From Betaproteobacteria bacterium (lineage in GTDB: Bacteria > Pseudomonadota > Gammaproteobacteria > Burkholderiales > Rhodocyclaceae): a stretch of DNA of 64,000 bases. The notes below the pieces were generated by a model. That model made no database searches and was not told the origin of the DNA. It worked only from the letters and a program-made list of their open reading frames with translations. Where the stretch lies: assembly GCA_020621405.1 (NCBI GenBank), contig JAHRYN010000001.1, positions 372,001 to 436,000 on the forward strand, given 5' to 3'. Every line of letters begins with the position of its first letter. Positions within the stretch are counted from its first letter, which is position 1. Below are positions 1 to 64,000 of the stretch, in pieces. A program made the position numbers and the translations under genes.

Positions 1-1
1 G

Positions 2-913
2 GCGCGCGCGGAAGTCGTCGCGCTTGGCCTGATAGAAGGCCGCCAGCCCGAGGTAGCGCGCCGGCTCCGCCATGTAGTCGGCCAGGCCCAGCTGGGCCGG
101 CGTGTTCACGGCGAACACGTTGAACTGGTGGACGCGTCTGAATTCGGCGGTCAGTGACGGCGGCGCACAGACGAAGCCGACCTTCCAGCCGGTGACATGA
201 AAGGTCTTGCCGAAGCTGGACACCATCAGCGTGCGCACCGCCAGCTCGGGCACCCGCGCGGCACCGGCATGCTCGCGTCCGTCAAACACGATGTGCTCGT
301 ACACCTCGTCCGAAATCACCACGATGTCGCGCCCGTTGCACAACGTCGCCAGCCGGCGCTGTTCGTCCACCGACCAGGCCGAACCGGTCGGATTGTGCGG
401 CGTGTTGGTGATGATGAGGCGGGTGCGCGGCGTGAGGCGGCGTGCCACCTCGTCCCAGTCGGGCAGGAAGTGCGGCGCCTGCAGCCGCACGAATACCGGC
501 GTGGCGCCCGCCAGCCGGATGCCCGGCAGGTAGCTGTCGAATGCCGGTTCGAACACGATGACTTCGTCGCCCGGCCCGGCGAACGCCATGATCGCGGTAA
601 ACACCGCTTGGGTGGCACCCGCCGTGATCGTTATTTCGGTTTCCGGGTCATACGCGGCGCCATATACGGCGGCCATCTTGCGCGACAGCGCCTCGCGCAG
701 CGCCGGCTGTCCGGCCATCGGCGAATACTGGTTGTGGCCGGCGTGCATGTGCGCCGCGACCGCATCGAACAGCTCCGGGCCGGCCGTGAAATCGGGAAAG
801 CCCTGGGAAAGGTTCAGCGCACCGCAGGCCTGTGCCTCGCGTGAAATGACGGTGAATATCGTGGTGCCGACGTCGGGCAGCTTGGACTGGATGTGTCCGG
901 TGTAGTCCTGCAT
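2..913 (-). CDS. Class I PLP aminotransferase, methionine/kynurenine type (partial, C-terminus off the window)
   Basis: These are the first 304 codons of a fold-type I aminotransferase; relatives have about 385 residues, so the C-terminus lies beyond base 1. The start ATG at 913 gives the typical opening (MQDYTGHIQSKLPDVGTTIF), followed by the NLSQGFPDF segment near residue 34, the ITAGATQAVF cofactor loop, NTPHNPTG and SDEVYEH. The Schiff-base lysine is Lys236 in SSFGKTFHVTGWKVG. This arrangement fits the YbdL group, which transaminates methionine and ketomethylthiobutyrate. The gene is divergent from mtnA with 63 bp between the starts. I infer that it supplies the last step of methionine salvage (ketomethylthiobutyrate to methionine). 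A kynurenine or generic aromatic aminotransferase is the alternative. Confidence 0.85.
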   Translation of the reverse strand, partial: MQDYTGHIQSKLPDVGTTIFTVISREAQACGALNLSQGFPDFTAGPELFDAVAAHMHAGHNQYSPMAGQPALREALSRKMAAVYGAAYDPETEITITAGATQAVFTAIMAFAGPGDEVIVFEPAFDSYLPGIRLAGATPVFVRLQAPHFLPDWDEVARRLTPRTRLIITNTPHNPTGSAWSVDEQRRLATLCNGRDIVVISDEVYEHIVFDGREHAGAARVPELAVRTLMVSSFGKTFHVTGWKVGFVCAPPSLTAEFRRVHQFNVFAVNTPAQLGLADYMAEPARYLGLAAFYQAKRDDFRAR

Positions 914-976
914 GGCGGGCGTTCGGATCGGTCAAGGCCGGATTATGCTTCATGCCCCCGAACAAGGTGACCCGCA

Positions 977-2044
977 ATGACCGACACGCCCAGCCCGCTG
1001 CGCTTCGACGACGCGCAGCTCCACATCCTCGACCAGACCCGCCTGCCCTTCTCGGAACACGAGTTGCGCATCGACACGGCCGCACAGGCTGCCCACGCGA
1101 TCGCCACCATGCAGGTTCGCGGCGCCCCGCTGATCGGCGCTATCGGCGCTTTCGGGCTCGCGCTGGCACTGCGCGAGGCGGCCGAGGACGCGTGGCTGGA
1201 CTTCGCCTTGCGCATGCTGGCCGAAACCCGCCCGACCGCGGTGAATCTGGCATGGGCACTGCGTCGCGTCGAGGTCGCGGTACGCCCGCTGGCGCCGCAC
1301 GATCGCGCCGACGCCGCTTGGCGCGAGGCGATGGCGATCTGCGATGAGGACCGGGCTGCCAACCGGCACATCGGCGAACTCACACTGGACCTGATGCAGG
1401 CAATCACGCCGAAGTCGGGGCGGCTGAACCTGATGACCCACTGCAACGCCGGCTGGCTCGCCACCACCGGCTGGGGCACCGCGCTGTCGGGCATCTATCT
1501 GGCCCGTCAGGCCGGCATCGACCTGCATGTATGGGTGTCGGAAACGCGTCCGCGCAACCAGGGCCTGCTCACCGCCTGGGAACTGGCGCGCGCCGGCGTG
1601 CCGCATACGGTGATCGCCGACAACGCGGCCGGGCAGCTGATGCGCGAAGGCCGGGTGGACGCGGTGATCATCGGCGCCGACCGCATCGCGGCGAATGGCG
1701 ACACCGCAAACAAGATCGGCAGCTATCTGAAGGCACTGGCCGCACGCGACAACGGCATTCCGTTCTGGGTGGCCGCTCCCTGGTCTACCGTCGACCTCAG
1801 CTGCCGCGACGGCCGGGCGATTCCGATCGAGGAGCGCGAAGGACGCGAAGTGCGTGAACTGCGCGGCGCTGCCGGCGGTGCCCGGCTGCTCGAAGAGACG
1901 TCGGCAGTCGAGAACCCCGCCTTCGATGTCACGCCGGCAGCGCTTGTAACGGCCCTCGTCACCGAACTCGGCGTCATCGAGTGCTCGCGCGTGGTGTCGC
2001 TCGAAGCCTTTGCGCCTGCAATCAATCCACAGAAGCTCATGTAA
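977..2044 (+). CDS. mtnA: S-methyl-5-thioribose-1-phosphate isomerase
   Basis: This enzyme isomerises methylthioribose-1-phosphate to methylthioribulose-1-phosphate in cytoplasmic methionine salvage. The 355-residue product has the normal family length. The N-terminal part carries QVRGAPLIGAIGAFG, the catalytic cysteine lies in LMTHCNAGWLATTGWGT, and the catalytic aspartate lies in IIGADRIAANGDTANKIGSY, which also binds the sugar phosphate. The start has a good ribosome site (aaggtga) seven bases upstream. It heads a plus-strand pair with mtnB, 157 bp downstream, and is divergent from the aminotransferase, so the three genes plausibly form one salvage locus. The last ~15 residues are poorly conserved in the family. 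Confidence 0.95.
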   Translation: MTDTPSPLRFDDAQLHILDQTRLPFSEHELRIDTAAQAAHAIATMQVRGAPLIGAIGAFGLALALREAAEDAWLDFALRMLAETRPTAVNLAWALRRVEVAVRPLAPHDRADAAWREAMAICDEDRAANRHIGELTLDLMQAITPKSGRLNLMTHCNAGWLATTGWGTALSGIYLARQAGIDLHVWVSETRPRNQGLLTAWELARAGVPHTVIADNAAGQLMREGRVDAVIIGADRIAANGDTANKIGSYLKALAARDNGIPFWVAAPWSTVDLSCRDGRAIPIEEREGREVRELRGAAGGARLLEETSAVENPAFDVTPAALVTALVTELGVIECSRVVSLEAFAPAINPQKLM

Positions 2045-2201
2045 TTTCGAGCTGCGTGAAACCGGCTGCCAGTAACGATTCTGTTCGTTTTGCACCGCGA
2101 AACGTCGGTGCTGTCGTCAAGTATTAATGCAAACCCGCTTGAAATCTGGAATCCGTTGAGGATAATCCACCGTCAATCCACAAAACAGGGGATACACCCT
2201 G

Positions 2202-2831
2202 ATGAACGAGGTCAGCGGCGCCGACGTGCACAACGCAGCGCGCCGGTTGGAACTTTGCGGACTCAACCGCGGTGCGGCTGGCAATGTCAGCGCGCGCCGC
2301 GGTTCCGCATTTCTGATCACGCCCAGTGGCCTGGATCCTGCGCGGTTCGGGCCGTCGGACATCGTCGAGGTGGCCGATGACGGCCGTTTTTCCGGTGCTC
2401 TGAAGCCTTCGTCGGAGTGGCGCATCCATCGCGACGTGTATCGGGCACACGCCGACGCGGGCGCCATCGTCCACACGCATGCACCGTTCGCGACCGCACT
2501 TGCCTGCATCGGCAATCCGATTCCGTCCTTCCACTACATGATCGCCCGCTTCGGCGGCAGCAGCATCCGCTGCGCGCGCTACGCCACATTCGGCGAACAG
2601 GCGCTGTCAGACGCCGTCATTGAGGCGCTCGACGGGCGCTGTGCCTGCCTGATGGCGAATCACGGCATGCTGGTGTTCGGCCGCGACATCGATCATGCCG
2701 TCGCACTGGCCATCGAATTCGAAACACTGTGCGAACAGTACGTCAGGGCACTGCAGATCGCGCAACCGCGCCTGCTCGACGAAGGAGAGATGCAGCGGGT
2801 ACTTGCGAAATTCGGGAGCTATGGCCAGTGA
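2202..2831 (+). CDS. mtnB: Methylthioribulose-1-phosphate dehydratase (class II aldolase/adducin family)
   Basis: The 209-residue product belongs to the class II aldolase/adducin fold and follows mtnA in the salvage pathway, dehydrating methylthioribulose-1-phosphate. It shows GLNRGAAGNVSARR near residue 26, KPSSEWRIHRDVY with the acidic catalytic region, the zinc ligands in IVHTHAPFATA, and a third histidine in LMANHGMLVFG. Fuculose-aldolase relatives share these motifs, but the position next to mtnA favours MtnB. The leader from 2045 to 2201 holds no gene. The Shine-Dalgarno is weak (ggggat), so expression may depend on readthrough from mtnA or on a promoter near 2155, where a gataat-like box occurs. 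Confidence 0.9.
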   Translation: MNEVSGADVHNAARRLELCGLNRGAAGNVSARRGSAFLITPSGLDPARFGPSDIVEVADDGRFSGALKPSSEWRIHRDVYRAHADAGAIVHTHAPFATALACIGNPIPSFHYMIARFGGSSIRCARYATFGEQALSDAVIEALDGRCACLMANHGMLVFGRDIDHAVALAIEFETLCEQYVRALQIAQPRLLDEGEMQRVLAKFGSYGQ

Positions 2832-2946
2832 GCACAAGGGTCATGCCGCTGCGGGGGGTTAAAGATTCAGGGGCGGGGACCGTGAACCCTGTCAGCCTCC
2901 CGCAACGAAGTCCGGTGGCAATACATACCTGAAGCCGAACCCGGTC

Positions 2947-5562
2947 ATGCCCATCAATCCACCGTCAAACGGCACAACACCGCGCAGCGACAATACCGAG
3001 CGCCAGGTAGAGGCGGAACTCGTCGCCCTCGCGTATCGCCTGACGCCGTTCACGCTGGTGATGGCAGTGGTGCTGGCCACCCTGATCTGGGGCGTGCTGC
3101 ACAAGATCGTGGACACCCGCGTACTCACGCTCTGGCTGGTTTCGATGGTGGCGATCAACGCCGGACGCTACGGGCTGATCATGGCCTGGCGGCACGTCGG
3201 CCCCGGCGTCAACGAAACACTGATCTGGAAGTGGCTGTTCATGCTGGGCGTGCTGGCTGCGGGGTGCGGCTGGGGCTCGCTCGGCGTGCTGCTGATGCCG
3301 CCGCCCGGCCATCCGTACGAGATGGTGGTGCCGCTGTGCCTGGTCGCGGTCGCCGCGGTCGGTCTGTTCTCGCTGACCGGCATGTGGAAGGCCTACGTGC
3401 TGATGGCCCTGCCCACGCTGCTGCCCACCGCCTTCTTCTATCTCGCGGCACCGGAACCGGAACGCGAGGTACTCGGCGGCTTCATCCTGCTGTTCGTGAT
3501 GATCGCCGTCGTCAATGCGCGCCGCTTCCAGAGGAATACCGCGGAATTCATCCGGCTGCGACTGCATCACGCCCACGTCGCGAAGGAAAACGAGGAGGCG
3601 AAGGAAGCTGCCGAACAGGCCAATCAGGCCAAGAGCCAGTTCCTCGCCAACATGAGCCACGAAATCCGGACGCCGATGAACGGCGTGCTCGGCATGGCCC
3701 AGCTGCTGCTGCGCAGCGACCTGACGGCCGACCAGAGACGCTACCTGGAAACGCTTTACCGGTCGGGCGAAAACCTGCTCGACCTGCTGAACGACATCCT
3801 CGACCTGTCGAAGATCGAAGCCGGACGATTCGACCTCATCCGCAGCGAATTCGACGCCCGGCGGACACTGCGCGAAGTCACCGAACTGCTCGGCGCGCAG
3901 GCACGCGAAAAGGGTCTGACGCTGGCGATCGACGTCGACGATGCCGTACCCGGCCGGGTCGAAGGCGACGCCGGCCGCCTGCGCCAGATTGCGGTCAACC
4001 TCATCGGCAACGCCATCAAGTTCACCGACCATGGCGGTGTGTTCGTGACCCTGCGCGTGCACTCGATGGACGACGACCTGATGCTGCAGCAGCGTCCCAA
4101 CAGCGGGTCGGTCCGCATGGTGATGTCAGTGCGCGACACCGGCATCGGCATTGCGGACGACGATCAGACCCGCGTATTCGACGCCTTCGCGCAGGCGGAC
4201 GGAACAGCCGCGCGGCGCTTCGGCGGCACCGGACTCGGTCTGGCCATCTCGCGGCAGCTTGCCGAAATGCTGGGTGGGGCGATCACGCTGCGCAGCGCGT
4301 CCGGCATCGGATCCACCTTCACGCTGTCACTGCCGTGCAAGGTCGTCAGCACCGGCATGGAAGAAGCGCAGAGCAGTCTTTCACTGCCCACGCTGCCCCG
4401 TCTTGCCGGCAGCGTGCTGCTGGTCGAGGACAGCACGGTCAATGCCGAAGTGGCCTCCAACATGCTCGAAGCCTTCGGTCTGCGCTGTACGCTCTCGCGT
4501 GACGGCCGCCAGGCGCTGCAGGAACTCGAGCACGCCCGTTTCGACCTCGTGCTGATGGACTGTCAGATGCCGGGCATGGACGGTTTCGAGGCATGCGAAC
4601 GCATACGCGACCGCGAACGGCTGGTCGGCCTGCCCGCTACACCGCTGATCGCACTGACTGCCGGCGCCAACGACGGCGACCGCGAGAACTGCATCGCAGC
4701 CGGCATGGACGACTACCTCGCCAAGCCGTTCCGCGAGGACGACCTGTACGCCATCGTGCGCAAGTGGCTGCCGGACAATGCGGTATCCGGCACGCAGTCG
4801 ATCTCGATCGACGCGATCGGTCAGCCGGACCGCGCACGTTTCGCCGCGCTGTACGAAAAGGAATCACAGCGCAACGTACTGGCGCTGCAGGAAGCACTGC
4901 GTGCGCACGACGAGCACACGCTGCGCCGCGCGGCGCACACGCTGAAGTCACTGGCGGTGCATGCGCAGGCATTCGATCTGCACGATTCGATGCGCCGGCT
5001 CGAAGCGGCCGCAGTCGAGAAGGACTGGTCTCTGGCCACGGCGCTGGTGCCCATCGCCTGCCGCATGCAGCTCGAATCGGTACGCCGTGTGACCGAATGC
5101 AGTCTGGACAGCGAAGGCACTACGACAGCGCTGCCGGACACGCTGGACATCCTGATCGTCGACGACGACGAAGCGGAACGCTTCCTGATGCGCCGCTCGC
5201 TTGAAAATGCCGGCTGCTCGGGCATACGCGAAGCGGAAAGCGGCGAGCAGGCGCTGCTGATGGTCGGCCAGCAATGCCCGCACGTGCTGCTGCTCGACGG
5301 GCTGATGCAGGGCATGGACGGCATCGCGACCTGTCGCGCGCTGCGCGAGCACTACAGCGCCGAACAGCTGCTCATCGTGCTGCTGTCCGGCATCGAGGAC
5401 CCGAACTGGCAGCGCTCCGCAATCGAGGCCGGCGCCAGCAGCTTCGTGTCGAAATCGATATCGCGTGACGCGCTGATGGAGGCGCTGACCGCCAAACTCG
5501 CGGAACTCGACCGTCCTCTGCGCAACCGCGCCCGAGGCCGGCCGCGCCTCAGCGTCGCCTGA
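2947..5562 (+). CDS. Hybrid sensor histidine kinase with two receiver domains and an Hpt domain
   Basis: The 871-residue membrane kinase has, in order: an N-terminal hydrophobic region of several transmembrane segments (about residues 35-190), a short coiled linker, a HisKA dimerisation domain with His238 in [13 protein letters not shown], an HATPase domain ending near residue 465 ([20 protein letters not shown]), a first receiver with Asp538 in [14 protein letters not shown], an Hpt domain with His664 in [12 protein letters not shown], and a second receiver with Asp784 in [14 protein letters not shown] short basic tail follows. It resembles BarA/TorS-type phosphorelay proteins, but the Hpt domain lies between two receivers. 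No partner regulator is adjacent and the signal is unknown. The start follows only a weak ribosome site. Confidence 0.92.
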
Positions 5563-5714
5563 GCAGTCCAGCACCGCTGCCTGCGCCGTGTCCGGGATCC
5601 GGCGGGCAAACGCCGGGAAGCCCCTCTCCGGGAATTGACGTCCGCGTCAGCACTCACCCCAAGTGGGTTCCGATGCGCCCAGCCCGGCGACCACCATCAA
5701 CATCTTCGAGCCGT

Positions 5715-6239
5715 TCAACGCCCCGGCAGCATGCGCGACAGCAGGCCGTCGCGATCGACGAAGTGATGCTTCAGCGCGGCTGCGATATGGCCCGCCACCA
5801 CGGCCATGAACAGGAAGTTCAGCAGTTCGTGCACCTCGAGCAGCGCATCGCCCAGCGCCTTGTCCTTGGGCAGCAGATCGGGCAGCGGCAGCACGCCGAA
5901 CCACACGGTCTGGAAGCCCTTGGCGGAACTCATCAGCCAGCCCGACAGCGGCACGATCAGCATCAGCACGTACAGCAGATGATGCCCGGCAGCGGCGGCC
6001 TTCAGCTGCCAGGCCGGCATACCGGCAGGCAGCGGAGGCGGCACATGCGTGACACGCCAGCCGAGGCGGACGAGCACCAGCAGGAAAACCGTGACGCCAG
6101 CCCACTTGTGATACGAGTAAAGCTTGAGCTTGGTCGGCGACAGCGGAAGTTCGGCCATGTACAGCCCGAGACCGAACAGTCCGAACAGCATCAGGGCGAT
6201 CAGCCAGTGCAGCGCGATCGCGGTACGGGTATAGCGCAT
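5715..6239 (-). CDS. Cytochrome b561 family di-haem membrane protein
   Basis: The 174-residue protein has four hydrophobic helices typical of the bacterial CybB/b561 family, which carries electrons from quinol within the inner membrane. Candidate haem ligands are His14 (IALHWLIA), His44 (SYHKWAG), a histidine in AAAGHHLLYVLM and histidines in LLEVHELLNF and VVAGHIAAALKHHF. I chose the ATG at 6239 because the open frame further upstream is antisense-derived shadow of kup. It lies 59 bp downstream of kup on the same strand, so cotranscription is possible. Its physiological electron partner cannot be told from the sequence. Confidence 0.9.
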   Translation of the reverse strand: MRYTRTAIALHWLIALMLFGLFGLGLYMAELPLSPTKLKLYSYHKWAGVTVFLLVLVRLGWRVTHVPPPLPAGMPAWQLKAAAAGHHLLYVLMLIVPLSGWLMSSAKGFQTVWFGVLPLPDLLPKDKALGDALLEVHELLNFLFMAVVAGHIAAALKHHFVDRDGLLSRMLPGR

Positions 6240-6298
6240 GGCGAGTCCTGTTCTTGCGAATTTCCGCGGCCGGGATGCCGCAGCGGCGCGTTGTCCGC

Positions 6299-8176
6299 CT
6301 AGAGACTGATCTGCGTCCCCAGCTCGACCACGCGGTTGGGAGGCAGATGATAGTAGTTTGCGGTGCCTTCCGACTGCCTGAGCATCCAGCCGAACAGCGA
6401 ACGGCGCCAGGTCGTCAGGTCGCCGACGCCTTCGACCACGGTGGAACGGGCGACGAAATAGGTCGTGTCCATCGCTTCCAGTTCCAGCCCCAGCGACGGC
6501 AGGACTGACAGCGCTTCGGGGATGTCTGGCTCTTCGCGGAAGCCGTAGCGCAGCTCGATCGCGTAGGTTTCGGCGCACAGCATCAGCAACTCGACGCGTT
6601 CGGCTTCCGGCACCACCGGTACGTCCTCGATCTTCACGTGCAGGAACAGTATGCGTTCGTGCAGTACCTTGAAATGCTTGAGGTTGTGGAACAGCGCGCT
6701 GGGCACGGTTTCCGGGTCCGACGTCAGGTAGATCGCGGTACCGCTGACGCGCGGCACGTCCGGTGCCGGCCCGCTGATGAAGTCGGCCATCGGAATGTTG
6801 ATGCGCCTGCGCTCGCGCGCCAGCAGTCCGCTGCCGCGCTTCCAGGTCGTCAGCAGAGTGAACAGTGCGGCACCAAGCATCATCGGCAGCCAGCCGCCCG
6901 CCATGAACTTGGTCAGATTGGATGCGAAGAACAGCAATTCGACCATCAGGAAGCCGCCGAGCACCACCAGCAGCACCCCTCTCAGGCGGCGGTGCGACAT
7001 CGAGGTGATGAACAGCATCAGCAGCGTCGTGATGATCATGTCACCCGACACCGCGATGCCGTAGGCCGCAGCCAGATCGCCCGACGTCTCGAATTCGAGC
7101 ACCAGCACCACGACGCCTATCATCATCAGCCAGTTGACCGACGGGATATAGACCTGACCGCGCTCAGTGTCCGACGTGTGCAGCTGGCGCAGGCGCGGCA
7201 GATAACCCAGCCGGGACGCCTGCGCGGTGATCGAGAAGGCACCCGAGATCGTCGCCTGTGACGCAATGACGGTCGCCAGCGTCGCCAGCAGCACCAGCGG
7301 CAGCCGCCAGTCGTCGGGGGCGAGCATGAAAAAGGGGTTGCTCACGGTTTCGGACGCGCGCAGCACCAGCGCGCCCTGGCCGAAGTAGTTCAGCAGCAGC
7401 GCCGGTGACACCACCAGATACCAGGCCATGCGCACCGGGCGACGGCCGAAGTGCCCCATGTCGGCGTAGAGCGCCTCGCCGCCGGTCAGCGCCAGGAACA
7501 CGGCACCCAGCAGCAGGAAGGCCTGCCCCGGATGCTCGAGCGCGAACATGATCGCGTAGGCCGGATTGAGCGCATCCAGCACCACCGGAGTCTGCACGAT
7601 GCTGCGGATGCCGAGCAGCGCCAGCACGGCGAACCAGACTATGGTCACCGGCCCGAAGAAGCGGCCGACGATGGCCGTGCCGCTGCGCTGCACTGAAAAC
7701 AGCAGCACGATGATGACGATGGTGATCGGCTCGATCAGGTGTTCCAGCGTCGGCGCCACGACGGCCACACCCTCGACCGCCGACAGCACGGAGATTGCCG
7801 GCGTGATCACCGCGTCGCCATAGAACATCGCCGCCGCGAAAACCCCCGCAGCCGTCACTGCTGCAACGCGGCGACGCACGCCGGCGCGCGCCGAACGCTG
7901 CGCCAGCGAAGCCAGCGCCAGCGAACCGCCCTCACCGTCATTGTCGAAGCGCAGCACGATGAACACGTACTTGAAGGAAATGATCATCGTGACCGCCCAG
8001 AACAGCGCCGACAGCGTGGCCAGAACGTTCGCTTCCGACAGCGGCAAGCCGTGTACGCCGGTAAACGCCTCCTTGAAGGCGTACAGCGGGCTGGTTCCGA
8101 TGTCGCCGAAAACCACGCCGAGCGCCGCCAGAATCAGCGGTCCGAGAGCTCGGGCTTGCTTGCGCGATTGGTTCAT
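6299..8176 (-). CDS. kup: Low-affinity potassium uptake protein Kup
   Basis: The 625-residue product is the expected size for Kup, an inner-membrane K+/H+ symporter. It begins MNQSRKQARALGPLILAALG, followed by the signature GVVFGDIGTSPLYA, and has about twelve hydrophobic segments and a hydrophilic C-terminal domain from about residue 450 (TAIYLTSDPETVPSALFHNL). The ATG at 8176 is chosen because the long N-terminal extension of this open frame is arginine- and proline-rich shadow sequence antisense to mfd and the MazG-like gene. The cytochrome b561 gene follows on the same strand. Confidence 0.95.
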   Translation of the reverse strand: MNQSRKQARALGPLILAALGVVFGDIGTSPLYAFKEAFTGVHGLPLSEANVLATLSALFWAVTMIISFKYVFIVLRFDNDGEGGSLALASLAQRSARAGVRRRVAAVTAAGVFAAAMFYGDAVITPAISVLSAVEGVAVVAPTLEHLIEPITIVIIVLLFSVQRSGTAIVGRFFGPVTIVWFAVLALLGIRSIVQTPVVLDALNPAYAIMFALEHPGQAFLLLGAVFLALTGGEALYADMGHFGRRPVRMAWYLVVSPALLLNYFGQGALVLRASETVSNPFFMLAPDDWRLPLVLLATLATVIASQATISGAFSITAQASRLGYLPRLRQLHTSDTERGQVYIPSVNWLMMIGVVVLVLEFETSGDLAAAYGIAVSGDMIITTLLMLFITSMSHRRLRGVLLVVLGGFLMVELLFFASNLTKFMAGGWLPMMLGAALFTLLTTWKRGSGLLARERRRINIPMADFISGPAPDVPRVSGTAIYLTSDPETVPSALFHNLKHFKVLHERILFLHVKIEDVPVVPEAERVELLMLCAETYAIELRYGFREEPDIPEALSVLPSLGLELEAMDTTYFVARSTVVEGVGDLTTWRRSLFGWMLRQSEGTANYYHLPPNRVVELGTQISL

Positions 8177-8295
8177 CGGGTCAGGCGTGAATAGCAGACG
8201 GCGGATATTGCGCCGCACCATAGTCAAGATCAAGTCCAGATGGCTGCCCGATGCGATACTTTTGCAACACTCCCGACCATCGAACCGACATCCGC

Positions 8296-8658
8296 ATGTC
8301 CACGCCTCCCGACACCGCAAACCTGCACGCGCTGCGCACGCTGATCCGGCAATTCGTCGACGAACGCGACTGGGCGCAATTCCATACGCCGAAGAATCTC
8401 GCGATGGCGATGGGCATCGAGGCCGCCGAGGTGATGGAACACTTCCAGTGGCTGCCGACCGGAAACGAACTGACCGGCGACAAGCGGCAGGCCGTCGGCC
8501 ACGAACTGGCCGATGTTCTGGTCTATCTGGTGCGGCTGGCCGACGTGCTGGACATCGACCTGCCGGCCGCCGTCGCCGAGAAGATGCAGCTGAACCGGGA
8601 AAAGTACCCCGCCGACAAGGTGCGCGGCGACGCCCGCAAGTACGACGAGTACGACTGA
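8296..8658 (+). CDS. MazG-like nucleotide pyrophosphohydrolase (dCTP pyrophosphatase type)
   Basis: The 120-residue protein is an all-alpha NTP pyrophosphohydrolase of the MazG/RS21-C6 (DCTPP1) group, which hydrolyses non-canonical or excess dNTPs to monophosphate and pyrophosphate. The magnesium-binding pattern is visible: EAAEVMEHFQW (ExxE) around residue 40 and ELADVLVYLVRLAD (ExxD) around residue 72, followed by the conserved NREKYPADKVRG. The start at 8296 (MSTPPDTANL) is preferred over the upstream ATG at 8251, which would add a 15-residue tail unlike the family. It is divergent from kup and 111 bp upstream of mfd. The substrate is inferred from family resemblance only. Confidence 0.88.
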   Translation: MSTPPDTANLHALRTLIRQFVDERDWAQFHTPKNLAMAMGIEAAEVMEHFQWLPTGNELTGDKRQAVGHELADVLVYLVRLADVLDIDLPAAVAEKMQLNREKYPADKVRGDARKYDEYD

Positions 8659-8769
8659 ACCTTCGTCCGGCGCCATTCCGACAAACCCGGTGCTTTTCGG
8701 GATAATCATGCCCTCTGTCGCTTCGGCGGCGCGCCGGAACGATCCGGACGCCGCGCTCTCCACTGCCCC

Positions 8770-11700
8770 ATGACCTCGCCCCGTACCGCCGTTCCCCCGC
8801 TCGCCCACCTGCCACGTCCGCGCGCGGCCAGTCGTATCGACTGGCCCGCCCTGCCCGGTGGCGCGCAGGCACTGGCGCTGGCCGCGCTGGCGCGCGAGGG
8901 CAGCGCACCGCTGGTGGTGGTCGCCGCGCGCCCGATGGACGCACAGCGCCTGGTCGACGAACTGCGCTGGTTCGCGCCGACGCTGCGCAGCTTCCAGCTG
9001 CCGGACTGGGAAACCCTGCCCTACGACCAGTTCTCTCCGCACAACGATCTGGTGTCCGAGCGGCTGGAAACGCTGTACGCGCTGATGCGCGGCGAACTGG
9101 ACGTGCTGGTGGTGCCGGCATCCACCGCGCTGTACCGGCTGGCGCCACGCGAATATCTGGCCGCCCACACCTTCTTCGTGAAGCAGGGTTCGAAACTGGA
9201 CGTCGAAGGCCTGCGCCTGCAGCTCACCGTGGCCGGCTACAGCCCGGTCACCCAGGTGGTCGCGCCGGGGGAATACAGCGTGCGCGGCGGTCTGGTCGAC
9301 CTCTACCCGATGGGCGCGGCCCTGCCCTACCGCATCGACCTGTTCGACGACGAGGTCGAGAGCATCCGCACCTTCGACGTCGATACCCAGCGCACGGTAT
9401 TTCCCACAAAGGAAATCCGCCTGCTGCCGGCACGCGAATTCCCGATGGACGACAAGGCGCGCGCGGCATTCAGGTCGCGCTTCCGCGAAACCTTCGAAGG
9501 CGACCCGTCGAAGTCGGTCATCTACAAGGACGTGTCCAACGGCGTACCGACGGCCGGCATCGAGTACTACATCCCGCTGTTCTTCGATCACACCGACACG
9601 CTGTTCGACTACCTGCCGGCCGATGCCGTGGTCGCGCTCGACTACGAGGTCAATGACGCGATCGCCGACTTCTGGCGCGACACCAGAAGCCGCTTCGACC
9701 TGATGAAGGGCGAACGCGCCCGCCCCATGCTGCCGCCGGCCGACCTGTTCCTGTCGGAAGAACAGTTCCACGTCGCGCTGGCCAACCGCGCCATCGTGCG
9801 CATGGGCCGCGGCGACGGCGAATCCGGCACCTCGCCGCTGCCGGATCTGGCGGTCGAGCGCAAGTCGGACGACCCGCTGTTCAGGCTGCGCGCGTTGCTG
9901 TCGGCACGACGCGTGGTGGTGGTCGCCGAATCAGCCGGCCGGCGCGAGACGCTGACCGACTACTTCACCGAATACGGCCTGCCGAACGCGCAGTGCGACG
10001 GCTTCGACGCCGCACTCGCGAGCGATGCGCCGCTGCTGATCGCCAGCGGACCGCTGGCCGAGGGCTTCGTGCTCGAATCAGCAGCGCTCGCGCTGGTCAC
10101 CGAAACCGAGCTGTATCCGGCCCAGGCGCGCTCGCGCGGCAAACGCGACGGGCGCAAGGTCACCGCCGAGAACTTCCTGCGCGACCTGACCGAGCTGAAG
10201 ATCGGCGACCCGGTGGTGCACCTTCAGCACGGCATCGGCCGCTACATCGGCCTGATGCACATGGATCTGGGCGAGGGCGAAACCGAATTCCTGCATCTGG
10301 AATACGCCGACGGCGACAAGCTCTACGTGCCGGTGTCGCAACTGCACCAGATCAGCCGCTACAGCGGTGCGCCGGGCGACCAGGTGCATCTGCACAAGCT
10401 CGGCTCCGGCCAGTGGGACAAGGCGAAAAGGCGCGCCGCCGCGCAGGTGCGCGATACCGCGGCCGAACTGCTGGCACTGTACGCGCAGCGTTCGGCGCGC
10501 AAGGGCCACACCTTCGGCTTCCGGCAGCACGACATGGACGCCTTCGCCGAAGGTTTCGGCTTCGAGGAAACGCCTGACCAGCTGGGTGCCATCAACGCGG
10601 TGGTCGCCGACATGACGTCCGGGCGGCCGATGGACCGGCTGGTGTGCGGCGACGTCGGCTTCGGCAAGACCGAAGTGGCGCTGCGCGCCGCCTTCGTCGC
10701 AGTGGCCGACGGCAAGCAGGTGGCCGTGCTGGCGCCGACCACGCTGCTGGCCGAACAGCACTACCAGACCTTCACCGACCGTTTCGCCCAGGTGTCGCAC
10801 GAGTGGCCGGCGCGCATCGCCGAGATTTCGCGCTTCAAGAGCGCGAAGGAACAGACGCAGGCGCTGAAGGAAGCGGCAGAGGGCAAGATCGACGTGCTGA
10901 TCGGCACGCACCGCCTGCTGCAGAAGGACGTGAAGTTCGCCCGGCTTGGCCTGGTCATCATCGACGAGGAGCACCGCTTCGGCGTGCGCCAGAAGGAGTC
11001 GCTGAAGGCACTGCGCGCCGAGGTCGACGTGCTGACGCTGACCGCCACCCCGATTCCGCGCACGCTGGCGATGTCGCTCGAAGGCATCCGCGACTTTTCG
11101 GTGATCGCCACCGCACCGCAGAAGCGGCTGGCGATCAAGACCTTCGTCAGCCCGTGGTCGCGCGGCCTGATCCGCGAAGCGGTGCTGCGCGAATTCAAGC
11201 GCGGCGGCCAGGTGTATTTCCTGCACAACGAGGTCGATACCATCGAGGAAATGGGCACCCGACTGGCCGACCTGCTGCCCGAGGCGCGCATCGTCATCGG
11301 CCACGGCCAGCTGCCCGAGCGCGAACTGGAGCGCGTGATGCGTGAATTTACGCAACGCAAGCACAACCTGCTGCTGTGCACGACCATCATCGAGACCGGC
11401 ATCGACAACCCGAACGCCAACACCATCATCATCAACCGTGCCGACCGCTTCGGTCTGGCCCAGCTGCACCAGTTGCGCGGCCGGGTCGGTCGCAGCCACC
11501 ACCAGGCCTACGCCTATCTGCTGACCGACGCGCACGCCAAGCCCACCGAACAGGGCCGCCGCCGCCTGGAAGCCATCACGATGATGGAAGAGCTGGGTTC
11601 GGGCTTCTTCCTCGCCATGCACGACCTGGAAATCCGCGGCGCCGGCGAGGTGCTGGGCGAATCGCAGTCGGGCGAAATGCAGGAAGTCGGCTTCAACCTG

Positions 11701-12210
11701 TACACGGAGATGCTCAAGAGCGCGGTCAAGGCGCTGCAGAAGGGCGAGGACGCCGACCTCACGCAGCCGCTGGACATCGTGTCCGAAATCAATCTGCACA
11801 CGCCGGCGCTGCTGCCGACCGACTACTGTCCGGACGTGCACGAGCGCCTGACGCTGTACAAGCGGCTGGCCAACTGCGACACCGACGCCGAACTGTCCGG
11901 CCTGCGCGAGGAGTTGGTCGACCGCTTCGGCCAGATGCCCGACCAGACGCGCGCACTGCTGGAAACCCACCGGCTGCGCATCGCCGCCAAACCGCTGGGC
12001 ATCACCAAGATCGATGCGCACGACACGCAGATTCTGGTCACCTTCGTGCCGAATCCGCCGATCGAGCCGATCCGCATCATCCAGCTGGTGCAGAAGGACC
12101 GGAACTTCAAGCTGGCCGGACAGGACAGACTGTCATGGAAGCGTTCCAGCGGCGACCTCGACGCACGCGTGGCCGGCGTGCGCGAGCTGATGAAGAAACT
12201 GTCCGGCTGA
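8770..12210 (+). CDS. mfd: Transcription-repair coupling factor Mfd
   Basis: The 1,146-residue protein has full family length. It removes RNA polymerase stalled at DNA lesions and recruits UvrA. The N-terminal UvrB-like module (about residues 1-330, including PYDQFSPHNDLVSERLETL) is followed by the RNA-polymerase-interaction domain near residue 460 (IGDPVVHLQHGIGRYIGL). The RecG-like translocase carries Walker A Lys633 in CGDVGFGKTEVA and the DEEH box at Asp732 in IIDEEHRFGV, then ETGIDNPNANTIIINRADRFGLAQLHQLRGRVGR in the second RecA lobe. The C-terminal TRCF domain is present. A gataat element at 8701 is a possible -10 box. Confidence 0.97.
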   Translation: MTSPRTAVPPLAHLPRPRAASRIDWPALPGGAQALALAALAREGSAPLVVVAARPMDAQRLVDELRWFAPTLRSFQLPDWETLPYDQFSPHNDLVSERLETLYALMRGELDVLVVPASTALYRLAPREYLAAHTFFVKQGSKLDVEGLRLQLTVAGYSPVTQVVAPGEYSVRGGLVDLYPMGAALPYRIDLFDDEVESIRTFDVDTQRTVFPTKEIRLLPAREFPMDDKARAAFRSRFRETFEGDPSKSVIYKDVSNGVPTAGIEYYIPLFFDHTDTLFDYLPADAVVALDYEVNDAIADFWRDTRSRFDLMKGERARPMLPPADLFLSEEQFHVALANRAIVRMGRGDGESGTSPLPDLAVERKSDDPLFRLRALLSARRVVVVAESAGRRETLTDYFTEYGLPNAQCDGFDAALASDAPLLIASGPLAEGFVLESAALALVTETELYPAQARSRGKRDGRKVTAENFLRDLTELKIGDPVVHLQHGIGRYIGLMHMDLGEGETEFLHLEYADGDKLYVPVSQLHQISRYSGAPGDQVHLHKLGSGQWDKAKRRAAAQVRDTAAELLALYAQRSARKGHTFGFRQHDMDAFAEGFGFEETPDQLGAINAVVADMTSGRPMDRLVCGDVGFGKTEVALRAAFVAVADGKQVAVLAPTTLLAEQHYQTFTDRFAQVSHEWPARIAEISRFKSAKEQTQALKEAAEGKIDVLIGTHRLLQKDVKFARLGLVIIDEEHRFGVRQKESLKALRAEVDVLTLTATPIPRTLAMSLEGIRDFSVIATAPQKRLAIKTFVSPWSRGLIREAVLREFKRGGQVYFLHNEVDTIEEMGTRLADLLPEARIVIGHGQLPERELERVMREFTQRKHNLLLCTTIIETGIDNPNANTIIINRADRFGLAQLHQLRGRVGRSHHQAYAYLLTDAHAKPTEQGRRRLEAITMMEELGSGFFLAMHDLEIRGAGEVLGESQSGEMQEVGFNLYTEMLKSAVKALQKGEDADLTQPLDIVSEINLHTPALLPTDYCPDVHERLTLYKRLANCDTDAELSGLREELVDRFGQMPDQTRALLETHRLRIAAKPLGITKIDAHDTQILVTFVPNPPIEPIRIIQLVQKDRNFKLAGQDRLSWKRSSGDLDARVAGVRELMKKLSG

Positions 12211-12252
12211 CAGCGTGCCGATAGATGCCGGCCGATTGAGGAGGGAAACCCG

Positions 12253-13191
12253 ATGCGCATCCTGATACTCGGCGCCGGCGGCATCGGCGGCTACTTCGGC
12301 GCACGGCTGCAGCAGGCCGGCGCAGACGTGACCTTCCTGGTCCGTCCGGCGCGCGCGCAGCAGCTGCGCGATCACCGTCTGCGCCTCTACAGCCCGCTGG
12401 GCGACCTGCAGGTGACGCCCGAAGTGCTGACCGCGGTCGACGACGGCATGCACTTCGACGTCGTCATCCTGTCGTGCAAGGCCTACGACCTCGCTTCGGC
12501 GATCGACGCAATCGCGCCTGCAGTCGGCCCGGACAGCGTGGTGCTGCCGCTGCTCAACGGCGTAGCCCATCTCGACGCACTCGATGCGCGCTTCGGCCGC
12601 ACGCGCGTGGCCGGCGGCGTGGCCCACCTCGCGCTGACGCTGGACGAAGCCGGCGGCATCCGCCATCTGAACGCGACGCAGCGCCTGATCACCGGCGCGC
12701 GCAGTACGGCACATGCCCCGACGATGGACAGCCTGGGGCGCGTGCTGGCCTCGATATCGCCCGACTACACGGTGTCGGCCGACATCGAGCAGGACATGTG
12801 GGACAAGCTGACCTTCATCAGCGTGCTGGCCGGTGCCACCTGTCTGATGCGCGCATCGATCGGCGACATCCTGCTGACGCGCGCCGGGCGACATCTGATC
12901 GAAGGCATGCTGCGTGAAAGCGCCGCCGTCGCCACCGCCTGCGGTCACGCACCCGCGGCTGAAAAGCTCGGTGCCTATCTCGGCCAGCTGACCGAAGCCG
13001 GTTCCACGCTGACTGCGTCGATGCTGCGCGACATGCGACGCGGCGCACCGACCGAAGCGGATCACATATTCGGCGATCTGACCCGGCGCGCCGATGCCGC
13101 CGCACTCGCCACGCCGCTGCTCGATCTGGCGACCTCGCATCTGCAGACCTACGAACTGGCACGCCGGCGCGAGTCGGCAGCGCCAGCCTGA
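12253..13191 (+). CDS. panE: 2-dehydropantoate 2-reductase (ketopantoate reductase family)
   Basis: The 312-residue protein starts with a Rossmann nucleotide-binding loop (MRILILGAGGIGGYFGARLQ). It contains the ketopantoate-reductase hallmarks LSCKAYDL near residue 76, LLNGVAHL near residue 99 and the catalytic-lysine segment DMWDKLTFISVLAGATCLMR near residue 180. The conserved C-terminal SMLRDMRRGAPTEAD motif follows. The usual role is NADPH-dependent reduction of ketopantoate to pantoate for coenzyme A synthesis. Many genomes hold several paralogues with undefined substrates, so the panE assignment is at family level. A strong ribosome site (gaggagggaa) precedes the ATG, 42 bp after mfd. 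Confidence 0.85.
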   Translation: MRILILGAGGIGGYFGARLQQAGADVTFLVRPARAQQLRDHRLRLYSPLGDLQVTPEVLTAVDDGMHFDVVILSCKAYDLASAIDAIAPAVGPDSVVLPLLNGVAHLDALDARFGRTRVAGGVAHLALTLDEAGGIRHLNATQRLITGARSTAHAPTMDSLGRVLASISPDYTVSADIEQDMWDKLTFISVLAGATCLMRASIGDILLTRAGRHLIEGMLRESAAVATACGHAPAAEKLGAYLGQLTEAGSTLTASMLRDMRRGAPTEADHIFGDLTRRADAAALATPLLDLATSHLQTYELARRRESAAPA

Positions 13192-13262
13192 AGACCCGCC
13201 TCCACCATGTCCAACTCCGCCCGCGCTACCTGGGCACTCACCGTCCTGTCACGGAACTTCCC

Positions 13263-14306
13263 ATGATCGATTCATCGCGTCTCGAAGCCGCCTGGTGGAG
13301 CAGTTTCATCGGCGATGCACTGGCCATGCCGGTGCACTGGTACTACACGCGCGAACGCATCCCGGCCGACTACGGCGACATCACCGGCTACCTGACGCCG
13401 CACAACCCGCATCCGGACAGCGTCCTGTGGCGCAGCCGCTACGTCGTCACCGGTGCGACCGACGACATCCTGCATGACCAGGCGAAATACTGGAGCGGGC
13501 CGCGCGACATCCACTACCACCAGTTCCTGCACGCCGGCGAGAACACGCTCAACGTGCGCATCGCCGCGCTGCTCGCAGAATCACTGATCGACTGCGGCTG
13601 CTACGACCGCGACGACTTCGCGCACCGCTACACGGACTTCATGCTGACGCCGGCCAGCCACGGCGACACCTACGTGGAGGAGTACCACCGCGCCTTCTTC
13701 AAGCATTACGCGGAAGGCCGGGAACTCGAAGACTGCGGCGTCGAGGACATCCACATCGGCGGACTGGCAACGCTGGTGCCGCTGATCCTGTTCTACGCCA
13801 ACGACCGCGACGCACTGCAGGACGCCGTCGCCAGCCATGTGTCGCTGACGCACAAGGGACCGGTCGCGGCCGAAGCGGCGTCGGTGTTCGCCGATCTGAT
13901 GCATTTCTCGCTGCTGGGACTGTCGATCGACGAAGCGATCGCGCGTACCAGCCCGGACCGTCACGCCGCGCTCGCCTGGCCGTATCGGGAATGGGCAGGC
14001 ACCCGGCCGGACGAGGAGGTGGTCGGCACGCAGTTCAGCCCGGCCTGCTACCTCGGCGATTCGCTGCCGGCAACGCTGTTCCTGGCTGTGAAATACACCG
14101 ACGACCTGCGCGCCGGCCTGCTGGCCAATGTGCGGCTGGGTGGCGACAACTGCCACCGCGGCGTGGTGCTGGGCGCCCTGCTGGGCGCCCAGGGCGGCAT
14201 GGACGCGGTACCGCCGGCATGGATCACCGGCCTGTACGACTACAGGCACTACCGCGAATTGTTCTCCCGTCTTGCTGAAACTGCGGGATCACGGAAACAG
14301 AACTGA
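13263..14306 (+). CDS. ADP-ribosylglycohydrolase family protein
   Basis: The 347-residue product belongs to the all-helical ADP-ribosylglycohydrolase (DraG/ARH) family. It has FIGDALAMPVHWYYTRE at the N-terminus (the position of the usual GDALG box) and the C-terminal metal-site motif RLGGDNCHRGVVLGALLGA near residue 290. These proteins remove ADP-ribose from proteins or small molecules using two magnesium ions. The protein-linked arginine hydrolase DraG has a different N-terminal box, so the substrate here is unknown. It is 71 bp downstream of panE and probably cotranscribed. REP-like repeats begin just after its stop codon. Confidence 0.85.
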   Translation: MIDSSRLEAAWWSSFIGDALAMPVHWYYTRERIPADYGDITGYLTPHNPHPDSVLWRSRYVVTGATDDILHDQAKYWSGPRDIHYHQFLHAGENTLNVRIAALLAESLIDCGCYDRDDFAHRYTDFMLTPASHGDTYVEEYHRAFFKHYAEGRELEDCGVEDIHIGGLATLVPLILFYANDRDALQDAVASHVSLTHKGPVAAEAASVFADLMHFSLLGLSIDEAIARTSPDRHAALAWPYREWAGTRPDEEVVGTQFSPACYLGDSLPATLFLAVKYTDDLRAGLLANVRLGGDNCHRGVVLGALLGAQGGMDAVPPAWITGLYDYRHYRELFSRLAETAGSRKQN

Positions 14307-14309
14307 CAA

Positions 14310-14720
14310 TGGTTCTGCCAGAGCGAACCACGCTCGCGATTCCCTGCGTCAAACGGCGTCAGCCGCCGACCCACGCCCGCATCGCGACCATGGGTCGCTC
14401 CTGCAGAAACCGCGCGGCACCCACCTTTGCAGGAGCGAGCCATGCTCGCGATAACCCCGCGTCAAATCCGCGTCCGTCGCCGTGTGACAACCGCATCGCG
14501 ACCATGGGTCGCTCCTGCAGGAACCGCACGGCACCCGCCTCTGTAGGAGCGAGCCATGCTCGCGATTTCCCCGCGTCAAATCCGCGTCCGTCGCCGTGTG
14601 ACAACCGCATCGCGACCATGGGTCGCTCCTACAGGAACCGCGAGGCACCCACCTCTGTAGGAGCGAGCCATGCTCGCGATTTCCCCGCTTTGAAACCTCG
14701 CCAATCGCGGCCCCGCAACC
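14310..14720 (+). repeat. Array of REP-like palindromes in about four tandem 114-bp units
   Basis: Copies of a REP-type palindrome (core GAGCGAGCCATGCTCGCGAT) start at 14433, 14547 and 14661, exactly 114 bp apart, with a diverged copy at 14321. Between them lie inverted partners (core ATCGCGACCATGGGTCGCTC) near 14375, 14493 and 14607, so each unit contains a facing REP doublet that can fold into a large hairpin. Sequence between the palindromes is also repeated. This resembles REPIN/BIME elements mobilised by RAYT transposases; no such transposase is in the window. The whole gap from 14307 to 14795 is this array plus one terminator hairpin. Confidence 0.85.
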
Positions 14721-14770
14721 GCATCGCCGCCGTGGATCGCCTGATCAAACCCGTCCGCGGGCGACTGAAC

Positions 14771-14796
14771 GGCCTGATCCCGAGACGGATCAGGCC
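14771..14796 (-). terminator. Perfect 10-bp hairpin at the end of the diguanylate cyclase gene
   Basis: GGCCTGATCC and GGATCAGGCC pair around a six-base loop and touch the stop codon of the GGEEF gene. There is no strong T-tract on either strand, so termination is likely but not certain. Confidence 0.55.
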
Positions 14797-15734
14797 TAAT
14801 TGAGCACGGCCCGGTTGCGACCGGATTCCTTTGCCTTGTACAGGCGCATGTCGGCGGCACGGAACATCTGCGCGATGTCGTCACCCGCCGCATCGACGAA
14901 GGCACCGCCAACCGAGGTGGTCACGATGCCCCATTCCGCATTTCGTTCGTGCGGAATGCCGGTGCCGCGCACGGCGTCGAGCACGCCATCGGCAATGCTG
15001 CGGTACGCCTGTTCCGACGCGATCGGAATCACCACGGCGAATTCCTCGCCGCCGTAGCGCGCGGCAAAGGCATCCTTCGCGTGACCGTCCGAACTGAACG
15101 CTTCGACCACGGTGCGCACCGCACCGGCCACGGCGCGCAGGCAGTCGTCGCCGGCCAGATGGCCGTAGTGGTCGTTGTATTTCTTGAAGTGGTCGATGTC
15201 GAGCATCAGCAAGGCGAATGACGCGCCGCTGCGCACCGCCTCAGACCAGGCCATGTCCAGCGTCAGATCCATGTAGCGGCGGTTGCACAGTCCGGTCAGA
15301 CCGTCACGGCTGGCCTGTTCCTTCAGCATCCGGTTGGCCTGCGACAGGCGTGAACGCAGTGCGGCGATCCGCGCCATTGCCTTCATCTTCGCCTGCAGCA
15401 CCGCTTCGGGCACGGATTTGGCCATGAAGTCGTCGCCGCCAGCCTCGATCGCCGTGATCAGGTTTTCCTGCGTGTCGGAGGCGGTCAGAAAGAGGATGGG
15501 CGTCCATGCCCAGTCCTGCGTTGCCTCTATCGCCCGGATGCGTGCGGACGCCTCGAAGCCGTTCATCACCGGCATCTCGATGTCCATCAGTATCAGGTCA
15601 GGCCCCCAGTCGGCGAATTTCGCCACTGCCAGCGCACCGTTTTCGGCGACTGCAACCGAATAGCCGAAGGACGACAGACGCACCGACATCACCGCGGCCA
15701 TGGCGCGGCTGTCTTCAACCAGAAGTATCTTCAT
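14796..15734 (-). CDS. REC-GGDEF response regulator, diguanylate cyclase (PleD/WspR-like)
   Basis: The 312-residue protein has a receiver domain at residues 1-125 (MKILLVEDSRAMA, phosphoacceptor aspartate in PDLILMDIEMPVMNGF). A short coiled linker and a GGDEF domain follow, with an intact catalytic GGEEF motif (ARYGGEEFAVVIP). It should make cyclic di-GMP from two GTP when phosphorylated. I do not see the RxxD inhibitory site at the usual position five residues before GGEEF. The ATG at 15734 starts the receiver domain correctly; an upstream in-frame ATG at 15836 would translate through two strong hairpins. It lies downstream of purL on the same strand, with no cognate kinase beside it. Confidence 0.92.
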   Translation of the reverse strand: MKILLVEDSRAMAAVMSVRLSSFGYSVAVAENGALAVAKFADWGPDLILMDIEMPVMNGFEASARIRAIEATQDWAWTPILFLTASDTQENLITAIEAGGDDFMAKSVPEAVLQAKMKAMARIAALRSRLSQANRMLKEQASRDGLTGLCNRRYMDLTLDMAWSEAVRSGASFALLMLDIDHFKKYNDHYGHLAGDDCLRAVAGAVRTVVEAFSSDGHAKDAFAARYGGEEFAVVIPIASEQAYRSIADGVLDAVRGTGIPHERNAEWGIVTTSVGGAFVDAAGDDIAQMFRAADMRLYKAKESGRNRAVLN

Positions 15735-15748
15735 CGCGATCCCGGAAG

Positions 15749-15778
15749 CAAAAACCCACATGGTCAATGTGGCTTTTT
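15749..15778 (-). terminator. A/T-flanked hairpin between purL and the diguanylate cyclase
   Basis: On the minus strand, AAAAAGCCACAT and ATGTGGGTTTTT flank a short loop, giving a stem with a run of T, the form of an intrinsic terminator. It probably ends purL transcripts. It also sits only 15 bases before the start codon of the cyclase, so it could control readthrough into that gene. Confidence 0.6.
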
Positions 15779-15807
15779 CGACCCCGGGCGGGACGCCTTG
15801 AAACCTG

Positions 15808-15830
15808 ATTGTGTCGCACCGCGACACAAT
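15808..15830. repeat. Perfect 10-bp inverted repeat with 3-base loop
   Basis: ATTGTGTCGC, ACC, GCGACACAAT. It lies between purL and the diguanylate cyclase, 74 bp before the cyclase start. It may be part of the purL termination region or an operator for the cyclase. Confidence 0.5.
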
Positions 15831-15940
15831 CCACATCCGGCCACGATGCTACCGGCGAATGGAGACGGGCGCCGCCGATCATCCGGCGCACCCTGCTGCC
15901 GGATCACCGCACGGGAAGAGCGGGCACCGGCAGCTCCGGA

Positions 15941-18900
15941 TCAGCCGACCCAGACCCGCGCGTTCCTGAACATGCGCATCCACGGGCTGTCCTCTTCCCA
16001 GTGCGAGGGGTGCCAGCTCATCTGCACGGTGCGGAAGATGCGCTCCGGGTGCGGCATCAGGATGGTCACGCGGCCGTCGTCGGTGGTCAGCGCGGTGATG
16101 CCATCCGGCGACCCGTTCGGATTGCGCGGGTAGCGGCTGGCGACCTTGCCGTCGTGGTCGATGTAGTGCATCGCGACCCTGGCCAACGACTGCGCCTGCG
16201 GATCGTCGAACACGGCACGGCCTTCGCCGTGCGACACCACGATGGGCATCTTGGAACCGGCCATGCCACGCAGCAGGATGGACGGCGATTCGACCACCTC
16301 GACCATGGTGAAGCGCGCCTCGAACTGCTCCGAGCGGTTGCGCTCGAAACGCGGCCAGTGCGTGGCACCGGGCACGATGTCGCGCAGCTGGCTCATCATC
16401 TGGCAGCCGTTGCACACACCGAGCGCGAAGCTGTCCTCGCGTTCGAAGAATGCAGCGAAGGCATCGCGCAGCTTCGCGTTGAACAGAATCGACTTGGCCC
16501 AGCCGGAACCGGCGCCCAGCACGTCGCCGTAGGAGAATCCGCCGCAGGCCGCCAGCCCCTTGAAGTCAGCCAGATCGATGCGGCCGGCCATCAGGTCCGA
16601 CATATGCACGTCGCGCGCATCGAAGCCGGCGCGGTCGAACGCCGCCGCCATCTCGACCTGACCGTTGACGCCCTGCTCGCGCAGGATGGCGATGCGCGGC
16701 CGCACGCCTTTGCCGATGTATGGTGCAGCAATATCCTCCTGCGGCTCGAAGGTGAGCGCGGCGAACAGTCCGCTGTCGTCCTTGTCGTCGAGCAGCGCGT
16801 ATTCCTCGCGCGCGCAGTCGGCGTCGTCGCGCAGCGTCGCGATGCGGTGGCTGACGTCGGACCAGGCCTTCAGCAGCTCGACACGCGGTTCGCTGAAGAT
16901 CACCTTGGCGTTGTGCCACAGCCGGATCTCGTCGCGGTCGTTCGGCGCGCCGATGCCGTGCGTGATGCCCGACAGCCCCGCCTCGCGCAGCATGTCCATC
17001 ACGCGCGAGCGGTCTGCGATGCGGATCTGCAGCACCGCGCCCAGTTCCTCGCTGAACAGCGCCGAGAAGATGCGGTCGTTGAAGCGGCCGCGCACCGCGT
17101 CCGGCTTCTTGGCCAGCGAATCGATGTCGACCAGCAGCGGATCGTAGGCCAGCGTGTCGAGATTGATCGACAGCCCGACCCGGCCGGCGAATGCCATTTC
17201 ACACAGCGTCGCGAACAGGCCGCCGTCGGAACGGTCGTGATAGGCAAGCAGCAGGCCGGCGTCACGCAGGCTGCGGATGGCCGGCAGAAAACGTCCGAGC
17301 AGCACGGCATCGGCGTCCGGCGCATGTTCGCCGGCCACGCCATAGGCCTGCGCGAAGGCCGAACCGCCGAGGCGGTTCTTCATCTGGCCCAGATCGAGCA
17401 GCAGCAGTTCGGTCTCGACCTCGGGGTCGATCTGCAGCTGCGGCGTCAGCGTCTTGCGCACGTCGTCGACCGGCGCGAACGCGGTGATGACCAGCGACAG
17501 CGGCGATACCACCTCCTTCTGGGTGTCACCGTCCTGCCAGCGCGTCTTCATCGACAAGCTGTCCTTGCCGACCGGAATCGACAGTCCGAGCGCCGGACAG
17601 AAATCCAGCGACACGGCCTTCACCGTGTCGAACAGCGCGGCGTCCTCGCCCTTGTGGCCGGCTGCGGCCATCCAGTTGGCGGACAGCTTGATGCGGTCGA
17701 AGCTGCGTACGTCGGCGGCGGCCAGATTGGTGATCGCCTCGCCGATCGCCATGCGGCCCGAGGCCGGCCCGCTGAGCAGCGCCACCGGCGTGCGTTCGCC
17801 CATCGCGAAGGCTTCGCCGCGATAGCCGCTGAAGCTTTCGGTGGTGACGGCGACGTCAGCGACCGGCATCTGCCACGGGCCGACGAACTGGTCGCGCGCG
17901 GTCAGGCCGCCGACCGAGCGGTCACCAATGGTGATCAGGAAGGACTTGCTGGCGACCGACGGCATGCGCAGCACGCGGTAGGCGGTGTCTTTCAGGTCGT
18001 AGCCGGCCACGTCCATCGGCGGCGCGTAGGCGGCACGGCGCGACGCCGTGCGGTGCATCTTGGGCGGCTTGCCGAGCAGCACGTCCATCGACATGTCGAC
18101 CGGCTTGGTGCCGAAATGCGGGTCGGCCACCGTCAGCTGGCCGTCGCCGGTGGCTTCGCCGAGCACTGCGTACGGGCAGCGCTCGCGCTCGCACAGCAGG
18201 CGGAATTCATCGACGCGCTCCGGCGCGATCGCCAGCACGTAGCGCTCCTGCGATTCGTTGCACCACAGCTCGGCCGGACTCATGCCGGACTCTTCGCTGT
18301 TGATCGCACGCAGATCGAACCAGGCGCCGTGGCCGGCGCCGTGCGCCAGTTCGGGCAACGCGTTCGACAGGCCGCCGGCACCGACGTCGTGTACCGCGAG
18401 GATGGGGTTGTCGTCCTGCATCTGCCAGCAGCGGTCGATCACTTCCTGCGCGCGGCGTTCGATTTCCGGGTTGCCGCGCTGCACCGACGCGAAGTCGAGG
18501 TCGGCGGTGTTGGTGCCGGTGGTCATGCTCGACGCCGCGCCACCGCCGAGGCCGATCAGCATGGCCGGCCCGCCGAGCACGATCAGCTTGGTGCCGACCG
18601 GGAATTCGATCTTCAGCGCGTCGCGCGCACTGATGTTGCCGATGCCGCCGGCAATCATGATGGGCTTGTGGTAGCCGCGCATCTCGCCCATGAAGGGCAG
18701 TTCGAAGGTGCGGAAGTAGCCGGCCAGATTCGGTCGGCCGAATTCGTTGTTGAACGCGGCCGCCCCCAGCGGGCCGTCGATCATGATCTGCAGCGCCGAG
18801 GCGATGCGTTCCGGCTTGCCGTACAGCTCGCCATCAACGCGCTCCCACGGCTGTTCGAAGCCCGGAATGTTCAGGTTGGACACCGAGAAACCCGCCAGGC

Positions 18901-19912
18901 CGGCCTTGGGCCTGGCGCCACGCCCGGTCGCGCCTTCGTCGCGGATTTCGCCGCCGGCACCGGTGGCCGCACCCGGAAAGGGCGAAATCGCGGTCGGGTG
19001 GTTGTGCGTCTCGACCTTGGCCAGGAAATGCATCGGTTCGCTGTGCCAGCCCCAGTGACCGTTCCGGTCGGGGTAGAAGCGGTCGACCGGCGTAGTCGTG
19101 GCGCCCTCGATCACCGCCGCGTTGTCCGAATACGCGACCACGGTGTGCTGCGGCGTGCCGCGGTGCGTCTCGCGGATCATGCCGAACAGGCTCATGTCCT
19201 GCGTCGCGTAATCGATGGTCCAGCTGGCGTTGAAGATCTTGTGCCGGCAGTGCTCCGAATTGGCCTGCGCGAACATCATCAGTTCGACGTCGGTCGGCGC
19301 CCGGTCGAGCTTGGTGTAGGCGTCGAGCAGGTAGTCGATCTCGTCGTCGGACAGCGCCAGCCCCAGCTCGCTGTTGGCGCGCACCAGCGACTGACGCCCG
19401 TCGGCCAGCGACACACTGACCAGCGGACGCGGCGGCACGTGGCTGAACAGCGCGTCAGCGTCGTGCAGCGCGCCCAGCACCGATTCGGTCATGCGGTCGT
19501 GCAGCTTCGCGGCCAGCGCATCGCGTTCGGCAGCATCCAGCGAGCCGCTGCCCAGCAGGCCGCGCGACAGTTCGATTTCGTACAGCACGCCGCGCTCGAT
19601 GCGCACGACGCTTGCCAGACCGCAGTTGTGGGCGATATCGGTCGCCTTCGACGACCACGGCGAGATCGTGCCCAGCCGCGGCGTCACCAGCAGCACCGTG
19701 CCGTCGATGGCACCGGCGGACTGGGCGTTGAGCAGCGCGCACAGGCGTTCCTGCTCTGCGGCATCCGGCTCGGTGGCGCATTCGACGAAGAAGTATTGCG
19801 TGGCACGCAGATCGCGCAGTTTGGCGACCGACCGACGACAATCATCGAGCAGACGGGCCAGACGCGCGTCGGACAGTGCGGCGGTGCCGCGGAGCTTCAG
19901 GATATGGGCCAT
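15941..19912 (-). CDS. purL: Phosphoribosylformylglycinamidine synthase (large, single-chain)
   Basis: The 1,323-residue protein has the size of the large proteobacterial FGAM synthase. It converts FGAR, glutamine and ATP to FGAM in purine synthesis. It starts [17 protein letters not shown] at the ATG at 19912. The order is an N-terminal PurS-like part, two AIRS-like ATP domains ([20 protein letters not shown] near residue 295, [20 protein letters not shown]), and a C-terminal glutaminase with its nucleophile Cys1167 in [11 protein letters not shown] and a histidine/glutamate pair near residue 1270. The 390-codon open extension upstream of this start is shadow sequence antisense to the cnoX region. 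Confidence 0.97.
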
Positions 19913-19966
19913 GTAGGGAACGGAAGGGATGGACGGCAGGCGCCGGGCGACACCGCGAAAGGCGTA

Positions 19967-19972
19967 ATTATA
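19967..19972 (-). promoter_or_regulatory. purL: Candidate -10 box for purL
   Basis: A consensus TATAAT is present on the minus strand 55 bp before the purL start, in the only AT-rich patch of the divergent purL/cnoX spacer. I see no convincing -35 hexamer. Confidence 0.4.
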
Positions 19973-20046
19973 TATAGGGGCGGCCATTGTTCCCCGCGAT
20001 TGTGCCGATTCCGGTCGCGCCGAAACCTCACTTGCCGGCAGCCGGC

Positions 20047-20076
20047 TTGAACCTTGTATGCTGCGCCGCATATAAA
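20047..20076 (+). promoter_or_regulatory. Candidate sigma-70 promoter of the cnoX-glycosylase operon
   Basis: TTGAAC and TATAAA are separated by 18 bp and lie 58 bp before the cnoX start codon, in the spacer divergent from purL. Confidence 0.5.
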
Positions 20077-20134
20077 CGGATGCAGTCGCCGGCCGCCCTC
20101 CGCAGCCGGCAACCAACGCTCGAGAAGGAATGCC

Positions 20135-21016
20135 ATGTCCGCCGACACGCCCGGCCCGGTTGAAGCCGACATCATCGATGTCAATCTGACCAACTTCCAG
20201 CGCGACGTGATCGACGCTTCTCAGCGCACGCCGGTACTGGTCGATTTCTGGGCGCCCTGGTGCCAGCCCTGCCACGCGCTGGCACCGCTGCTCGAATCGC
20301 TGGTCGCCGAATACGCCGGCCGCGTGCGTCTGGCGCGGATCAATGCCGACGACAATCCGGAACTGTCGCGCCGCTTCCAGGTGCGCGGCATTCCGAACGT
20401 GAAGGCCTTCATCGGCGGTGTGGTGGTCAATGAATTCGCCGGCGTGCTGCCGGAACGCGAACTGCGCGCCTTCATGGACGCGCTGCTGCCGTCGCCGGCC
20501 GAGCCGGTCTACGCGCAGGCACAGGCTGCACTGGCGCGTGGCGCGACCGAAGACGCGCTGGCACTGAACGAGGAAGCGCTGGAGATCGATCCGGCATTCG
20601 AGCCGGCGGCACTCGGCCGCATCGAGGCGCTGATCGCACTGGCACGGCTGGACGACGCGCAGGCCGCACTCGACGCCCTGCCCTACGAACAGCAGGATCG
20701 GGCGCGCATCGGCACGCTGTATGCGCGCATCGCGGTCGCGCGCCGTCAGCCCGGCGATGTCGCCACCGACCACGCTGCCCGCATCGCGCTCAATCCGGGC
20801 GACCTCGCCGCGCGGCTCGCCTGGTCGGCCGCGCTCGCCGCGGAAGAGGACTGGTCGGGCGCGATGAAGCAGGCCCTGGAAGTCGTGCGCCGCGACCGCA
20901 GCTTCGGCGACGACGCCGGCCGGCGCGCCATGCTCGACCTGTTCGCACTGCTGGGCAGCGAGCATCCGACCGTGCGCCATTACCGGCACGAACTCGCGGC
21001 AGTCCTGAACCGTTGA
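20135..21016 (+). CDS. cnoX: Thioredoxin-TPR co-chaperone, CnoX/YbbN-like
   Basis: The 293-residue protein has an N-terminal thioredoxin domain (about residues 15-115) with the active site [12 protein letters not shown], followed by a helical TPR-like region ([18 protein letters not shown] onward). This is the architecture of CnoX (YbbN), a chaperedoxin that protects clients from oxidation and passes them to GroEL or DnaK. E. coli CnoX lacks the redox CxxC, whereas this protein has CQPC and may also act as an oxidoreductase, as seen in CnoX of other bacteria. The start at 20135 is chosen for its gagaagga ribosome site. Its stop overlaps the next gene. Confidence 0.87.
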
Positions 21017-21525
21017 GCCAAACCGGCGCACGCATCCACTGTTTCCTGCCGGTGGCCGATCCGGCGAGCGCACGCATTCTGGTGCTCGGTTCGATGCCAG
21101 GCGTGGCCTCGCTCGCCGCCGGCCAGTACTACGCGCATCCGCGCAATCAGTTCTGGCCCATCATGGGCGCGCTGTTCGGCGCACACCCCACCCTGCCGTA
21201 TGAAGATCGGCTGGCCGTGCTCAGGCAGGCCGGCATTGCATTGTGGGACGTGCTCGCCAGCTGCGAACGACAAGGCAGCCTCGACGCGGCGATAGACGTA
21301 CGCACGGCGCAGGCCAACGACTTCGCGGCCTTCCTCGACGCCCATCCGCTGATCACGCGCGTGTACTTCAACGGCACACTGGCCGAAACCCGCTTCCAGC
21401 GCGACGTCATGCCGCATGTCCGCACGCTGCACATGACGCGACTGCCCTCCACCAGCCCGGCGCATGCCGGCATGTCCGCCGCCGACAAGCTGGCTGCATG
21501 GAGGCAGGCGCTGCGGCGCGGATGA
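21013..21525 (+). CDS. DNA-deoxyinosine (hypoxanthine) glycosylase, UDG superfamily
   Basis: The 170-residue protein belongs to the uracil-DNA glycosylase superfamily, in the branch described as hypoxanthine-DNA glycosylase (family 6). It shows [20 protein letters not shown] (base-binding and catalytic region), [27 protein letters not shown] and [10 protein letters not shown] near the C-terminus. It would excise deaminated bases in base-excision repair. I see no upstream ATG; the likely start is TTG at 21013, which overlaps the TGA of the thioredoxin gene and suggests translational coupling. Confidence 0.85.
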
Positions 21526-21568
21526 CGGATCAATGGCTGCGTGCGCCGCGAACTCACGCCATCGGCAT

Positions 21569-21598
21569 TTGTAACAGGCGGATATACGTTCTTACACT
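21569..21598 (+). promoter_or_regulatory. Weak candidate promoter for the exported Ala/Pro-rich protein
   Basis: TTGTAA and TACACT are 18 bp apart, about 100 bp upstream of the start codon at 21701. The match is loose and based on inspection only. Confidence 0.25.
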
Positions 21599-21700
21599 GC
21601 GGCTGACATCCTTCGGCGACACCCGGCGTTATTCGGCACAAGGCGCTGCGCTGTGCAGAGGCCTGAAACGCAAATCCAACAACTGTTGAAGGAAAAGAAA

Positions 21701-22024
21701 ATGATCAAGACCGTCATCGCTCTCGCTGTCGCCGCTGGTTTCGCCACCGCTTCGTTCGCCCAGGGCACCACGGCCGCAACGCCCGCCACCCCGGCAACGC
21801 CGGCTGCCAAGGTGACCGCGCCGGCCACCGCGACGCCGGAGAAGAAGGTCGAAGCCCCGACGGCCGCAGAACCGGTCAAGGCAGGCGAATCCGCCAAGGC
21901 CGCCACGCCGGCCGCCGGCGAACACAAGGCCGCGCAAGGCGAAAAGCATCACCCGGTGAAGCATCACCCGAAGCACGGCGCCGAGCCGGCCAAGGCTGAC
22001 GACAAGGCCGCCACCAAGTCCTGA
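21701..22024 (+). CDS. Small exported Ala/Pro/Lys/His-rich protein
   Basis: The 107-residue product opens with a clear Sec signal peptide (MIKTVIALAVAAGFATASFA, probable cleavage after AFA/SFA near residue 20). The mature part is a low-complexity chain of Ala, Pro, Thr, Glu and Lys, ending in a histidine-rich stretch (EKHHPVKHHPKHG). No conserved domain is recognised. Similar short proteins in betaproteobacteria are unannotated; the histidines could bind metal ions, but this is a guess. The start is set by the signal peptide and by the ttgaaggaaaag ribosome site. A strong terminator follows immediately. Confidence 0.8.
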   Translation: MIKTVIALAVAAGFATASFAQGTTAATPATPATPAAKVTAPATATPEKKVEAPTAAEPVKAGESAKAATPAAGEHKAAQGEKHHPVKHHPKHGAEPAKADDKAATKS

Positions 22025-22042
22025 TCGCCTCCGGTCCGCCCG

Positions 22043-22074
22043 AAAGCCCCCGGCCTACGTCCGGGGGCTTTTTG
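22043..22074 (+). terminator. Intrinsic terminator after the exported protein gene
   Basis: AAAGCCCCCGG and CCGGGGGCTTTTT form a GC-rich stem followed by a T run, 19 bp after the stop codon. Confidence 0.9.
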
Positions 22075-22080
22075 CTCTTC

Positions 22081-22351
22081 CGGAAAGTCGCAGCGCCTCG
22101 AACGACGCAGGTCAGTCCGCCGGACACATGGCAGCAACGGGATGCGGAACAGACGGACGTAAAAAAACCCACGATGTGTGGTTTTTTCGTGGCATGCAAG
22201 GCATGCGCAACTCAGCACGTAGTTTGGCAACACACTTTCGTGTGAAATCGGCGAGTAGTGACGAACTGCGGTGGAGAGTGCACCTCACAAACACATTGAA
22301 AACTCATATTTAAAGTTCCTCACGCGCCTGCCATTTTCGGAAAACAAAAAA
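22081..22351. other. Intergenic boundary between chromosome and defence island
   Basis: No gene is seen here. A T-rich hairpin lies at 22161-22190 and a short duplicated GCATGC pair near 22193-22206. From about 22,300 the base composition drops to clearly AT-rich, unlike the flanking chromosome, which suggests the edge of acquired DNA. No tRNA, integrase or obvious att repeat was found. Confidence 0.5.
22161..22190. terminator. A/T-flanked hairpin, probably a bidirectional terminator
   Basis: A run of A, then CCCAC, a short loop, GTGTGG and a run of T. It sits downstream of both the plus-strand exported gene and the minus-strand Zorya operon, so it could end transcription from either side. 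Confidence 0.55.
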
Positions 22352-22738
22352 TCAATCTTTCATCATTATATTCATATCGATTGACGACAATTCACTTGTT
22401 ACATTCGCAAGCTCCGCATGAATATCAGTTAGATTGTAACCTGCAGGACCAATGGTATCTCGCCTCGCATCATCGATATTTGACGCGACATACTCGAGCG
22501 ACCCCAACAATTGTTTTGCAAACGAAGGATCCTGGCCCCACCAATTTAACTTACCATATATTTCCGAGGATGTACGCCCCAACATCTCGACCCCAGAACT
22601 AATTTCACCCAATCCTCTCTCAACAATCGCCCCCAAATTATCAACCCTCGAAATTAATCGAATTTGTTTTTCAACCAGTTGCTCCAGAAGAAATTCTATT
22701 CTTGAAGTATCCAACACTCGCTCCTTATCAAGCGCCAT
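22352..22738 (-). CDS. Uncharacterised AT-rich helical protein, last gene of the Zorya operon
   Basis: The 128-residue product has no recognised domain. It is mostly helical, with heptad-like stretches (LLEQLVEKQIRLISRVDNLG near residue 18) suggesting a coiled coil, and has no signal peptide or membrane segment. Its start lies 14 bp after the stop of the ASCH gene on the same strand, so it probably belongs to the same transcript. Its base composition and codon use are markedly more AT-rich than zorA-D, which points to separate acquisition. It could be an accessory or regulatory subunit, or an unrelated hitch-hiker. Confidence 0.65.
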   Translation of the reverse strand: MALDKERVLDTSRIEFLLEQLVEKQIRLISRVDNLGAIVERGLGEISSGVEMLGRTSSEIYGKLNWWGQDPSFAKQLLGSLEYVASNIDDARRDTIGPAGYNLTDIHAELANVTSELSSIDMNIMMKD

Positions 22739-22752
22739 CTATTAAAATTTTT

Positions 22753-23118
22753 CTAAACCTTCACGCCATCGAGGGTCACCCAGACAACGGCGCCATTGGG
22801 ATGACGGTACTGAACAGGAGTCGGTAATGAACGCACAGAATCCAGAACCCAAGCGTGACACCATTTGTTCGTTTCACCTGATATCAAACGCGCGGGAGTG
22901 ATGAGGTGTTTCTCCTGATTGGCGAGCATTTGCTCCGTGTCCAGAGGCCCGATCGAATCGACCAGATCAGCCGTACCGACGATCAATCCCGAGCCTTTTC
23001 GTATGAGCGCGATCGGGCCTCGGATTTTGGTTCGACTGGAACGCATTTCCCATGTTTTCCGGCCGGCAAGGATTCGATCGATGTGCGGTACGTCAATGAT
23101 CAAACCTTGCGTGATCAT
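22753..23118 (-). CDS. ASCH-domain (PUA-like) protein coupled to zorD
   Basis: The 121-residue protein is a single ASCH domain, a PUA-like beta-barrel that in other proteins binds RNA or modified nucleic acid. Visible features are the opening GLIIDVPHIDRILAGRKTWE with the GxKTWExR motif, RGPIALI, and the GTADLVDSIGPL strand pair. Its ATG overlaps the TGA of zorD (ATGA), so the two are very likely translated together. ASCH or EVE domains occur in several defence loci as recognition modules, but I do not know them as a standard Zorya component. The function in this operon is inferred only from position. Confidence 0.8.
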   Translation of the reverse strand: MITQGLIIDVPHIDRILAGRKTWEMRSSRTKIRGPIALIRKGSGLIVGTADLVDSIGPLDTEQMLANQEKHLITPARLISGETNKWCHAWVLDSVRSLPTPVQYRHPNGAVVWVTLDGVKV

Positions 23119-26100
23119 GCGACTGCTCCTTCAGCGTCTGCAGTTCCATCGCGCCTCCCGAGATCAATGAAGTCCTCGGCTCTCAGTTCGCCCGTCCCGT
23201 TGAGCATGTCTGCCGACAGCGAACGCTTCCATGTGAGCAATTCGTGCAGACGTTCGTCAAACGTCTTGAATCCTTGGGCACTGACCATCGGATAGTAGAC
23301 GCGGACCTCGCGTGTCTGGCCTATACGGTAGGCACGGTCAGTCGCCTGGTCTTCCTTCGCGGGATTCCATGTACGGCTGAAGTGAATCACGTGGTTGGCG
23401 GCCTGGATATTCACTCCAAACCCGACAGCAAGGGGTGACAGGATGATCACGCCGAATCCCGGAGCTTCCTGAAAGCGACGTATCCGACGCTGCCTGTTGT
23501 TTATATTGGCTGCATCCGCGCTGGTATCGCCGTTCACGATATCCGCCTGAATATCCATCAACCTCGACAGGCAGCGCTGAATCATCCGTTGCAGTTCCCT
23601 GAATTCGCAGAAGACGATCGCTTTCTCGCCGCGCGCACGGATTGCAGACAGTTGGTCGATCAGCCAGCGCATCTTCGGGTTGTGTTCGATGATCTGCTCG
23701 ACCGACGTCCGTTCCGCCTCGGCCGGATCGAATGCAAATGGATCCGACACCACCCGGCGCAGCACTTGGATCATTTCAAGGTGTTGCCGGCCATCCGAAG
23801 CCCCCTTCAACTGGGTGAGCACCCGGTTGTAGTGCTGCATCTGCATGGCCGAAATCGGCAGGGAGTGACTGCTTTCGATCTTTGCCGGCAAATCCTTGGC
23901 GACGTCAGCTTTCGTCCGACGAAGTATCTGCGGCTCGATGATCGATCTAAGTTCTTCGATACGTTGTCGGTCTTCGTCGGTGGATGCCTCGATCGGCCGA
24001 CGGTACGTCTCGCCAAACTCGGCCAGAGAGCGCAGCAATCCGGGCTGCACGAAGTCGAACAGGCACCACAGGTCGGTGAGGGTGTTTTCCACCGGCGTGC
24101 CGGTACAGGCGACCCGGAATCGGACATTCTGCTTCTTGGCCGCACGCGTCACCATGGCATTCGGATTCTTGATCTTCTGCGCTTCGTCGCAGATCATCAC
24201 CGACCACTTTTCTGCAGCCAGCGAAAACTCAAGGTCTCGCAGAGTTTCATAGGTAGTCAGCACGACCTTTGCGCTGCCCCGCCAATCGGATTTCAGCAGA
24301 CGCGTCAGTCCCTGCCCTCTCAGTTGCTCATCGATCGCCGCTTTCGGCAATCGGCGTTCGGTCAGGTGATTCCCGTATAGCGTGAGAAGGGGGAGCGCCC
24401 CCTCGGCAAAGAACTTCTCGATCTCCTCACGCCAATTCTCGAGCAACGCCACTGGCGCGACGACAAGCACCGGATCGGGGTCAGGTTGCGACTCGATCAT
24501 GGCGGCAACGAACGTCAGCAACTGCAGTGTCTTGCCCAACCCCATGTCATCAGCAAGCAGCGCGCCGCGGCATGCATCGGGCGAATGCCGCCAAAGGTTC
24601 TGCAACCAGGCGACACCTTCGAGCTGGTGCCGTCGCAACGAAATTTCCGACCTAAGCGACGATGGGAGGACTGCCTCGACTCTGTCGGATCGCTTCAGCT
24701 GTGCAGCCCTGCTTTCCTGATAGTCAAGCGCATCGATGTTCGACTTGAGTTGCAGATGAAGGCGCTCGGTCTGGTTGCCCTCTTCGGCAGGATTCTTCGG
24801 TATTCGACCGATTTTTTCCTTTTCCGTTAGCACAGCGCGCAGCACATGTTCTGCTTCTTCGACGCCAACCTCGACCTGCGTGCCGGGCACCGTGACTGTC
24901 GACTTTCGATCGATACGCGCGTTCTCGATCGCGCGCTCAAGTTCAGCCACTCGTTCGGGCGTCATCACATTCTTGACGGGCGATGCGCCATTCTCTTTGC
25001 AAGACGACCACAGAACCGTAATCTCCAGATTTTCAGGAAACCACCCTTCATCGTCCTTCTTGCGCGCGATATACGGCGAGTTGTACTGCTCCTCGGCGCC
25101 GAATCCTTCTATCCGCTCCGAATACCGCTGAAGATCGAGGATGTCTGCCAACGCAAGCTTGTTCGGTGCGATCCAGTCGTCGAGTGCCTCCGACAGCATC
25201 CGAACGTGATCCGCTGCGTCACCAAGCAATTCCAGCTCACACCCCTGCCAGCGCAGGCACTGTGCGTTCCGCCCGAGGCGCTCCCTGGCCACTGAAAGGA
25301 AACGCGATAGTGCATTCGGTCCGTCAAAACGGATCCGGCCCGAGTCAACGCCGTCCTGACGAATGGTTTCGATCACCAATGCGACTTCGTCGATTCGACC
25401 TGAGTCATCCCTGCGGACTTCCGGCTGGAAAACGGAGGTTTTGATCCCCGCCACCTGCCTCGCCTCTTCGAACTGCTCCGGGCTGATGACGCGTGCGGCA
25501 TCAGGTCCGAGCACCGAAAACGGATTCCGTACGAACGCCTCGGCACGCTCCCCCGCGACACGCCGGCCAGGCAGGCGCTTGATCTCGGACAACACGGTCC
25601 GAACTTCCGGCGAAACCAGCACATGAACCAGACTGGAGCCGTCGGGAATCTCGTAGCGTTCGGGTACCGTTCCGAGGCGATCAAAAATTTCGATCCAGCG
25701 CGCGGGAGCTTCGTCAAAACGCGGCACCACCTCGACCACGTCGGTATCGCCCAAAGTGACGCGGGAAAGTTCGATGCGGAGCATCTCCGGAGTCAGGACC
25801 GTAGTCTTCTTCAGAAAATCGGAAAACTGCGCACCGGCAGCAACCCCTTCGCGTCGAATATGAGCCCAGTGCTCCTGATTGCTTTTCGCAGTTCGTGCCT
25901 GCGCCGGGCGAGCATGGAAACGCCCAAGCTCCATCAGCACTCGCCACGACTCCAATGGAATCAGCAGCTGCTGGCCAGCGATTTCCGCAATCGCGCCCTT
26001 GATTTGAACATCGCCAGTCAGCGTTACACCCCGGGCATCCACCCATCCGGAGAGCACAACCATGAATGTCGTATCGGTCAGGCTTCCTCTGCTGGAAATG

Positions 26101-26402
26101 ACCGGACGAATATCGATGCGCGGCGGCAGACCAAGCAGGAACGAACCAGAGGCGTAATCCGGGTCATCAAGCAAACGGTACGCGGTTCCCCACGCAATGA
26201 AGACTCCATCGTCGACTACCGAGGCGAAACCTTCGTCTTCCAGCTGAGCCAAAAAAGCGCCAAGTTGCGGGGCGTCCGCGGCCGAATGAGGGTCATCCAA
26301 CCATCGGCGGATGACCGTCTTGACGGGCGTGTACGAGATGCCTTCCCTTGACAGCTTTGGCATTACGAAATTCTGTTCCAGCTGGCTCACCGCAGTTCCC
26401 AC
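23115..26402 (-). CDS. zorD: ZorD: SNF2-family helicase/nuclease effector of type I Zorya
   Basis: The 1,095-residue protein matches the size of type I ZorD. The N-terminal ~550 residues have no obvious enzymatic motif. The C-terminal half is a Swi2/Snf2 ATPase: RRHQLEGVAWLQNLW, Walker A Lys624 in LADDMGLGKT, DEAQ box at Asp739-Glu740 in ICDEAQKIKN, ACTGTPVENTLTDLW, then the helicase C domain (KAIVFCEFRELQRMI, DRAYRIGQTREVRVY). In Zorya, ZorD acts on invading DNA after ZorAB senses envelope perturbation. The start is GTG at 26402, one base after the zorC stop; a downstream GTG (VSQLEQ) is an alternative. It ends in an ATGA overlap with the ASCH gene. Confidence 0.92.
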   Translation of the reverse strand: MGTAVSQLEQNFVMPKLSREGISYTPVKTVIRRWLDDPHSAADAPQLGAFLAQLEDEGFASVVDDGVFIAWGTAYRLLDDPDYASGSFLLGLPPRIDIRPVISSRGSLTDTTFMVVLSGWVDARGVTLTGDVQIKGAIAEIAGQQLLIPLESWRVLMELGRFHARPAQARTAKSNQEHWAHIRREGVAAGAQFSDFLKKTTVLTPEMLRIELSRVTLGDTDVVEVVPRFDEAPARWIEIFDRLGTVPERYEIPDGSSLVHVLVSPEVRTVLSEIKRLPGRRVAGERAEAFVRNPFSVLGPDAARVISPEQFEEARQVAGIKTSVFQPEVRRDDSGRIDEVALVIETIRQDGVDSGRIRFDGPNALSRFLSVARERLGRNAQCLRWQGCELELLGDAADHVRMLSEALDDWIAPNKLALADILDLQRYSERIEGFGAEEQYNSPYIARKKDDEGWFPENLEITVLWSSCKENGASPVKNVMTPERVAELERAIENARIDRKSTVTVPGTQVEVGVEEAEHVLRAVLTEKEKIGRIPKNPAEEGNQTERLHLQLKSNIDALDYQESRAAQLKRSDRVEAVLPSSLRSEISLRRHQLEGVAWLQNLWRHSPDACRGALLADDMGLGKTLQLLTFVAAMIESQPDPDPVLVVAPVALLENWREEIEKFFAEGALPLLTLYGNHLTERRLPKAAIDEQLRGQGLTRLLKSDWRGSAKVVLTTYETLRDLEFSLAAEKWSVMICDEAQKIKNPNAMVTRAAKKQNVRFRVACTGTPVENTLTDLWCLFDFVQPGLLRSLAEFGETYRRPIEASTDEDRQRIEELRSIIEPQILRRTKADVAKDLPAKIESSHSLPISAMQMQHYNRVLTQLKGASDGRQHLEMIQVLRRVVSDPFAFDPAEAERTSVEQIIEHNPKMRWLIDQLSAIRARGEKAIVFCEFRELQRMIQRCLSRLMDIQADIVNGDTSADAANINNRQRRIRRFQEAPGFGVIILSPLAVGFGVNIQAANHVIHFSRTWNPAKEDQATDRAYRIGQTREVRVYYPMVSAQGFKTFDERLHELLTWKRSLSADMLNGTGELRAEDFIDLGRRDGTADAEGAVA

Positions 26403-26403
26403 T

Positions 26404-28167
26404 TCATTCGTGCCGCCATCCCTTACCGTCCGTATAAGTGAATTTCCAGCTGGTCAAAAGCCGATTCAATGGCGAGTAGCCATCTCCGGCAGCCACGATA
26501 ATTTGGCCACTCGCATCGCGAGAGACCGGAACATTCAAACCCAGTCGCCGGATTTCATCAGCGACGGATTTCGCGATGATTTCGTTCAGGTCACCTTTGA
26601 TCGCAGCACGCGTCGTACCGCGCAGCGGTTCCGTACGATCCTTGATGGGCGTCAGTTTGTGTGGTGCCGGATTCGTCGTTGCGAACGCCGCAGGCGGCCG
26701 AGGAGCCGGAGGTGGCTCAAACGTTCTCCCGCGTTGCTTTTGTTCAGGTCGATCTGGCCACCAGTCGATCTTCGGACAAAGCTCCTGAATGAATTTCTGC
26801 TGCCAGGAATCACTGGGTAAATGCGTCATCTGGCGCCCACCCATGCCCTGCAGTTCGGACGGCGTGATGGACATCGTTGCGCCTGGCCGCAGATCGATCC
26901 GACAGTTGTCGGAATGAACCAGATAGGCTGCCCGTCCCTTTTGCCCGAACTCGATCATGTAAAACGGACCGATGCGCATGATGAAGGCGTTGTTGGTCAT
27001 TCCGGCACCGCTGAACTCGGTGATCCGCTCGCGACCAATCCGCTCGCGCATCTTCACGTAATTGGGATCCCTGCTTCGCTTTGCGTGCGAGCCCAGAACG
27101 AACCAGATGTCATTGATGACCGGAACGAATCTTGGCCAGAACTCCATGCGGGATCTGTCGGCGACACCATCAGCAGCAAGCAGTTGGAAGAAGTCCTGAA
27201 TCAGCCCCGTCTTGATCCAGCCGTCGATCAACTGCCTGGCCGAGTCGTCGGCAACGTAGGCGTCCCACGCTGTTTGGTTGAGCCACGGCTTGCCGAAGCA
27301 GCGCAGCACCATATCCAGCAACTCGGCATGCTCAGGTCGGACACCACAACGCGCATAACGTCGGAGAAGGCTTGCTGCACCCTGCCTCTGAATTTCCGCA
27401 CCAAGAGGCACCTTGGCACCTTTCAGTGCGTGCAGCGCGATATCCAGCTCGGCCTTGTAAGCATCGTCGGAAGAAATATCCGATACGGCCTCGACATGCG
27501 CTAGAACCGCCTGCTTCCATACCCATGATTGCGACGAAACCGCGAGCCCGGCTGCAACCTCTTCAAGTTCATTCCATTGCCCCTTGCGCAAGGATTGCGC
27601 GTAACGCGCACAAGGCTTCGGACGCAGCAGATTTTCGTGCGCCTTGAGCACATTGGCCCACGATGTGACGGGTTCGACGGCCAGGATCACTGCAAGCTGC
27701 TTGCGCAGGTAATCACGCAACTGAGTCCAGTTTTCGACCTCGGCATCCGTTGCGCCGTCATCCGCCGGAAAGTTGAGGTAGCTGCTCAACAAGCCCTGGT
27801 AGCACTTGCGGAACCGTCTGGGATCAGCAACCAGACCGTGCACCTCGTCCATGAGTGCCGGATAGAGCGCTTCGTCGCCGAGAAGCGAGTCTTCTGCAGC
27901 ACCGTCCCGCAGCGCGAGTCCGTAGCAGAGGTATTTCAGATCGCGGAAGGAATCGACACGACGGTGGTTCCGGAAGGATCTGACCGCTTGCAGGATCGAG
28001 TGGTCTGAGGCAGGGGCTGCCGATCCGTCGAAGGTCTTGACGACCGCCTTGAGCGCGCGCGACATCTCTTCGGGCCGGCCCCATGCCGCTGGTGCGGCAT
28101 CGTCGCTCAACGCCTGATGCAGCAACGCTCCGAGCCGTGCAAGCTCTCCGGTCAATCTAGCGGGCAT
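26404..28167 (-). CDS. zorC: ZorC: type I Zorya cytoplasmic component (EH-signature protein)
   Basis: The 587-residue soluble protein lies between zorB and zorD, as in type I Zorya systems, where the third gene encodes an EH-signature-domain protein thought to bind DNA and work with ZorD. Recognition rests on operon position, length and the general helical character, plus the segment with VPVINDIWFVLGSHAKRSRD and FYMIEFGQKGRAAYL in the C-terminal half, typical of the EH-signature region. A Pro-rich linker (EPPPAPRPPAAFA) separates a C-terminal part of about 90 residues. The ATG overlaps the 3' end of zorB by 16 bp, indicating coupled translation. Confidence 0.85.
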   Translation of the reverse strand: MPARLTGELARLGALLHQALSDDAAPAAWGRPEEMSRALKAVVKTFDGSAAPASDHSILQAVRSFRNHRRVDSFRDLKYLCYGLALRDGAAEDSLLGDEALYPALMDEVHGLVADPRRFRKCYQGLLSSYLNFPADDGATDAEVENWTQLRDYLRKQLAVILAVEPVTSWANVLKAHENLLRPKPCARYAQSLRKGQWNELEEVAAGLAVSSQSWVWKQAVLAHVEAVSDISSDDAYKAELDIALHALKGAKVPLGAEIQRQGAASLLRRYARCGVRPEHAELLDMVLRCFGKPWLNQTAWDAYVADDSARQLIDGWIKTGLIQDFFQLLAADGVADRSRMEFWPRFVPVINDIWFVLGSHAKRSRDPNYVKMRERIGRERITEFSGAGMTNNAFIMRIGPFYMIEFGQKGRAAYLVHSDNCRIDLRPGATMSITPSELQGMGGRQMTHLPSDSWQQKFIQELCPKIDWWPDRPEQKQRGRTFEPPPAPRPPAAFATTNPAPHKLTPIKDRTEPLRGTTRAAIKGDLNEIIAKSVADEIRRLGLNVPVSRDASGQIIVAAGDGYSPLNRLLTSWKFTYTDGKGWRHE

Positions 28168-28865
28168 CGTGGATTCTCGTCGAGTGGCTGATCCCGTGTA
28201 TCCGGGCGCTTTTCCTCAAGATCCAGAAACTCGAGCTTCATCTCGATGCGCCGGCTTTCCTCCAGGCTTTCTTTCAGGCCATTGAACGATGATCCGCCCA
28301 CCAGAAACAGCTCGCGAATCTTCAACAGGTCAGCATCGGCGAGCGGTTCCGCACCGGCTGCCGGCCGCGCGAGCAGCACACAAAGCACGCGCTGCGACCG
28401 CTGCATGCTCAGGTTCAGATTGTGAAGATAGGTCCCTCGCTGATCCGCAAACCCTTCGACGATCACCCGCTTGATCCACTTCTCACCCAGAGGATCGCGC
28501 GCAACCTCCAGCAACTTGGGCACCAGGGCTCGCAGCAGGACTGCCTGATCCGGGTGCAGCACATGACTATTGGTATCAAAGCGCGCGCGATCGCCGAAAT
28601 CGACCGAGCGCCCGCGAACCGTCACACCGGGAAAGTCCCGAACGATCTCGGCGATCCGGGCCATCAGTGAGTCGATTTCCTTCTCGCGCTCGGCCTTTCG
28701 GTCTTCCACCACGGATATCTGGTTCGTGATGGCCAGCAGGGCGACCGTCATCGCAACCAGAAAAAGCACCATCAGTGCCGACATCAGGTCCGAAAACGAT
28801 ATCCAGAACGGCTTCTCGCCGTCGTCCCTGTGCTTCTGACGGATTGCCGTACGAATGCCGATCAT
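28152..28865 (-). CDS. zorB: ZorB: MotB/OmpA-like stator component of Zorya
   Basis: The 237-residue protein has a short cytoplasmic N-terminus, one transmembrane helix (about residues 21-46, FWISFSDLMSALMVLFLVAM) and a periplasmic OmpA-like peptidoglycan-binding domain (VIVEGFADQRGTYLHNLNLS, RSQRVLCVLL). Asp26 inside the helix occupies the position of the ion-carrying aspartate of MotB/ExbD-type proteins and of ZorB. With ZorA it should form a proton- or sodium-driven rotary complex in the inner membrane. The start follows the zorA stop by six bases. The tail (residues ~200-237) is charged and not obviously structured. Confidence 0.93.
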   Translation of the reverse strand: MIGIRTAIRQKHRDDGEKPFWISFSDLMSALMVLFLVAMTVALLAITNQISVVEDRKAEREKEIDSLMARIAEIVRDFPGVTVRGRSVDFGDRARFDTNSHVLHPDQAVLLRALVPKLLEVARDPLGEKWIKRVIVEGFADQRGTYLHNLNLSMQRSQRVLCVLLARPAAGAEPLADADLLKIRELFLVGGSSFNGLKESLEESRRIEMKLEFLDLEEKRPDTRDQPLDENPRCPLD

Positions 28866-28871
28866 GATTCA

Positions 28872-31046
28872 TCAACCACGGGACGGCACGGCTTCAAGTG
28901 CATCGCCGAGGTCCAGAATGGCGCCGCGCAACATATCCACCGCCTTGCCCAGCTCAACGTGGAAATGGCTGTTGCTGTCCTTTAGCGTCGTCTTGATCGA
29001 ACTTGCAAACGCGGCATGTGCGTCGCCAAGAACCTTGCTGACCGACTTCAGATAAGCCTCCGCTTCCTCCTCAACATCAGCCACCGCATCCGCGGCCGAC
29101 TCAAGCTGTGCAACCAGATCCGACGTCAGTTTCGCATCGCGGCTGGCGTTCTCCACCGTCTGGCGAAGTTCGGCAATCATGGTCTGGAAGCCCTGCTGCG
29201 CTGTCTGATGCCCAGCCAGAGCCTGGTTGCTCAAGGCAACAATGGCTTGCAGCTTGCCCGCGGAGTCCGACAAGCCTTTGCTCGCCTCAATGACGCCATC
29301 ACTGCAATTCGACAGTGACTCAAGCGCTCCACCAAAACGCGTCGCGGAACCGCTCAACAGTTCGGCACCGCGGTTCATGCTTGCAATGCCTTCCGAACTG
29401 GCACGTGAAAGTTCGGCGATCGCGGACTTCATCGAGGTCGAGGCGTCCTGCACCCGTGCTGTCAGCGCCTCAACCTGCTGCCCAAGTCGGGCAACGAGCG
29501 TCTGCGTTTCCATGGCGAACGACGCCGAGACTTCCTGCTGCGCCCGGGCCGATGCTTCATGGCGGGCATCCATGCCGGCAATCAACTGCCCGGTCTGATC
29601 TCCCAGTCTGGCGAGCATGCTTTCGAGCCCCGCAGCAGCCTGGGCCTGACCTTGTGACAGCGTGTCTTCCATGCTGCCCAGAAATTCCGACATCCGGCTG
29701 CCAAGGTCCTGCAGCTTTGCCGCCTGCTCCACACTGCTGTTCCGCGCACCGTCCTGTATCAGCGAGACAGCCGACGCCACCTGCGCACCTAGATCGGCGA
29801 GAAGCGACTGGACGCGTTCCGCGGATGCCGTCTGCGAGCTTTCCATACTGCTCTTGAGCTCTTCCACAAATGTAGCCATACGGTCATTCATGGCCTGCTG
29901 ACGAAGTTCCATGGACGACATCATCGTCTCGAGGCGCTCGTGCATCGCCTCGGCGGCGCCCTGCCCTGCAGTCTCAAGATTGACTGCAAGCTGGTCGAAT
30001 TTTCCCGCCGCAGCCTGGATCGCGGCTGAAGTCTGCAGCAGCGCGTCATTCATACCTCGCATCTGCGCGCCGAACATCTCGTCCATCTTCGTCGTGAAAC
30101 CCGCGAGCACATCCGTCAGCAGGTTGTTGATCGCCGTGCCTTGATCACGTGCGACTGAACTCATGCCCGCACTCAGCTGCGCCATGGGCTCCTTGAGACT
30201 TTCATTGATCGCACCGACGACAGCGGACGAAAGCTGCTGATTGTTCGAGGCCGCGGCGGCGATCTGGCGATCGGCGACTTCCGACAGCAGCTGCTTCAGG
30301 TCGGTGACCAGCGAATCCTTCATCTGCGCGGACTGCGTGGCTGACTCCTCGGCAGCGGCAACAAGCCGGGCAAGGTATTCCTCACCCGCGCCGGCGTCGA
30401 AGAAGCCGTCAACAAGCTGGCAAAGGTCCTCGACCTGCTTGTACCGACGGGTCACCGTCAATTTTTCGATCCACGTCGCGAGCATCGCCAGAACGATCGC
30501 GCTGCAGGACACGACGAAGGCGTGCCCCACCTTCTGCACCAGCGAGGCGAGGCTCGCACGGACCAGATTCGCGTCCTCGCTGATCTGGAAATCCATGAGC
30601 CCGAAGATCAGCCCCGAAAAGGTGCCAATGATCCCGATACCGGTCAGGATGCCCGGCAGATGCTTGAAATACTCGGTACGCAGAGGCGTCTCGATCAGGG
30701 CCTGCTCGGAAAAGAAGGCCTCAGCACGCGCCGTGGCACGCCAGCGCACGACCCGCTCCGTGCCGAATTCGTCTATCTGCTTCTGCGGATGCAAGGTTTC
30801 CGCGAACTCGCTCCAGCAATGCTTCAGCGCCTCGTCGGTCATGCAGTCCTGCTGCAACCGATCGAGATCGGTGATCCACACCCCGTCGTGCTCGGCTCTG
30901 ATCGATTTGAGGGACCTGACCGTCTTGTTCAGCCGGCTGCCGACGACACATGCGGGAATGAAGAACCGCACGATGAACTGGATCGCGAGCAGCACCAGGA
31001 CGGCACCTATCACGAAATGCAGATTGTCTTTCGCAAGTTCGAGCAT
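28872..31046 (-). CDS. zorA: ZorA: MotA/TolQ/ExbB-like channel with long cytoplasmic coiled-coil tail
   Basis: The 724-residue protein is the first gene of the operon. Transmembrane segments are visible at about residues 10-34, 130-153 (LPGILTGIGIIGTFSGLIFG) and 173-193 (VGHAFVVSCSAIVLAMLATW), the last two forming the MotA/TolQ/ExbB core. From about residue 230 to the end the sequence is a long Ala/Gln/Ser/Leu-rich coiled coil, the tail that distinguishes ZorA from flagellar MotA. With ZorB it would sense phage-induced envelope damage and pass a signal inward along the tail. The 256 bp upstream (31047-31302) hold no gene; an AT-rich patch near 31,065 could contain the operon promoter. Confidence 0.93.
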   Translation of the reverse strand: MLELAKDNLHFVIGAVLVLLAIQFIVRFFIPACVVGSRLNKTVRSLKSIRAEHDGVWITDLDRLQQDCMTDEALKHCWSEFAETLHPQKQIDEFGTERVVRWRATARAEAFFSEQALIETPLRTEYFKHLPGILTGIGIIGTFSGLIFGLMDFQISEDANLVRASLASLVQKVGHAFVVSCSAIVLAMLATWIEKLTVTRRYKQVEDLCQLVDGFFDAGAGEEYLARLVAAAEESATQSAQMKDSLVTDLKQLLSEVADRQIAAAASNNQQLSSAVVGAINESLKEPMAQLSAGMSSVARDQGTAINNLLTDVLAGFTTKMDEMFGAQMRGMNDALLQTSAAIQAAAGKFDQLAVNLETAGQGAAEAMHERLETMMSSMELRQQAMNDRMATFVEELKSSMESSQTASAERVQSLLADLGAQVASAVSLIQDGARNSSVEQAAKLQDLGSRMSEFLGSMEDTLSQGQAQAAAGLESMLARLGDQTGQLIAGMDARHEASARAQQEVSASFAMETQTLVARLGQQVEALTARVQDASTSMKSAIAELSRASSEGIASMNRGAELLSGSATRFGGALESLSNCSDGVIEASKGLSDSAGKLQAIVALSNQALAGHQTAQQGFQTMIAELRQTVENASRDAKLTSDLVAQLESAADAVADVEEEAEAYLKSVSKVLGDAHAAFASSIKTTLKDSNSHFHVELGKAVDMLRGAILDLGDALEAVPSRG

Positions 31047-31302
31047 GCTTTTGTTCTTAGTCTGTTGTTGTTTATATGAATATTTCGCAGCAGCACGTAT
31101 GCGAAAGGATTTGCACTCGCACCGGCGGGGAACATATCAGCATCCGGCCTCAAACGGCGCCCCATCCGGAGAGAAGATGCGAACGTGATCGCGTGCGAAA
31201 CACTTCGACACGGAATTCCGGAACGAAAATTATGCAGAAGCGGACCACGGCCAGCCCGCCCCCGACGGCGATTCCGCAGGCATCGCCCGTCCGGATGGCG
31301 GT

Positions 31303-31710
31303 TCAGGCGAGTGCCGCCATCCCTTCCGGCCCGTCGTCATCGGACGTGCCGTCGAGCAGACCCGCTGGCAGGGACTTGGTCGGTTTCACGCCCAATGCCC
31401 GTACCTTGTCGAGCTGCCCGATCAGATTGCCGCGCCCCGAACTCAGCTTGCCATGCGCTGACTGATAAGCCCGCTGTGCCTTGTCCAGCCGGTCACCGAC
31501 GTCTTCGAGATCCTCCACGAAGCCGACGAACTTGTCGTACAGCCTCGCGCACTGATCGGCGATGGCCTGCGCATTGCGATTCTGATGTTCCTGTCGCCAA
31601 ATGTTGGCGATCGTGCGCAGCGTGGCGATTCGGTCGAGATCGATCAGTGGATCGCCGAACGCCTTAACAACCGCACCTGACTCGCTCCCCCTCGGACTTC
31701 CCATCGCCAA
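31303..31710 (-). pseudogene. rmuC: 3' remnant of rmuC (DNA recombination protein RmuC), 5' part missing
   Basis: The last ~110 residues match the C-terminal end of RmuC: TLRTIANIWRQEHQN, QAIADQCARLYDKFVGFVED, KLSSGRGNLIGQLDKVRALG and GVKPTKSLP. Full RmuC has about 450-500 residues. Similarity stops at about base 31630 (residue ~28 of this frame), and the first residues come from foreign sequence next to the conjugative element. RmuC is a predicted nuclease-like membrane protein that limits inversions. The fragment is probably not functional. Its position suggests that insertion of the element, or a later deletion, removed the rest. Confidence 0.85.
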
Positions 31711-31722
31711 ACGGAGAGCGCC
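31630..31722. other. Left border of the integrative conjugative element (inferred)
   Basis: RmuC similarity ends at about 31630, and parA of the element begins at 31723. In this element class the parA (soj) gene normally lies within a few hundred bases of one att site, so the junction should be in this interval. No tRNA 3' end is recognisable, and the right border is outside the window, so the att sequence cannot be defined. Confidence 0.5.
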
Positions 31723-32598
31723 ATGCAGGTCGTATCCATCATTTCAACGAAAGGTGGCGTCGGCAAGACGACCACGGCCGCCAACCTCGGCGGGCTCGCC
31801 GCGGACGCGGGGCTGCGCGTGCTGCTGCTCGATCTCGACGTGCAGCCCACCTTGTCCTCCTACTACGATCTGGCTCACCGCGCGCCCGGCGGCATCTATG
31901 AGCTGCTGGCGTTCAACGAGCGCGGTCTCGACCAGCTCGTGTCCCGCACCATCATCGCGGGCCTGGACCTGGTGCTCTCGAACGACCACCGGGGTGAACT
32001 GAACACCTTGCTGCTGCACGCGCCAGACGGGCGCCTGCGGTTGCGCCACCTGCTGCCGGCGCTGGCGCCGCTCTATGACCTGGTGCTAATCGACACCCAA
32101 GGCGCGCGCTCGGTGCTGTTGGAGATGGCGGTGCTCGCCTCCGGCCTGGCGCTGTCACCCGTGACCCCGGAAATCCTTGCGGCCCGCGAACTGCGGCGCG
32201 GCACCATGCAGTTGCTGGAGGACATCGCGCCGTATCGGCACCTTGGCATCGAACCGCCACCGCTGCACCTACTCATCAATCGTGCCCACCCCGTGTCCGC
32301 CAACGCACGCATGATCCAGCAGGCGCTGCACGACCTATTTCAGGATCACACGGGCATCCGCGTGCTGGGCACCGACGTGCCGGCCATCGAAGCCTATCCG
32401 CGCGCTGCAACCCGCGGCATGCCGGTGCATCGCGTCGAGTATCGACAGCCACCAGGCAGAGTTGCGCCCGCTGCGCTCGACACCATGCGCACGCTCGCCG
32501 GCGAACTGTTCCCGCAGTGGCAAGACAGATTCGCCCGCGTGTCCGGCCGTCCTCCACGTTCTATTGAAACCGGGAGGTCCCGTGGCGAGCGCACATGA
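31723..32598 (+). CDS. parA: ParA/Soj-type partition ATPase of the conjugative element
   Basis: The 291-residue protein is a deviant Walker-A ATPase (STKGGVGKTTTAANLGGLA, residues 8-26) with LLLDLDVQPTLSSYY and LVLIDTQGARS as the following nucleotide-binding motifs. In PFGI-1/ICEclc-type elements this gene lies at one end and supports maintenance of the excised circle. The ribosome site is cggagagc. The 3' end overlaps the next small gene by 17 bp, and parB follows, so the three genes form an operon. Confidence 0.92.
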   Translation: MQVVSIISTKGGVGKTTTAANLGGLAADAGLRVLLLDLDVQPTLSSYYDLAHRAPGGIYELLAFNERGLDQLVSRTIIAGLDLVLSNDHRGELNTLLLHAPDGRLRLRHLLPALAPLYDLVLIDTQGARSVLLEMAVLASGLALSPVTPEILAARELRRGTMQLLEDIAPYRHLGIEPPPLHLLINRAHPVSANARMIQQALHDLFQDHTGIRVLGTDVPAIEAYPRAATRGMPVHRVEYRQPPGRVAPAALDTMRTLAGELFPQWQDRFARVSGRPPRSIETGRSRGERT

Positions 32599-32842
32599 AC
32601 TGTCCCGTGGCCACAAGCGACTGCGCGCCCTGATCGAGTTTGCGGTGAGCGAAGGCTGGCACGTCAAACGTACTCGGGGTGGACACCTCAAATTCACCAA
32701 GACCGGCTGCGCCGCCATCTACACCAGCTCGACAGCGAGCGATTACCGGGCAGACCTCAATGCCCGTGCGCAGATCCGCCGAGCCGAGCGCGAGGCCCGC
32801 ATGGCCCGGCCCGCCAACGCCGAGGGATGCGGCCATGGCTGA
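32582..32842 (+). CDS. Small HicA-like protein between parA and parB
   Basis: The 86-residue product starts at GTG 32582, after a strong gggaggtccc ribosome site, within the 3' end of parA, and overlaps parB by 8 bp. The stretch ALIEFAVSEGWHVKRTRGGH followed by LKFTKTGCAAIYTSSTASDY resembles the double-stranded-RNA-binding-like fold of HicA toxins, with a histidine (GGHLKF) at the position of the HicA catalytic residue. No hicB antitoxin is adjacent, and the C-terminal tail is basic. It may be a repurposed nucleic-acid-binding partner of the partition genes rather than a toxin. The similarity is recognised by eye only. Confidence 0.7.
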   Translation: MASAHELSRGHKRLRALIEFAVSEGWHVKRTRGGHLKFTKTGCAAIYTSSTASDYRADLNARAQIRRAEREARMARPANAEGCGHG

Positions 32843-34499
32843 GATGACCTCCCAGGACATGGCCGGCAAGCTGCTTGCCGCCGGGTTCGAGCGCAGTGGG
32901 CCATCGGCCACGGCTTTGAGTGACCCCATCGCCGACACGCCGATGGTCGTGACGCTGGACCAGTTGCGGCCCTACGACCACGATCCCCGCAAAAAGCGCA
33001 ACTCGGCCTACGATGAAATCAAGGCCTCCATCCGCGAGCGCGGCCTGGATGCGGCGCCAGCCATCACACGCCGTCCTGGCGAGGCGCACTACATCATCCG
33101 CAACGGCGGCAACACCAGGCTGGCGATCCTGCGCGAACTCTGGACAGAAACGAAGGACGAGCGCTTCTTCCGCATATCGTGCCTGTTCCGGCCGTGGCCT
33201 GCGCGCGGGGAGATCGTCGCGCTGACCGGGCACCTCGCCGAGAACGAACTGCGTGGCGGCTTGACGTTCATCGAGCGCGCCCTCGGCGTCGAGAAGGCGC
33301 GCGAGTTCTATGAAGCGGAAAGCAGCACGACCTTGAGCCAGTCCGAGCTGGCCCGTCGCTTGGGCGCCGACGGCTTCCCCGTGCAGCAGTCACACATCAG
33401 CCGCATGGCCGATGCGGTGCGCTACCTGCTGCCTGCGATCCCGACCGTGCTGTATGGTGGCCTCGGTCGCCACCAGGTCGAGCGGCTGTCGGTCATGCGC
33501 AAGGCCAGTGAGCGCACGTGGGAGCACTATGCCAAGGGCCGCTCCCTGCCGCTCGACTTCGACAGTTTCTTCCAAGAAGTGCTGTCGCAGTTCGATACCC
33601 AGGCCGACGAGTTCTCGCCGCAGCGTGTGCAGGACGAGTTGATCGGTCAGATGTCCGAGCTGCTGGGCATCGACTACGACGTGCTTGCCCTGGACCTGAC
33701 CGAATCCGAGAGCCGCCACCGCGCCCTGGTCAGCGACCCAACCCCGCCATCGGCGCCGCCGGCATTGCCTGAGCCTGGGGCCATCGCACGGCCGCCGATT
33801 GAACCGGCACCGTCCCCCGCCACAGCAGCACATTCTGCAGGCCACTCTGCCGCCGCGCCGACAAGGCCCCAGGACGATGCGGCCCCGCGTGAGGCATCCG
33901 CAGCCACCCCTGCGGCAGCGGCTGGCGATCTACTTGACGAGCACATCGTCTCTCCGGCACCCACGACGCAGCGGCTCCAGTCCATCCAGCGCATGGTCGC
34001 CGACCAGTTGGGCGATGCGCTTCCGCCCGACTTCTCGGCCAACGTGCTGCAGTCGATTCCCGTGCAGGCCGGTGGCCTCTATCCCATCTCGGACATCTGG
34101 CATATCGACCCAGGTCTCGACGCACCCGGCCGCCTGCGCGTCCACATCGCGCAGTTCGCGCGCGAGATCGCGGGCGAGGTCGACCTGGACGCGTGTGTCG
34201 AGGATCGTTCAGATGGCATCGGGTTCGCGTGTCGTGCCCCGACCCAGGTTTCGTCGCCGCTCGCACGTGCCGTGCTCGCGCTGCTGGTTTCCCTGGCCGG
34301 TCAGCAGTCGGCCGACGTGGGCTTGGACGGCGGGCACTTCGTCACCGACCTGCCAGCGCTGTTGCACGGCCAAGGCCAACGTCATGCCGACGGGGCCCGG
34401 CGATTGAGCGACACCGCGCTGGTCAAGCTGTTTCGTCTGCTGCGGCTGGCCCGGCGCCTGCTGGATCTGGAAGCCGGCGCTCTCGGTCCTGGGACCTGA
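32835..34499 (+). CDS. parB: ParB-family partition protein of PFGI-1-type elements
   Basis: The 554-residue protein belongs to the ICE-specific ParB family. It has a ParB/Sulfiredoxin-like N-terminal domain (MVVTLDQLRPYDHDPRKKRN, IIRNGGNTRLAILREL), a helix-turn-helix region (SQSELARRLGADGFPVQQSH, residues ~175-195), then an Ala/Pro-rich linker near residues 305-360 and a C-terminal domain (LLDEHIVSPAPTTQRLQSIQ onward). It should bind DNA and partner ParA. The ATG at 32835 is chosen because an in-frame upstream extension would overlap most of the HicA-like gene. Length and linker are typical for the family. Confidence 0.9.
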   Translation: MAEMTSQDMAGKLLAAGFERSGPSATALSDPIADTPMVVTLDQLRPYDHDPRKKRNSAYDEIKASIRERGLDAAPAITRRPGEAHYIIRNGGNTRLAILRELWTETKDERFFRISCLFRPWPARGEIVALTGHLAENELRGGLTFIERALGVEKAREFYEAESSTTLSQSELARRLGADGFPVQQSHISRMADAVRYLLPAIPTVLYGGLGRHQVERLSVMRKASERTWEHYAKGRSLPLDFDSFFQEVLSQFDTQADEFSPQRVQDELIGQMSELLGIDYDVLALDLTESESRHRALVSDPTPPSAPPALPEPGAIARPPIEPAPSPATAAHSAGHSAAAPTRPQDDAAPREASAATPAAAAGDLLDEHIVSPAPTTQRLQSIQRMVADQLGDALPPDFSANVLQSIPVQAGGLYPISDIWHIDPGLDAPGRLRVHIAQFAREIAGEVDLDACVEDRSDGIGFACRAPTQVSSPLARAVLALLVSLAGQQSADVGLDGGHFVTDLPALLHGQGQRHADGARRLSDTALVKLFRLLRLARRLLDLEAGALGPGT

Positions 34500-34514
34500 G
34501 CGAGGGAGGCCCGC

Positions 34515-35075
34515 ATGTCCGCACCGAACCCACTCAACCAGGCCGTCATCGCGCAGGCGCTCTACGATCTGCGCAACGGGCAACTGCGCCGCTGCAAGGC
34601 GATGGGATTCGGTGAGGAAGAATTGGATGCGCTCAAGCATCCGGCGCTGATCAGCGTACTGGCCAATGCCAGCGTCTCGTGGTGCTCTGTCTCGGTGAAC
34701 CGGGAAGTGCTCCGGCGATTGCTCAAACAGGCGCAGGACGTGGAGAAGGAGATCGCCACCGTCGATCGCATGTTGCGCCTGGGGGCCAGTACGGAAATGG
34801 CGAGCCGTTTTTATGGGCTGACGCACCAGGAAGTCGCGCTACGGCGTGAAGTTCTCGGCCTGCCCAAACGCAAGGGGCGCCATCCGGTTCTGGACGAGGA
34901 GCAGGACACCGAGCTGTGGCGACGCTGGAAGGCCGTGACCAGCAGCAGGAATGTCGAGCTGGAGGATGAGACCTCGGTTCTTGATGCGGCAATGGACCTC
35001 GCCGAAGGCATGGAACTGCCGCTGTCGGTGGTCTGGGCTGCGATCAAGAACTGGATCGATCAGGGATTGGGTTGA
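34515..35075 (+). CDS. DUF2857 family ICE protein
   Basis: The 186-residue protein resembles the DUF2857 family, which is found almost only in the replication/partition block of SPI-7/PFGI-1-type elements. It contains a probable helix-turn-helix (RLGASTEMASRFYGLTHQEV, residues ~92-112) followed by RREVLGLPKRKGRHPVLDE. A helical C-terminal part (DEDTSVLDAAMDLAEGMELP-like region) may mediate dimerisation. It is soluble with no signal peptide. Tight spacing to parB (15 bp) and to the next gene (3 bp) shows an operon. A DNA-binding role is inferred, not demonstrated. Confidence 0.82.
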   Translation: MSAPNPLNQAVIAQALYDLRNGQLRRCKAMGFGEEELDALKHPALISVLANASVSWCSVSVNREVLRRLLKQAQDVEKEIATVDRMLRLGASTEMASRFYGLTHQEVALRREVLGLPKRKGRHPVLDEEQDTELWRRWKAVTSSRNVELEDETSVLDAAMDLAEGMELPLSVVWAAIKNWIDQGLG

Positions 35076-35078
35076 GTC

Positions 35079-36329
35079 ATGGCCGTGGACGACGCTGCAC
35101 CACGAGCACCACGCCAAGGCCCGGTCGCCCTCGCTGATCTGTTCGACAGCGCGCTGAAAGACCTTGCACCGAAACCTCGCCCGCCCGCGTCCGCGCCAGC
35201 TCCCGCATCCGCAACATCTCCTGTCTCCGCAACCGGCGACGGTTTTCTGTTCAGCGGCAATCGGCACGAGAGCGTGCCGCGACGGCTGTTCCTGGACCGA
35301 CGCCTGACGCCGCTGGAACGCAATGCCTGGCAAGTCTTTCGGATGATGCTCAACGAGGATGGGGTCACGGCGTTTCCGACGTATGAGCAACTTCGCCCGT
35401 GGCTCGCGTCAATGCCCTGCGCCGGACAGGCCTCTCACGAGACCGTGGCACGGGCGCTGACGCTGTTGCGCCTGACTCGCTGGTTGAGTCTCGTGCGCCG
35501 CAGGCGTGACCCCAAGACCGGGCGCATCCTCGGCAACCTCTACGTCCTGCACGATGAGCCCCTGACGCCTTTCGAGGCGATGCAGCTCGACCCGGACTAC
35601 TTGGAGCTCGTCAGCCAGGCCCTGGGCCATTCGGCCAGGGCCGTTCAGGTCGTGGGCTTGCACACCCTCAAGGAGATCGCCGAAGACCCGTTGCTCTCCG
35701 GCCGCACGTTGCCCTCGCGGCTGCAGGTCCTTGCCGAACGCCTCGCCAACCAGGGCATTGGGTCGCAGGAGAGTTATCCACAGGAGGATAGGGTTCACGA
35801 TTCCGAAGAAGGGGCGCCGAGCCTTCTTCGGAATTCTGATGACCCCTCTTCGGATTCCGAAGCAGGGCCGAAACCCGCGTCAGACGGCACTCTTCGGAAT
35901 CCGAAGCAGGACCGTACTGTACGTAGTAGTCGTATTAATGAAGTACGTACTACCGCGCGTGAGCGTGGGCAGGTGCGCGCGATGCCGGGAGTTCGTCTGC
36001 CTGATCGCTTCCTCGGCTTGAAGGAAGAGCAGCAGGCCGGCGCCATGGTGGCATTGCAGCAGGTCGATGCCCCGCTACGCCAGGCCGTGCTGGACGAATG
36101 GGCGGATCGCTGTCGCGGCAGCACCATCCGCAACCCGGCAGGCTACCTGTTCGGCATCATCCAACGCGCCATCCGTGGCGAGTTCAACGCCTGGGCCAAG
36201 CAGGCCGGGTCAACACCGCCACCTGCCCCTGCACGAGATTCACCGCCTGAGCCACCGCGCAATGTGGTTCCACCCGAGGTAGCCCGGCAGCACATCGACC
36301 GGCTGCGCGACCTTCTGCGCAGTAGCTGA
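35079..36329 (+). CDS. STY4528-type pathogenicity-island replication protein
   Basis: The 416-residue protein has the N-terminal RHESVPRRLFLDRRLTPLER and FRMMLNEDGVTAFPTYEQLR winged-helix region typical of the STY4528 family, annotated as a replication protein of SPI-7-like islands. The N-terminal 60 residues are Pro/Ala-rich. Residues ~230-290 are a low-complexity linker, and their coding DNA carries a DnaA box and iterated palindromes (35774-35955). The C-terminus (QVDAPLRQAVLDEWADRCRG, NPAGYLFGIIQRAIRGEFNA) resembles the end of plasmid Rep-type proteins. It is the last gene of the parA operon and probably starts replication of the excised element. Confidence 0.82.
   Translation: MAVDDAAPRAPRQGPVALADLFDSALKDLAPKPRPPASAPAPASATSPVSATGDGFLFSGNRHESVPRRLFLDRRLTPLERNAWQVFRMMLNEDGVTAFPTYEQLRPWLASMPCAGQASHETVARALTLLRLTRWLSLVRRRRDPKTGRILGNLYVLHDEPLTPFEAMQLDPDYLELVSQALGHSARAVQVVGLHTLKEIAEDPLLSGRTLPSRLQVLAERLANQGIGSQESYPQEDRVHDSEEGAPSLLRNSDDPSSDSEAGPKPASDGTLRNPKQDRTVRSSRINEVRTTARERGQVRAMPGVRLPDRFLGLKEEQQAGAMVALQQVDAPLRQAVLDEWADRCRGSTIRNPAGYLFGIIQRAIRGEFNAWAKQAGSTPPPAPARDSPPEPPRNVVPPEVARQHIDRLRDLLRSS
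35774..35955. other. Candidate vegetative origin: DnaA box plus iterated palindromes inside the replication gene
   Basis: A perfect DnaA box (TTATCCACA) lies at 35774-35782. It is followed by a 13-bp inverted repeat (ATTCCGAAGAAGG, 35800-35812, with its complement at 35822-35834) and two 15-bp palindromes, CTTCGGATTCCGAAG at 35848 and CTTCGGAATCCGAAG at 35892. All contain a TTCCGAAG-type core. An AT-rich stretch with TACGTA repeats follows to about 35955. Iterons plus a DnaA box within or beside a rep gene is the usual plan of plasmid origins. Confidence 0.55.
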
Positions 36330-36380
36330 GCGCGACGAGCGACAAGGGCGTGAAGCAGACGTCGATGGCCGTCAGTAGAG

Positions 36381-36397
36381 CTATCCCCAGGGGATAG
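36381..36397. promoter_or_regulatory. 17-bp palindrome, copy 1
   Basis: CTATCCCCAGGGGATAG, a perfect palindrome around a central A. It lies 52 bp after the replication-gene stop and 264 bp before the PFL_4669-family gene. The gap 36330-36660 contains two copies of this site and no gene. Confidence 0.6.
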
Positions 36398-36520
36398 ATG
36401 TACTACAAGGTGTAACGCCGACCGGCGCGGCCTGGTACTCCCGCCCACGGGCCCGTAATGGCGTCGGTTTCATGAGCGGCCCGCACCATCCGCGCGAGCA
36501 GCGCTCCATGCCGTTTGATG

Positions 36521-36543
36521 GAGCTATCCCCTGGGGATAGCTC
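36521..36543. promoter_or_regulatory. 17-bp palindrome, copy 2, extended to 23 bp
   Basis: The same core with a central T (CTATCCCCTGGGGATAG at 36524-36540), and perfect symmetry extends three further bases each side (GAG/CTC). It lies 118 bp before the PFL_4669-family gene start. Confidence 0.6.
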
Positions 36544-36660
36544 GTGCCAGAGGCCACCGTTGCCAGGACAACCGGGGACTGGTTCATTTCGGTTTGTTGA
36601 CTGACTGCCTTCCGCTGCGTGCCGATCCTGACCGCTCCTTTTCCCAAGCGAGCGGACACC

Positions 36661-37440
36661 ATGGCAACCAACGAACCTCTGCAACTCAATCTCGGCTCTT
36701 TGCGCAGCGCGATGTCGCTGACGCTTCACACCCACCACGCCTCGCGCATCTGGCATGGCCGCGCCGCCGCCGAGGGGCGACCCGGCATTGTCGGCCTGAA
36801 CGGCTACATCGCCGTGATGAACAAGATGAAGCGCGGCTCGGAACAGGACGACCCGTACAGCGACTGGTGGATGTTGCGCATTGAGGAAAAGCTCGACCAG
36901 ACCAAGACCACGCTGCAATCGCTGCGCGAGCAGGTGGACCAGGCACTGGCCGGCGTGCCTGCGGCGTTGAGCCTGGGCGAGAACCTCAACGTGCAGCCGG
37001 TGAAGCTCCCCTTGTTCGTGAACGCGCAGCTCGGCTTTGCCGCCGTCTATCTTCTGGCCGACTACGACGACATCGCCCGCAAGCTTATCCTCGCCCATCA
37101 CACCGCACTGATCGATCGCTCGACATTGGAGCGCTGGCTCAACGAAGGTGCCCACGCGCTGCGCAGCCTGTTCAGCCTGGCCCAGCAATACCGCTACTCG
37201 GGCTGCACCCGCGACGACTTCGCGGCCAAGAACGCCGCAGCTCGGGCAGCATTGGAGAAGTTCGGCGAACTGCCGCAGGACGTGCTCGAAGGCATGCGCC
37301 GCTCGAAGTTTGCGCCGCCCATCGCACGCCGCGGGCTGCAACAGCGCGGTGATAGCGCTGCCGCAGCCGCTCCTCCCACCAACGAAGGCACTGCCGCCGA
37401 TCCGGCTGAGGCCAGCACCGGCGAGGACGAACAGGCATGA
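36661..37440 (+). CDS. Integrating conjugative element protein, PFL_4669 family (TIGR03761)
   Basis: The 259-residue protein belongs to the PFL_4669 family, a conserved member of the replication block in PFGI-1-type elements. Characteristic parts are LGSLRSAMSLTLHTHHASRI and WHGRAAAEGRPGIVGLNGYI near residue 25, NKMKRGSEQDDPYSDWWMLR, and the C-terminal SGCTRDDFAAKN. It is cytosolic, mostly helical, and ends in an acidic, Ala-rich tail. The function is unknown; an association with DNA processing is inferred from neighbours (ssb, topB). The ATG at 36661 is selected over an ATG 42 bp upstream. It ends in an ATGA overlap with the next gene. Confidence 0.87.
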   Translation: MATNEPLQLNLGSLRSAMSLTLHTHHASRIWHGRAAAEGRPGIVGLNGYIAVMNKMKRGSEQDDPYSDWWMLRIEEKLDQTKTTLQSLREQVDQALAGVPAALSLGENLNVQPVKLPLFVNAQLGFAAVYLLADYDDIARKLILAHHTALIDRSTLERWLNEGAHALRSLFSLAQQYRYSGCTRDDFAAKNAAARAALEKFGELPQDVLEGMRRSKFAPPIARRGLQQRGDSAAAAAPPTNEGTAADPAEASTGEDEQA

Positions 37441-37964
37441 GCGACCCGAACCGCGAACCGCGCTACTTCCGTGGTCTGGAACAGCCAGCCTTCATGCGGC
37501 TGGAACACGCGGCCTCTCTAAAAGGCCTTTTAAAGCCTTTTAAAGGTAAAGGGGACTTCGAGGGCTGGGCCAGCCAGTGCTTCGCCATGCGCGACGAATT
37601 GATTGCCCTGGCGCAGCGACAGGTGCTGCCACAGGCGTGCGGGCATCCCTTCCACCTGCTTCCCGTCGAGCTGGCTCAGCAGACCACTGGCGCAGGCACG
37701 ACCTTTCTACGCTGGCGCAAGCACGACCGATCGGCCATGGGCGTGGTCCTGTGGCAGGAGCTGATCGCCACGACCAGCACGCCGGTCAACCTGCTGCACG
37801 ACCTGCACGCGATCGAACTGCAGCGCATCACGTTGAACATGCAGATCAGCCTGCTGCACACCCTTGGCAGGCAAGCGCAGGAATGCGCCAGCAAGGCCGC
37901 GCAGGCAGACAACACCTACCTGCGCCGGCTCGCGTCCGTCCCTGCCGCAGTGCGCGATCGGTGA
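37437..37964 (+). CDS. DUF3158 family ICE protein
   Basis: The 175-residue protein matches the DUF3158 family seen between the PFL_4669 gene and ssb in these elements. It opens MSDPNREPRYFRGLEQPAFM and contains GHPFHLLPVELAQQTTGAGT followed by FLRWRKHDRSAMGVVLWQEL. The start overlaps the previous stop codon (ATGA). No enzymatic motif is recognised. A short AT-rich stretch at 37516-37550 encodes two LLKPFKG-like repeats and is unlike the surrounding GC-rich sequence. The role is unknown. Confidence 0.82.
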   Translation: MSDPNREPRYFRGLEQPAFMRLEHAASLKGLLKPFKGKGDFEGWASQCFAMRDELIALAQRQVLPQACGHPFHLLPVELAQQTTGAGTTFLRWRKHDRSAMGVVLWQELIATTSTPVNLLHDLHAIELQRITLNMQISLLHTLGRQAQECASKAAQADNTYLRRLASVPAAVRDR

Positions 37965-38037
37965 TTGCGCCAGCCATCCGAGCACGCGCCCGAGCCCAAC
38001 GAGGCACGGGTATTTCAACCACCACGGAGATTGCACC

Positions 38038-38478
38038 ATGAGCACACAATTCATCGGCGAGGGCAACATCGGCTCGCCCCCCGAGTACCGCGAATTCCCC
38101 AACGGCAATGACGATCCTCGCCGGCTGCTCCGGCTGAACGTGTACTTCGACAACCCCGTCCCCACCAAGGGCGGCGAGTTCGAGGACCGCGGCGGCTTCT
38201 GGGCGCCGGTGGAACTCTGGCACCACGACGCCGACCGCTGGCAGCAGCTCTACCAGAAGGGCATGCGCGTGCTGGTCGTCGGCCGCATGGAGCGCGACCC
38301 CTGGACGGACAACGAAGATCAGCCACGCGAGACCTGGCAGGTCAACGCGCGCAGTGTCGGCATCCTGCCGTACCGCATCGAGTCCGTGGCCCTCAGTCCG
38401 AAGCCACAGGAGGCAGAGCCGAAGCCCCAGGCCACCCCGGAACCGGCTACACCGAAGGAAACGAAGCGCAGGAAGTGA
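38038..38478 (+). CDS. ssb: Element-encoded single-stranded DNA-binding protein
   Basis: The 146-residue protein has an OB-fold SSB domain (residues ~1-115: FIGEGNIGSPPEYREFPNGN, FEDRGGFWAPVELWHHDADR, KGMRVLVVGRMERDPW). A Pro/Glu/Lys-rich tail follows that ends in basic residues rather than the acidic DDIPF tip of chromosomal SSB, so it may not bind the usual SSB partners. It should coat single-stranded element DNA during transfer or replication. The ATG at 38038 is selected on domain start. Topoisomerase III follows after a 279-bp spacer with a 17-bp palindrome. Confidence 0.88.
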   Translation: MSTQFIGEGNIGSPPEYREFPNGNDDPRRLLRLNVYFDNPVPTKGGEFEDRGGFWAPVELWHHDADRWQQLYQKGMRVLVVGRMERDPWTDNEDQPRETWQVNARSVGILPYRIESVALSPKPQEAEPKPQATPEPATPKETKRRK

Positions 38479-38532
38479 CCCGACATGGAGGGCGGTTGCC
38501 GCAGTGCTTCGCCGCCCTCCATGCGCTGCGAA

Positions 38533-38549
38533 CTATCCCCAGGGGATAG
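38533..38549. promoter_or_regulatory. 17-bp palindrome, copy 3
   Basis: CTATCCCCAGGGGATAG again, 55 bp after the ssb stop and 209 bp before topB. Identity of the core with copies 1 and 2 suggests a shared operator for the element. Confidence 0.6.
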
Positions 38550-38757
38550 CTCCACCAACGTCCACCGAGTTCCACGCGCTCCCGGAAATCGCGGCTATCG
38601 GCCCGCACACTTTCGGCCACGCGCCTTCCCCGCACACGCCATTTCATCGGCGTGAAAGCGGTCGCCGCCGCATGCGGCTTGTTTGCTGCCGCCCTCGACG
38701 GCGCTCGGCATCCTCGATCCCAGCAACTCATGAACCACGGGAATCGGATGGACGGAT

Positions 38758-40779
38758 ATGCGGCTGTTCTTGTGCGAGAAGCCCTCCCAGGGCAAAGACA
38801 TCGGCCGAATTCTCGGCGCCACGCAACGCGGTGAAGGCTGCCTCAACGGTTCCGGCGTCACGGTCACCTGGTGCATCGGCCATCTCGTAGAGGCAGCAGC
38901 ACCGGAAGCCTACGACGAGCAGCTCAAGCGCTGGTCCATCGAGCAGTTGCCCATCATTCCCCAGCATTGGCGGGTCGAGGTCAAACCGAAGACTGCCACG
39001 CAATTCAAGGTCGTCAAAGCGCTCCTGGCGAAGGCGACCCAGCTTGTCATCGCCACCGATGCCGACCGCGAGGGCGAGTTGATCGCTCGCGAAATCATCG
39101 ACCTGTGCGGCTACCGCGGGCCAATCGAGCGGCTGTGGTTGTCGGCGCTGAACGATGCGTCGATCCGCGCCGCCCTCGGCAAGCTGCGGTCCTCGGCCGA
39201 GACGCTGCCAATGTACCACTCGGCCTTGGCGCGCTCCCGTGCGGATTGGCTCGTGGGTATGAATCTGAGCCGGCTGTTCACAGTGCTGGGGCGACAGGCG
39301 GGTTACGACGGCGTGTTGTCGGTCGGCCGCGTACAGACCCCGACGCTCAAGTTCGTTGTGGACCGCGACCGCGAGATCGCGCGCTTCGTGTCCGTACCGT
39401 ACTGGGCCATCGCCGTGTCCCTGTTCGCAGACGGCTCCACTTTCGTCGCGCAATGGGTTGCCCCCGACGCCTGCACCGACGACGCCGGCCGCTGCCTGCA
39501 GCAGCCGGTCGCGCAGCAGGCCATGCAGCAGATCCGCACTGCCGGCAGCGCCCAGGTGGTATCGGTCGAGACCGAGCGTGTGCGCGAAGGCCCGCCGCTG
39601 CCGTTTGACCTGGGCACCTTGCAGGAAGTGTGTTCCAAGCAGCTCGGACTGGACGTACAGGAAACCCTGGAGATCGCCCAAGCCCTGTACGAGACGCACA
39701 AGGCCACGACGTACCCCCGCTCGGACTCCGGTTACCTGCCGGAGAGCATGTGTGCCGAAGTGCCCACCGTTCTCGACAGTCTGCTCAAGACCGATCCCTC
39801 GCTGCGCTCAATCATGGGCCAGCTCGACCGTTCGCAGCGCTCGCGCGCCTGGAACGATGGCAAGGTCACGGCCCACCACGGCATCATCCCGACGCTCGAA
39901 CCGGCGAACCTCTCCGCCATGAGCGAGAAGGAACTGGCCGTGTACAGGCTCATCCGGGCGCATTATCTGGCGCAGTTCCTCCCGCACCACGAGTTCGACC
40001 GTACTGTGGCCAAGCTCTCGTGCGGGGGACAGAACCTGGCGGCCACGGGCAAGCAGGTTGTCATCCCGGGCTGGCGCCAGGTGCTGGCCGAGTCGCAGTC
40101 CGAAGACGGCGATGGCGATGGCGATACTGCGGCCCGCGCCCAGGTGCTACCGGCGCTGCGCGATGGCCTGGCATGTCAGGTGGCCGACGTCGATCTGAAA
40201 GCGCTCAAGACGCTGCCGCCTAAACCGTACACGCAAGGCGAGTTGGTCAAGTCCATGAAAGGCGTCGCCAAGCTGGTGTCCGACCCCCGCCTGAAGCAGA
40301 AGCTCAAGGATACGGTCGGCATCGGCACCGAAGCGACGCGGGCCAACATCATCGGCGGCCTGATCGCCCGAGGCTACCTCGTCAAGAAGGGGCGCGCCAT
40401 CCGCGCCTCGGATGCGGCTTTCACTTTGATCGATGCCGTGCCTGCGGCGATTGCCGACCCCGGCACCACCGCCGTCTGGGAACAGGCGCTCGACATGATC
40501 GAAGCCGGCCAGCTCACGCTGGACGTGTTCATCGGCAAGCAGGCCGCGTGGATTTCGCAGTTGATCGCGCAATACGGCAGCGCGTCCCTGTCCATCAAGG
40601 CTCCCCAAGGGCCGGCATGCCCGCAGTGCGGCGCACCCACGCGCCAGCGCAGCGGCAAGAGCGGCCCGTTCTGGTCATGCAACCGCTACCCGGACTGCAA
40701 AGGCACGCTGCCGGTCGAATCCGGCAGCTCCAAGCGCGGCGCCTCGCGCCCGCGCCGTAGCGGCCGCAAAGGCTCCTGA
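38758..40779 (+). CDS. topB: DNA topoisomerase III (TraE-like, element-encoded)
   Basis: The 673-residue type IA topoisomerase has a Toprim domain at the N-terminus (MRLFLCEKPSQGKDIGRILG, ATDADREGELIAREI). The catalytic tyrosine is Tyr319 in ATTYPRSDSGYLP. The decatenation region includes VTAHHGIIPTLEP, and the C-terminal zinc ribbon is CPQCGAPTRQ...CNRYPDCKG near residue 620. It resolves intermediates of replication or conjugation and is conserved in this element class. The basic end (PRRSGRKGS) may aid DNA binding. The start has no strong Shine-Dalgarno; an out-of-frame ATG lies 27 bases earlier. Confidence 0.95.
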   Translation: MRLFLCEKPSQGKDIGRILGATQRGEGCLNGSGVTVTWCIGHLVEAAAPEAYDEQLKRWSIEQLPIIPQHWRVEVKPKTATQFKVVKALLAKATQLVIATDADREGELIAREIIDLCGYRGPIERLWLSALNDASIRAALGKLRSSAETLPMYHSALARSRADWLVGMNLSRLFTVLGRQAGYDGVLSVGRVQTPTLKFVVDRDREIARFVSVPYWAIAVSLFADGSTFVAQWVAPDACTDDAGRCLQQPVAQQAMQQIRTAGSAQVVSVETERVREGPPLPFDLGTLQEVCSKQLGLDVQETLEIAQALYETHKATTYPRSDSGYLPESMCAEVPTVLDSLLKTDPSLRSIMGQLDRSQRSRAWNDGKVTAHHGIIPTLEPANLSAMSEKELAVYRLIRAHYLAQFLPHHEFDRTVAKLSCGGQNLAATGKQVVIPGWRQVLAESQSEDGDGDGDTAARAQVLPALRDGLACQVADVDLKALKTLPPKPYTQGELVKSMKGVAKLVSDPRLKQKLKDTVGIGTEATRANIIGGLIARGYLVKKGRAIRASDAAFTLIDAVPAAIADPGTTAVWEQALDMIEAGQLTLDVFIGKQAAWISQLIAQYGSASLSIKAPQGPACPQCGAPTRQRSGKSGPFWSCNRYPDCKGTLPVESGSSKRGASRPRRSGRKGS

Positions 40780-41313
40780 TCGACCCCATTCCCCGTGAGC
40801 CGTGCCCGCCTTAGGCGGCGTGGCCCGTGTCCCGCATGCCCTGCGGGACGCCCAGCGCGCAACGCCTTCTTGATCCGTGTGCGCGTCCCGCCCAGCCGTC
40901 CCCGGCCGCGGGACCTGAAGGTAGCTTCTCCGCGAGCCGCACCACGCGCGTTCTGTTGATCTGCGTTTCTTCCGCCCTCTGCGAAGGGTCTCCCGATGGC
41001 TTGCCAGGCTGCACGAGCCATCGGGAGACCCTTCGTGGTCAGCGGTAATCGGTGCCGGTGCCCACCGGTGCAAAAACGGGCTCCCTTTGTGCGCGGATGT
41101 GCGCCAGACGATGCCGGCCCCAGCCACGACATGGGCCGGGTGTGATTGCTTGATGAGCAGACGGTTCTAGCGACGACCGGGCCTGCCAATAAGCCCACGG
41201 GTGGTTTTTCTTTCCTCCCGAGCCGAAGGCCGCAGGGCCTTCGGCGCCTTTCTCCTGCCTATCAACGTCCCGGTCCGGCCATTGGCCTGGGCCACACGAA
41301 CAGGAGAGACGAC
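40780..41313. other. 534-bp gene-free, hairpin-dense region between topB and the methyltransferase
   Basis: No convincing gene is present. Perfect inverted repeats occur at 40829-40849 (GTCCCGC/GCGGGAC), 40982-41035 (20-bp arms) and 41223-41244 (CCGAAGGCC/GGCCTTCGG, 4-base loop). The last lies 70 bp before the methyltransferase start. The region could hold an origin of transfer, a regulatory leader or stacked terminators; the sequence does not decide. Confidence 0.5.
40982..41035. repeat. 20-bp perfect inverted repeat with 14-base loop
   Basis: The arm CGAAGGGTCTCCCGATGGCT at 40982-41001 is complemented exactly at 41016-41035. The loop is 41002-41015. No T-tract follows on either strand, so a simple terminator is unlikely. 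Confidence 0.75.
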
Positions 41314-42864
41314 ATGCACCCTCAACCTTGCGCGCCACTGCTGTACGGCAGTGTGTGCAGCGGCATCGAGGCAGTGAGCCTGGCATGGCAGCCGCTCGGC
41401 CTCGAAGCCGCGTGGTTCGCCGAGATCGAACCGTTCCCGAGCGCCGTGCTCGCCCACCACTATCCGCGCGTGCCCAACCTAGGCGACATGACCTCGATCG
41501 CCGACCAGGTTCGCGCCGGCACTGTGCCGGCCCCCGACATCCTGGTCGGCGGCACGCCGTGCCAGTCGTTCAGCGTTGCCGGTGCACGCAGGGGACTGGA
41601 TGACCCGCGCGGAGCCTTGACCCTTGCTTATGTGGAGTTAGCTAATGCCATCGACCAAACCCGCTACCAAGACGGCCGCATGTCGGCCACGCTCGTCTGG
41701 GAAAACGTCCCCGGCGTCCTCAACGACCGCAGCAACGCCTTCGGGCATTTCCTGGGAGCACTGGCCGGAGAAAGCCGTGCGCTCGAACCGCCAGGGCAAG
41801 AATGGGCGCACGCAGGTTGTGTGTCTGGACCCCGGCGCCGCATCGCCTGGCGCGTGCTCGACGCTCAATATTTCGGCGTCGCCCAACGCCGCAAGCGTGT
41901 GTTTCTTGTGGCAAGTAGTGGAGATGGCCTCGATCCCGTCGAAGTACTTTTTGAGCGTGCAGGCCTGCACGGGGATTCTTCTGCGGGCAGCGCGCCGTGG
42001 CAAGGAGCTGCCCGTGTTGCTGGATCTGGTACTGAAGCAGCAGGCGGATACGCAGGATTTGCTGGACTGAAGCAGCCCTACGGCAAGGTCACGACGACGT
42101 TCGGATTCAGTGGCGGCACCGGCCCCGTCGATGTGGCCGCATGCCTGATGGCCGCAGGCCCCAAGCACGACATCCGCACCGAGACGTTCATGGTGCAGTC
42201 GTTCGCCGGCAGCATCAGCCACACCCTCGACACCGCCAACGGCGGCAAGGGCAGCAGCGAGGACGGTACGGGCAAAGGTGTGCCGATCATCGCCTTCACC
42301 GCCCAGGGCAGCGGCGCGGATGCCACGATGGATCTGACGCCGACGCTACGTGCTGGCGGACATCGCAACAGCCATGCGAACGCCGGTGTCGTTCCCGCCA
42401 TCGCCTTCGCGCAGAACAATCGCGGCAAAGTGCGCTTCGAGTCCGGCCACGGACAGGTGGCTTGCACCGTCCTGTCCAACGGCAAGCCGGGCTACGGGGT
42501 GCCGATGGTGGCCTGCGTTGCCCTGCGGGGACGGCAGCATGGTCTTGCCGCTGAGCTGGGCGGCGGCGCGGACAAGCCCCATGTGCTGGCTCCCGACTTC
42601 GAGGCGCATTTCCGGTACGACTGGAATGACCCCGGCCCGGGAGACTGGTCGCATTGGCGCGTGCGGCGGTTGATGCCCGTGGAATGCGAACTTCTGCAAG
42701 GCATGCCCGACAACTACACCCTGGTCCCTTATCGCGGCAAGCCTGCCGCAGACGCCCCGCGCTACAAGGCCATCGGCAATTCCATGGCCGTGCCCTGCGT
42801 CGCGTGGCTGGGTCAGCGGCTGGTGCAGTGTCTGCAAAAGACGGGATCGAGCGCATCGGATTGA
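41314..42864 (+). CDS. C5-cytosine DNA methyltransferase with repeat-containing insertion
   Basis: The 516-residue protein has the C5-methyltransferase motifs in order: I (LYGSVCSGIEAVSLAW, residues 8-24), IV with catalytic Cys83 (GGTPCQSFSVAGARRG), VI (VWENVPGVLND), VIII (FGVAQRRKRVFLVA) and X (RYKAIGNSMAVPCVAWLG). Between VIII and X is an insertion of about 230 residues, including three ~37-residue repeats (VP-x-IAF type units near residues 323, 360 and 396), as in some phage methyltransferases. It probably modifies the element or recipient DNA against restriction. The target sequence is unknown and no restriction enzyme is adjacent. The ATG has the ribosome site caggagag. Confidence 0.9.
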   Translation: MHPQPCAPLLYGSVCSGIEAVSLAWQPLGLEAAWFAEIEPFPSAVLAHHYPRVPNLGDMTSIADQVRAGTVPAPDILVGGTPCQSFSVAGARRGLDDPRGALTLAYVELANAIDQTRYQDGRMSATLVWENVPGVLNDRSNAFGHFLGALAGESRALEPPGQEWAHAGCVSGPRRRIAWRVLDAQYFGVAQRRKRVFLVASSGDGLDPVEVLFERAGLHGDSSAGSAPWQGAARVAGSGTEAAGGYAGFAGLKQPYGKVTTTFGFSGGTGPVDVAACLMAAGPKHDIRTETFMVQSFAGSISHTLDTANGGKGSSEDGTGKGVPIIAFTAQGSGADATMDLTPTLRAGGHRNSHANAGVVPAIAFAQNNRGKVRFESGHGQVACTVLSNGKPGYGVPMVACVALRGRQHGLAAELGGGADKPHVLAPDFEAHFRYDWNDPGPGDWSHWRVRRLMPVECELLQGMPDNYTLVPYRGKPAADAPRYKAIGNSMAVPCVAWLGQRLVQCLQKTGSSASD

Positions 42865-42907
42865 TGCACGACGCCGCCAACCGGCCACGCCATTCTTCCT
42901 CCTGCAT

Positions 42908-42964
42908 TGCCGACGTGTCGGCAGCAGCCAGCAGCCAGGGTGTCCAGGCTGCCGTGGGTTCCAC
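42908..42964 (+). ncRNA. Structured leader motif, copy L1
   Basis: Three consecutive hairpins: A (TGCCGA/TCGGCA, 42908-42923), B (GCAGCC/GGCTGC with 10-base loop, 42931-42952) and C (GTGG/CCAC, 42954-42964). A longer pairing AGGCATC/GATGCCT encloses 42988-43030. It lies in the 243-bp leader of the gene at 43108. The same architecture recurs at three other leaders with compensatory base changes. It is assigned as an RNA by structure only. Confidence 0.6.
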
Positions 42965-43107
42965 CCGCGCCACCCGCCAGTTCGCCCAGGCATCCATCGG
43001 CGAACGCTGCCCACCGGGGCACCGATGCCTCCTTTCTCCAACCCACGGGACGAATGCCGCGTCCCGCCAGGGGCGCGTCATCACCCGGTCGATACTCAGG
43101 ACTTCCC

Positions 43108-43665
43108 ATGGAAACCATTACCCAACAAGACCGCATCACGCTGAACAATTTCAAGGTGGCCGAATTCGCCAGCGAGGAAACGCTGTGCTTCACCGCCATC
43201 GTCGAATTCGACGGCATTCCCATCGCCGAGGCCCGCAACGACGGGCACGGCGGCTCGACGTTCGTGCGTGCGCTGCAAGGCCTGGCCGCGCTGCTGGCCC
43301 AGGCGGAGGAATTCGCCAAGAGCCTGCCGCCGGCCTCGCTCGACATCGATCGAGAGGATGAAGAACCGCTGATCATCGATATCACGCTCGACTTCCTCGT
43401 CGACCAACTGGCCGATGCCATGCACGCCGAGCGCAAGCTGCGTACCGCGTTCAACCGCGACGTCGGCAACAAGGTGCTTTTCATCAAGGACGGCAAGCTG
43501 CTGTTCCTCAAGGGCATCAAGCTCAAAGCCATCGCAGACCGGCCGGCGTATTTCGCATCGCTGCGCGCCCGTCAGGGCCAGCCCATCGTCATCCTCGCAG
43601 AGCTGGGACCGGACGAGGCATTCGCCCTGTGGAAGCAGCATGTGCTGGGCGACAAGACTCGCTGA
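43108..43665 (+). CDS. Conserved element protein of unknown function (185 aa)
   Basis: The product is a soluble, acidic alpha/beta protein with no recognised domain. It opens METITQQDRITLNNFKVAEF. The middle part carries an acidic patch (DIDREDEEPLIIDITLDFLV), and the C-terminal part, VLFIKDGKLLFLKGIKLKAI, looks like a beta-hairpin-rich module. It has no signal peptide or membrane helix. It is a single-gene transcription unit: a structured leader (L1) precedes it and a strong terminator at 43691 follows. Similar hypothetical genes lie between the replication and transfer blocks of PFGI-1-type elements. The start is fixed by the leader and the catch of the N-terminal sequence, without a strong Shine-Dalgarno. 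Confidence 0.75.
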   Translation: METITQQDRITLNNFKVAEFASEETLCFTAIVEFDGIPIAEARNDGHGGSTFVRALQGLAALLAQAEEFAKSLPPASLDIDREDEEPLIIDITLDFLVDQLADAMHAERKLRTAFNRDVGNKVLFIKDGKLLFLKGIKLKAIADRPAYFASLRARQGQPIVILAELGPDEAFALWKQHVLGDKTR

Positions 43666-43690
43666 CCCAGCTTCGCCTTATCCTCCTGAC

Positions 43691-43722
43691 AGCCCCGCAT
43701 TTGCTGCGGGGCTTTCTTTTTT
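43691..43722 (+). terminator. Intrinsic terminator
   Basis: AGCCCCGC and GCGGGGCT flank a 7-base loop and are followed by TTTCTTTTTT. It separates the unit at 43108 from leader L2; together these account for the gap 43666-44001. Confidence 0.92.
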
Positions 43723-43806
43723 CCGCGTTCGCCAATCGGGGCTGTTGCAGATGCCGATTTCCGGCTGACGCGGCTCGCCTCGCGCACGAAGCTGCCCGCA
43801 TGTGTC

Positions 43807-43868
43807 GCTGATCCGTCAGCAGCATGCCAGCAGCCAGGGTTTCCAGGCTGCCGCGGATTCTCTCCGCG
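43807..43868 (+). ncRNA. Structured leader motif, copy L2
   Basis: Hairpins A (GCTGA/TCAGC, 43807-43820), B (GCAGCC/GGCTGC, 43830-43851) and C (CGCGGA/TCCGCG, 43852-43868). A larger pairing GCATCG/CGATGC encloses 43889-43928 with an inner GGAC/GTCC stem. L1 and L2 share primary sequence over about 60 bases, while hairpins A and C differ by paired changes. It is the leader of the gene at 44002. Confidence 0.6.
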
Positions 43869-44001
43869 CCACCCGCCAGTCCGCCATCGCATCGAGTCTG
43901 CGGACGCGCGTCCTCGTGACGCCGATGCATTTTTTTTCAACCGCATGCGGGAGCTGCCATCCCGTGAGGGACAAGGCCCCGCTTCTCCAAGGAGACCGTC
44001 C

Positions 44002-44214
44002 ATGTCCCAGCAAGCCTCTTTCGGCCAATTGGCCTTGATCCATTGCGGCAAGTTCCTGCCGCTCGAAGTCCTGCATAGCGCCGCCGGCCACTACATCGGC
44101 ACGCGCGATACCGAAGGTCCCGTTTCGCGGGAATCCTGCCAGTACTTCCGCAGCTATGCCGCGGCTCAACGTGCCCTCGAAAGAGGCGGCTGGTCTCAGC
44201 TCGCCACACCCTGA
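44002..44214 (+). CDS. Small element protein of unknown function (70 aa)
   Basis: The 70-residue product (MSQQASFGQLALIHCGKFLP...) starts at ATG 44002 after a strong aaggaga ribosome site. It looks like a small beta-rich cytosolic domain (EVLHSAAGHYIGTRDTEGPV) ending in helix (FRSYAAAQRALERGGW), with no membrane segment. Leader L2 precedes it, and the next gene follows after 21 bp, so the two are probably cotranscribed. Function unknown; similar short ORFs are common in this part of PFGI-1-type elements. Confidence 0.7.
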   Translation: MSQQASFGQLALIHCGKFLPLEVLHSAAGHYIGTRDTEGPVSRESCQYFRSYAAAQRALERGGWSQLATP

Positions 44215-44235
44215 TCCAACTTGAGGAATCACGTC

Positions 44236-44628
44236 ATGAACCAGCTTTTGCCACGGGAAGTCGTCGATCAGATCATGCGGGAAGAGCAGCACTTCGCCGC
44301 CGCGCCCCAAGCCTTCTTCGAGGCCTGGAAGCGTGGCGTCGAGATCGCAGGCCCGCAATGGTTTGGCGACGGCACGCGCGACGGCCTGAACCAGGCCAAG
44401 AGCAAGTGGGACCTGCGTCCCGACATGCTGCGTGCCAACGACGCTCTCGGCGTCCTGAGCAGCGGAGAACGCATGCTCCTGTCCGCCATGTTCAGCTTCT
44501 ACAACGCGCGCGAGGGCGGTGCCATGCTCAAGCGCTGCCACTTCCAAGGACTGTCGGACTTCGACGGTCTCGATCTGCAACGCCGCAAGGTCATCGCCGA
44601 CCTGCTGGTGAACTACAGCGGTTGGTGA
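44236..44628 (+). CDS. Element protein of unknown function (130 aa)
   Basis: The product is a helical cytosolic protein of 130 residues (MNQLLPREVVDQIMREEQHF; LRANDALGVLSSGERMLLSA; CHFQGLSDFDGLDLQRRKVI). The ATG at 44236 with ribosome site tgagga is preferred to a TTG at 44221. It is downstream of the 70-codon gene and is followed by a clear terminator at 44671. No domain is recognised. The hydrophobic SAMFSFYN segment is too short to span a membrane. Function unknown. Confidence 0.75.
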   Translation: MNQLLPREVVDQIMREEQHFAAAPQAFFEAWKRGVEIAGPQWFGDGTRDGLNQAKSKWDLRPDMLRANDALGVLSSGERMLLSAMFSFYNAREGGAMLKRCHFQGLSDFDGLDLQRRKVIADLLVNYSGW

Positions 44629-44670
44629 GCCGGTCTCCGGCATACCACCGTCTTTTTGTTCACTGCCCAT

Positions 44671-44709
44671 GAGGGACATGCGCCCACGCGACCATGTCCC
44701 TCAATTTTT
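44671..44709 (+). terminator. Intrinsic terminator with 10-bp stem
   Basis: GAGGGACATG and CATGTCCCTC flank a 12-base loop, followed by AATTTTT. It ends the 44002-44628 unit. Confidence 0.8.
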
Positions 44710-44780
44710 CTTCCGTCAGCCTGCGCCGATTGGCCCAAAGCCATCGATCAGTGCCGCCTGACGCTTTTTCCACTTTCAAC

Positions 44781-44804
44781 CCACCGGGGTTCAATTCCCG
44801 GTGG
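44781..44804 (+). promoter_or_regulatory. 8-bp leader hairpin before the 245-codon gene
   Basis: CCACCGGG and CCCGGTGG flank the loop GTTCAATT, 38 bp before the start codon. A related GGTTCAATTCC stretch occurs in the next leader (45651). It may be a regulatory hairpin shared by these leaders. Confidence 0.45.
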
Positions 44805-44841
44805 CGGGAATTGGCTCCATTATTCAATCTGGAGAAATCCC

Positions 44842-45579
44842 ATGACCCAGAATCCCAATCCCTTTGTACGCGGCTACTGGAATCTGAAAATCGTCCGAAC
44901 GCTGTGCATCAGCTACGGGGACGGAAGTCCGCATGTGTGGCGAAACATCCACGCGAGCCAACAGCACCTCTCCGACGGGGCGCTGGTTTCTTCCCCCTGC
45001 ATCGTCACCAGCGACTTCGCGTGGATCAGGAACGGCACTGACGCCATCAGCGACGAGCTGATCGCCGAATGTGATGCTGTTGAAGGCATCAACGGCGAAG
45101 GCGTGGTGGGCGCCGTGGTCTATGCCATCCATGGCGACGACCTCGACGGCCGCCCGGTCCACATCGGTGACACCTATTCCGAGGAGGCCGCGCGCGACGT
45201 GGTGCAGCGGTTGAGTTTCGAGACCGGCTATTACAGCCGCTGCTGGGAAATCAGCAGTGCACACATCAGCCAAGAAACCGGCCAGTACCTCGCCAACCTG
45301 GCAGACCTTGCAACACCGGAGGCCTTTCTTTTCATCGCCTTCCGGGTTCCGTACAGCCCGGCGATTGGCGTCAAGCTGATCTCCACGCCCTGGACAGACA
45401 AGAACCTGGAATATGCCGAGGGCATCAGTGCGGAGCAGCTTCGACAGGAGCACCGGGACAAGGGCATGCCTGACGACCTGGCAAACATCCTTGAATTGGC
45501 CGGCCAGGCCGATGTGCGCATCCTCATCCTAGATGCCGACGCACCCGCGCTACTGGGCCTGCCACTGGCTGAGACCTAG
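44842..45579 (+). CDS. Element protein of unknown function (245 aa), possibly DUF5983-related
   Basis: The 245-residue cytosolic protein opens MTQNPNPFVRGYWNLKIVRT. The middle contains RPVHIGDTYSEEAARDVVQR, then ISSAHISQETGQYLANLADL, which resembles the STAHIxxE pattern of the DUF5983 family common in conjugative elements. I recognise this only weakly. It ends with DVRILILDADAPALLGLPLA, a beta-strand-like stretch. The ribosome site is tggagaa. It is followed at 97 bp by another small gene with its own leader hairpin. Confidence 0.72.
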   Translation: MTQNPNPFVRGYWNLKIVRTLCISYGDGSPHVWRNIHASQQHLSDGALVSSPCIVTSDFAWIRNGTDAISDELIAECDAVEGINGEGVVGAVVYAIHGDDLDGRPVHIGDTYSEEAARDVVQRLSFETGYYSRCWEISSAHISQETGQYLANLADLATPEAFLFIAFRVPYSPAIGVKLISTPWTDKNLEYAEGISAEQLRQEHRDKGMPDDLANILELAGQADVRILILDADAPALLGLPLAET

Positions 45580-45621
45580 CAGATGCACGACGCGCAAGCC
45601 TTCCCCTTCATCCCCCACATG

Positions 45622-45652
45622 CCAGCCCGCCTCCCACCAGGAGCCGGGCTGG
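45622..45652 (+). promoter_or_regulatory. 8-bp leader hairpin before the 92-codon gene
   Basis: CCAGCCCG and CGGGCTGG flank a 15-base loop, 24 bp before the start codon at 45676 and just before its aggagc ribosome site. Confidence 0.5.
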
Positions 45653-45675
45653 TTCAATTCCATAGGAGCAATCTC

Positions 45676-45954
45676 ATGTTCCCCGACCTCATCTTGCCCA
45701 CGCCCGACTTCGAGAATCAGCTTGGAGCCTGCGTCGACGCCATGAGCCAGGACGACGCCATCGGCCAGATCCTGGTATTCGAACGCATGAGCGGTACGCT
45801 GCACATGCGCCATATCGACAGCGCCGATCTGGTGGACACCGACATTGACGACTACGAAATGGTCGTATTCGACGGTGGCAACACAAGCGGTGACACGTGG
45901 AAGCACGTGTTCTTCCCGCGTCAGCGCGAACACTACTTCGTGTACGAAGCCTGA
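45676..45954 (+). CDS. Small acidic element protein of unknown function (92 aa)
   Basis: The 92-residue product is very acidic (DTDIDDYEMVVFDGGNTSGD) with a short helical N-terminus (MFPDLILPTPDFENQLGACV). It has no recognised domain. The ribosome site aggagca is correctly spaced from ATG 45676. A strong intrinsic terminator follows within five bases of the stop, so it ends a transcription unit. Acidity and small size would fit a DNA-mimic or antirestriction-type protein, but this is only a suggestion and no such family motif is present. Confidence 0.7.
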   Translation: MFPDLILPTPDFENQLGACVDAMSQDDAIGQILVFERMSGTLHMRHIDSADLVDTDIDDYEMVVFDGGNTSGDTWKHVFFPRQREHYFVYEA

Positions 45955-45958
45955 CCCC

Positions 45959-45982
45959 AAGCCCCTTTCGAGGGGCTTTTTC
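45959..45982 (+). terminator. Intrinsic terminator
   Basis: AGCCCCT and AGGGGCT around a TTCG tetraloop, followed by TTTTT. Confidence 0.92.
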
Positions 45983-46070
45983 TTGCCCACGGCACAGGAA
46001 AGCGGGTGCGACGGGGTGCTGTTTCCTGCGGGCGAGCCGCTCACTCCCGGGCCATTCTTGCCCCATGTTC

Positions 46071-46137
46071 GTCGGCGTTGCCGACACATGCCCAGGCAGC
46101 CGAGACCTTCAAGGCTGCAAGCACGGGAAACCGTGCT
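46071..46137 (+). ncRNA. Structured leader motif, copy L3
   Basis: Hairpins A (GTCGGC/GCCGAC, 46071-46085), B (GCAGCC/GGCTGC with 11-base loop, 46096-46118) and C (AGCACGG/CCGTGCT with a GAAA tetraloop, 46120-46137). The stretch CATGCCCAG links A and B, close to CATGCCAG in L2 and L4. It is the leader of the gene at 46235. Stem sequences differ from the other copies but pairing is kept. A GGAC/GTCC hairpin follows at 46154. Confidence 0.62.
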
Positions 46138-46234
46138 GGTCGATGCTTTCCACGGACGTGCCGCGTCCACACCCACAAGGGACCTCTCCCTTGCGGGCGG
46201 GGAATCCCTTGTTTCTTCCTCAAGGAGATTTCCC

Positions 46235-47047
46235 ATGGACCGTTCCCTCATCAAATCCATGATGCCTTCGCTTGTTGCAGGCCACGTGCCCCGCAACGTG
46301 CGGTCGTTCAAGTACCGCGTGTTCGACGATCAGCCGCAGTCTTCGACATTGGGCTTCGTCATCGACCCCCAGCCCTTCGACGGGAAGGTAGTCGCAATCA
46401 CTGACGACGCCATCGTCGTCAAGCTCAAGCCGAGCGAGTTCGCTGTGCTCGATTCCAAGCTGGTGACCACCGTCCCCGACGAAGGCGCCAAGGTGCATGT
46501 CCTACCCTACGCACGGCGCCGTTTCGATGGGCTGCGGGCGGACACGCCGGAAGAGCGCACCGAGATGACGTCCGACGGCATTCCCTACACCGTCAAGACG
46601 CACATCCTCGGCTCCGCGCCGGCCAAGCTGCCCATCCCCGAGCCGCAGTGCATGGAACTGGGCCAGCTCATCCAGCAGTTGGAGGAAATGCCAGCGCCCG
46701 ATGGCTTCCGGCGTATCACCCACATGCTGGTCGATGCCGGTGCCCGGGATTTCACCTGGGTCGATCCGACACCGTCCAAGATCATCGAGACGCCTCCGGC
46801 GATCAGCTTCACGGTCTTGACCGCGAAGTTCGAGGGCCGGGTGACGGTGCTGTACGACCGAGGTGGCGACACCTACATGGTGGAGCTGCACCGCGACGGC
46901 GAATTGGTCGATCGGCATGACGAGGTGTATTTCGACATGCTCGGCGAAGTGTTGGAGCGACTTATCGACGACGGACGTTGGCGCGTGATCGATGTGAGCG
47001 TGATCGACGCCAAGGCTGCCCGGCAGCGCCAGGCGGTGCCGGCATGA
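46235..47047 (+). CDS. Element protein of unknown function (270 aa)
   Basis: The 270-residue cytosolic protein starts MDRSLIKSMMPSLVAGHVPR after a strong caaggaga ribosome site. Residues ~45-95 are beta-rich (KVVAITDDAIVVKLKPSEFA), and the C-terminal half has FEGRVTVLYDRGGDTYMVEL. The shape is of two small beta modules. No catalytic motif is visible. It is present as a conserved hypothetical in related elements. It has its own structured leader (L3) and a long pairing (GGCTGA/TCAGCC with an inner CCGTGG/CCACGG hairpin) at 47078-47109 after the stop. Confidence 0.75.
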   Translation: MDRSLIKSMMPSLVAGHVPRNVRSFKYRVFDDQPQSSTLGFVIDPQPFDGKVVAITDDAIVVKLKPSEFAVLDSKLVTTVPDEGAKVHVLPYARRRFDGLRADTPEERTEMTSDGIPYTVKTHILGSAPAKLPIPEPQCMELGQLIQQLEEMPAPDGFRRITHMLVDAGARDFTWVDPTPSKIIETPPAISFTVLTAKFEGRVTVLYDRGGDTYMVELHRDGELVDRHDEVYFDMLGEVLERLIDDGRWRVIDVSVIDAKAARQRQAVPA

Positions 47048-47188
47048 CGCCGGGGACTGAATCCTGGCGGTTCTTCGGCTGACCCGTGGCTCCCGCCACG
47101 GCGTTTCAGCCCATTGGTCATGTGCCCACAGGCTCTCCATCCAGGCGGGTGGAGGGCCTTTTCTCTATCCACACAGGAGATTTCAACC

Positions 47189-47542
47189 ATGTCACTGCGA
47201 TTCAAAGGCTCCGACCTGCGCCCCGTGCTGACCGAGGCCATCGCCAGCCAGTGCCCCGTCATCCTGGTCAAGGACCAGGGCGTGTACTTCCTCGCCGAGC
47301 AGGGAGAACGCCGCCCGGATGGGCGAGTGAAGCTGCTGGCCTATGCCGTCGGCTGCAACCCGGATACCGATCCGTTCGACGACTGGTGGGAGCTGGCGCG
47401 CGCCGAACTGGGCGGCGACGACTTCGCGGAGTACTTCGACCCGAAGGACGGCGTATTCACGCGCATCCTGCACACCGAAGACGACCTGATGCTGTCGGCC
47501 ACCGCCACACATCTGTCGCTGGAGGTGGTGCCTCCCGCATAG
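47189..47542 (+). CDS. DUF3085 family element protein
   Basis: The 117-residue product has the conserved DUF3085 pattern (MSLRFKGSDLRPVLTEAIAS, PVILVKDQGVYFLAEQGERR, AYAVGCNPDTDPFDDWWELA). The family is small, soluble, and mostly encoded by conjugative elements and their hosts; its function is unknown. The ribosome site is caggaga. A strong terminator at 47569 follows. The intervening gap to the next gene (47543-47908) holds this terminator and leader L4, and no gene. Confidence 0.85.
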   Translation: MSLRFKGSDLRPVLTEAIASQCPVILVKDQGVYFLAEQGERRPDGRVKLLAYAVGCNPDTDPFDDWWELARAELGGDDFAEYFDPKDGVFTRILHTEDDLMLSATATHLSLEVVPPA

Positions 47543-47568
47543 CGCGGCAACCGCCACTCGACTCTCGC

Positions 47569-47595
47569 AGCCCCCGCGCCGGGGGCTTTCTTTTT
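47569..47595 (+). terminator. Intrinsic terminator
   Basis: AGCCCCC and GGGGGCT around a 5-base loop, followed by TTTCTTTTT. Confidence 0.92.
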
Positions 47596-47689
47596 GCGTT
47601 GAGCCGGGCTGCGTGGACAAAGGGGAACACCCGGATGCCAATTGATTGCTGCCGCGCGCGCGAGGGCCGGCCATGCTGACCCCATGCCT

Positions 47690-47756
47690 GCTGACGTTGT
47701 CAGCGACATGCCAGGCAACCATCGGTCTTTGAGGTTGCGGCGCAGTTTCCACTGCG
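47690..47756 (+). ncRNA. Structured leader motif, copy L4
   Basis: Hairpins A (GCTGAC/GTCAGC, 47690-47704), B (GCAACC/GGTTGC, 47715-47738, a paired change from GCAGCC/GGCTGC) and C (CGCAGT/ACTGCG with TTCC loop, 47741-47756). A long stem follows: GCATCCA/TGGATGC enclosing CCACCAG/CTGGTGG at 47777-47818. It is the leader of the STY4534-type gene at 47909. Confidence 0.62.
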
Positions 47757-47908
47757 TGACCAAGCCAGCTCGCACCGCATCCATCCGCGAGCGGCCACCA
47801 GTCCCTGGTGGTGGATGCTTTCGCCTTATCAACCCATCGCGGGGTTACGCACCTTTCCCCGCATGCGTGGGCTCGGTGTGTCTCCGCTTTTCCCAATGGA
47901 GATTCACC

Positions 47909-48832
47909 ATGAACACCACTTCGAACGAGAAATCGTATTTCGACCTCCACACCTCGGGCATCGGCTACATCCAGCGTGTCCGTGAAGTGCCCGTCAGGGG
48001 CGGCCGCCGTGCGCAGCCCTTCCTGGCATGCACCATTGCCGCGCTGGTCGGCCCCGCCAGGGACCCCAGCTACCGCTACTTCGACGTCAAGGTCTCGGGT
48101 GCCGAGGCCAAGAAGCTCGTTCAGCGCTATATCGGCGTTGACGATCCCAAGCAGCGCCCGCTGGTGCGCTTTCGCCTCGGCGACCTTTGGGGCGATGCGT
48201 ACATCCGTGACAAGGGCGAGAACCAAGGCAAGGCCGCCGCGTCTCTCAAGGCGCGACTGCTCAAGGCCGAGCTGATCGAGCGGGCCGAACTGGCTTCGAT
48301 CGAGCAGCACGAGCTGATCACCCGTGGCATCGGCTACCTCAACCGTCCGAAGGACATCACCCCCAAGGATGGTGACCCGTTCCTGTCGTGCTCCATCGCC
48401 GCGCTCGCCGGACCTGTCGATGAACCGGAATATCGGTACTTCGACACGATCGTCGCCACCCCTGAAGCCGAGCATCTGGTTCGCCGATGCGTGCAGGCCA
48501 TCGAAGGGGATCGCAAGGTACTGATCGCCTTCCGTCTCAACGACATGAAGATCGATCCGTACATCCGCACCAAGGGCGAGCACGCTGGGGAACCGGCCGC
48601 AAGCCTGGAATCGACGCTGGTCCACATCGGTCTGATCAAGATCGATGGCACCCAGGTCTATCCGACGAGCCAGGCACAAGCCGAGGCAGCGCCGGTGGAG
48701 GACGCACCCGCGACCGAAGCCGTCATCGACACTGCCGCCGACGCCGTTTCCGACCAATCTGCCGAGCCCGCTGAGCGCGAGTCCGAAGTTGAAGTCGAGG
48801 AGCAGGAGCCGGCATTGGCTGCTTCGTTCTGA
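47909..48832 (+). CDS. STY4534-type ICE replication protein (DUF3577) with an internal duplication
   Basis: The 307-residue protein consists of two similar halves. GIGYIQRVREVPVRGGRRAQ...FLACTIAALVGPARDPSYRYF at residues 17-60 is repeated as GIGYLNRPKDITPKDGDPFL...SCSIAALAGPVDEPEYRYF at residues 137-178. An acidic Ala/Glu-rich tail of about 60 residues follows. The family (DUF3577, STY4534) is annotated as a replication-associated protein of SPI-7-like islands, and the repeated fold is likely to bind single-stranded nucleic acid. The start lies after tggagatt. It has its own leader (L4), and a GGCCCC/GGGGCC hairpin with T run ends it at 48843. Confidence 0.83.
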   Translation: MNTTSNEKSYFDLHTSGIGYIQRVREVPVRGGRRAQPFLACTIAALVGPARDPSYRYFDVKVSGAEAKKLVQRYIGVDDPKQRPLVRFRLGDLWGDAYIRDKGENQGKAAASLKARLLKAELIERAELASIEQHELITRGIGYLNRPKDITPKDGDPFLSCSIAALAGPVDEPEYRYFDTIVATPEAEHLVRRCVQAIEGDRKVLIAFRLNDMKIDPYIRTKGEHAGEPAASLESTLVHIGLIKIDGTQVYPTSQAQAEAAPVEDAPATEAVIDTAADAVSDQSAEPAERESEVEVEEQEPALAASF

Positions 48833-48889
48833 TCCGGCATGGCCCCTCACGGGGCCTTGCCTTTTTCCTATTCGTCAAGGAGAACCATC

Positions 48890-49579
48890 ATGGCAGCCAC
48901 ATCGGCACCTACGAGATCAGTCCTACCCATCGTCGTTCCGGGCCAGCTCACGTTGCGGACCATCCGCGGCAAGAACGGCCCGTTCACGGTTGGTCGTCTT
49001 TCCACCCCCATCGGCGAGTTCGCGGTTAAAGACGCGGAGTTGGAGCAGTACCCCGAAGGCAAGTACGACGGGGATTTCGTCATTCGCTACATCTTCGCGA
49101 AGTCCTACCCGGTCGCGGGCGGCGCGCGGTTTGAAGTCCGCGCCAACCTCGATGGTATGACGCTCAACGGCATCGACAAACTGAGTCGTGATGAGGCCCG
49201 CAGCTTCGCCACCCAGGAAGTCGATCCACTCGATGAAGAGGTGGGGACGCAACCTGCGGAAACGCCGGCCAAGCCCGCCAAGGCCTCCAGACCCGCCAAG
49301 CCCGCACCCGTGCAGGCCTCGGCGGACCCGCTGGTCGATACCACGCCCTTCGGTGTGGACGCACCGACGCTCGCTGCGGCGGCTGCTCCCGACGGCACCG
49401 AAGGGGGCGACAGCGCTTTGTTCGGCCTGCTCTGGCCACTGGGCGAGTCCGTCAAGCTGGATTCGACCATCGACCGCCGGGCCCTGCGCGCGCAGATCGC
49501 CCGCCTGGGTGAACTGGGCTACGCGCTTAACTTCAAGACGCAGGAGTGGAGCCGCCAGGCCGAACTGCAACCTGCGTGA
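48890..49579 (+). CDS. DUF3275 family element protein
   Basis: The 229-residue protein shows the DUF3275 pattern: IVVPGQLTLRTIRGKNGPFT, FTVGRLSTPIGEFAVKDAEL, and EGKYDGDFVIRYIFAKSYPV in an N-terminal beta-rich domain of about 100 residues. A Pro/Ala/Lys-rich linker follows, then a C-terminal segment (LFGLLWPLGESVKLDSTIDR). The family is restricted to conjugative elements and has no known role. The ribosome site is caaggaga. It lies 57 bp after the STY4534-type gene. Confidence 0.85.
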   Translation: MAATSAPTRSVLPIVVPGQLTLRTIRGKNGPFTVGRLSTPIGEFAVKDAELEQYPEGKYDGDFVIRYIFAKSYPVAGGARFEVRANLDGMTLNGIDKLSRDEARSFATQEVDPLDEEVGTQPAETPAKPAKASRPAKPAPVQASADPLVDTTPFGVDAPTLAAAAAPDGTEGGDSALFGLLWPLGESVKLDSTIDRRALRAQIARLGELGYALNFKTQEWSRQAELQPA

Positions 49580-49672
49580 TCGCAGACACCGCATGCACGG
49601 TGTTCTTCATCCACCCGCCGGGGTTCTTTCCCTATGCGGAGAGGCCCCGGCTTTCTTCTGGAGGTCTCCATC

Positions 49673-49999
49673 ATGTCCACCATCGCTTGCGATACACCCC
49701 GTTCTGCACTGGATGAACCCGCGTGGCGGGCTCTCTGCGAGACGGCAGCCGCACAAGCCACCAAGGGTTGCGGACTGTCTCACGACTACTACGTAGAGCG
49801 CTTCAGCTCGGCGATCGACGCGCAAGTTGGTCGATTGCCCGAAGAACATCGCGCACAGGCGCTGCAGATCGCACAGGAATGGGACTACGCCACACCGGCC
49901 GAAAGGCAGGAAACCCAGGACTGGAACGCCGAAAACGGCTATTGCTCGCACGGAATCGAACTGGGTTATTGCCCGGCCGGTTGCGATTCGGACTATTGA
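49673..49999 (+). CDS. Element protein of unknown function with C-terminal cysteines (108 aa)
   Basis: The 108-residue product is helical for its first 75 residues (WRALCETAAAQATKGCGLSH; AQALQIAQEWDYATPAERQE). It ends with a histidine/cysteine cluster (NGYCSHGIELGYCPAGCDSD) that could bind zinc. The start MSTIACDTPR follows a tggaggt ribosome site. A hairpin ACACCG/CGGTGT lies between the previous stop and this leader. Function unknown; a zinc-dependent regulator is one possibility. Confidence 0.7.
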   Translation: MSTIACDTPRSALDEPAWRALCETAAAQATKGCGLSHDYYVERFSSAIDAQVGRLPEEHRAQALQIAQEWDYATPAERQETQDWNAENGYCSHGIELGYCPAGCDSDY

Positions 50000-50101
50000 G
50001 GTCCGGCACACGTCATCGCCGCTTGCGCGGCTTTTCTCCACCGCTTGGGGCAGCACCTACCTCAGGGGCGGTGCTGTTTCCGATTCACCGAGGACATCAC
50101 C

Positions 50102-50443
50102 ATGAGTCGGCACTACTTCGACACCATTCACAAGGGCTTTCCCATCACTGTCGTACTGGGCTGGGACCGGCCGGCAAATTACTTCTTCCTATTTATCGAG
50201 AAGCCGGCCGAGCTGATCGACGATACCGCGAAGGTCGAGAGCGACGACTTCTTGTACAGCAACCTGCACGAGAGCGACCCGTTCAACCACGACCTGGACT
50301 ACTACCGAGTGGTCCTGCGCCATTTCCAGATCGACGTGCCCGAAAGCATGTTCACCGAAGTCCAACAGGACTGCGAGGGCAACGTTGGCAACCGGGTCGT
50401 CAAGCATCAGGCCGACGGCTCGTTCACCGAACAGACGTTCTGA
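50102..50443 (+). CDS. Element protein of unknown function (113 aa)
   Basis: The 113-residue cytosolic product (MSRHYFDTIHKGFPITVVLG) seems beta-rich and acidic, with DDFLYSNLHESDPFNHDLDY in the middle. No domain is recognised. Its leader holds two hairpins: GCCGC/GCGGC followed by TTTTCT at 50017-50037, probably ending the previous unit, and CAGCACC/GGTGCTG at 50051-50076. The ribosome site is cgagga. Comparable small genes occur at this place in related elements. Confidence 0.7.
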   Translation: MSRHYFDTIHKGFPITVVLGWDRPANYFFLFIEKPAELIDDTAKVESDDFLYSNLHESDPFNHDLDYYRVVLRHFQIDVPESMFTEVQQDCEGNVGNRVVKHQADGSFTEQTF

Positions 50444-50547
50444 ACGCCCAAGCGGATCGAACACCTGATCCGCATTCCTTCATCCCTAACGGGGCATTCG
50501 CTGCCCCTGCGGGCGGTGCTGCCCCTCATTTCATCGAGGACACCACC

Positions 50548-51198
50548 ATGCACGCACACACTTCATCCACCACGCTGTTCCACATCGACGAATGCCCGGA
50601 CCTGATGGCCGACGCCTGCGTCGGCGACGACCAGGGCAGCCTGATCTTCCTGTCCATCTGGGCGCGCGACACCGCCGTCCAGCAGTTCCTCGCCCGCCTG
50701 ACCCTCGGGCGCGACGAGCAGGGACTGGACCAGTTCCACATCCTCACCGACCAGGGCGGCAGCGTCCCGGTGTTCATCGGCAACGTCGATCATCTGGAGA
50801 AGCGCATCACGCGGGCCTACCGGCGCACGCTGTTCGGCTCCCTCTCCAACGTGTGGCTGTTCGACCGGCGCTGCGTCAAGCCCGACAAGGCCAACGCCAG
50901 CGCACTGGCATTGCTGCCACGCGACAGCGCCCACCGGCTTGACCGCCTGTGGACGCTGGTGCGCGACACCTGCCCGTTGCCGCTACTCGACCACTGGCGC
51001 GAAACCGTGCTGGAGCTGCTGCAGACCCGCGAGATGCTGGCCCGCCTTCCGTTCGCCCTTGGGCCGTTGGAAGGCCATCGGCTCGCCATCGACGTGCCGG
51101 CGCTGACCCTGGCGCTGGGCTCTCTGATCCGCAGTGACGCACTCACCGCCTATCCCTATCCGGCCAAGATTTGGACGCCGAAAGCGGTAGCGGCTTGA
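50548..51198 (+). CDS. Element protein of unknown function (216 aa)
   Basis: The 216-residue protein opens MHAHTSSTTLFHIDECPDLM, followed by a beta-rich part (GSLIFLSIWARDTAVQQFLA; SVPVFIGNVDHLEKRITRAY) and a helical C-terminal half (LLDHWRETVLELLQTREMLA). The frame extends far upstream, but codon use and the leader hairpin GGGGCA/TGCCCC at 50491-50507 place the start at 50548 with ribosome site cgagga. No enzymatic motif or membrane helix is visible. Function unknown. Confidence 0.75.
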   Translation: MHAHTSSTTLFHIDECPDLMADACVGDDQGSLIFLSIWARDTAVQQFLARLTLGRDEQGLDQFHILTDQGGSVPVFIGNVDHLEKRITRAYRRTLFGSLSNVWLFDRRCVKPDKANASALALLPRDSAHRLDRLWTLVRDTCPLPLLDHWRETVLELLQTREMLARLPFALGPLEGHRLAIDVPALTLALGSLIRSDALTAYPYPAKIWTPKAVAA

Positions 51199-51262
51199 TC
51201 CACCCGCGGAGGCACGCCTTGGCGTGCTTCCGCCATTCCTTCCCGCCAACCAGGAGACTTCC

Positions 51263-52372
51263 ATGGCCCGCATGTTCCCGCGGCTCGCCCGCAATTTCGC
51301 CAAGAACGGTTACTACCCGACCGACGAACCCACGCTCGAAAGAGCCCTCAACGCACTGATGCCCAGCGACGGGACGATGTGCATCCTCGATCCCTGCGCC
51401 GGCGAAGGCGTGGCTGTCGCCGAAGCCGCCCATGCCCTCGGGCGCGAGCAGACCAAGGCGTTCGCCGTCGAGTTCGACGCGGAGCGGGCACGCCATGCCC
51501 GCGGCCTCGTCGATCATTGCCTGCACGCGGACCTGATGGACACAATGGTCTCCAAGCAGTCGTTCGGACTGCTCTGGCTCAACCCGCCGTATGGCGACCT
51601 ATCCAAGGATGTCAATGGCAACATCGGCTATCAAGGCCAGGGCCGTGCCCGCCTCGAAAAGCTGTTCTACCAACGCACCCTGTCGCTGCTGCAGTACGGC
51701 GGCGTGCTGGTCTTCATCGTCCCCGGCTACGTGCTCGACGCGGAGCTGGTCGGCTGGCTGACACGCCACTACACCGATTTGCGGATCTACCGAGCGGTGG
51801 AGACGCAGTTCAAGCAGGTGGTGATCTTCGGCCGCAGGGCACGCCAGCGCGAGCAGGCCCTCGATGGCGTCAAGGCCATGCGCAATCTGCTGCTGCAGGT
51901 GGGGCTTGGCGAAGTCGAAGCCGAGGAACTGCCGAGCGATTGGCCGTTCCTGCCGTACATCGTCCCCGCCACTCCGGCCGAGCCGGAGCATTTCTTTCGC
52001 GTGACGATGGAGCCCGAGCAGTTCGCCGACGAAGTTGGCCGGTTGCAAGGCCTCTGGCCGTCGCTGGACACGCACCTGGGGGCCGCGCAGCAGTCGCTGC
52101 GTCCACCGGCGCGTGCTCTTTCCCACTGGCATCTTGCCCTGGCGTTGGCCGCGGGTGCGATCTCCGGCGTGGTGCGCTCCAAGACCGGGCGTGTGCTTGT
52201 CGTCAAGGGGGACACCCACAAGGACAAGACGCTCCAGCGGGAATTCACCGAACGCGACGATGGCTCCATCGCCGAGACCCGCATCTTCACCGACAAGTTC
52301 GTTCCCGTCATCCGCGCGTGGGACATGACGCCTGGCTCCCCAACTCGGGGCGAGGTGTTGACCATTCGCTGA
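51263..52372 (+). CDS. DUF6094-type DNA adenine methyltransferase-like protein
   Basis: The 369-residue protein has a class I SAM-dependent methyltransferase domain in its N-terminal ~170 residues: the SAM loop CILDPCAGEGVAVAEAAHAL (motif I) and the catalytic LLWLNPPYGDL (motif IV, NPPY), which is typical of N6-adenine or related amino-methyltransferases. The RNFAKNGYYPTDEPTLERAL start is a signature of the DUF6094 family found in conjugative elements. The C-terminal half (PYIVPATPAEPEHFFRVTME) may recognise the target. It probably protects transferred DNA, like the C5-methyltransferase upstream; the target site is unknown. The ribosome site is caggaga. Confidence 0.85.
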   Translation: MARMFPRLARNFAKNGYYPTDEPTLERALNALMPSDGTMCILDPCAGEGVAVAEAAHALGREQTKAFAVEFDAERARHARGLVDHCLHADLMDTMVSKQSFGLLWLNPPYGDLSKDVNGNIGYQGQGRARLEKLFYQRTLSLLQYGGVLVFIVPGYVLDAELVGWLTRHYTDLRIYRAVETQFKQVVIFGRRARQREQALDGVKAMRNLLLQVGLGEVEAEELPSDWPFLPYIVPATPAEPEHFFRVTMEPEQFADEVGRLQGLWPSLDTHLGAAQQSLRPPARALSHWHLALALAAGAISGVVRSKTGRVLVVKGDTHKDKTLQREFTERDDGSIAETRIFTDKFVPVIRAWDMTPGSPTRGEVLTIR

Positions 52373-52415
52373 CCTCTTTCCACCGCCGACGGTTCGGCGT
52401 TTCTTCTCCCACCAC

Positions 52416-52459
52416 GGGGCATGCCATTGCCCCTGTGGGGGTGGTGCATGCCCCATTTT
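52416..52459 (+). promoter_or_regulatory. Attenuator-like leader with alternative hairpins before the truncated helicase gene
   Basis: GGGGCATGC (52416-52424) can pair with GCATGCCCC (52446-52454), which is followed by ATTTTT as in a terminator. The first arm can instead pair with TGCCCC (52428-52433) to form a shorter stem. The two folds exclude each other. The structure ends 17 bp before the start codon at 52476. Confidence 0.5.
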
Positions 52460-52475
52460 TCTTCGGAGCATCACT

Positions 52476-52988
52476 ATGTCCCTCGATCTTGAATCTACTG
52501 CCGCAGAAGCCACTCCCGTGCAGGGTGAACTGCTCGACGCGGCACCTTCTCCTCTGACCCTGAGCCTTCAGGATTTCGTCGGTGAGTTCGGCGACGAATT
52601 GCTGGACTCTCTCAATCGGGCTAACCCGCCGGTCTATACCGGCCAGCCACAGGCGCACCGCCAGCTCATCGTCGCCAGCCTCAAACGCAAGCTGTTTGAG
52701 GCCCAGGCCGAAGTCGTCTATGCCGCCGCCGAGCTGCTGGTCGATCGTGGCGAACGCGCCGCGATCGTTAATGGCGAGATGGGGTGCGGCAAGACGACCG
52801 TCGGCATCGCCACGGCCGCCGTCCTCAACGCCGAAGGCTACCGCCGCACCCTGGTGCTTTCGCCGCCACACCTGGTTTACAAGTGGCGACGCGAGATCCA
52901 GGAGACGGTGACGGGCGCCAAGGTCTGGGTCCTCAATGGTCCGGATATGGGCAGGCCGGCCAAGCGTCCATACGGCATCAAGAGATGA
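52476..52988 (+). pseudogene. N-terminal fragment of a DEAD/SNF2-type helicase of the element
   Basis: The open frame encodes 170 residues of what in related elements is a helicase of several hundred residues. It has a Q-like motif region and Walker A Lys106 (VNGEMGCGKTTVGIATAAVL), then motif Ia (RTLVLSPPHLVYKWRREIQE), and stops before the DExx box. The last residues (GPDMGRPAKRPYGIKR) lead into a ~90-bp foreign, lower-GC stretch. I infer that a deletion fused this gene to the pilL-like remnant downstream. A natural short protein is unlikely, because only the first ATPase motifs are present. Confidence 0.75.
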
Positions 52989-53039
52989 CGCAGACAGAAC
53001 CCATGGACTGTACCAATGAAAAGATTAGGTGCCTGCTGA

Positions 53040-53570
53040 AGTCCCAAGCTTTCAATTCGGCGCGCGACGACGACTGCGCCACCCGCGCCTGATGTCATCG
53101 AGGAAGTCTCGGCCGCACCCGAACCCGAGACGCCCGAGTACATCCCCGTTGTGCGTTACGGTCGCTACACGCTAGTCGAGCTAGCACCCCCGGCTGCACA
53201 GCGGGACCTGCTGTTGCAGACCATCGACGTGTCCATGCCCGAAGATGCCCGCGCCACCGTCGGCGATGGGCTGCGGCATGTGCTCAAGCGCAGTGGTTAC
53301 GGCCTGTGCCAGACGGCGCACGCGGTGACCGAGCTGTATGCCCTGCCGCTGCCGGCGGCGCACCTGCACCTCGGCCCCATGACCTTACGCGATGCGCTGC
53401 TCACACTGGCTGGCCCGGCTTGGGAACTGCACGCGGATGATCGCGCACGACAGATTTGCTTCGAACGGCCCGCCGACAGCGCGGCTATCGAACCTGCATC
53501 CGAGCCATCCGCCGCCGACGCGGTGCAGACGTTCCCGGTGGAGCCTTCGGTTTCGGGAGGCCAGCTATGA
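53040..53570 (+). pseudogene. 5'-truncated pilL-like N-terminal-domain gene
   Basis: The frame opens at 53040 without a usable start. The sequence VVRYGRYTLVELAPPAAQRD, LLQTIDVSMPEDARATVGDG and YGLCQTAHAVTELYALPLPA is the PilL N-terminal domain found at the head of the mating-pair block in PFGI-1-type elements. The expected lipoprotein signal peptide is missing. An internal GTG at 53151 could give a 139-residue soluble product. The upstream part (PPAPDVIEEVSAAPEPETPE) is the normal linker, so the break lies near 53,050-53,075. The gene still overlaps its downstream neighbour by ATGA and may be expressed by readthrough. Confidence 0.72.
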
Positions 53571-54217
53571 ACGCCCCGCGGTCTGCCCGGCGCTCGGCCG
53601 CCGCCGTGGTGGTGCAGAGCCTTCTGTGGCTGTGGCTGATCGGCCTCAGCGTCTTCGTAGCTTTGGGCTACCAGACCATGAACGACCAAGCCGACCAGGA
53701 GCGGCTCGATTCCCGCCTGCAACGCCTGGAAGCGCAGGCGACGGGCCTGGCCGAGACCATCGAGGCCATCCAGCAGCGTCCGGCCGTCGCAACGGCGGCA
53801 GACCTCAAAGACACCCGCCAAGTCCTGGAAGCACGCGCTGCCCAAGTTGAGAAAACGCTGAGCGGCTATGCCGCTGCCGACGACCTCCAGGCGCTGCGCG
53901 CGGAGGTCGAGCAGATCAAGGCGCGCCAGACCGCTGCGCCTGTTCCGCGCGCCGCAGCACCCGCCCGGCGGCGCACATCGGGCAAGGCCGTTGCCAAGCC
54001 CGAACCGCCGTCGCTGCCGTTCCGTGTCGTCGGCGCCGAATTGCGCGCTGGCCAGCGCAGCGTGTCCGTCGCGCCGAGCAGCGCGGACTCCACGCCCGAC
54101 CAGCTTCAGGTGCTGCTGCCAGGTGATGCGCTCGGCCCGTGGCGCTTGCGGGCTGTCGAGGGCAACACCGCCGTGTTCCTGGCCGGCGATCGGACCCGTC
54201 GCGTGGCGATTCCCTGA
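53567..54217 (+). CDS. Single-pass membrane coiled-coil protein of the transfer region
   Basis: The 216-residue protein has a short cytosolic N-terminus, a transmembrane helix at residues 13-34 (VVVQSLLWLWLIGLSVFVAL), a long coiled coil (residues ~40-120, RLDSRLQRLEAQATGLAETI), a basic linker and a beta-rich C-terminal domain (FRVVGAELRAGQRSVSVAPS, GPWRLRAVEGNTAVFLAGDR). This resembles pilus-assembly periplasmic proteins such as PilP. The start overlaps the previous stop by ATGA. It presumably acts in the envelope as part of the mating-pair apparatus. Confidence 0.75.
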   Translation: MNAPRSARRSAAAVVVQSLLWLWLIGLSVFVALGYQTMNDQADQERLDSRLQRLEAQATGLAETIEAIQQRPAVATAADLKDTRQVLEARAAQVEKTLSGYAAADDLQALRAEVEQIKARQTAAPVPRAAAPARRRTSGKAVAKPEPPSLPFRVVGAELRAGQRSVSVAPSSADSTPDQLQVLLPGDALGPWRLRAVEGNTAVFLAGDRTRRVAIP

Positions 54218-54231
54218 CCGGAGCACACGAC

Positions 54232-54957
54232 ATGCAGCCGTCGATCATCCTTTTCGCGCTCCTGCTGGCATCCGCCCAGTTGCCCGCCTGGGCGCAGCAG
54301 CCGGCCACCGCCCCGGCCCGCAATGCGCAGAGCCAGGAGCGTCCGCTGGTCGCCCGAACCCCAGATGACAAGGTAGCAAGCGACTGGGGCCTGCAACCGC
54401 AGGAATGGACGCGCTATCGCGAGTTGATGGACGGGCCGCTAGGCATCTACTCGCCCAACCTGGACCCGCTGTCCGCCTTGGGTATTGAGGCCCGCACCGA
54501 CGAGGAACGGCGGCGCTACGCAGAACTGCAGGTGCAAATCGAAGCGCGCCGCGTCGAGAAGCTGCTTGCCTATCAACGTGCCTACGACGAAGCCTGGCAG
54601 CGCTTAAACCCCGGCATGCAACGGGTGAACCTGCCTGACGATAAGCCCAGCGCCGGCGCAGTGCGCGGCAGCGGCCGCATGGCGGTGTTCGTCAAGGACG
54701 GCTGCGCGGCCTGCGGACAGCTCGTGCAGCGCCTGCAATCCTCGGGTACCGAGTTCGACCTGTACATGGTCGGCAGCCGCCAGGACGATGCACGCATCCG
54801 TGATTGGGCCAAGCGCGCGCAAATCGATCCGGCCCGCGTGCGCAGCGGCAGCATCACGCTCAACCACGACGGCGGCCGCTGGCTGTCGCTGGGCCTGCCC
54901 GGCGACTTACCAGCGGTCGTACGCGAGGTGAACGGCCAATGGCAGCGCCAACCCTGA
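54232..54957 (+). CDS. Integrating conjugative element protein, PFL_4693 family (TIGR03759)
   Basis: The 241-residue protein has a signal peptide (MQPSIILFALLLASAQLPAW, cleavage near residue 21). The conserved WGLQPQEWTRYRELMDGPLG and YSPNLDPLSALGIEARTDEE follow, and then a thioredoxin-like C-terminal part with CAAC in FVKDGCAACGQLVQRL. That suggests a periplasmic thiol protein that could assist folding of the mating-pair complex. The family is defined in PFGI-1-type elements. Its 3' end overlaps the transglycosylase gene by 19 bp. Confidence 0.88.
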   Translation: MQPSIILFALLLASAQLPAWAQQPATAPARNAQSQERPLVARTPDDKVASDWGLQPQEWTRYRELMDGPLGIYSPNLDPLSALGIEARTDEERRRYAELQVQIEARRVEKLLAYQRAYDEAWQRLNPGMQRVNLPDDKPSAGAVRGSGRMAVFVKDGCAACGQLVQRLQSSGTEFDLYMVGSRQDDARIRDWAKRAQIDPARVRSGSITLNHDGGRWLSLGLPGDLPAVVREVNGQWQRQP

Positions 54958-55529
54958 CGGCGCCGCTGCGCGCACTGGTGGTCGCTGCTGGCCTGTACGT
55001 CAGCACCGTCTATGCCCAGGAGGTTCCGCCGCCGGCCTACCAGCTTGCCGCCCAGCGCGCGGGCATCCCTTCGACGGTGCTCTACGCCGTGGCCCTGCAA
55101 GAGAGCGGTATCCGACGCAACGGGCGCATCGTCCCGTGGCCTTGGTCCCTCAACGTCGCCGGCCAGTCGCGCCGCTACACGACCCGAGCCGACGCCTGCG
55201 CGGGTTTGCAGCGGGCGATGCGCTCGACGCCTCATACGCGCATCGACGCGGGCCTTGGGCAGATCAACCTCGGCTACCACCAGCAGCGCTACAGCACCGC
55301 GTGCGACCTGCTTGACCCGTACCGCAACCTCGCCATCGCCGCCGAGATTCTGAAAGAACAGCACACCCCCGGTGAGGACTGGCTGGTGGCGGTCGGCCGT
55401 TACCACCGCCCCGCGGGTGGTGAGCCGGCCGCCCGCTACCGGCGCAGCGTATCCCGCCACCTCGCCCGCGTGCAGGGTGCGCGCTCAACCACTGCGGCGT
55501 CCGCCGCGCGCCAGGAGACCTCCCCATGA
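54939..55529 (+). CDS. Lytic transglycosylase of the transfer region (VirB1-like)
   Basis: The 196-residue exported protein has a hydrophobic signal segment (APLRALVVAAGLYVSTVYAQ) and an SLT-type lysozyme fold: the catalytic glutamate in VALQESGIRRNG, GAGLGQINLGYHQQRYS (the GLxQI box) and EILKEQHTPGEDWLVAVGRY. It would open peptidoglycan locally for the transfer channel. The start overlaps the PFL_4693 gene, and its stop overlaps the PFL_4695 gene start by ATGA, indicating coupled translation. Confidence 0.9.
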   Translation: MAAPTLTAPLRALVVAAGLYVSTVYAQEVPPPAYQLAAQRAGIPSTVLYAVALQESGIRRNGRIVPWPWSLNVAGQSRRYTTRADACAGLQRAMRSTPHTRIDAGLGQINLGYHQQRYSTACDLLDPYRNLAIAAEILKEQHTPGEDWLVAVGRYHRPAGGEPAARYRRSVSRHLARVQGARSTTAASAARQETSP

Positions 55530-56074
55530 CGAAATCCCATCTGGCCCATCTCACGTTCAAGGGCCTGCTCATGCTGCTGACGATCCTGCCGCTGGCCTCG
55601 CGTGCCGGCGTGCCGCTGATCGTGGTCGAGGACCGTGGCGGTGCATCGGCGCTGCCGTACTACGAAGCACTCAACCTCCAGCCGCGGGACAACGGTGCAG
55701 CGCGGTCGCCCATCCCGATGCCGCAGGTTCCCGCGACACCCGCGGATGAGGCTGCGATGCTGCCGGTGCGCAGCGCCAAGCTCACGCCCGGCACCGTCGC
55801 GCGACGGGTGATCGAGGCACCGGGCCTGCGGCCGTTCGTGGTCATTGGCGACGACAAGGCTTCCCGGGACTGGCTGCAGCGCCATGCGGGCTCCTTGCAC
55901 GAGCGCGGCGCGGTCGGCCTGGTGGTCAATGTCGAGACCGCACAAACCTTGGCGCGGCTGCGCGCACTGGCGCCCGGCGTGCCACTGGCACCCGTGGCGG
56001 GCGATGACCTGGCTGAGCGTCTGGGCTTGAGGCACTACCCGGCGCTGATCACGGCCACCGGCATCGAGCAATGA
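55526..56074 (+). CDS. Integrating conjugative element protein, PFL_4695 family (TIGR03765)
   Basis: The 182-residue protein has a signal peptide (HLTFKGLLMLLTILPLASRA) followed by the family pattern VPLIVVEDRGGASALPYYEA near residue 28, RPFVVIGDDKASRDWLQRHA and LGLRHYPALITATGIEQ at the end. It is periplasmic by prediction. Its function is unknown, but it is one of the core genes directly upstream of traD in this class. Confidence 0.88.
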   Translation: MTKSHLAHLTFKGLLMLLTILPLASRAGVPLIVVEDRGGASALPYYEALNLQPRDNGAARSPIPMPQVPATPADEAAMLPVRSAKLTPGTVARRVIEAPGLRPFVVIGDDKASRDWLQRHAGSLHERGAVGLVVNVETAQTLARLRALAPGVPLAPVAGDDLAERLGLRHYPALITATGIEQ

Positions 56075-56078
56075 AGCC

Positions 56079-58280
56079 ATGTCGGGCAAACAGCCGGTTG
56101 AGGTTCTGCTTCGCCCTGCGGTGGAGCTATATACCGTCGCAGCGTGTGCAGGTGCCGCGTTTCTGTCCCTGGTGGCCCCGTGGTCGCTCGCACTGAGCCC
56201 CGGCATGGGCGTCGGCAGCGCGCTGGCGTTCGGCGCCTACGGTGCCATCCGCTACCGCGATGCCCGCGTGATCCTGTGCTATCGGCGCAACATCCGCCGC
56301 CTGCCGCGGTACGTGATGACCAGCCGCGACGTGCCGGTCAGCCAGCAGCGGCTCTTCATCGGTCGGGGCTTTCTCTGGGAGCAGAAGCACACCCATCGGC
56401 TGATGCAGACGTACCGGCCGGAGTTTCGCCGCTACGTTGAGCCGACACCCGCTTATCGGCTGGCGCGGCGTCTGGAAGAACGGTTGGAGTTCGCGCCGTT
56501 TCCGCTTTCACGCCTGCCGAGGCTCACAGGCTGGGATGTGCCTTTCAACCCCGTTCGGCCGTTGCCGCCCGTGGGGGGCCTGCCGCGATTGCACGGCATC
56601 GAGCCGGAGGAGGTGGACGTCAGCCTGCCGCTGGGCGAGCGCGTCGGGCATTCGCTGGTCTTGGGCACCACCCGCGTGGGCAAGACCCGGCTGGCCGAGT
56701 TGTTCGTGACGCAGGACATCCGGCGCAAGAACGCATCCGGCGAGCATGAGGTCGTCATCGTCATCGACCCCAAGGGCGATGCCGACCTCCTGAAGCGCAT
56801 GTACGTCGAGGCCAAGCGCGTGGGCCGCGAGGGTGAGTTCTACATCTTCCATTTGGGCTGGCCGGAAATCAGCGCCCGCTACAACGCGGTGGGTCGCTTC
56901 GGTCGGATCTCGGAAGTGGCGACACGCATCGCGGGACAGCTCTCCGGCGAAGGCAACAGCGCGGCATTCCGCGAGTTCGCATGGCGCTTCGTCAACATCA
57001 TCGCCCGCGCCTTGGTGGAACTGGGGCAGCGCCCGGACTACATGCTGATCCAGCGGCACGTCATCAACATCGACGCGCTGTTCATCGAGTACGCCCAGCA
57101 CTTCTTCGCCAAGACCGAGCCCAAGGCCTGGGAGGTGATCGTCCAGATCGAGGCCAAGCTCAATGAGAAGAACATCCCGCGCAACATGATCGGGCGCGAG
57201 AAGCGCGTGGTGGCGCTGGAGCAGTACCTTTCCCAGGCGCGCAACTACGACCCGGTACTCGACGGCCTGCGCTCTGCAGTCCGCTACGACAAGACGTACT
57301 TCGACAAGATCGTCGCATCGTTGCTGCCGCTGCTGGAGAAGCTCACCAGCGGCAAGATCGCCCAGCTCCTGGCCCCGAACTACTCCGACCTGGCCGATCC
57401 GCGCCCGATCTTCGATTGGATGCAAGTCATCAGAAAGCGCGCCGTGGTCTATGTGGGCCTGGATGCGCTCTCGGACGCTGAAGTCGCCGCAGCGGTCGGC
57501 AATTCCATGTTCTCGGATCTAGTATCCGTCGCAGGGCACATCTACAAGCACGGGATCGATGATGGCTTACCCGGTGCATCGGCAGGCACACGCGTGCCGA
57601 TCAACGTGCACGCGGACGAATTCAATGAGTTGATGGGCGACGAGTTCATACCGCTCATCAACAAGGGTGGCGGCGCCGGCCTGCAAGTTACTGCGTACAC
57701 GCAGACGCTCTCGGACATTGAAGCCCGCATTGGCAACCGCGCGAAAGCCGGCCAGGTGATCGGCAACTTCAACAACCTGTTCATGCTCAGGGTCCGGGAG
57801 ACGGCCACCGCCGAACTGCTGACCCGGCAATTGCCGAAGGTCGAGGTCTATACGACCACCATCGTCTCCGGCGCGACCGACAGTTCGGACATCCGCGGCG
57901 CGACGGATTTCACCAGCAACACGCAGGACCGTATCAGCATGTCCAGCGTGCCAATGATCGAGCCCTCCCACATCGTCGGCCTGCCCAAGGGGCAGTGCTT
58001 CGCGCTGCTGCAGGGCGGCCAACTCTGGAAAATCAGGATGCCACTGCCGGCGCCGGACCCCGATGAGGCCATGCCGCAGGATCTGCAACAACTGGCGGGC
58101 TACATGCGCCAGAGCTACACCGATGCCACCCAATGGTGGGAGTTCACCAGTTCCCCAGCCTTACAGGATGCGGCCTTGCCCGACGATCTGCTCGATGACG
58201 CCGAGCTGGCCAAGCCGGTCGAGTCTGCCGCGGCGGCCACCGGCGCCGACGACAGCGCCGAAAACGAGGCCTCGCCATGA
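56079..58280 (+). CDS. traD: Conjugative coupling factor TraD (SXT/TOL subfamily)
   Basis: The 733-residue inner-membrane ATPase has two N-terminal transmembrane segments (about residues 18-60), Walker A Lys202 in LGTTRVGKTRLAELF, and Walker B VVIVIDPKGDADLL. The conserved QVTAYTQTLSDIEARIGNRA (sensor region) and the C-terminal VYTTTIVSGATDSSDIRGAT follow. It couples the relaxase-DNA complex to the type IV channel. The relaxase itself is not in this window. The C-terminal 40 residues are acidic and Ala-rich. The ATGA overlap with the next gene supports one operon. Confidence 0.94.
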   Translation: MSGKQPVEVLLRPAVELYTVAACAGAAFLSLVAPWSLALSPGMGVGSALAFGAYGAIRYRDARVILCYRRNIRRLPRYVMTSRDVPVSQQRLFIGRGFLWEQKHTHRLMQTYRPEFRRYVEPTPAYRLARRLEERLEFAPFPLSRLPRLTGWDVPFNPVRPLPPVGGLPRLHGIEPEEVDVSLPLGERVGHSLVLGTTRVGKTRLAELFVTQDIRRKNASGEHEVVIVIDPKGDADLLKRMYVEAKRVGREGEFYIFHLGWPEISARYNAVGRFGRISEVATRIAGQLSGEGNSAAFREFAWRFVNIIARALVELGQRPDYMLIQRHVINIDALFIEYAQHFFAKTEPKAWEVIVQIEAKLNEKNIPRNMIGREKRVVALEQYLSQARNYDPVLDGLRSAVRYDKTYFDKIVASLLPLLEKLTSGKIAQLLAPNYSDLADPRPIFDWMQVIRKRAVVYVGLDALSDAEVAAAVGNSMFSDLVSVAGHIYKHGIDDGLPGASAGTRVPINVHADEFNELMGDEFIPLINKGGGAGLQVTAYTQTLSDIEARIGNRAKAGQVIGNFNNLFMLRVRETATAELLTRQLPKVEVYTTTIVSGATDSSDIRGATDFTSNTQDRISMSSVPMIEPSHIVGLPKGQCFALLQGGQLWKIRMPLPAPDPDEAMPQDLQQLAGYMRQSYTDATQWWEFTSSPALQDAALPDDLLDDAELAKPVESAAAATGADDSAENEASP

Positions 58281-59026
58281 AAGATGCCGCCTCGACCGCG
58301 CAGCGGGAGCAGAACCAGCGCCAAGGTCTGATCGTCGGCACCATCACCTTGCCGTTCCGGCTGCTCGGGGTGCTGATCGGCTCGCTGCTGTTCTCCATCG
58401 TGGTGGAGTGCGTCGGCATGCACCTGTTCTGGAAGGAACAGGGCTGGCGCCATTCTCAGCAGATGTTGCAGTACGAACTGGGGCACCTGTCCAATCACTT
58501 CACGCGCAGCGTGGTCGTGCAGGAGCCGGGGCGCACGGCGCACGAGCTGGTGGATACCGGCTACGAATGGGTGTTCGTGCGCTCGGGGCTGCTGGAACGC
58601 ATGAGTCAGACCGCTGAGCGCGCCCGCACGCCCAGCCAGGGACAGACGCGGAACTTTCGGTACTTCATCAGCCAGGTCTATGTCTGGGCCGAGAGCTACC
58701 TGATTGCCGCCGCGTTCACGACGTTGACCTTTCTTGTGCGGCTGTTGGTTCTGGCGCTCACGCTGCCCTTGATCTTCACGGCGGCATTCGTCGGGCTGAT
58801 CGACGGCTTGGTTCGGCGTGACGTGCGTCGATTTGGCGCCGGGCGTGAATCGGGCTTCATCTACCATCGTGCGAAAGCCAGCCTGATGCCGCTGGCCGTG
58901 CTGCCGTGGATCACCTACCTGGCACTGCCGATCTCGGTGCATCCGCTGCTGATCCTCCTGCCGAGTGCCGCCTTGCTGGGCTTGGCCGTGAGCCTGACCG
59001 CCGGCAGCTTCAAAAAGTATCTCTAG
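58277..59026 (+). CDS. ICE membrane protein, PFL_4697 family (TIGR03747)
   Basis: The 249-residue protein has four or five hydrophobic segments: LIVGTITLPFRLLGVLIGSL near residue 18, LIAAAFTTLTFLVRLLVLAL near residue 140, and two at the C-terminus (LMPLAVLPWITYLALPISVH, LLILLPSAALLGLAVSLTAG). The motif SGFIYHRAKASL is typical of the family. It accompanies TraD in every element of the class and may help anchor or regulate it. The start overlaps the traD stop. Confidence 0.88.
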   Translation: MKDAASTAQREQNQRQGLIVGTITLPFRLLGVLIGSLLFSIVVECVGMHLFWKEQGWRHSQQMLQYELGHLSNHFTRSVVVQEPGRTAHELVDTGYEWVFVRSGLLERMSQTAERARTPSQGQTRNFRYFISQVYVWAESYLIAAAFTTLTFLVRLLVLALTLPLIFTAAFVGLIDGLVRRDVRRFGAGRESGFIYHRAKASLMPLAVLPWITYLALPISVHPLLILLPSAALLGLAVSLTAGSFKKYL

Positions 59027-59124
59027 ACCATCAATCCGGTCGCCCGCGAGTTCCTATTGTTTGCGGCCTGAAGTCGCCCTGATCTCCACGATCGAGCCAT
59101 TGCTGATCACACAGGAATGGCGCG

Positions 59125-59508
59125 ATGGTGGCTTCAACCTGGCTGCGCGCCGCGCATCGCGGCGTGCCCACTTTTCTCGTGACGGCCCTCCTGATGGGTC
59201 AGTCCCCGATGGCGGTGGCCGAGTCCCCGGCACAGCGCCAGGAACTGGCCGGCGCGCTGCGCCAGCTCGACGCGCTGGAGCGCACCGTGACCGACAGCGC
59301 CGCGCACACCGCCGTCATTCCGGGCGAGCGCTACCACTTCGACTACCCGCGGCTGCTGGCCGACCTGGCCCGCGTGCGCGCTGGCATCCAGGCCCATCTC
59401 ACACCGTCGCGCGCCCAGCCGCGCGACCCCTCCGAACTGGCCGGCGACTATCGCACCGAGCGGCCGGCTGAGCCGCTGCCGGCTACGACTGCGGAGGGCA
59501 AGCCATGA
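59125..59508 (+). CDS. RAQPRD family ICE protein (TIGR01690)
   Basis: The 127-residue protein has a signal peptide (residues ~1-32, ending PMAVA) and the name-giving RAQPRDPSELAGDYR near the C-terminus. The YHFDYPRLLADLARVRAGIQ helix precedes it. It is a periplasmic or exported protein of unknown role, conserved just before the small pilin-like genes. The 98-bp spacer after the PFL_4697 gene is the longest within this block and may contain a secondary promoter. Confidence 0.9.
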   Translation: MVASTWLRAAHRGVPTFLVTALLMGQSPMAVAESPAQRQELAGALRQLDALERTVTDSAAHTAVIPGERYHFDYPRLLADLARVRAGIQAHLTPSRAQPRDPSELAGDYRTERPAEPLPATTAEGKP

Positions 59509-59738
59509 ACGGCGCCCAGGTCTCGGCTTTTCAAGCCAATAGCGGCATCGCGCCTTCCGCGATGGCGACCGTCCTGGTCGGTGTCGTGCTCGCGGTCCTG
59601 CTCGTCTGGGGCGTCTGGGCCATCCGAACGGCCTACGTGGGGTGGTCCGAGAGCCGCCTCAACCAACGCCAGTTCCTCGGCGTCTGCATCCGCTTCGTCG
59701 CGATGTACCTCGTCCTGACTTTCTTCCTCCTCTCCTGA
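59505..59738 (+). CDS. Small ICE membrane protein, PFL_4701 family (TIGR03758)
   Basis: The 77-residue protein (MNGAQVSAFQANSGIAPSAM) has a hydrophobic helix VLVGVVLAVLLVWGVWAIRT and a second one at the C-terminus (FVAMYLVLTFFLLS). It is the usual small two-helix protein upstream of the pilin-like gene. It overlaps the RAQPRD gene by ATGA. Its role is unknown. Confidence 0.88.
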   Translation: MNGAQVSAFQANSGIAPSAMATVLVGVVLAVLLVWGVWAIRTAYVGWSESRLNQRQFLGVCIRFVAMYLVLTFFLLS

Positions 59739-59754
59739 CCTGAAAGGCCTGACC

Positions 59755-60114
59755 ATGCATAACCGCATCCTCACTTCCCGTTTTGCCCAGCGCGCCGCCG
59801 TGGCCCTGGGTGCAGCCGCGCTGCCTGCGCTGTCGTACGCGCAGGGTCTGCCGCAGTTGGAGAACCCGACTCGCGGCACGGGCAACGGCATCATGGAGAC
59901 GATCCGCAACTACGGCTACGACATCATCATGCTCGTGGCCCTCCTGGTGGTGGCGTCGATGTTCATCGGTGTCTGCTATCACGCCTACGGCACCTACGCG
60001 GAGATCCACACCGGCCGCAAGACCTGGGGCCAGTTCGGCCTCACGGTCGCCATTGGCGCCGTGCTGCTCGTGATCGGCATCTGGCTGCTCACCGAAGCCA
60101 CCGGCATCCTGTAA
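59755..60114 (+). CDS. Pilin-like ICE protein, PFL_4702 family (TIGR03745)
   Basis: The 119-residue protein has a signal peptide (cleavage after SYAQ near residue 28) and two hydrophobic helices (YDIIMLVALLVVASMFIGVC; FGLTVAIGAVLLVIGIWLLT). This is the organisation of VirB2/TraA-type pilins. The motif LENPTRGTGNGIMETIRNYG is typical for the family. It probably forms the conjugative pilus or a membrane ring. The ribosome site is tgaaagg. Confidence 0.9.
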   Translation: MHNRILTSRFAQRAAVALGAAALPALSYAQGLPQLENPTRGTGNGIMETIRNYGYDIIMLVALLVVASMFIGVCYHAYGTYAEIHTGRKTWGQFGLTVAIGAVLLVIGIWLLTEATGIL

Positions 60115-60125
60115 GCGAGGTCGGT

Positions 60126-60536
60126 ATGTCCGAGCAGCAGCACGTCCGTGCGGACGGGACGGTCACGTTCCTTCCACACCGGCTCAACCGCCATCCCATT
60201 GTGGTGCGCGGCCTTACCGCAGACGAACTGTGGATCTGCTGCGGCTTGTCTGGCGGCGCCGGCTTGCTGATCGGCGCGCCGCTGTCCTGGGTGTCCCGCA
60301 CCATTGCGCTGGCGCCCACATTCATCGTGCTGGGCGTGGCGTTTGGTGTGTTCGTGGGCGGCGGTATCCTACGTCGGCTCAAGCGCGGCCGTCCCGACAC
60401 CTGGCTGTACCGGCAGTTGCAGTGGCGCATCGCCACGAAGCATCCGTTGGCTGCCGGCTGGGTGGGCGGCCACGTGCTGATCTCGCGTTCCGGCTTCTGG
60501 ACCACCCGAAGGTCTGTTGCAAGGGGGACGCGATGA
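60126..60536 (+). CDS. Conjugative transfer region protein, TIGR03750 family
   Basis: The 136-residue protein begins MSEQQHVRADGTVTFLPHRL and contains two hydrophobic segments (ICCGLSGGAGLLIGAPLSWV; TIALAPTFIVLGVAFGVFVG), followed by LKRGRPDTWLYRQLQWRIAT. It resembles VirB3/TraL-type small inner-membrane proteins of type IV secretion. The stop overlaps the next start by ATGA. Confidence 0.88.
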   Translation: MSEQQHVRADGTVTFLPHRLNRHPIVVRGLTADELWICCGLSGGAGLLIGAPLSWVSRTIALAPTFIVLGVAFGVFVGGGILRRLKRGRPDTWLYRQLQWRIATKHPLAAGWVGGHVLISRSGFWTTRRSVARGTR

Positions 60537-61222
60537 GCCGTTTCAAGAACGAGATCACCCACCTGCAGGCGCACATTAAGACGCTGCGCCTGGGCGCGGG
60601 CGCGCTGGTCATCGTCGCGCTGGTCATGGGTGGCGGTTGGTGGAGTGCCCCGCGCGATCTGACCATCCACGTCCCGCCTGACCTGCGCTCCGGCAGCACC
60701 CGCAAGTGGTGGGAAGTGCCACCCGAATCGGTCTATGCCTTCACGTTCTACGTGTTCCAGCAGCTCAACCGCTGGCCGACCAATGGCGAGGAAGACTACC
60801 CGCGCAACCTGCACGCGCTCTCGCCATACCTCACGCCAGCCTGTCACGCCTTTCTGCGTGCCGACTACGACTACCGGCGCAGCACCGGCGAGCTGCGCCA
60901 GCGCGTGCGCGGCATCTATGAAATCCCGGGCCGTGGTTATGGCGACGATCCCACCGCCCGCGTGCGCGTCGTCTCCGACCGCGACTGGGTGGTGACGCTA
61001 GACATCAGCGCCGACGAGTATTACGGCGCTGAGCAGGTCAAGCGCGCCCTGGTGCGCTACCCCATCAAAGTCACGCGGGTGGACGTCGATCCCTCACGCA
61101 ACCCGTTCGGCCTGGCGCTCGATTGCTACGACGGCACGCCCCAGCGCATCAACGTCCCGGAGCCGACGCGCCCGACATCTGGCAGGTTGCCTTCGCAAGC
61201 GCCTCAAGGAGAAACCCCATGA
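60533..61222 (+). CDS. ICE protein, PFL_4703 family (TIGR03746), TraE/VirB8-like
   Basis: The 229-residue protein has an N-terminal cytosolic segment, one transmembrane helix (residues ~21-39, GAGALVIVALVMGGGWWSAP) and a periplasmic VirB8-like domain (VYAFTFYVFQQLNRWPTNGE, ADYDYRRSTGELRQRVRGIY). It forms part of the core type IV channel. Translation is coupled to the preceding gene by ATGA, and its stop touches the next start. Confidence 0.9.
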   Translation: MSRFKNEITHLQAHIKTLRLGAGALVIVALVMGGGWWSAPRDLTIHVPPDLRSGSTRKWWEVPPESVYAFTFYVFQQLNRWPTNGEEDYPRNLHALSPYLTPACHAFLRADYDYRRSTGELRQRVRGIYEIPGRGYGDDPTARVRVVSDRDWVVTLDISADEYYGAEQVKRALVRYPIKVTRVDVDPSRNPFGLALDCYDGTPQRINVPEPTRPTSGRLPSQAPQGETP

Positions 61223-62145
61223 AGCACTCCTTACAGCATTACTCCCTCGCCTTGCTGGGGCTGCTGGCCGTGGCCTTGGCATCTGCGGCCCAGGCGGTGG
61301 AGATCCTGCGCTGGGAGCGCATGCCGCTGGCCGTTCCCCTGAAGGTCGGCCAGGAGCGCATTGTGTTCATCGACCGGAACGTGCGCGTGGGCGTGCCGGC
61401 CGCCGTGGGCGAGCGCCTGCGGGTGCAGAGCGCGGGCGGCGCGGTGTACCTGCGCGCCAGCGAGCCAATCGAGCCCACACGGCTGCAACTGCAAGACGCC
61501 GACACGGGCGCATTGATCCTGCTGGACATTGCGGCCGAGCCGCCCAAGGACGGCGAAGCGGAGCTGGAGCCGGTGCGCATCGTCGAGGGCAATACCGCTT
61601 CAGCGCGCTATGGCGGTCAGCCAGCGGGCGCCGATAAAGTGTCGGCACGCTCTGGTGATTCGACGGGCGCGCCGCCGGCCCGGCGCGAAACGCCGGTCGC
61701 GGTCGTGCTGACGCGGTTTGCCGCGCAGAACCTGTACGCACCGCTGCGTACGGTTGAGCCACTTGCGGGCGTGATGCGCGTCAACCTGCGCCGCAACCTG
61801 GACCTCGGCACGCTGATGCCGACGTTGTCGGTGCGCGCCGTCGCGCTCGCATCCTGGCGCTTGGAGGATCAGTGGGTCACTGCCGTGCGTCTCACGAACA
61901 GCAGTGCCGCCTGGATCACGCTCGACCCGCGCGTGCTGCAAGGCGATTTCCTCACCGCCACTTTCCAGCGTGAGGCGTTGGGCCCGCGCGGCACACCGGA
62001 GGACACCACCACCGTGTACCTGGTAACGCGCGGGCGGGGCCTTGCGCAATCGCTGCTGCCCGCCATTCACCGCTTCGACCCGGCCGTGCATCTGCCGCAA
62101 CCGAATGCGGATGAGAACGGCAAGGAGGCCCGTCATGCGCAGTAA
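61219..62145 (+). CDS. ICE protein, PFL_4704 family (TIGR03749), TraK/VirB9-like
   Basis: The 308-residue exported protein has a signal peptide (residues 1-26, ending AAQA) and the conserved VEILRWERMPLAVPLKVGQE and RIVFIDRNVRVGVP. The C-terminal half includes RFAAQNLYAPLRTVEPLAGV. It is the outer-membrane-associated secretin-like partner (TraK/VirB9) of the channel. Its middle is a Pro/Ala/Gly linker. It overlaps the PFL_4705 gene by 11 bp. Confidence 0.9.
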   Translation: MKHSLQHYSLALLGLLAVALASAAQAVEILRWERMPLAVPLKVGQERIVFIDRNVRVGVPAAVGERLRVQSAGGAVYLRASEPIEPTRLQLQDADTGALILLDIAAEPPKDGEAELEPVRIVEGNTASARYGGQPAGADKVSARSGDSTGAPPARRETPVAVVLTRFAAQNLYAPLRTVEPLAGVMRVNLRRNLDLGTLMPTLSVRAVALASWRLEDQWVTAVRLTNSSAAWITLDPRVLQGDFLTATFQREALGPRGTPEDTTTVYLVTRGRGLAQSLLPAIHRFDPAVHLPQPNADENGKEARHAQ

Positions 62146-63544
62146 CGGACTCCTGAAGTGGCTGATGATCCCAGTGGCCCTCCTGGTGCTGTTCATCGGC
62201 GTCCGTCTGTTCTCGGGCGGCGGACCTTCGACACTTTCCCAAGCCGACGCGGGGAGCCAGCTCACGCCCGAAGAGATGAAGGCGCTGGGCATCGAGGGCG
62301 ATACCCCGCGCGATACCGTCGCCACGCTGGTCGCGCAGGTCAAGCAACTGCGCACCGAGCTTCAGACCGCGCTGTCCGACAACAAGTCTCAGCGCGAGGA
62401 AAACCAACGCCTGCGCCAGCGCGAGAACTCGATCGATCAGCGCATCAACGCCGCGCTCGAAGCCGAGCGTTCCAACCTGCGGCGCGACCAGCAGCAAGCC
62501 GCGAGCGAGCGCCAGCAAACCGAAGGCTTGCTCGCGGACTTGCAGCGACGCCTGGAGGCGATCGGCGGTCGTGGCGGCGGCCATGCCGACCTGCCGGTGG
62601 GCCTGGGACTGCGCGACGGCGACGAGGCCGGGATGGAAGGCGGCGTGCGCTGGGTGGAACCGGACGACGCGAAGAAGGCTGAGGCGCGCGGCTCGTCCAG
62701 TGGCGCCATGAGCTTTCCGACGAGCTTTGGACCGGCGCAGCGCACGCTGGAAACCACGGCGGAAACCGTGGCGAACGCGGGCGCACGCGCCGCCGGCGTC
62801 AAGACCGCCAAGGCTGTTTATACGGTTCCGACAAACTCCACCCTCATGGGATCGGTGGCGATGACCGCGCTAATCGGCCGTGTGCCGATCGACGGCACCG
62901 TGAACGACCCGTACCCCTTCAAAGTCCTGGTGGGCCCCGACAACCTCACGGCCAACGGCATCGATATTCCCGACGTGGCGGGCGCCGTGTTCAGCGGCAC
63001 AGCCTCGGGCGACTGGACGCTCTCGTGCGTGCGCGGCCAGGTGCGCAGCATTACGTTCGTCTTTCATGACGGAACCATCCGCACCATTCCCGAGGACCGC
63101 GAGGGCAACCAGCAGAACAACCAGCAACGCGATGGCCTGGGCTGGATCAGCGATCCCTATGGCATTCCCTGCGTCAGTGGGGAGCGGCGCAGCAACGCCC
63201 AGCAGTACCTCGGTTCGCAGGCCCTGATCACCGCGGCCGGTGCCGGCGTGGCCTCGCTCATCGAAAGCGACAGCGGCCAGATGTCCTACGTCGGCTCGGA
63301 CGGCTCCATCGGCACTGTGGGCATCAGTGGTCAGGAGGCCGTGGGCCGGATTCTCGCCGGTGGCGTCCAGGAAATGTCGAACTGGGTCAACAAGCTCTAC
63401 GGGCAGGCCTTCGCCGCCGTCTATGTGCAGCCCGGCGCGAAAGTCGCTGTCCACCTCGAAAAACCCCTTGCCATCGACTTCGACCCCGAGGGTCGCAAGG
63501 TCGATCACCGCGCAGGAGAAAGCCATGCTCTCGAACTTGACTGA
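62135..63544 (+). CDS. ICE protein, PFL_4705 family (TIGR03752), TraB/VirB10-like
   Basis: The 469-residue protein has a transmembrane helix at residues 7-25 (LLKWLMIPVALLVLFIGVRL), a coiled coil at residues ~65-145, and a VirB10-like C-terminal domain (YTVPTNSTLMGSVAMTALIG; LTANGIDIPDVAGAVFSGTA). This bridges inner and outer membrane in the type IV channel. Its 3' end overlaps the lipoprotein gene by 20 bp. Confidence 0.92.
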   Translation: MRSNGLLKWLMIPVALLVLFIGVRLFSGGGPSTLSQADAGSQLTPEEMKALGIEGDTPRDTVATLVAQVKQLRTELQTALSDNKSQREENQRLRQRENSIDQRINAALEAERSNLRRDQQQAASERQQTEGLLADLQRRLEAIGGRGGGHADLPVGLGLRDGDEAGMEGGVRWVEPDDAKKAEARGSSSGAMSFPTSFGPAQRTLETTAETVANAGARAAGVKTAKAVYTVPTNSTLMGSVAMTALIGRVPIDGTVNDPYPFKVLVGPDNLTANGIDIPDVAGAVFSGTASGDWTLSCVRGQVRSITFVFHDGTIRTIPEDREGNQQNNQQRDGLGWISDPYGIPCVSGERRSNAQQYLGSQALITAAGAGVASLIESDSGQMSYVGSDGSIGTVGISGQEAVGRILAGGVQEMSNWVNKLYGQAFAAVYVQPGAKVAVHLEKPLAIDFDPEGRKVDHRAGESHALELD

Positions 63545-63974
63545 CTTGACCCGTGGCCTTGCGCTGGCCGTTGCCGTTGCGGTGCTCGGCGGCTGCGCCA
63601 CCAGCAAGGAAAAGCTGCTGCCCCACGGTAGCAGCACGATGATGGACATTTGGCAGCAGGAAGCCGGCGACGGTGGCGGCGGTGCTGGCCAGGTAGCGCG
63701 CAGGCAATTGCTCGATGCGCGTCAAAGCCTGCGTCGGCCGCTGACCGAAGCGGACGTGCAGGCCGCACCTTCTGAGCAGATGCGCTACACGCGCACGGCG
63801 CGCAACGAAGTCTATCGCCAATTTCAGCGCCTGCCGAATCCCGACCTTGTGATGTATGTGTTCCCCCACCTGGCGGGCACCGACCCCATACCTGTGCCGG
63901 GCTACACGACCGTTTTCCCCCTGTACCAGCGTACCCAGTACGCCATGCCGGGCGAGCGCGTGGAGGATTATTGA
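63525..63974 (+). CDS. Conjugative transfer region lipoprotein, TIGR03751 family
   Basis: The 149-residue protein has a lipoprotein signal with lipobox LGGC (Cys23 or nearby, in VAVAVLGGCATSKEKLL). It then shows the family pattern MMDIWQQEAGDGGGGAGQVA, RRQLLDARQSLRRPLTEADV and GTDPIPVPGYTTVFPLYQRT. It corresponds to the TraV/VirB7-type lipoprotein that stabilises the outer-membrane pore. The start is inside the end of the TraB-like gene, and its stop overlaps the next ATG. Confidence 0.9.
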   Translation: MLSNLTDLTRGLALAVAVAVLGGCATSKEKLLPHGSSTMMDIWQQEAGDGGGGAGQVARRQLLDARQSLRRPLTEADVQAAPSEQMRYTRTARNEVYRQFQRLPNPDLVMYVFPHLAGTDPIPVPGYTTVFPLYQRTQYAMPGERVEDY

Positions 63975-64000
63975 TGCGCTGGAAACTCTCTTGGCCGAAG
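63974..64000 (+). CDS. Start of the VirB4-like transfer ATPase, PFL_4706 family (partial)
   Basis: Only nine codons (MRWKLSWPK) are inside the window. The ATG overlaps the lipoprotein stop. In this element class the gene at this place is the ~950-residue TraC/VirB4-like ATPase (TIGR03744), so the assignment rests on gene order rather than on the few residues seen. Confidence 0.6.

Follow-up and report, generated by a model that had tools for sequence, protein, structure and literature searches.

radC RNA leaders of a conjugative element may be the upper part of a switch that hides or frees ribosome-binding sites

The radC RNA was published by Weinberg et al. in 2010, with the table row 'radC Y y ? 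Proteobacteria' (PMC2864571). A function-testing study of this RNA was not found in the literature searched. We take the columns of the row to mean that radC is an RNA, that it is probably cis-regulatory and that its riboswitch status is open. Rfam and ZWD differ for the family and CaCoFold is reported to add covarying pairs there (PMC7657543), so that the radC pseudoknots may already be on record. For another candidate RNA, the STAXI motif, the authors weighed single-stranded DNA too and, in their account, preferred RNA because of UUCG loops (PMC2864571). In ICEclc, eight of nine bimodal promoters share a 27 bp motif, which the authors describe as seen in no other ICEclc region (PMC9286271, PMC2892462).

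Four leaders within the window, the 64,000-nucleotide stretch of DNA analysed here, score above the gathering score of 40 of Rfam RF01754 'radC' (68.3, 78.6, 98.6 and 122.5 bits) and their matches span the full model, 1-149 (Table 1). A fifth copy (133.8 bits) lies 3.6 kb beyond the window, 5' of a RadC-domain gene. The match confirms the RNA, but the motif itself is not new, an outcome that the sequence-only reading had foreseen for an Rfam match. The four copies that it had described are real, albeit with coordinates that were too short and with the fifth copy overlooked; its spacing of about 100-150 bp agrees with the 98-153 nt between its end coordinates and the ATGs at 43108, 44002, 46235 and 47909. 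Recurrence in related elements was also expected and is borne out: radC RNA is found at all 80 fetched STY4534 loci, and all 250 radC RNA matches share the strand with the STY4534 gene of their locus. For 136 of 138 distinct motifs, a same-strand ORF of at least 50 amino acids begins no more than 230 nt downstream, and these ORFs fall into 14 BLASTP clusters (the other two motifs are at contig ends, a few of the ORFs are questionable and the start of some genes is more distant), in support of the earlier idea of an RNA that acts in cis before unrelated genes.

Table 1 Features of the four radC RNA units (positions in the window)
Feature	Position	Strand	Remarks
Operator-like dyad 5' of copy 1	42831-42865	+	PWM 16.5, close to best chromosomal background (17.0)
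-10-like box, copy 1	42891-42896	+	same place as in copy 4
radC RNA copy 1	42892-43028	+	class I, with 3' pseudoknot; leader of 43108-43665; RF01754 68.3, R1 63.7 bits
Gene behind copy 1	43108-43665	+	185 aa; no Pfam/NCBIfam match
Intrinsic-terminator-like hairpin after copy-1 gene	43691-43713	+	
Operator-like dyad 5' of copy 2	43728-43762	+	PWM 26.7
-10-like box, copy 2	43788-43793	+	same place as in copy 4
radC RNA copy 2	43789-43928	+	class I; leader of 44002-44214 and 44236-44628; RF01754 78.6, R1 75.6 bits
First gene behind copy 2	44002-44214	+	70 aa; no Pfam/NCBIfam match
Further gene led by copy 2	44236-44628	+	
Intrinsic-terminator-like hairpin, end of copy-2 unit	45959-45978	+	
Operator-like dyad 5' of copy 3	45993-46027	+	PWM 26.4; strict pattern unmatched
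-10-like box, copy 3	46053-46058	+	same place as in copy 4
radC RNA copy 3	46054-46200	+	class II; leader of 46235-47047; RF01754 98.6 bits
Gene behind copy 3	46235-47047	+	270 aa; no Pfam/NCBIfam match
Terminator-like hairpin after first gene of copy-3 unit	47130-47159	+	
Terminator-like hairpin, end of copy-3 unit	47569-47587	+	
Operator-like dyad 5' of copy 4	47612-47646	+	PWM 17.0, equal to best chromosomal background; strict pattern unmatched
-10-like box (nAnnCT), copy 4	47672-47677	+	overlaps first columns of Rfam model
radC RNA copy 4	47673-47818	+	class I; leader of 47909-48832; RF01754 122.5 bits
Copy 4 stem A	47690-47695/47699-47704	+	
Copy 4 stem B	47715-47720/47733-47738	+	
Copy 4 PK1	47724-47727/47758-47761	+	
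Copy 4 stem C	47741-47746/47751-47756	+	
Copy 4 PK2a	47768-47773/47787-47792	+	
Copy 4 PK2b	47777-47782/47813-47818	+	
Copy 4 hairpin D	47795-47801/47805-47811	+	
X, linker strand, copy 4	47839-47853	+	complementary to anti-SD arm Y, partly to 47857-47862
Y, anti-SD arm, copy 4	47875-47887	+	can pair with Z (SD hidden) or X (SD open)
Z, copy 4	47898-47908	+	Shine-Dalgarno and CACC adjoining the ATG at 47909
Gene behind copy 4	47909-48832	+	STY4534 family ICE replication protein, two DUF3577 stretches
Terminator-like hairpin just past first gene of copy-4 unit	48841-48856	+	

The structure is larger than first described and has eight covarying helices, pseudoknots included. Class I consists of P1/A, B, C, PK1 (the loop of B paired with a strand 3' of C) and a 3' pseudoknot, PK2a/PK2b around hairpin D, which is present in copies 1, 2 and 4; class II (copy 3) has stems A, B and C and PK1, lacks the 3' pseudoknot and has its stem C capped by a GAAA loop. 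Tetraloops at this position are a minority: UUCG is found in 15 and GAAA in 5 of 86 rows, and UUCG in 3 of 61 new rows. Thirty-eight of 43 base pairs show changes on both sides and 95.4% of alignment cells pair, compared with 24-43% when the strands are slid, so that the paired substitutions noticed before do reflect a selected secondary structure. It is the covariation that convinces, and folding energy by itself is weak evidence: the z-scores of copies 1-4 are -1.5, -1.9, -4.0 and -1.75 on the sense and -1.6, -3.0, -3.0 and -2.1 on the antisense strands. The sequence-only reading gave the correct letters for stems A and B in each of the four copies and for the stem C arms of copies 2-4, whereas its stem C of copy 1, GTGG/CCAC, is only part of the longer GTGGGT/ACCCGC; its three stems are real, but PK1, the 3' pseudoknot and a downstream hairpin that hides the Shine-Dalgarno sequence (SD) had been missed.

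A separate promoter-like region sits 5' of the motif, with dyads that mostly span 26 bp and a -10-like box that is conserved in the non-redundant copies (A 40/48, C 37/48, T 45/48). As this box coincides with the first columns of the motif, the folded RNA would make up the 5' end of the mRNA. The copy that precedes the radC gene is an exception and sits behind a coding gene. By coordinate match with the LB400 element, copies 1-3 correspond to the regions upstream of ORF89247, ORF88400 and ORF84835 of ICEclc. According to the ICEclc papers, transcripts start at the counterparts of copies 2 and 3, probably also of copy 4, but not of copy 1: the genes behind copies 2 and 3 begin separate mRNAs and the copy-1 site sits within a transcript joined by RT-PCR (89247-89746). 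The copy-2 unit has a predicted promoter at 89,109, about 290 bp 5' of the motif by coordinates, a cloned piece 5' of ORF84835 had no promoter activity, and for Pint and P81655 control at the post-transcriptional level was suspected by the authors (PMC9286271, PMC2892462). 5'RACE failed 5' of ORF81655 and ORF88400 (PMC9286271, PMC2892462); as it likewise failed in four other regions, this says little about radC RNA. The available text of this promoter literature does not mention radC RNA.

Most class I copies have a three-strand platform 3' of the motif, in which an anti-SD arm (Y) can pair either with the SD (Z) or with an upstream linker strand (X). An SD-hiding helix of at least 6 bp is found in 31 of 41 class I leaders (39% in shuffles; none of 60 shuffles reaches 31) and in 22 of 25 leaders at new loci (shuffle mean 6.0, maximum 13). 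Chromosomal genes have it in 8 of 31 cases (24% in shuffles) and class II leaders in 7 of 13, which is not above shuffles (8/60 reach it). A leaning to SD hairpins is also seen at the other intergenic genes of these elements (40/92, 43% versus 34%; 2/60 shuffles reach it), and the hairpin is therefore not specific to radC RNA. The complementarity of X to Y has a mean z of -1.86, with 29 of 35 leaders below -1, and there is no such signal between Y and motif (z 0.41) or SD and linker (0.13); class II was left out of this comparison because its linkers measure only about 33 nt. A leader's own arm and linker beat swaps with other families in 27 of 35 cases, with a mean gain of 2.77 kcal/mol, and in 18 of 22 cases at new loci, where same-family swaps are included. 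The complementarity is seen in the STY4534 and radC-gene families, and the gain is absent (+0.61 kcal/mol) in the family of the copy-2 gene. The platform is clear in copy 4, whose linker folded without the radC domain gives -34.0 kcal/mol with the SD hidden and -28.2 with the SD open, and in the fifth copy; it is poor in copies 1 and 2, whose SD does not count as hidden and costs 2.1 and 3.8 kcal/mol to open. Nothing was found that connects X with the radC domain, and pairing of Y with the motif is slightly weaker than in shuffles.

These data suggest that radC RNA, a family known to Rfam and without an explained role, probably forms the upper portion of an RNA switch by which the ribosome-binding sites of element genes are masked or exposed. 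Polymerase would start at the promoter that has its -10-like box in the first columns of the motif; the RNA then folds, as covariation shows, into P1/A, B and C, with PK1 as a lock and with the 3' pseudoknot added in class I. In most class I leaders, Y-Z pairing would turn translation off and Y-X pairing on, and class II copies with their short linkers would need a simpler version. A trigger bound by radC RNA, either a small molecule or a protein from the element or the host, may choose the state, and several genes would thus be gated together at translation. Of all readings of the leader this translational switch, with radC RNA as the 5' part of the mRNA leader that acts after transcription, is the most likely, and we give it about an even chance of being correct. 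More tentatively, and with somewhat greater doubt than belief, we propose that radC RNA serves as the sensor of a translational switch that is independent of the gene behind it and gates several establishment and replication genes of PFGI-1/ICEclc-type elements at once, and, with the same reservation, that mRNAs of the bistable transcription programme would await an additional signal before translation, for instance one given in the recipient or once the element has excised.

The sequence-only reading had also considered a single-strand DNA promoter used after conjugative entry, which would be of the Frpo/ssi type and act in the recipient. The host element is of the conjugative type and its gene company (ssb, topoisomerase, methyltransferase) resembles plasmid leading regions; however, such a promoter needs a folded template strand, and its G.T pairs (seen as A.C) are 6 to 8 times rarer than G.U among representatives. 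G.U outnumbers A.C by 93 to 12 in 48 representatives (1.61 to 1 in composition shuffles), by 141 to 30 in 86 rows (1.46 to 1 in shuffles) and at new loci by 126 to 20 in 61 rows and 51 to 8 in 29 representatives, indicating selection on RNA of the sense strand. Moreover, the boxes stand in ordinary double-strand order outside the stems, upstream of P1, the dyad is absent in radC-gene copies (0/10), and UUCG and GAAA loops, though a minority (20/86 rows), also favour RNA. The DNA promoter is thus contradicted and hardly credible. HK022 put RNA modifies RNA polymerase for terminator read-through, and the leaders might do the same in long transfer operons: copies sit at unit starts, terminator-like sites follow the first genes of units 3 and 4, and the ICEclc unit from ORF81655 is described as a 14.5-kb mRNA (PMC9286271, PMC2892462). 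Yet terminator-like sites lie already 0.7, 2.0, 0.9 and 1.0 kb behind copies 1-4, the reported ICEclc units are separate transcripts, and within one unit the dot-blot value of ORF81655 (168) is far above those of ORF75419 (11.1) and ORF73029 (2.6), obtained with different probes, as if termination works (PMC9286271, PMC2892462). Processive antitermination, likewise raised earlier, is therefore unsupported and very unlikely.

A less distant alternative, still somewhat unlikely, sees radC RNA as a 5'-end stabiliser or as a processing site: tight folding at the first bases of the transcript would block decay, or a longer message would be cut there, and the SD hairpins would merely insulate genes from read-through. 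The motif begins where the promoter-like boxes place the start site, ICEclc transcripts with ORF81655, ORF87986 and ORF84835 are termed highly abundant, and coverage rises without promoter activity 5' of ORF84835 and ORF89247, for which the authors name processing as one reading (PMC9286271, PMC2892462); by coordinates, these regions hold copies 3 and 1. This explanation does not account for linker and anti-SD arm being complementary, however, and the breakpoints in the authors' discussion (62755-63176, 66202-66625 and 73676-74436) are not known to hold a copy. The leader could also be a protein-binding site without a switch, at which an RNA-binding protein of the element would repress or localise every mRNA with a radC leader, much as ribosomal proteins act on their own leaders. 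Several copies per element before unrelated genes (four in the window and the fifth outside) and 3 to 14 copies per genome (ten genomes above the cut-off) speak for this unlikely variant, but it overlaps with the translational switch, as the protein could be the trigger.

With the predicted platform anatomy behind most class I leaders, the idea of a riboregulator or protein-binding leader is now more specific, and a 'structured leader' becomes a precise, cheaply testable proposal of two helices, Y:Z and X:Y. It is linked to a well-studied ICE, in which the homologues of copies 2 and 3, and probably that of copy 4, are reported as starts of abundant mRNA. If true, an RNA switch would belong to the conjugative element's own life cycle and such elements would control their genes post-transcriptionally.

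All copies belong by covariance score to RF01754, whose nested model as printed is without PK1, PK2a and PK2b, has the promoter-like columns at its 5' end and ends before the SD-hiding platform. STAXI, as described, is likewise a candidate RNA with pseudoknots that occurs close to ssb, topoisomerase, antirestriction and integrase genes, but consists of tandem pseudoknot repeats and is a different family (PMC2864571); it has no match at or above the gathering score within the window. Frpo/ssi promoters are, like radC RNA, structured intergenic stretches before establishment genes of conjugative elements, but their reported polarity and promoter position disagree (PMC11541004, PMC9849209). The motif of the ICEclc transfer-competence promoters resembles the dyad in length (27 bp, here mostly 26 bp); compared by length and location, however, the two are probably not identical, as the ICEclc motif is described as confined elsewhere, and so not 5' of ORF84835 or ORF89247, and the dyad found here has a high score 5' of copy 3. 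Unlike in translational riboswitches, the radC platform differs from gene to gene, is weakly developed in copies 1 and 2 and does not fit into class II leaders, and any ligand is putative; like them, most class I leaders have an upstream folded domain followed by three strands, predicted to compete, that end in the SD.

The four leaders belong to the radC RNA family of Rfam (RF01754). Their positions and stems, as described in the sequence-only reading, were found in the sequence, and a scan with all Rfam families returned four matches, all to RF01754, all on the plus strand and all full length. The genome has five copies, all on this contig (414892-439723); the fifth lies 3.6 kb past the window, 82 nt upstream of the ATG of a RadC-domain gene. 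By its sequence, the host element is of the PFGI-1/ICEclc kind, with gene matches to ICE_PFGI_1_parB, the PFL_4669/AcaB protein, ssb, topoisomerase III, STY4534, TraD and TIGR03759.

Features of the window (class I radC RNAs have a 3' pseudoknot, class II radC RNAs lack it)
Feature	Position	Remark
Copy 1 (class I)	42892-43028 (+)
First columns of the RF01754 model	42892-42901 and equivalents	more like the -10 box of a promoter than like RNA
Copy 2 (class I)	43789-43928 (+)
Copy 3 (class II)	46054-46200 (+)
Copy 4 (class I)	47673-47818 (+)
Dyad site without radC RNA	36564-36598	weight-matrix score 20.7; before AcaB/PFL_4669-like gene 36619-37440
Dyad site without radC RNA	59027-59061	weight-matrix score 17.1; between genes at 59026 and 59125
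Region rich in terminator-like sites	38000-54000	23 sites vs 9.8 expected
Terminator-like site	43691	directly after first gene of a radC-led unit
Terminator-like site	47130	directly after first gene of a radC-led unit
Terminator-like site	48841	directly after first gene of a radC-led unit
Long hairpin with U-tract	44670-44709	after 44236-44628 (TGAGGGACATG...CATGTCCCTCAATTTTT); missing from the terminator scan list, probably because of its loop
ORF with a sequence similar (by eye) to the 218-aa gene of the second class II group	49723-51198	no radC RNA found there in the all-family Rfam scan

The radC RNA has an extended covarying structure of eight helices with 43 pairs, which are 95.4% paired in 87 distinct rows, compared to 24-43% when slid by 1-3 columns; none of 500 shuffles matched any of five structure measures. 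The covariation proposed for the stems holds, with changes on both sides in 38 of the 43 pairs. PK1 joins the loop of stem B to the strand behind stem C (exchanges AU/GC/GU and UA/CG/GC). The 3' pseudoknot has two interleaved helices, PK2a (GUUCGC-like) and PK2b (GCAUCC-like), plus hairpin D, and is missing in class II (18 of 86 rows, including copy 3). PK1 and PK2a were not built into the alignment, because the structure to which it was fitted was nested (P1, A, B, C, PK2b, D) and did not contain them. Folding-energy z-scores of single copies gave a weak signal and antisense strands folded equally well.

Two explanations offered by the sequence-only reading, a single-strand DNA promoter used after conjugative entry and a processive antitermination signal, were checked against the sequence. 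If the transcript folds, G.U is tolerated and A.C is not; folding of the template strand would give the opposite when read on the sense strand. We counted 141 G.U versus 30 A.C in 86 rows, and 93 versus 12 when the set is cut to 48 representatives (identity below 85%), while shuffling partners within columns gives ratios of 1.46 to 1 and 1.61 to 1, respectively. For these counts one short row was removed, leaving 86 of 87, class II rows were skipped at PK2 and D, and column pair 57-100 was excluded as poorly supported; with this pair they become 142 versus 44 and 93 versus 16. Newly collected loci, with nested pairs only and no composition shuffle, gave 126 versus 20 (61 rows) and 51 versus 8 (29 representatives). 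This polarity rejects the single-strand DNA promoter; selection acts on the sense-strand RNA. Stem C loops (among 86 rows, 15 with UUCG and 5 with GAAA) support RNA only weakly, because just 3 of the 61 new rows have UUCG. A scan for terminators gave antitermination no support.

The RNA is preceded by a separate promoter-like region. A dyad of the form AA..CGG-(~14)-CCG(A/T)TT, in most cases spanning 26 bp, occurs in 29 of 48 non-redundant upstream regions with its end 29-30 nt ahead of the motif, compared to a mean of 0.7 and a maximum of 4 in 500 shuffles; the pattern had been drawn up by eye from the very sequences in which it was later counted. It is present in none of the ten radC-gene copies, which were counted apart. 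Copies 1 and 2 fit the pattern, and copies 3 and 4 were found only by the derived weight matrix. The scores of copy 1 (16.5) and copy 4 (17.0) are not significant alone, because four dyad sites in 120 kb of chromosomal background reach 13.9-17.0. The first columns of the motif read AnnCT (A in 40, C in 37 and T in 45 of 48), similar to a -10 box at its positions 2-6. TTGAC lies 24-25 nt ahead of the motif in 6 of 48 regions, all of family f55; among the 25 new leaders, 11 have it. At none of the copies did a general promoter scan identify a sigma-70-type site.

Most class I motifs are followed by a hairpin that hides the Shine-Dalgarno sequence (SD); its two arms vary in concert from one gene family to the next (CCTCCGAT/ATTGGAGG; GTCTCCG/TGGAGAT; CGTGCTCC/GGAGCACG; GTGTTTCTCC/GGAGAAACAC). 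An SD helix of at least 6 bp is found in 31 of 41 class I and 7 of 13 class II leaders, 8 of 31 chromosomal genes and, among other genes of the elements, 40 of 92 intergenic and 6 of 27 operon-internal cases. Helix length was used because mean SD pairing probability discriminates poorly in GC-rich DNA (class I 0.84, class II 0.79, other element genes 0.73, chromosome 0.64, shuffles 0.65-0.74). The helix is present in 22 of 25 new loci. Of the 61 distinct motifs in the new set, 19 lacked a start codon within the scanned range, either because the contig ends there or because the linker comes close to or exceeds 200 nt (L213, L222 and L208 are examples); the remaining 42 were reduced to 25 with less than 80% identity.

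The upstream linker, too, is complementary to the anti-SD arm (mean z -1.86, below -1 in 29 of 35; of 42 leaders, the 35 whose linkers measure 60-120 nt entered the test); the SD arm gave no signal against the linker (mean z 0.13). Nor did the anti-SD arm show a signal against the radC domain itself (mean z 0.41), and direct pairing between these two was dropped. When arms and linkers are exchanged between families, the mean loss is 2.77 kcal/mol (radC genes 5.33, STY4534 3.31, others 0.73) and the own pair is better in 27 of 35; in the copy-2 gene family it is 0.61 kcal/mol worse than swapped. New loci have z below -1 in 18 of 22 and a better own pair in 18 of 22. Within STY4534 leaders only 3 of 19 predicted pairs have both-side changes, as this family is too uniform to test. 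With the linker folded without the radC domain, copy 4 has -34.0 kcal/mol with the SD hidden and -28.2 kcal/mol in the best SD-open state, in which the anti-SD arm pairs with the linker; opening costs 2.1 kcal/mol for copy 1, 3.8 for copy 2 (weakly hidden), 9.6 for copy 3 and 7.6 for the fifth copy. Most class I leaders tested have, by prediction, both the SD-hiding hairpin and the competing upstream strand. Together these would form a working translational switch, and the radC domain may be what throws it.

RF01754 occurrence is patchy, as expected for mobile DNA. Genomes above the cut-off number 10 among 101 relatives, 9 among 399 from the order, 6 among 398 from the phylum and 2 among 369 from the class (partly overlapping draws, all four including the window's own genome), and 7 among 13 and 79 among 149 from the genera of G783 and G637. 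The matches that the sequence-only reading had expected in related elements were found: a radC RNA is just upstream of the STY4534 gene in all 80 fetched loci (best 80 of 534 by protein alignment, many near-identical; 60 distinct among 150 aligned), and all 250 matches are on the strand of this gene. In L213, L222 and L208 the distance is about 200 nt rather than 90, with extra hairpins between.

Of 138 distinct motifs, 136 have the start of a same-strand ORF no more than 230 nt downstream. These ORFs form 14 BLASTP clusters, a few single ORFs being doubtful; the largest are STY4534 (44), the copy-3 gene (37), the copy-2 gene (23) and radC (16). A second class II group (L075:1207-1863, L066, L074, L080) precedes an unrelated 218-aa gene. 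In L057 and L211 (family f55), several hundred bases without clear gene follow some radC RNAs, and then, judged by eye, an HsdM-like or primase-like gene, so that the platform may differ there. Copy 4 DNA matches four plasmid records and no phage, and the L054 motif has no match in E. coli DNA. The Stutzerimonas plasmid L171 (NZ_CP063359.1) has the order topoisomerase III, radC RNA, hypothetical gene, STY4534; radC RNAs are thus not restricted to chromosomal elements.

The ORF names of ICEclc fit stop positions in the LB400 element (L158) with one constant (sum 90713): ORF89247 corresponds to 1466, 88400 to 2313, 87986 to 2727, 85934 to 4779 and 84835 to 5878, with ORF89746 (968) off by one. 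No ORF ends at the expected places of 83350 and 81655, and from the latter we conclude that colinearity ends after copy 3. Since stop positions match by the constant, copies 1, 2 and 3 stand before ORF89247, ORF88400 and ORF84835; copy 4 stands most likely before ORF81655, judging from the order. Placing the fifth copy at the ICEclc breakpoint 73676-74436 was dropped, as gene distances do not fit. The radC RNA itself was presented, in the part of its description considered here, without tested function (PMC2864571). Separate ICEclc mRNAs are described for 85934-88400, 83350-84835 and 68241-81655, while ORF89247, the one that follows copy 1, is instead linked to ORF89746 (Gaillard et al. 2010, PMC2892462). 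The same account has a promoter prediction for the copy-2 unit about 290 bp upstream of the motif, failed 5'RACE upstream of ORF81655 and in five other regions, and a weak primer-extension product roughly 250 bp ahead of ORF81655; from the start of copy 4 to the ATG of its gene the distance is 236 nt. P88400 and P81655 are reported as bimodal promoters with a common motif; read coverage increases before ORF84835 and ORF89247, where neither promoter activity nor the common motif was found, and post-transcriptional control is suspected for Pint and P81655 (PMC9286271).
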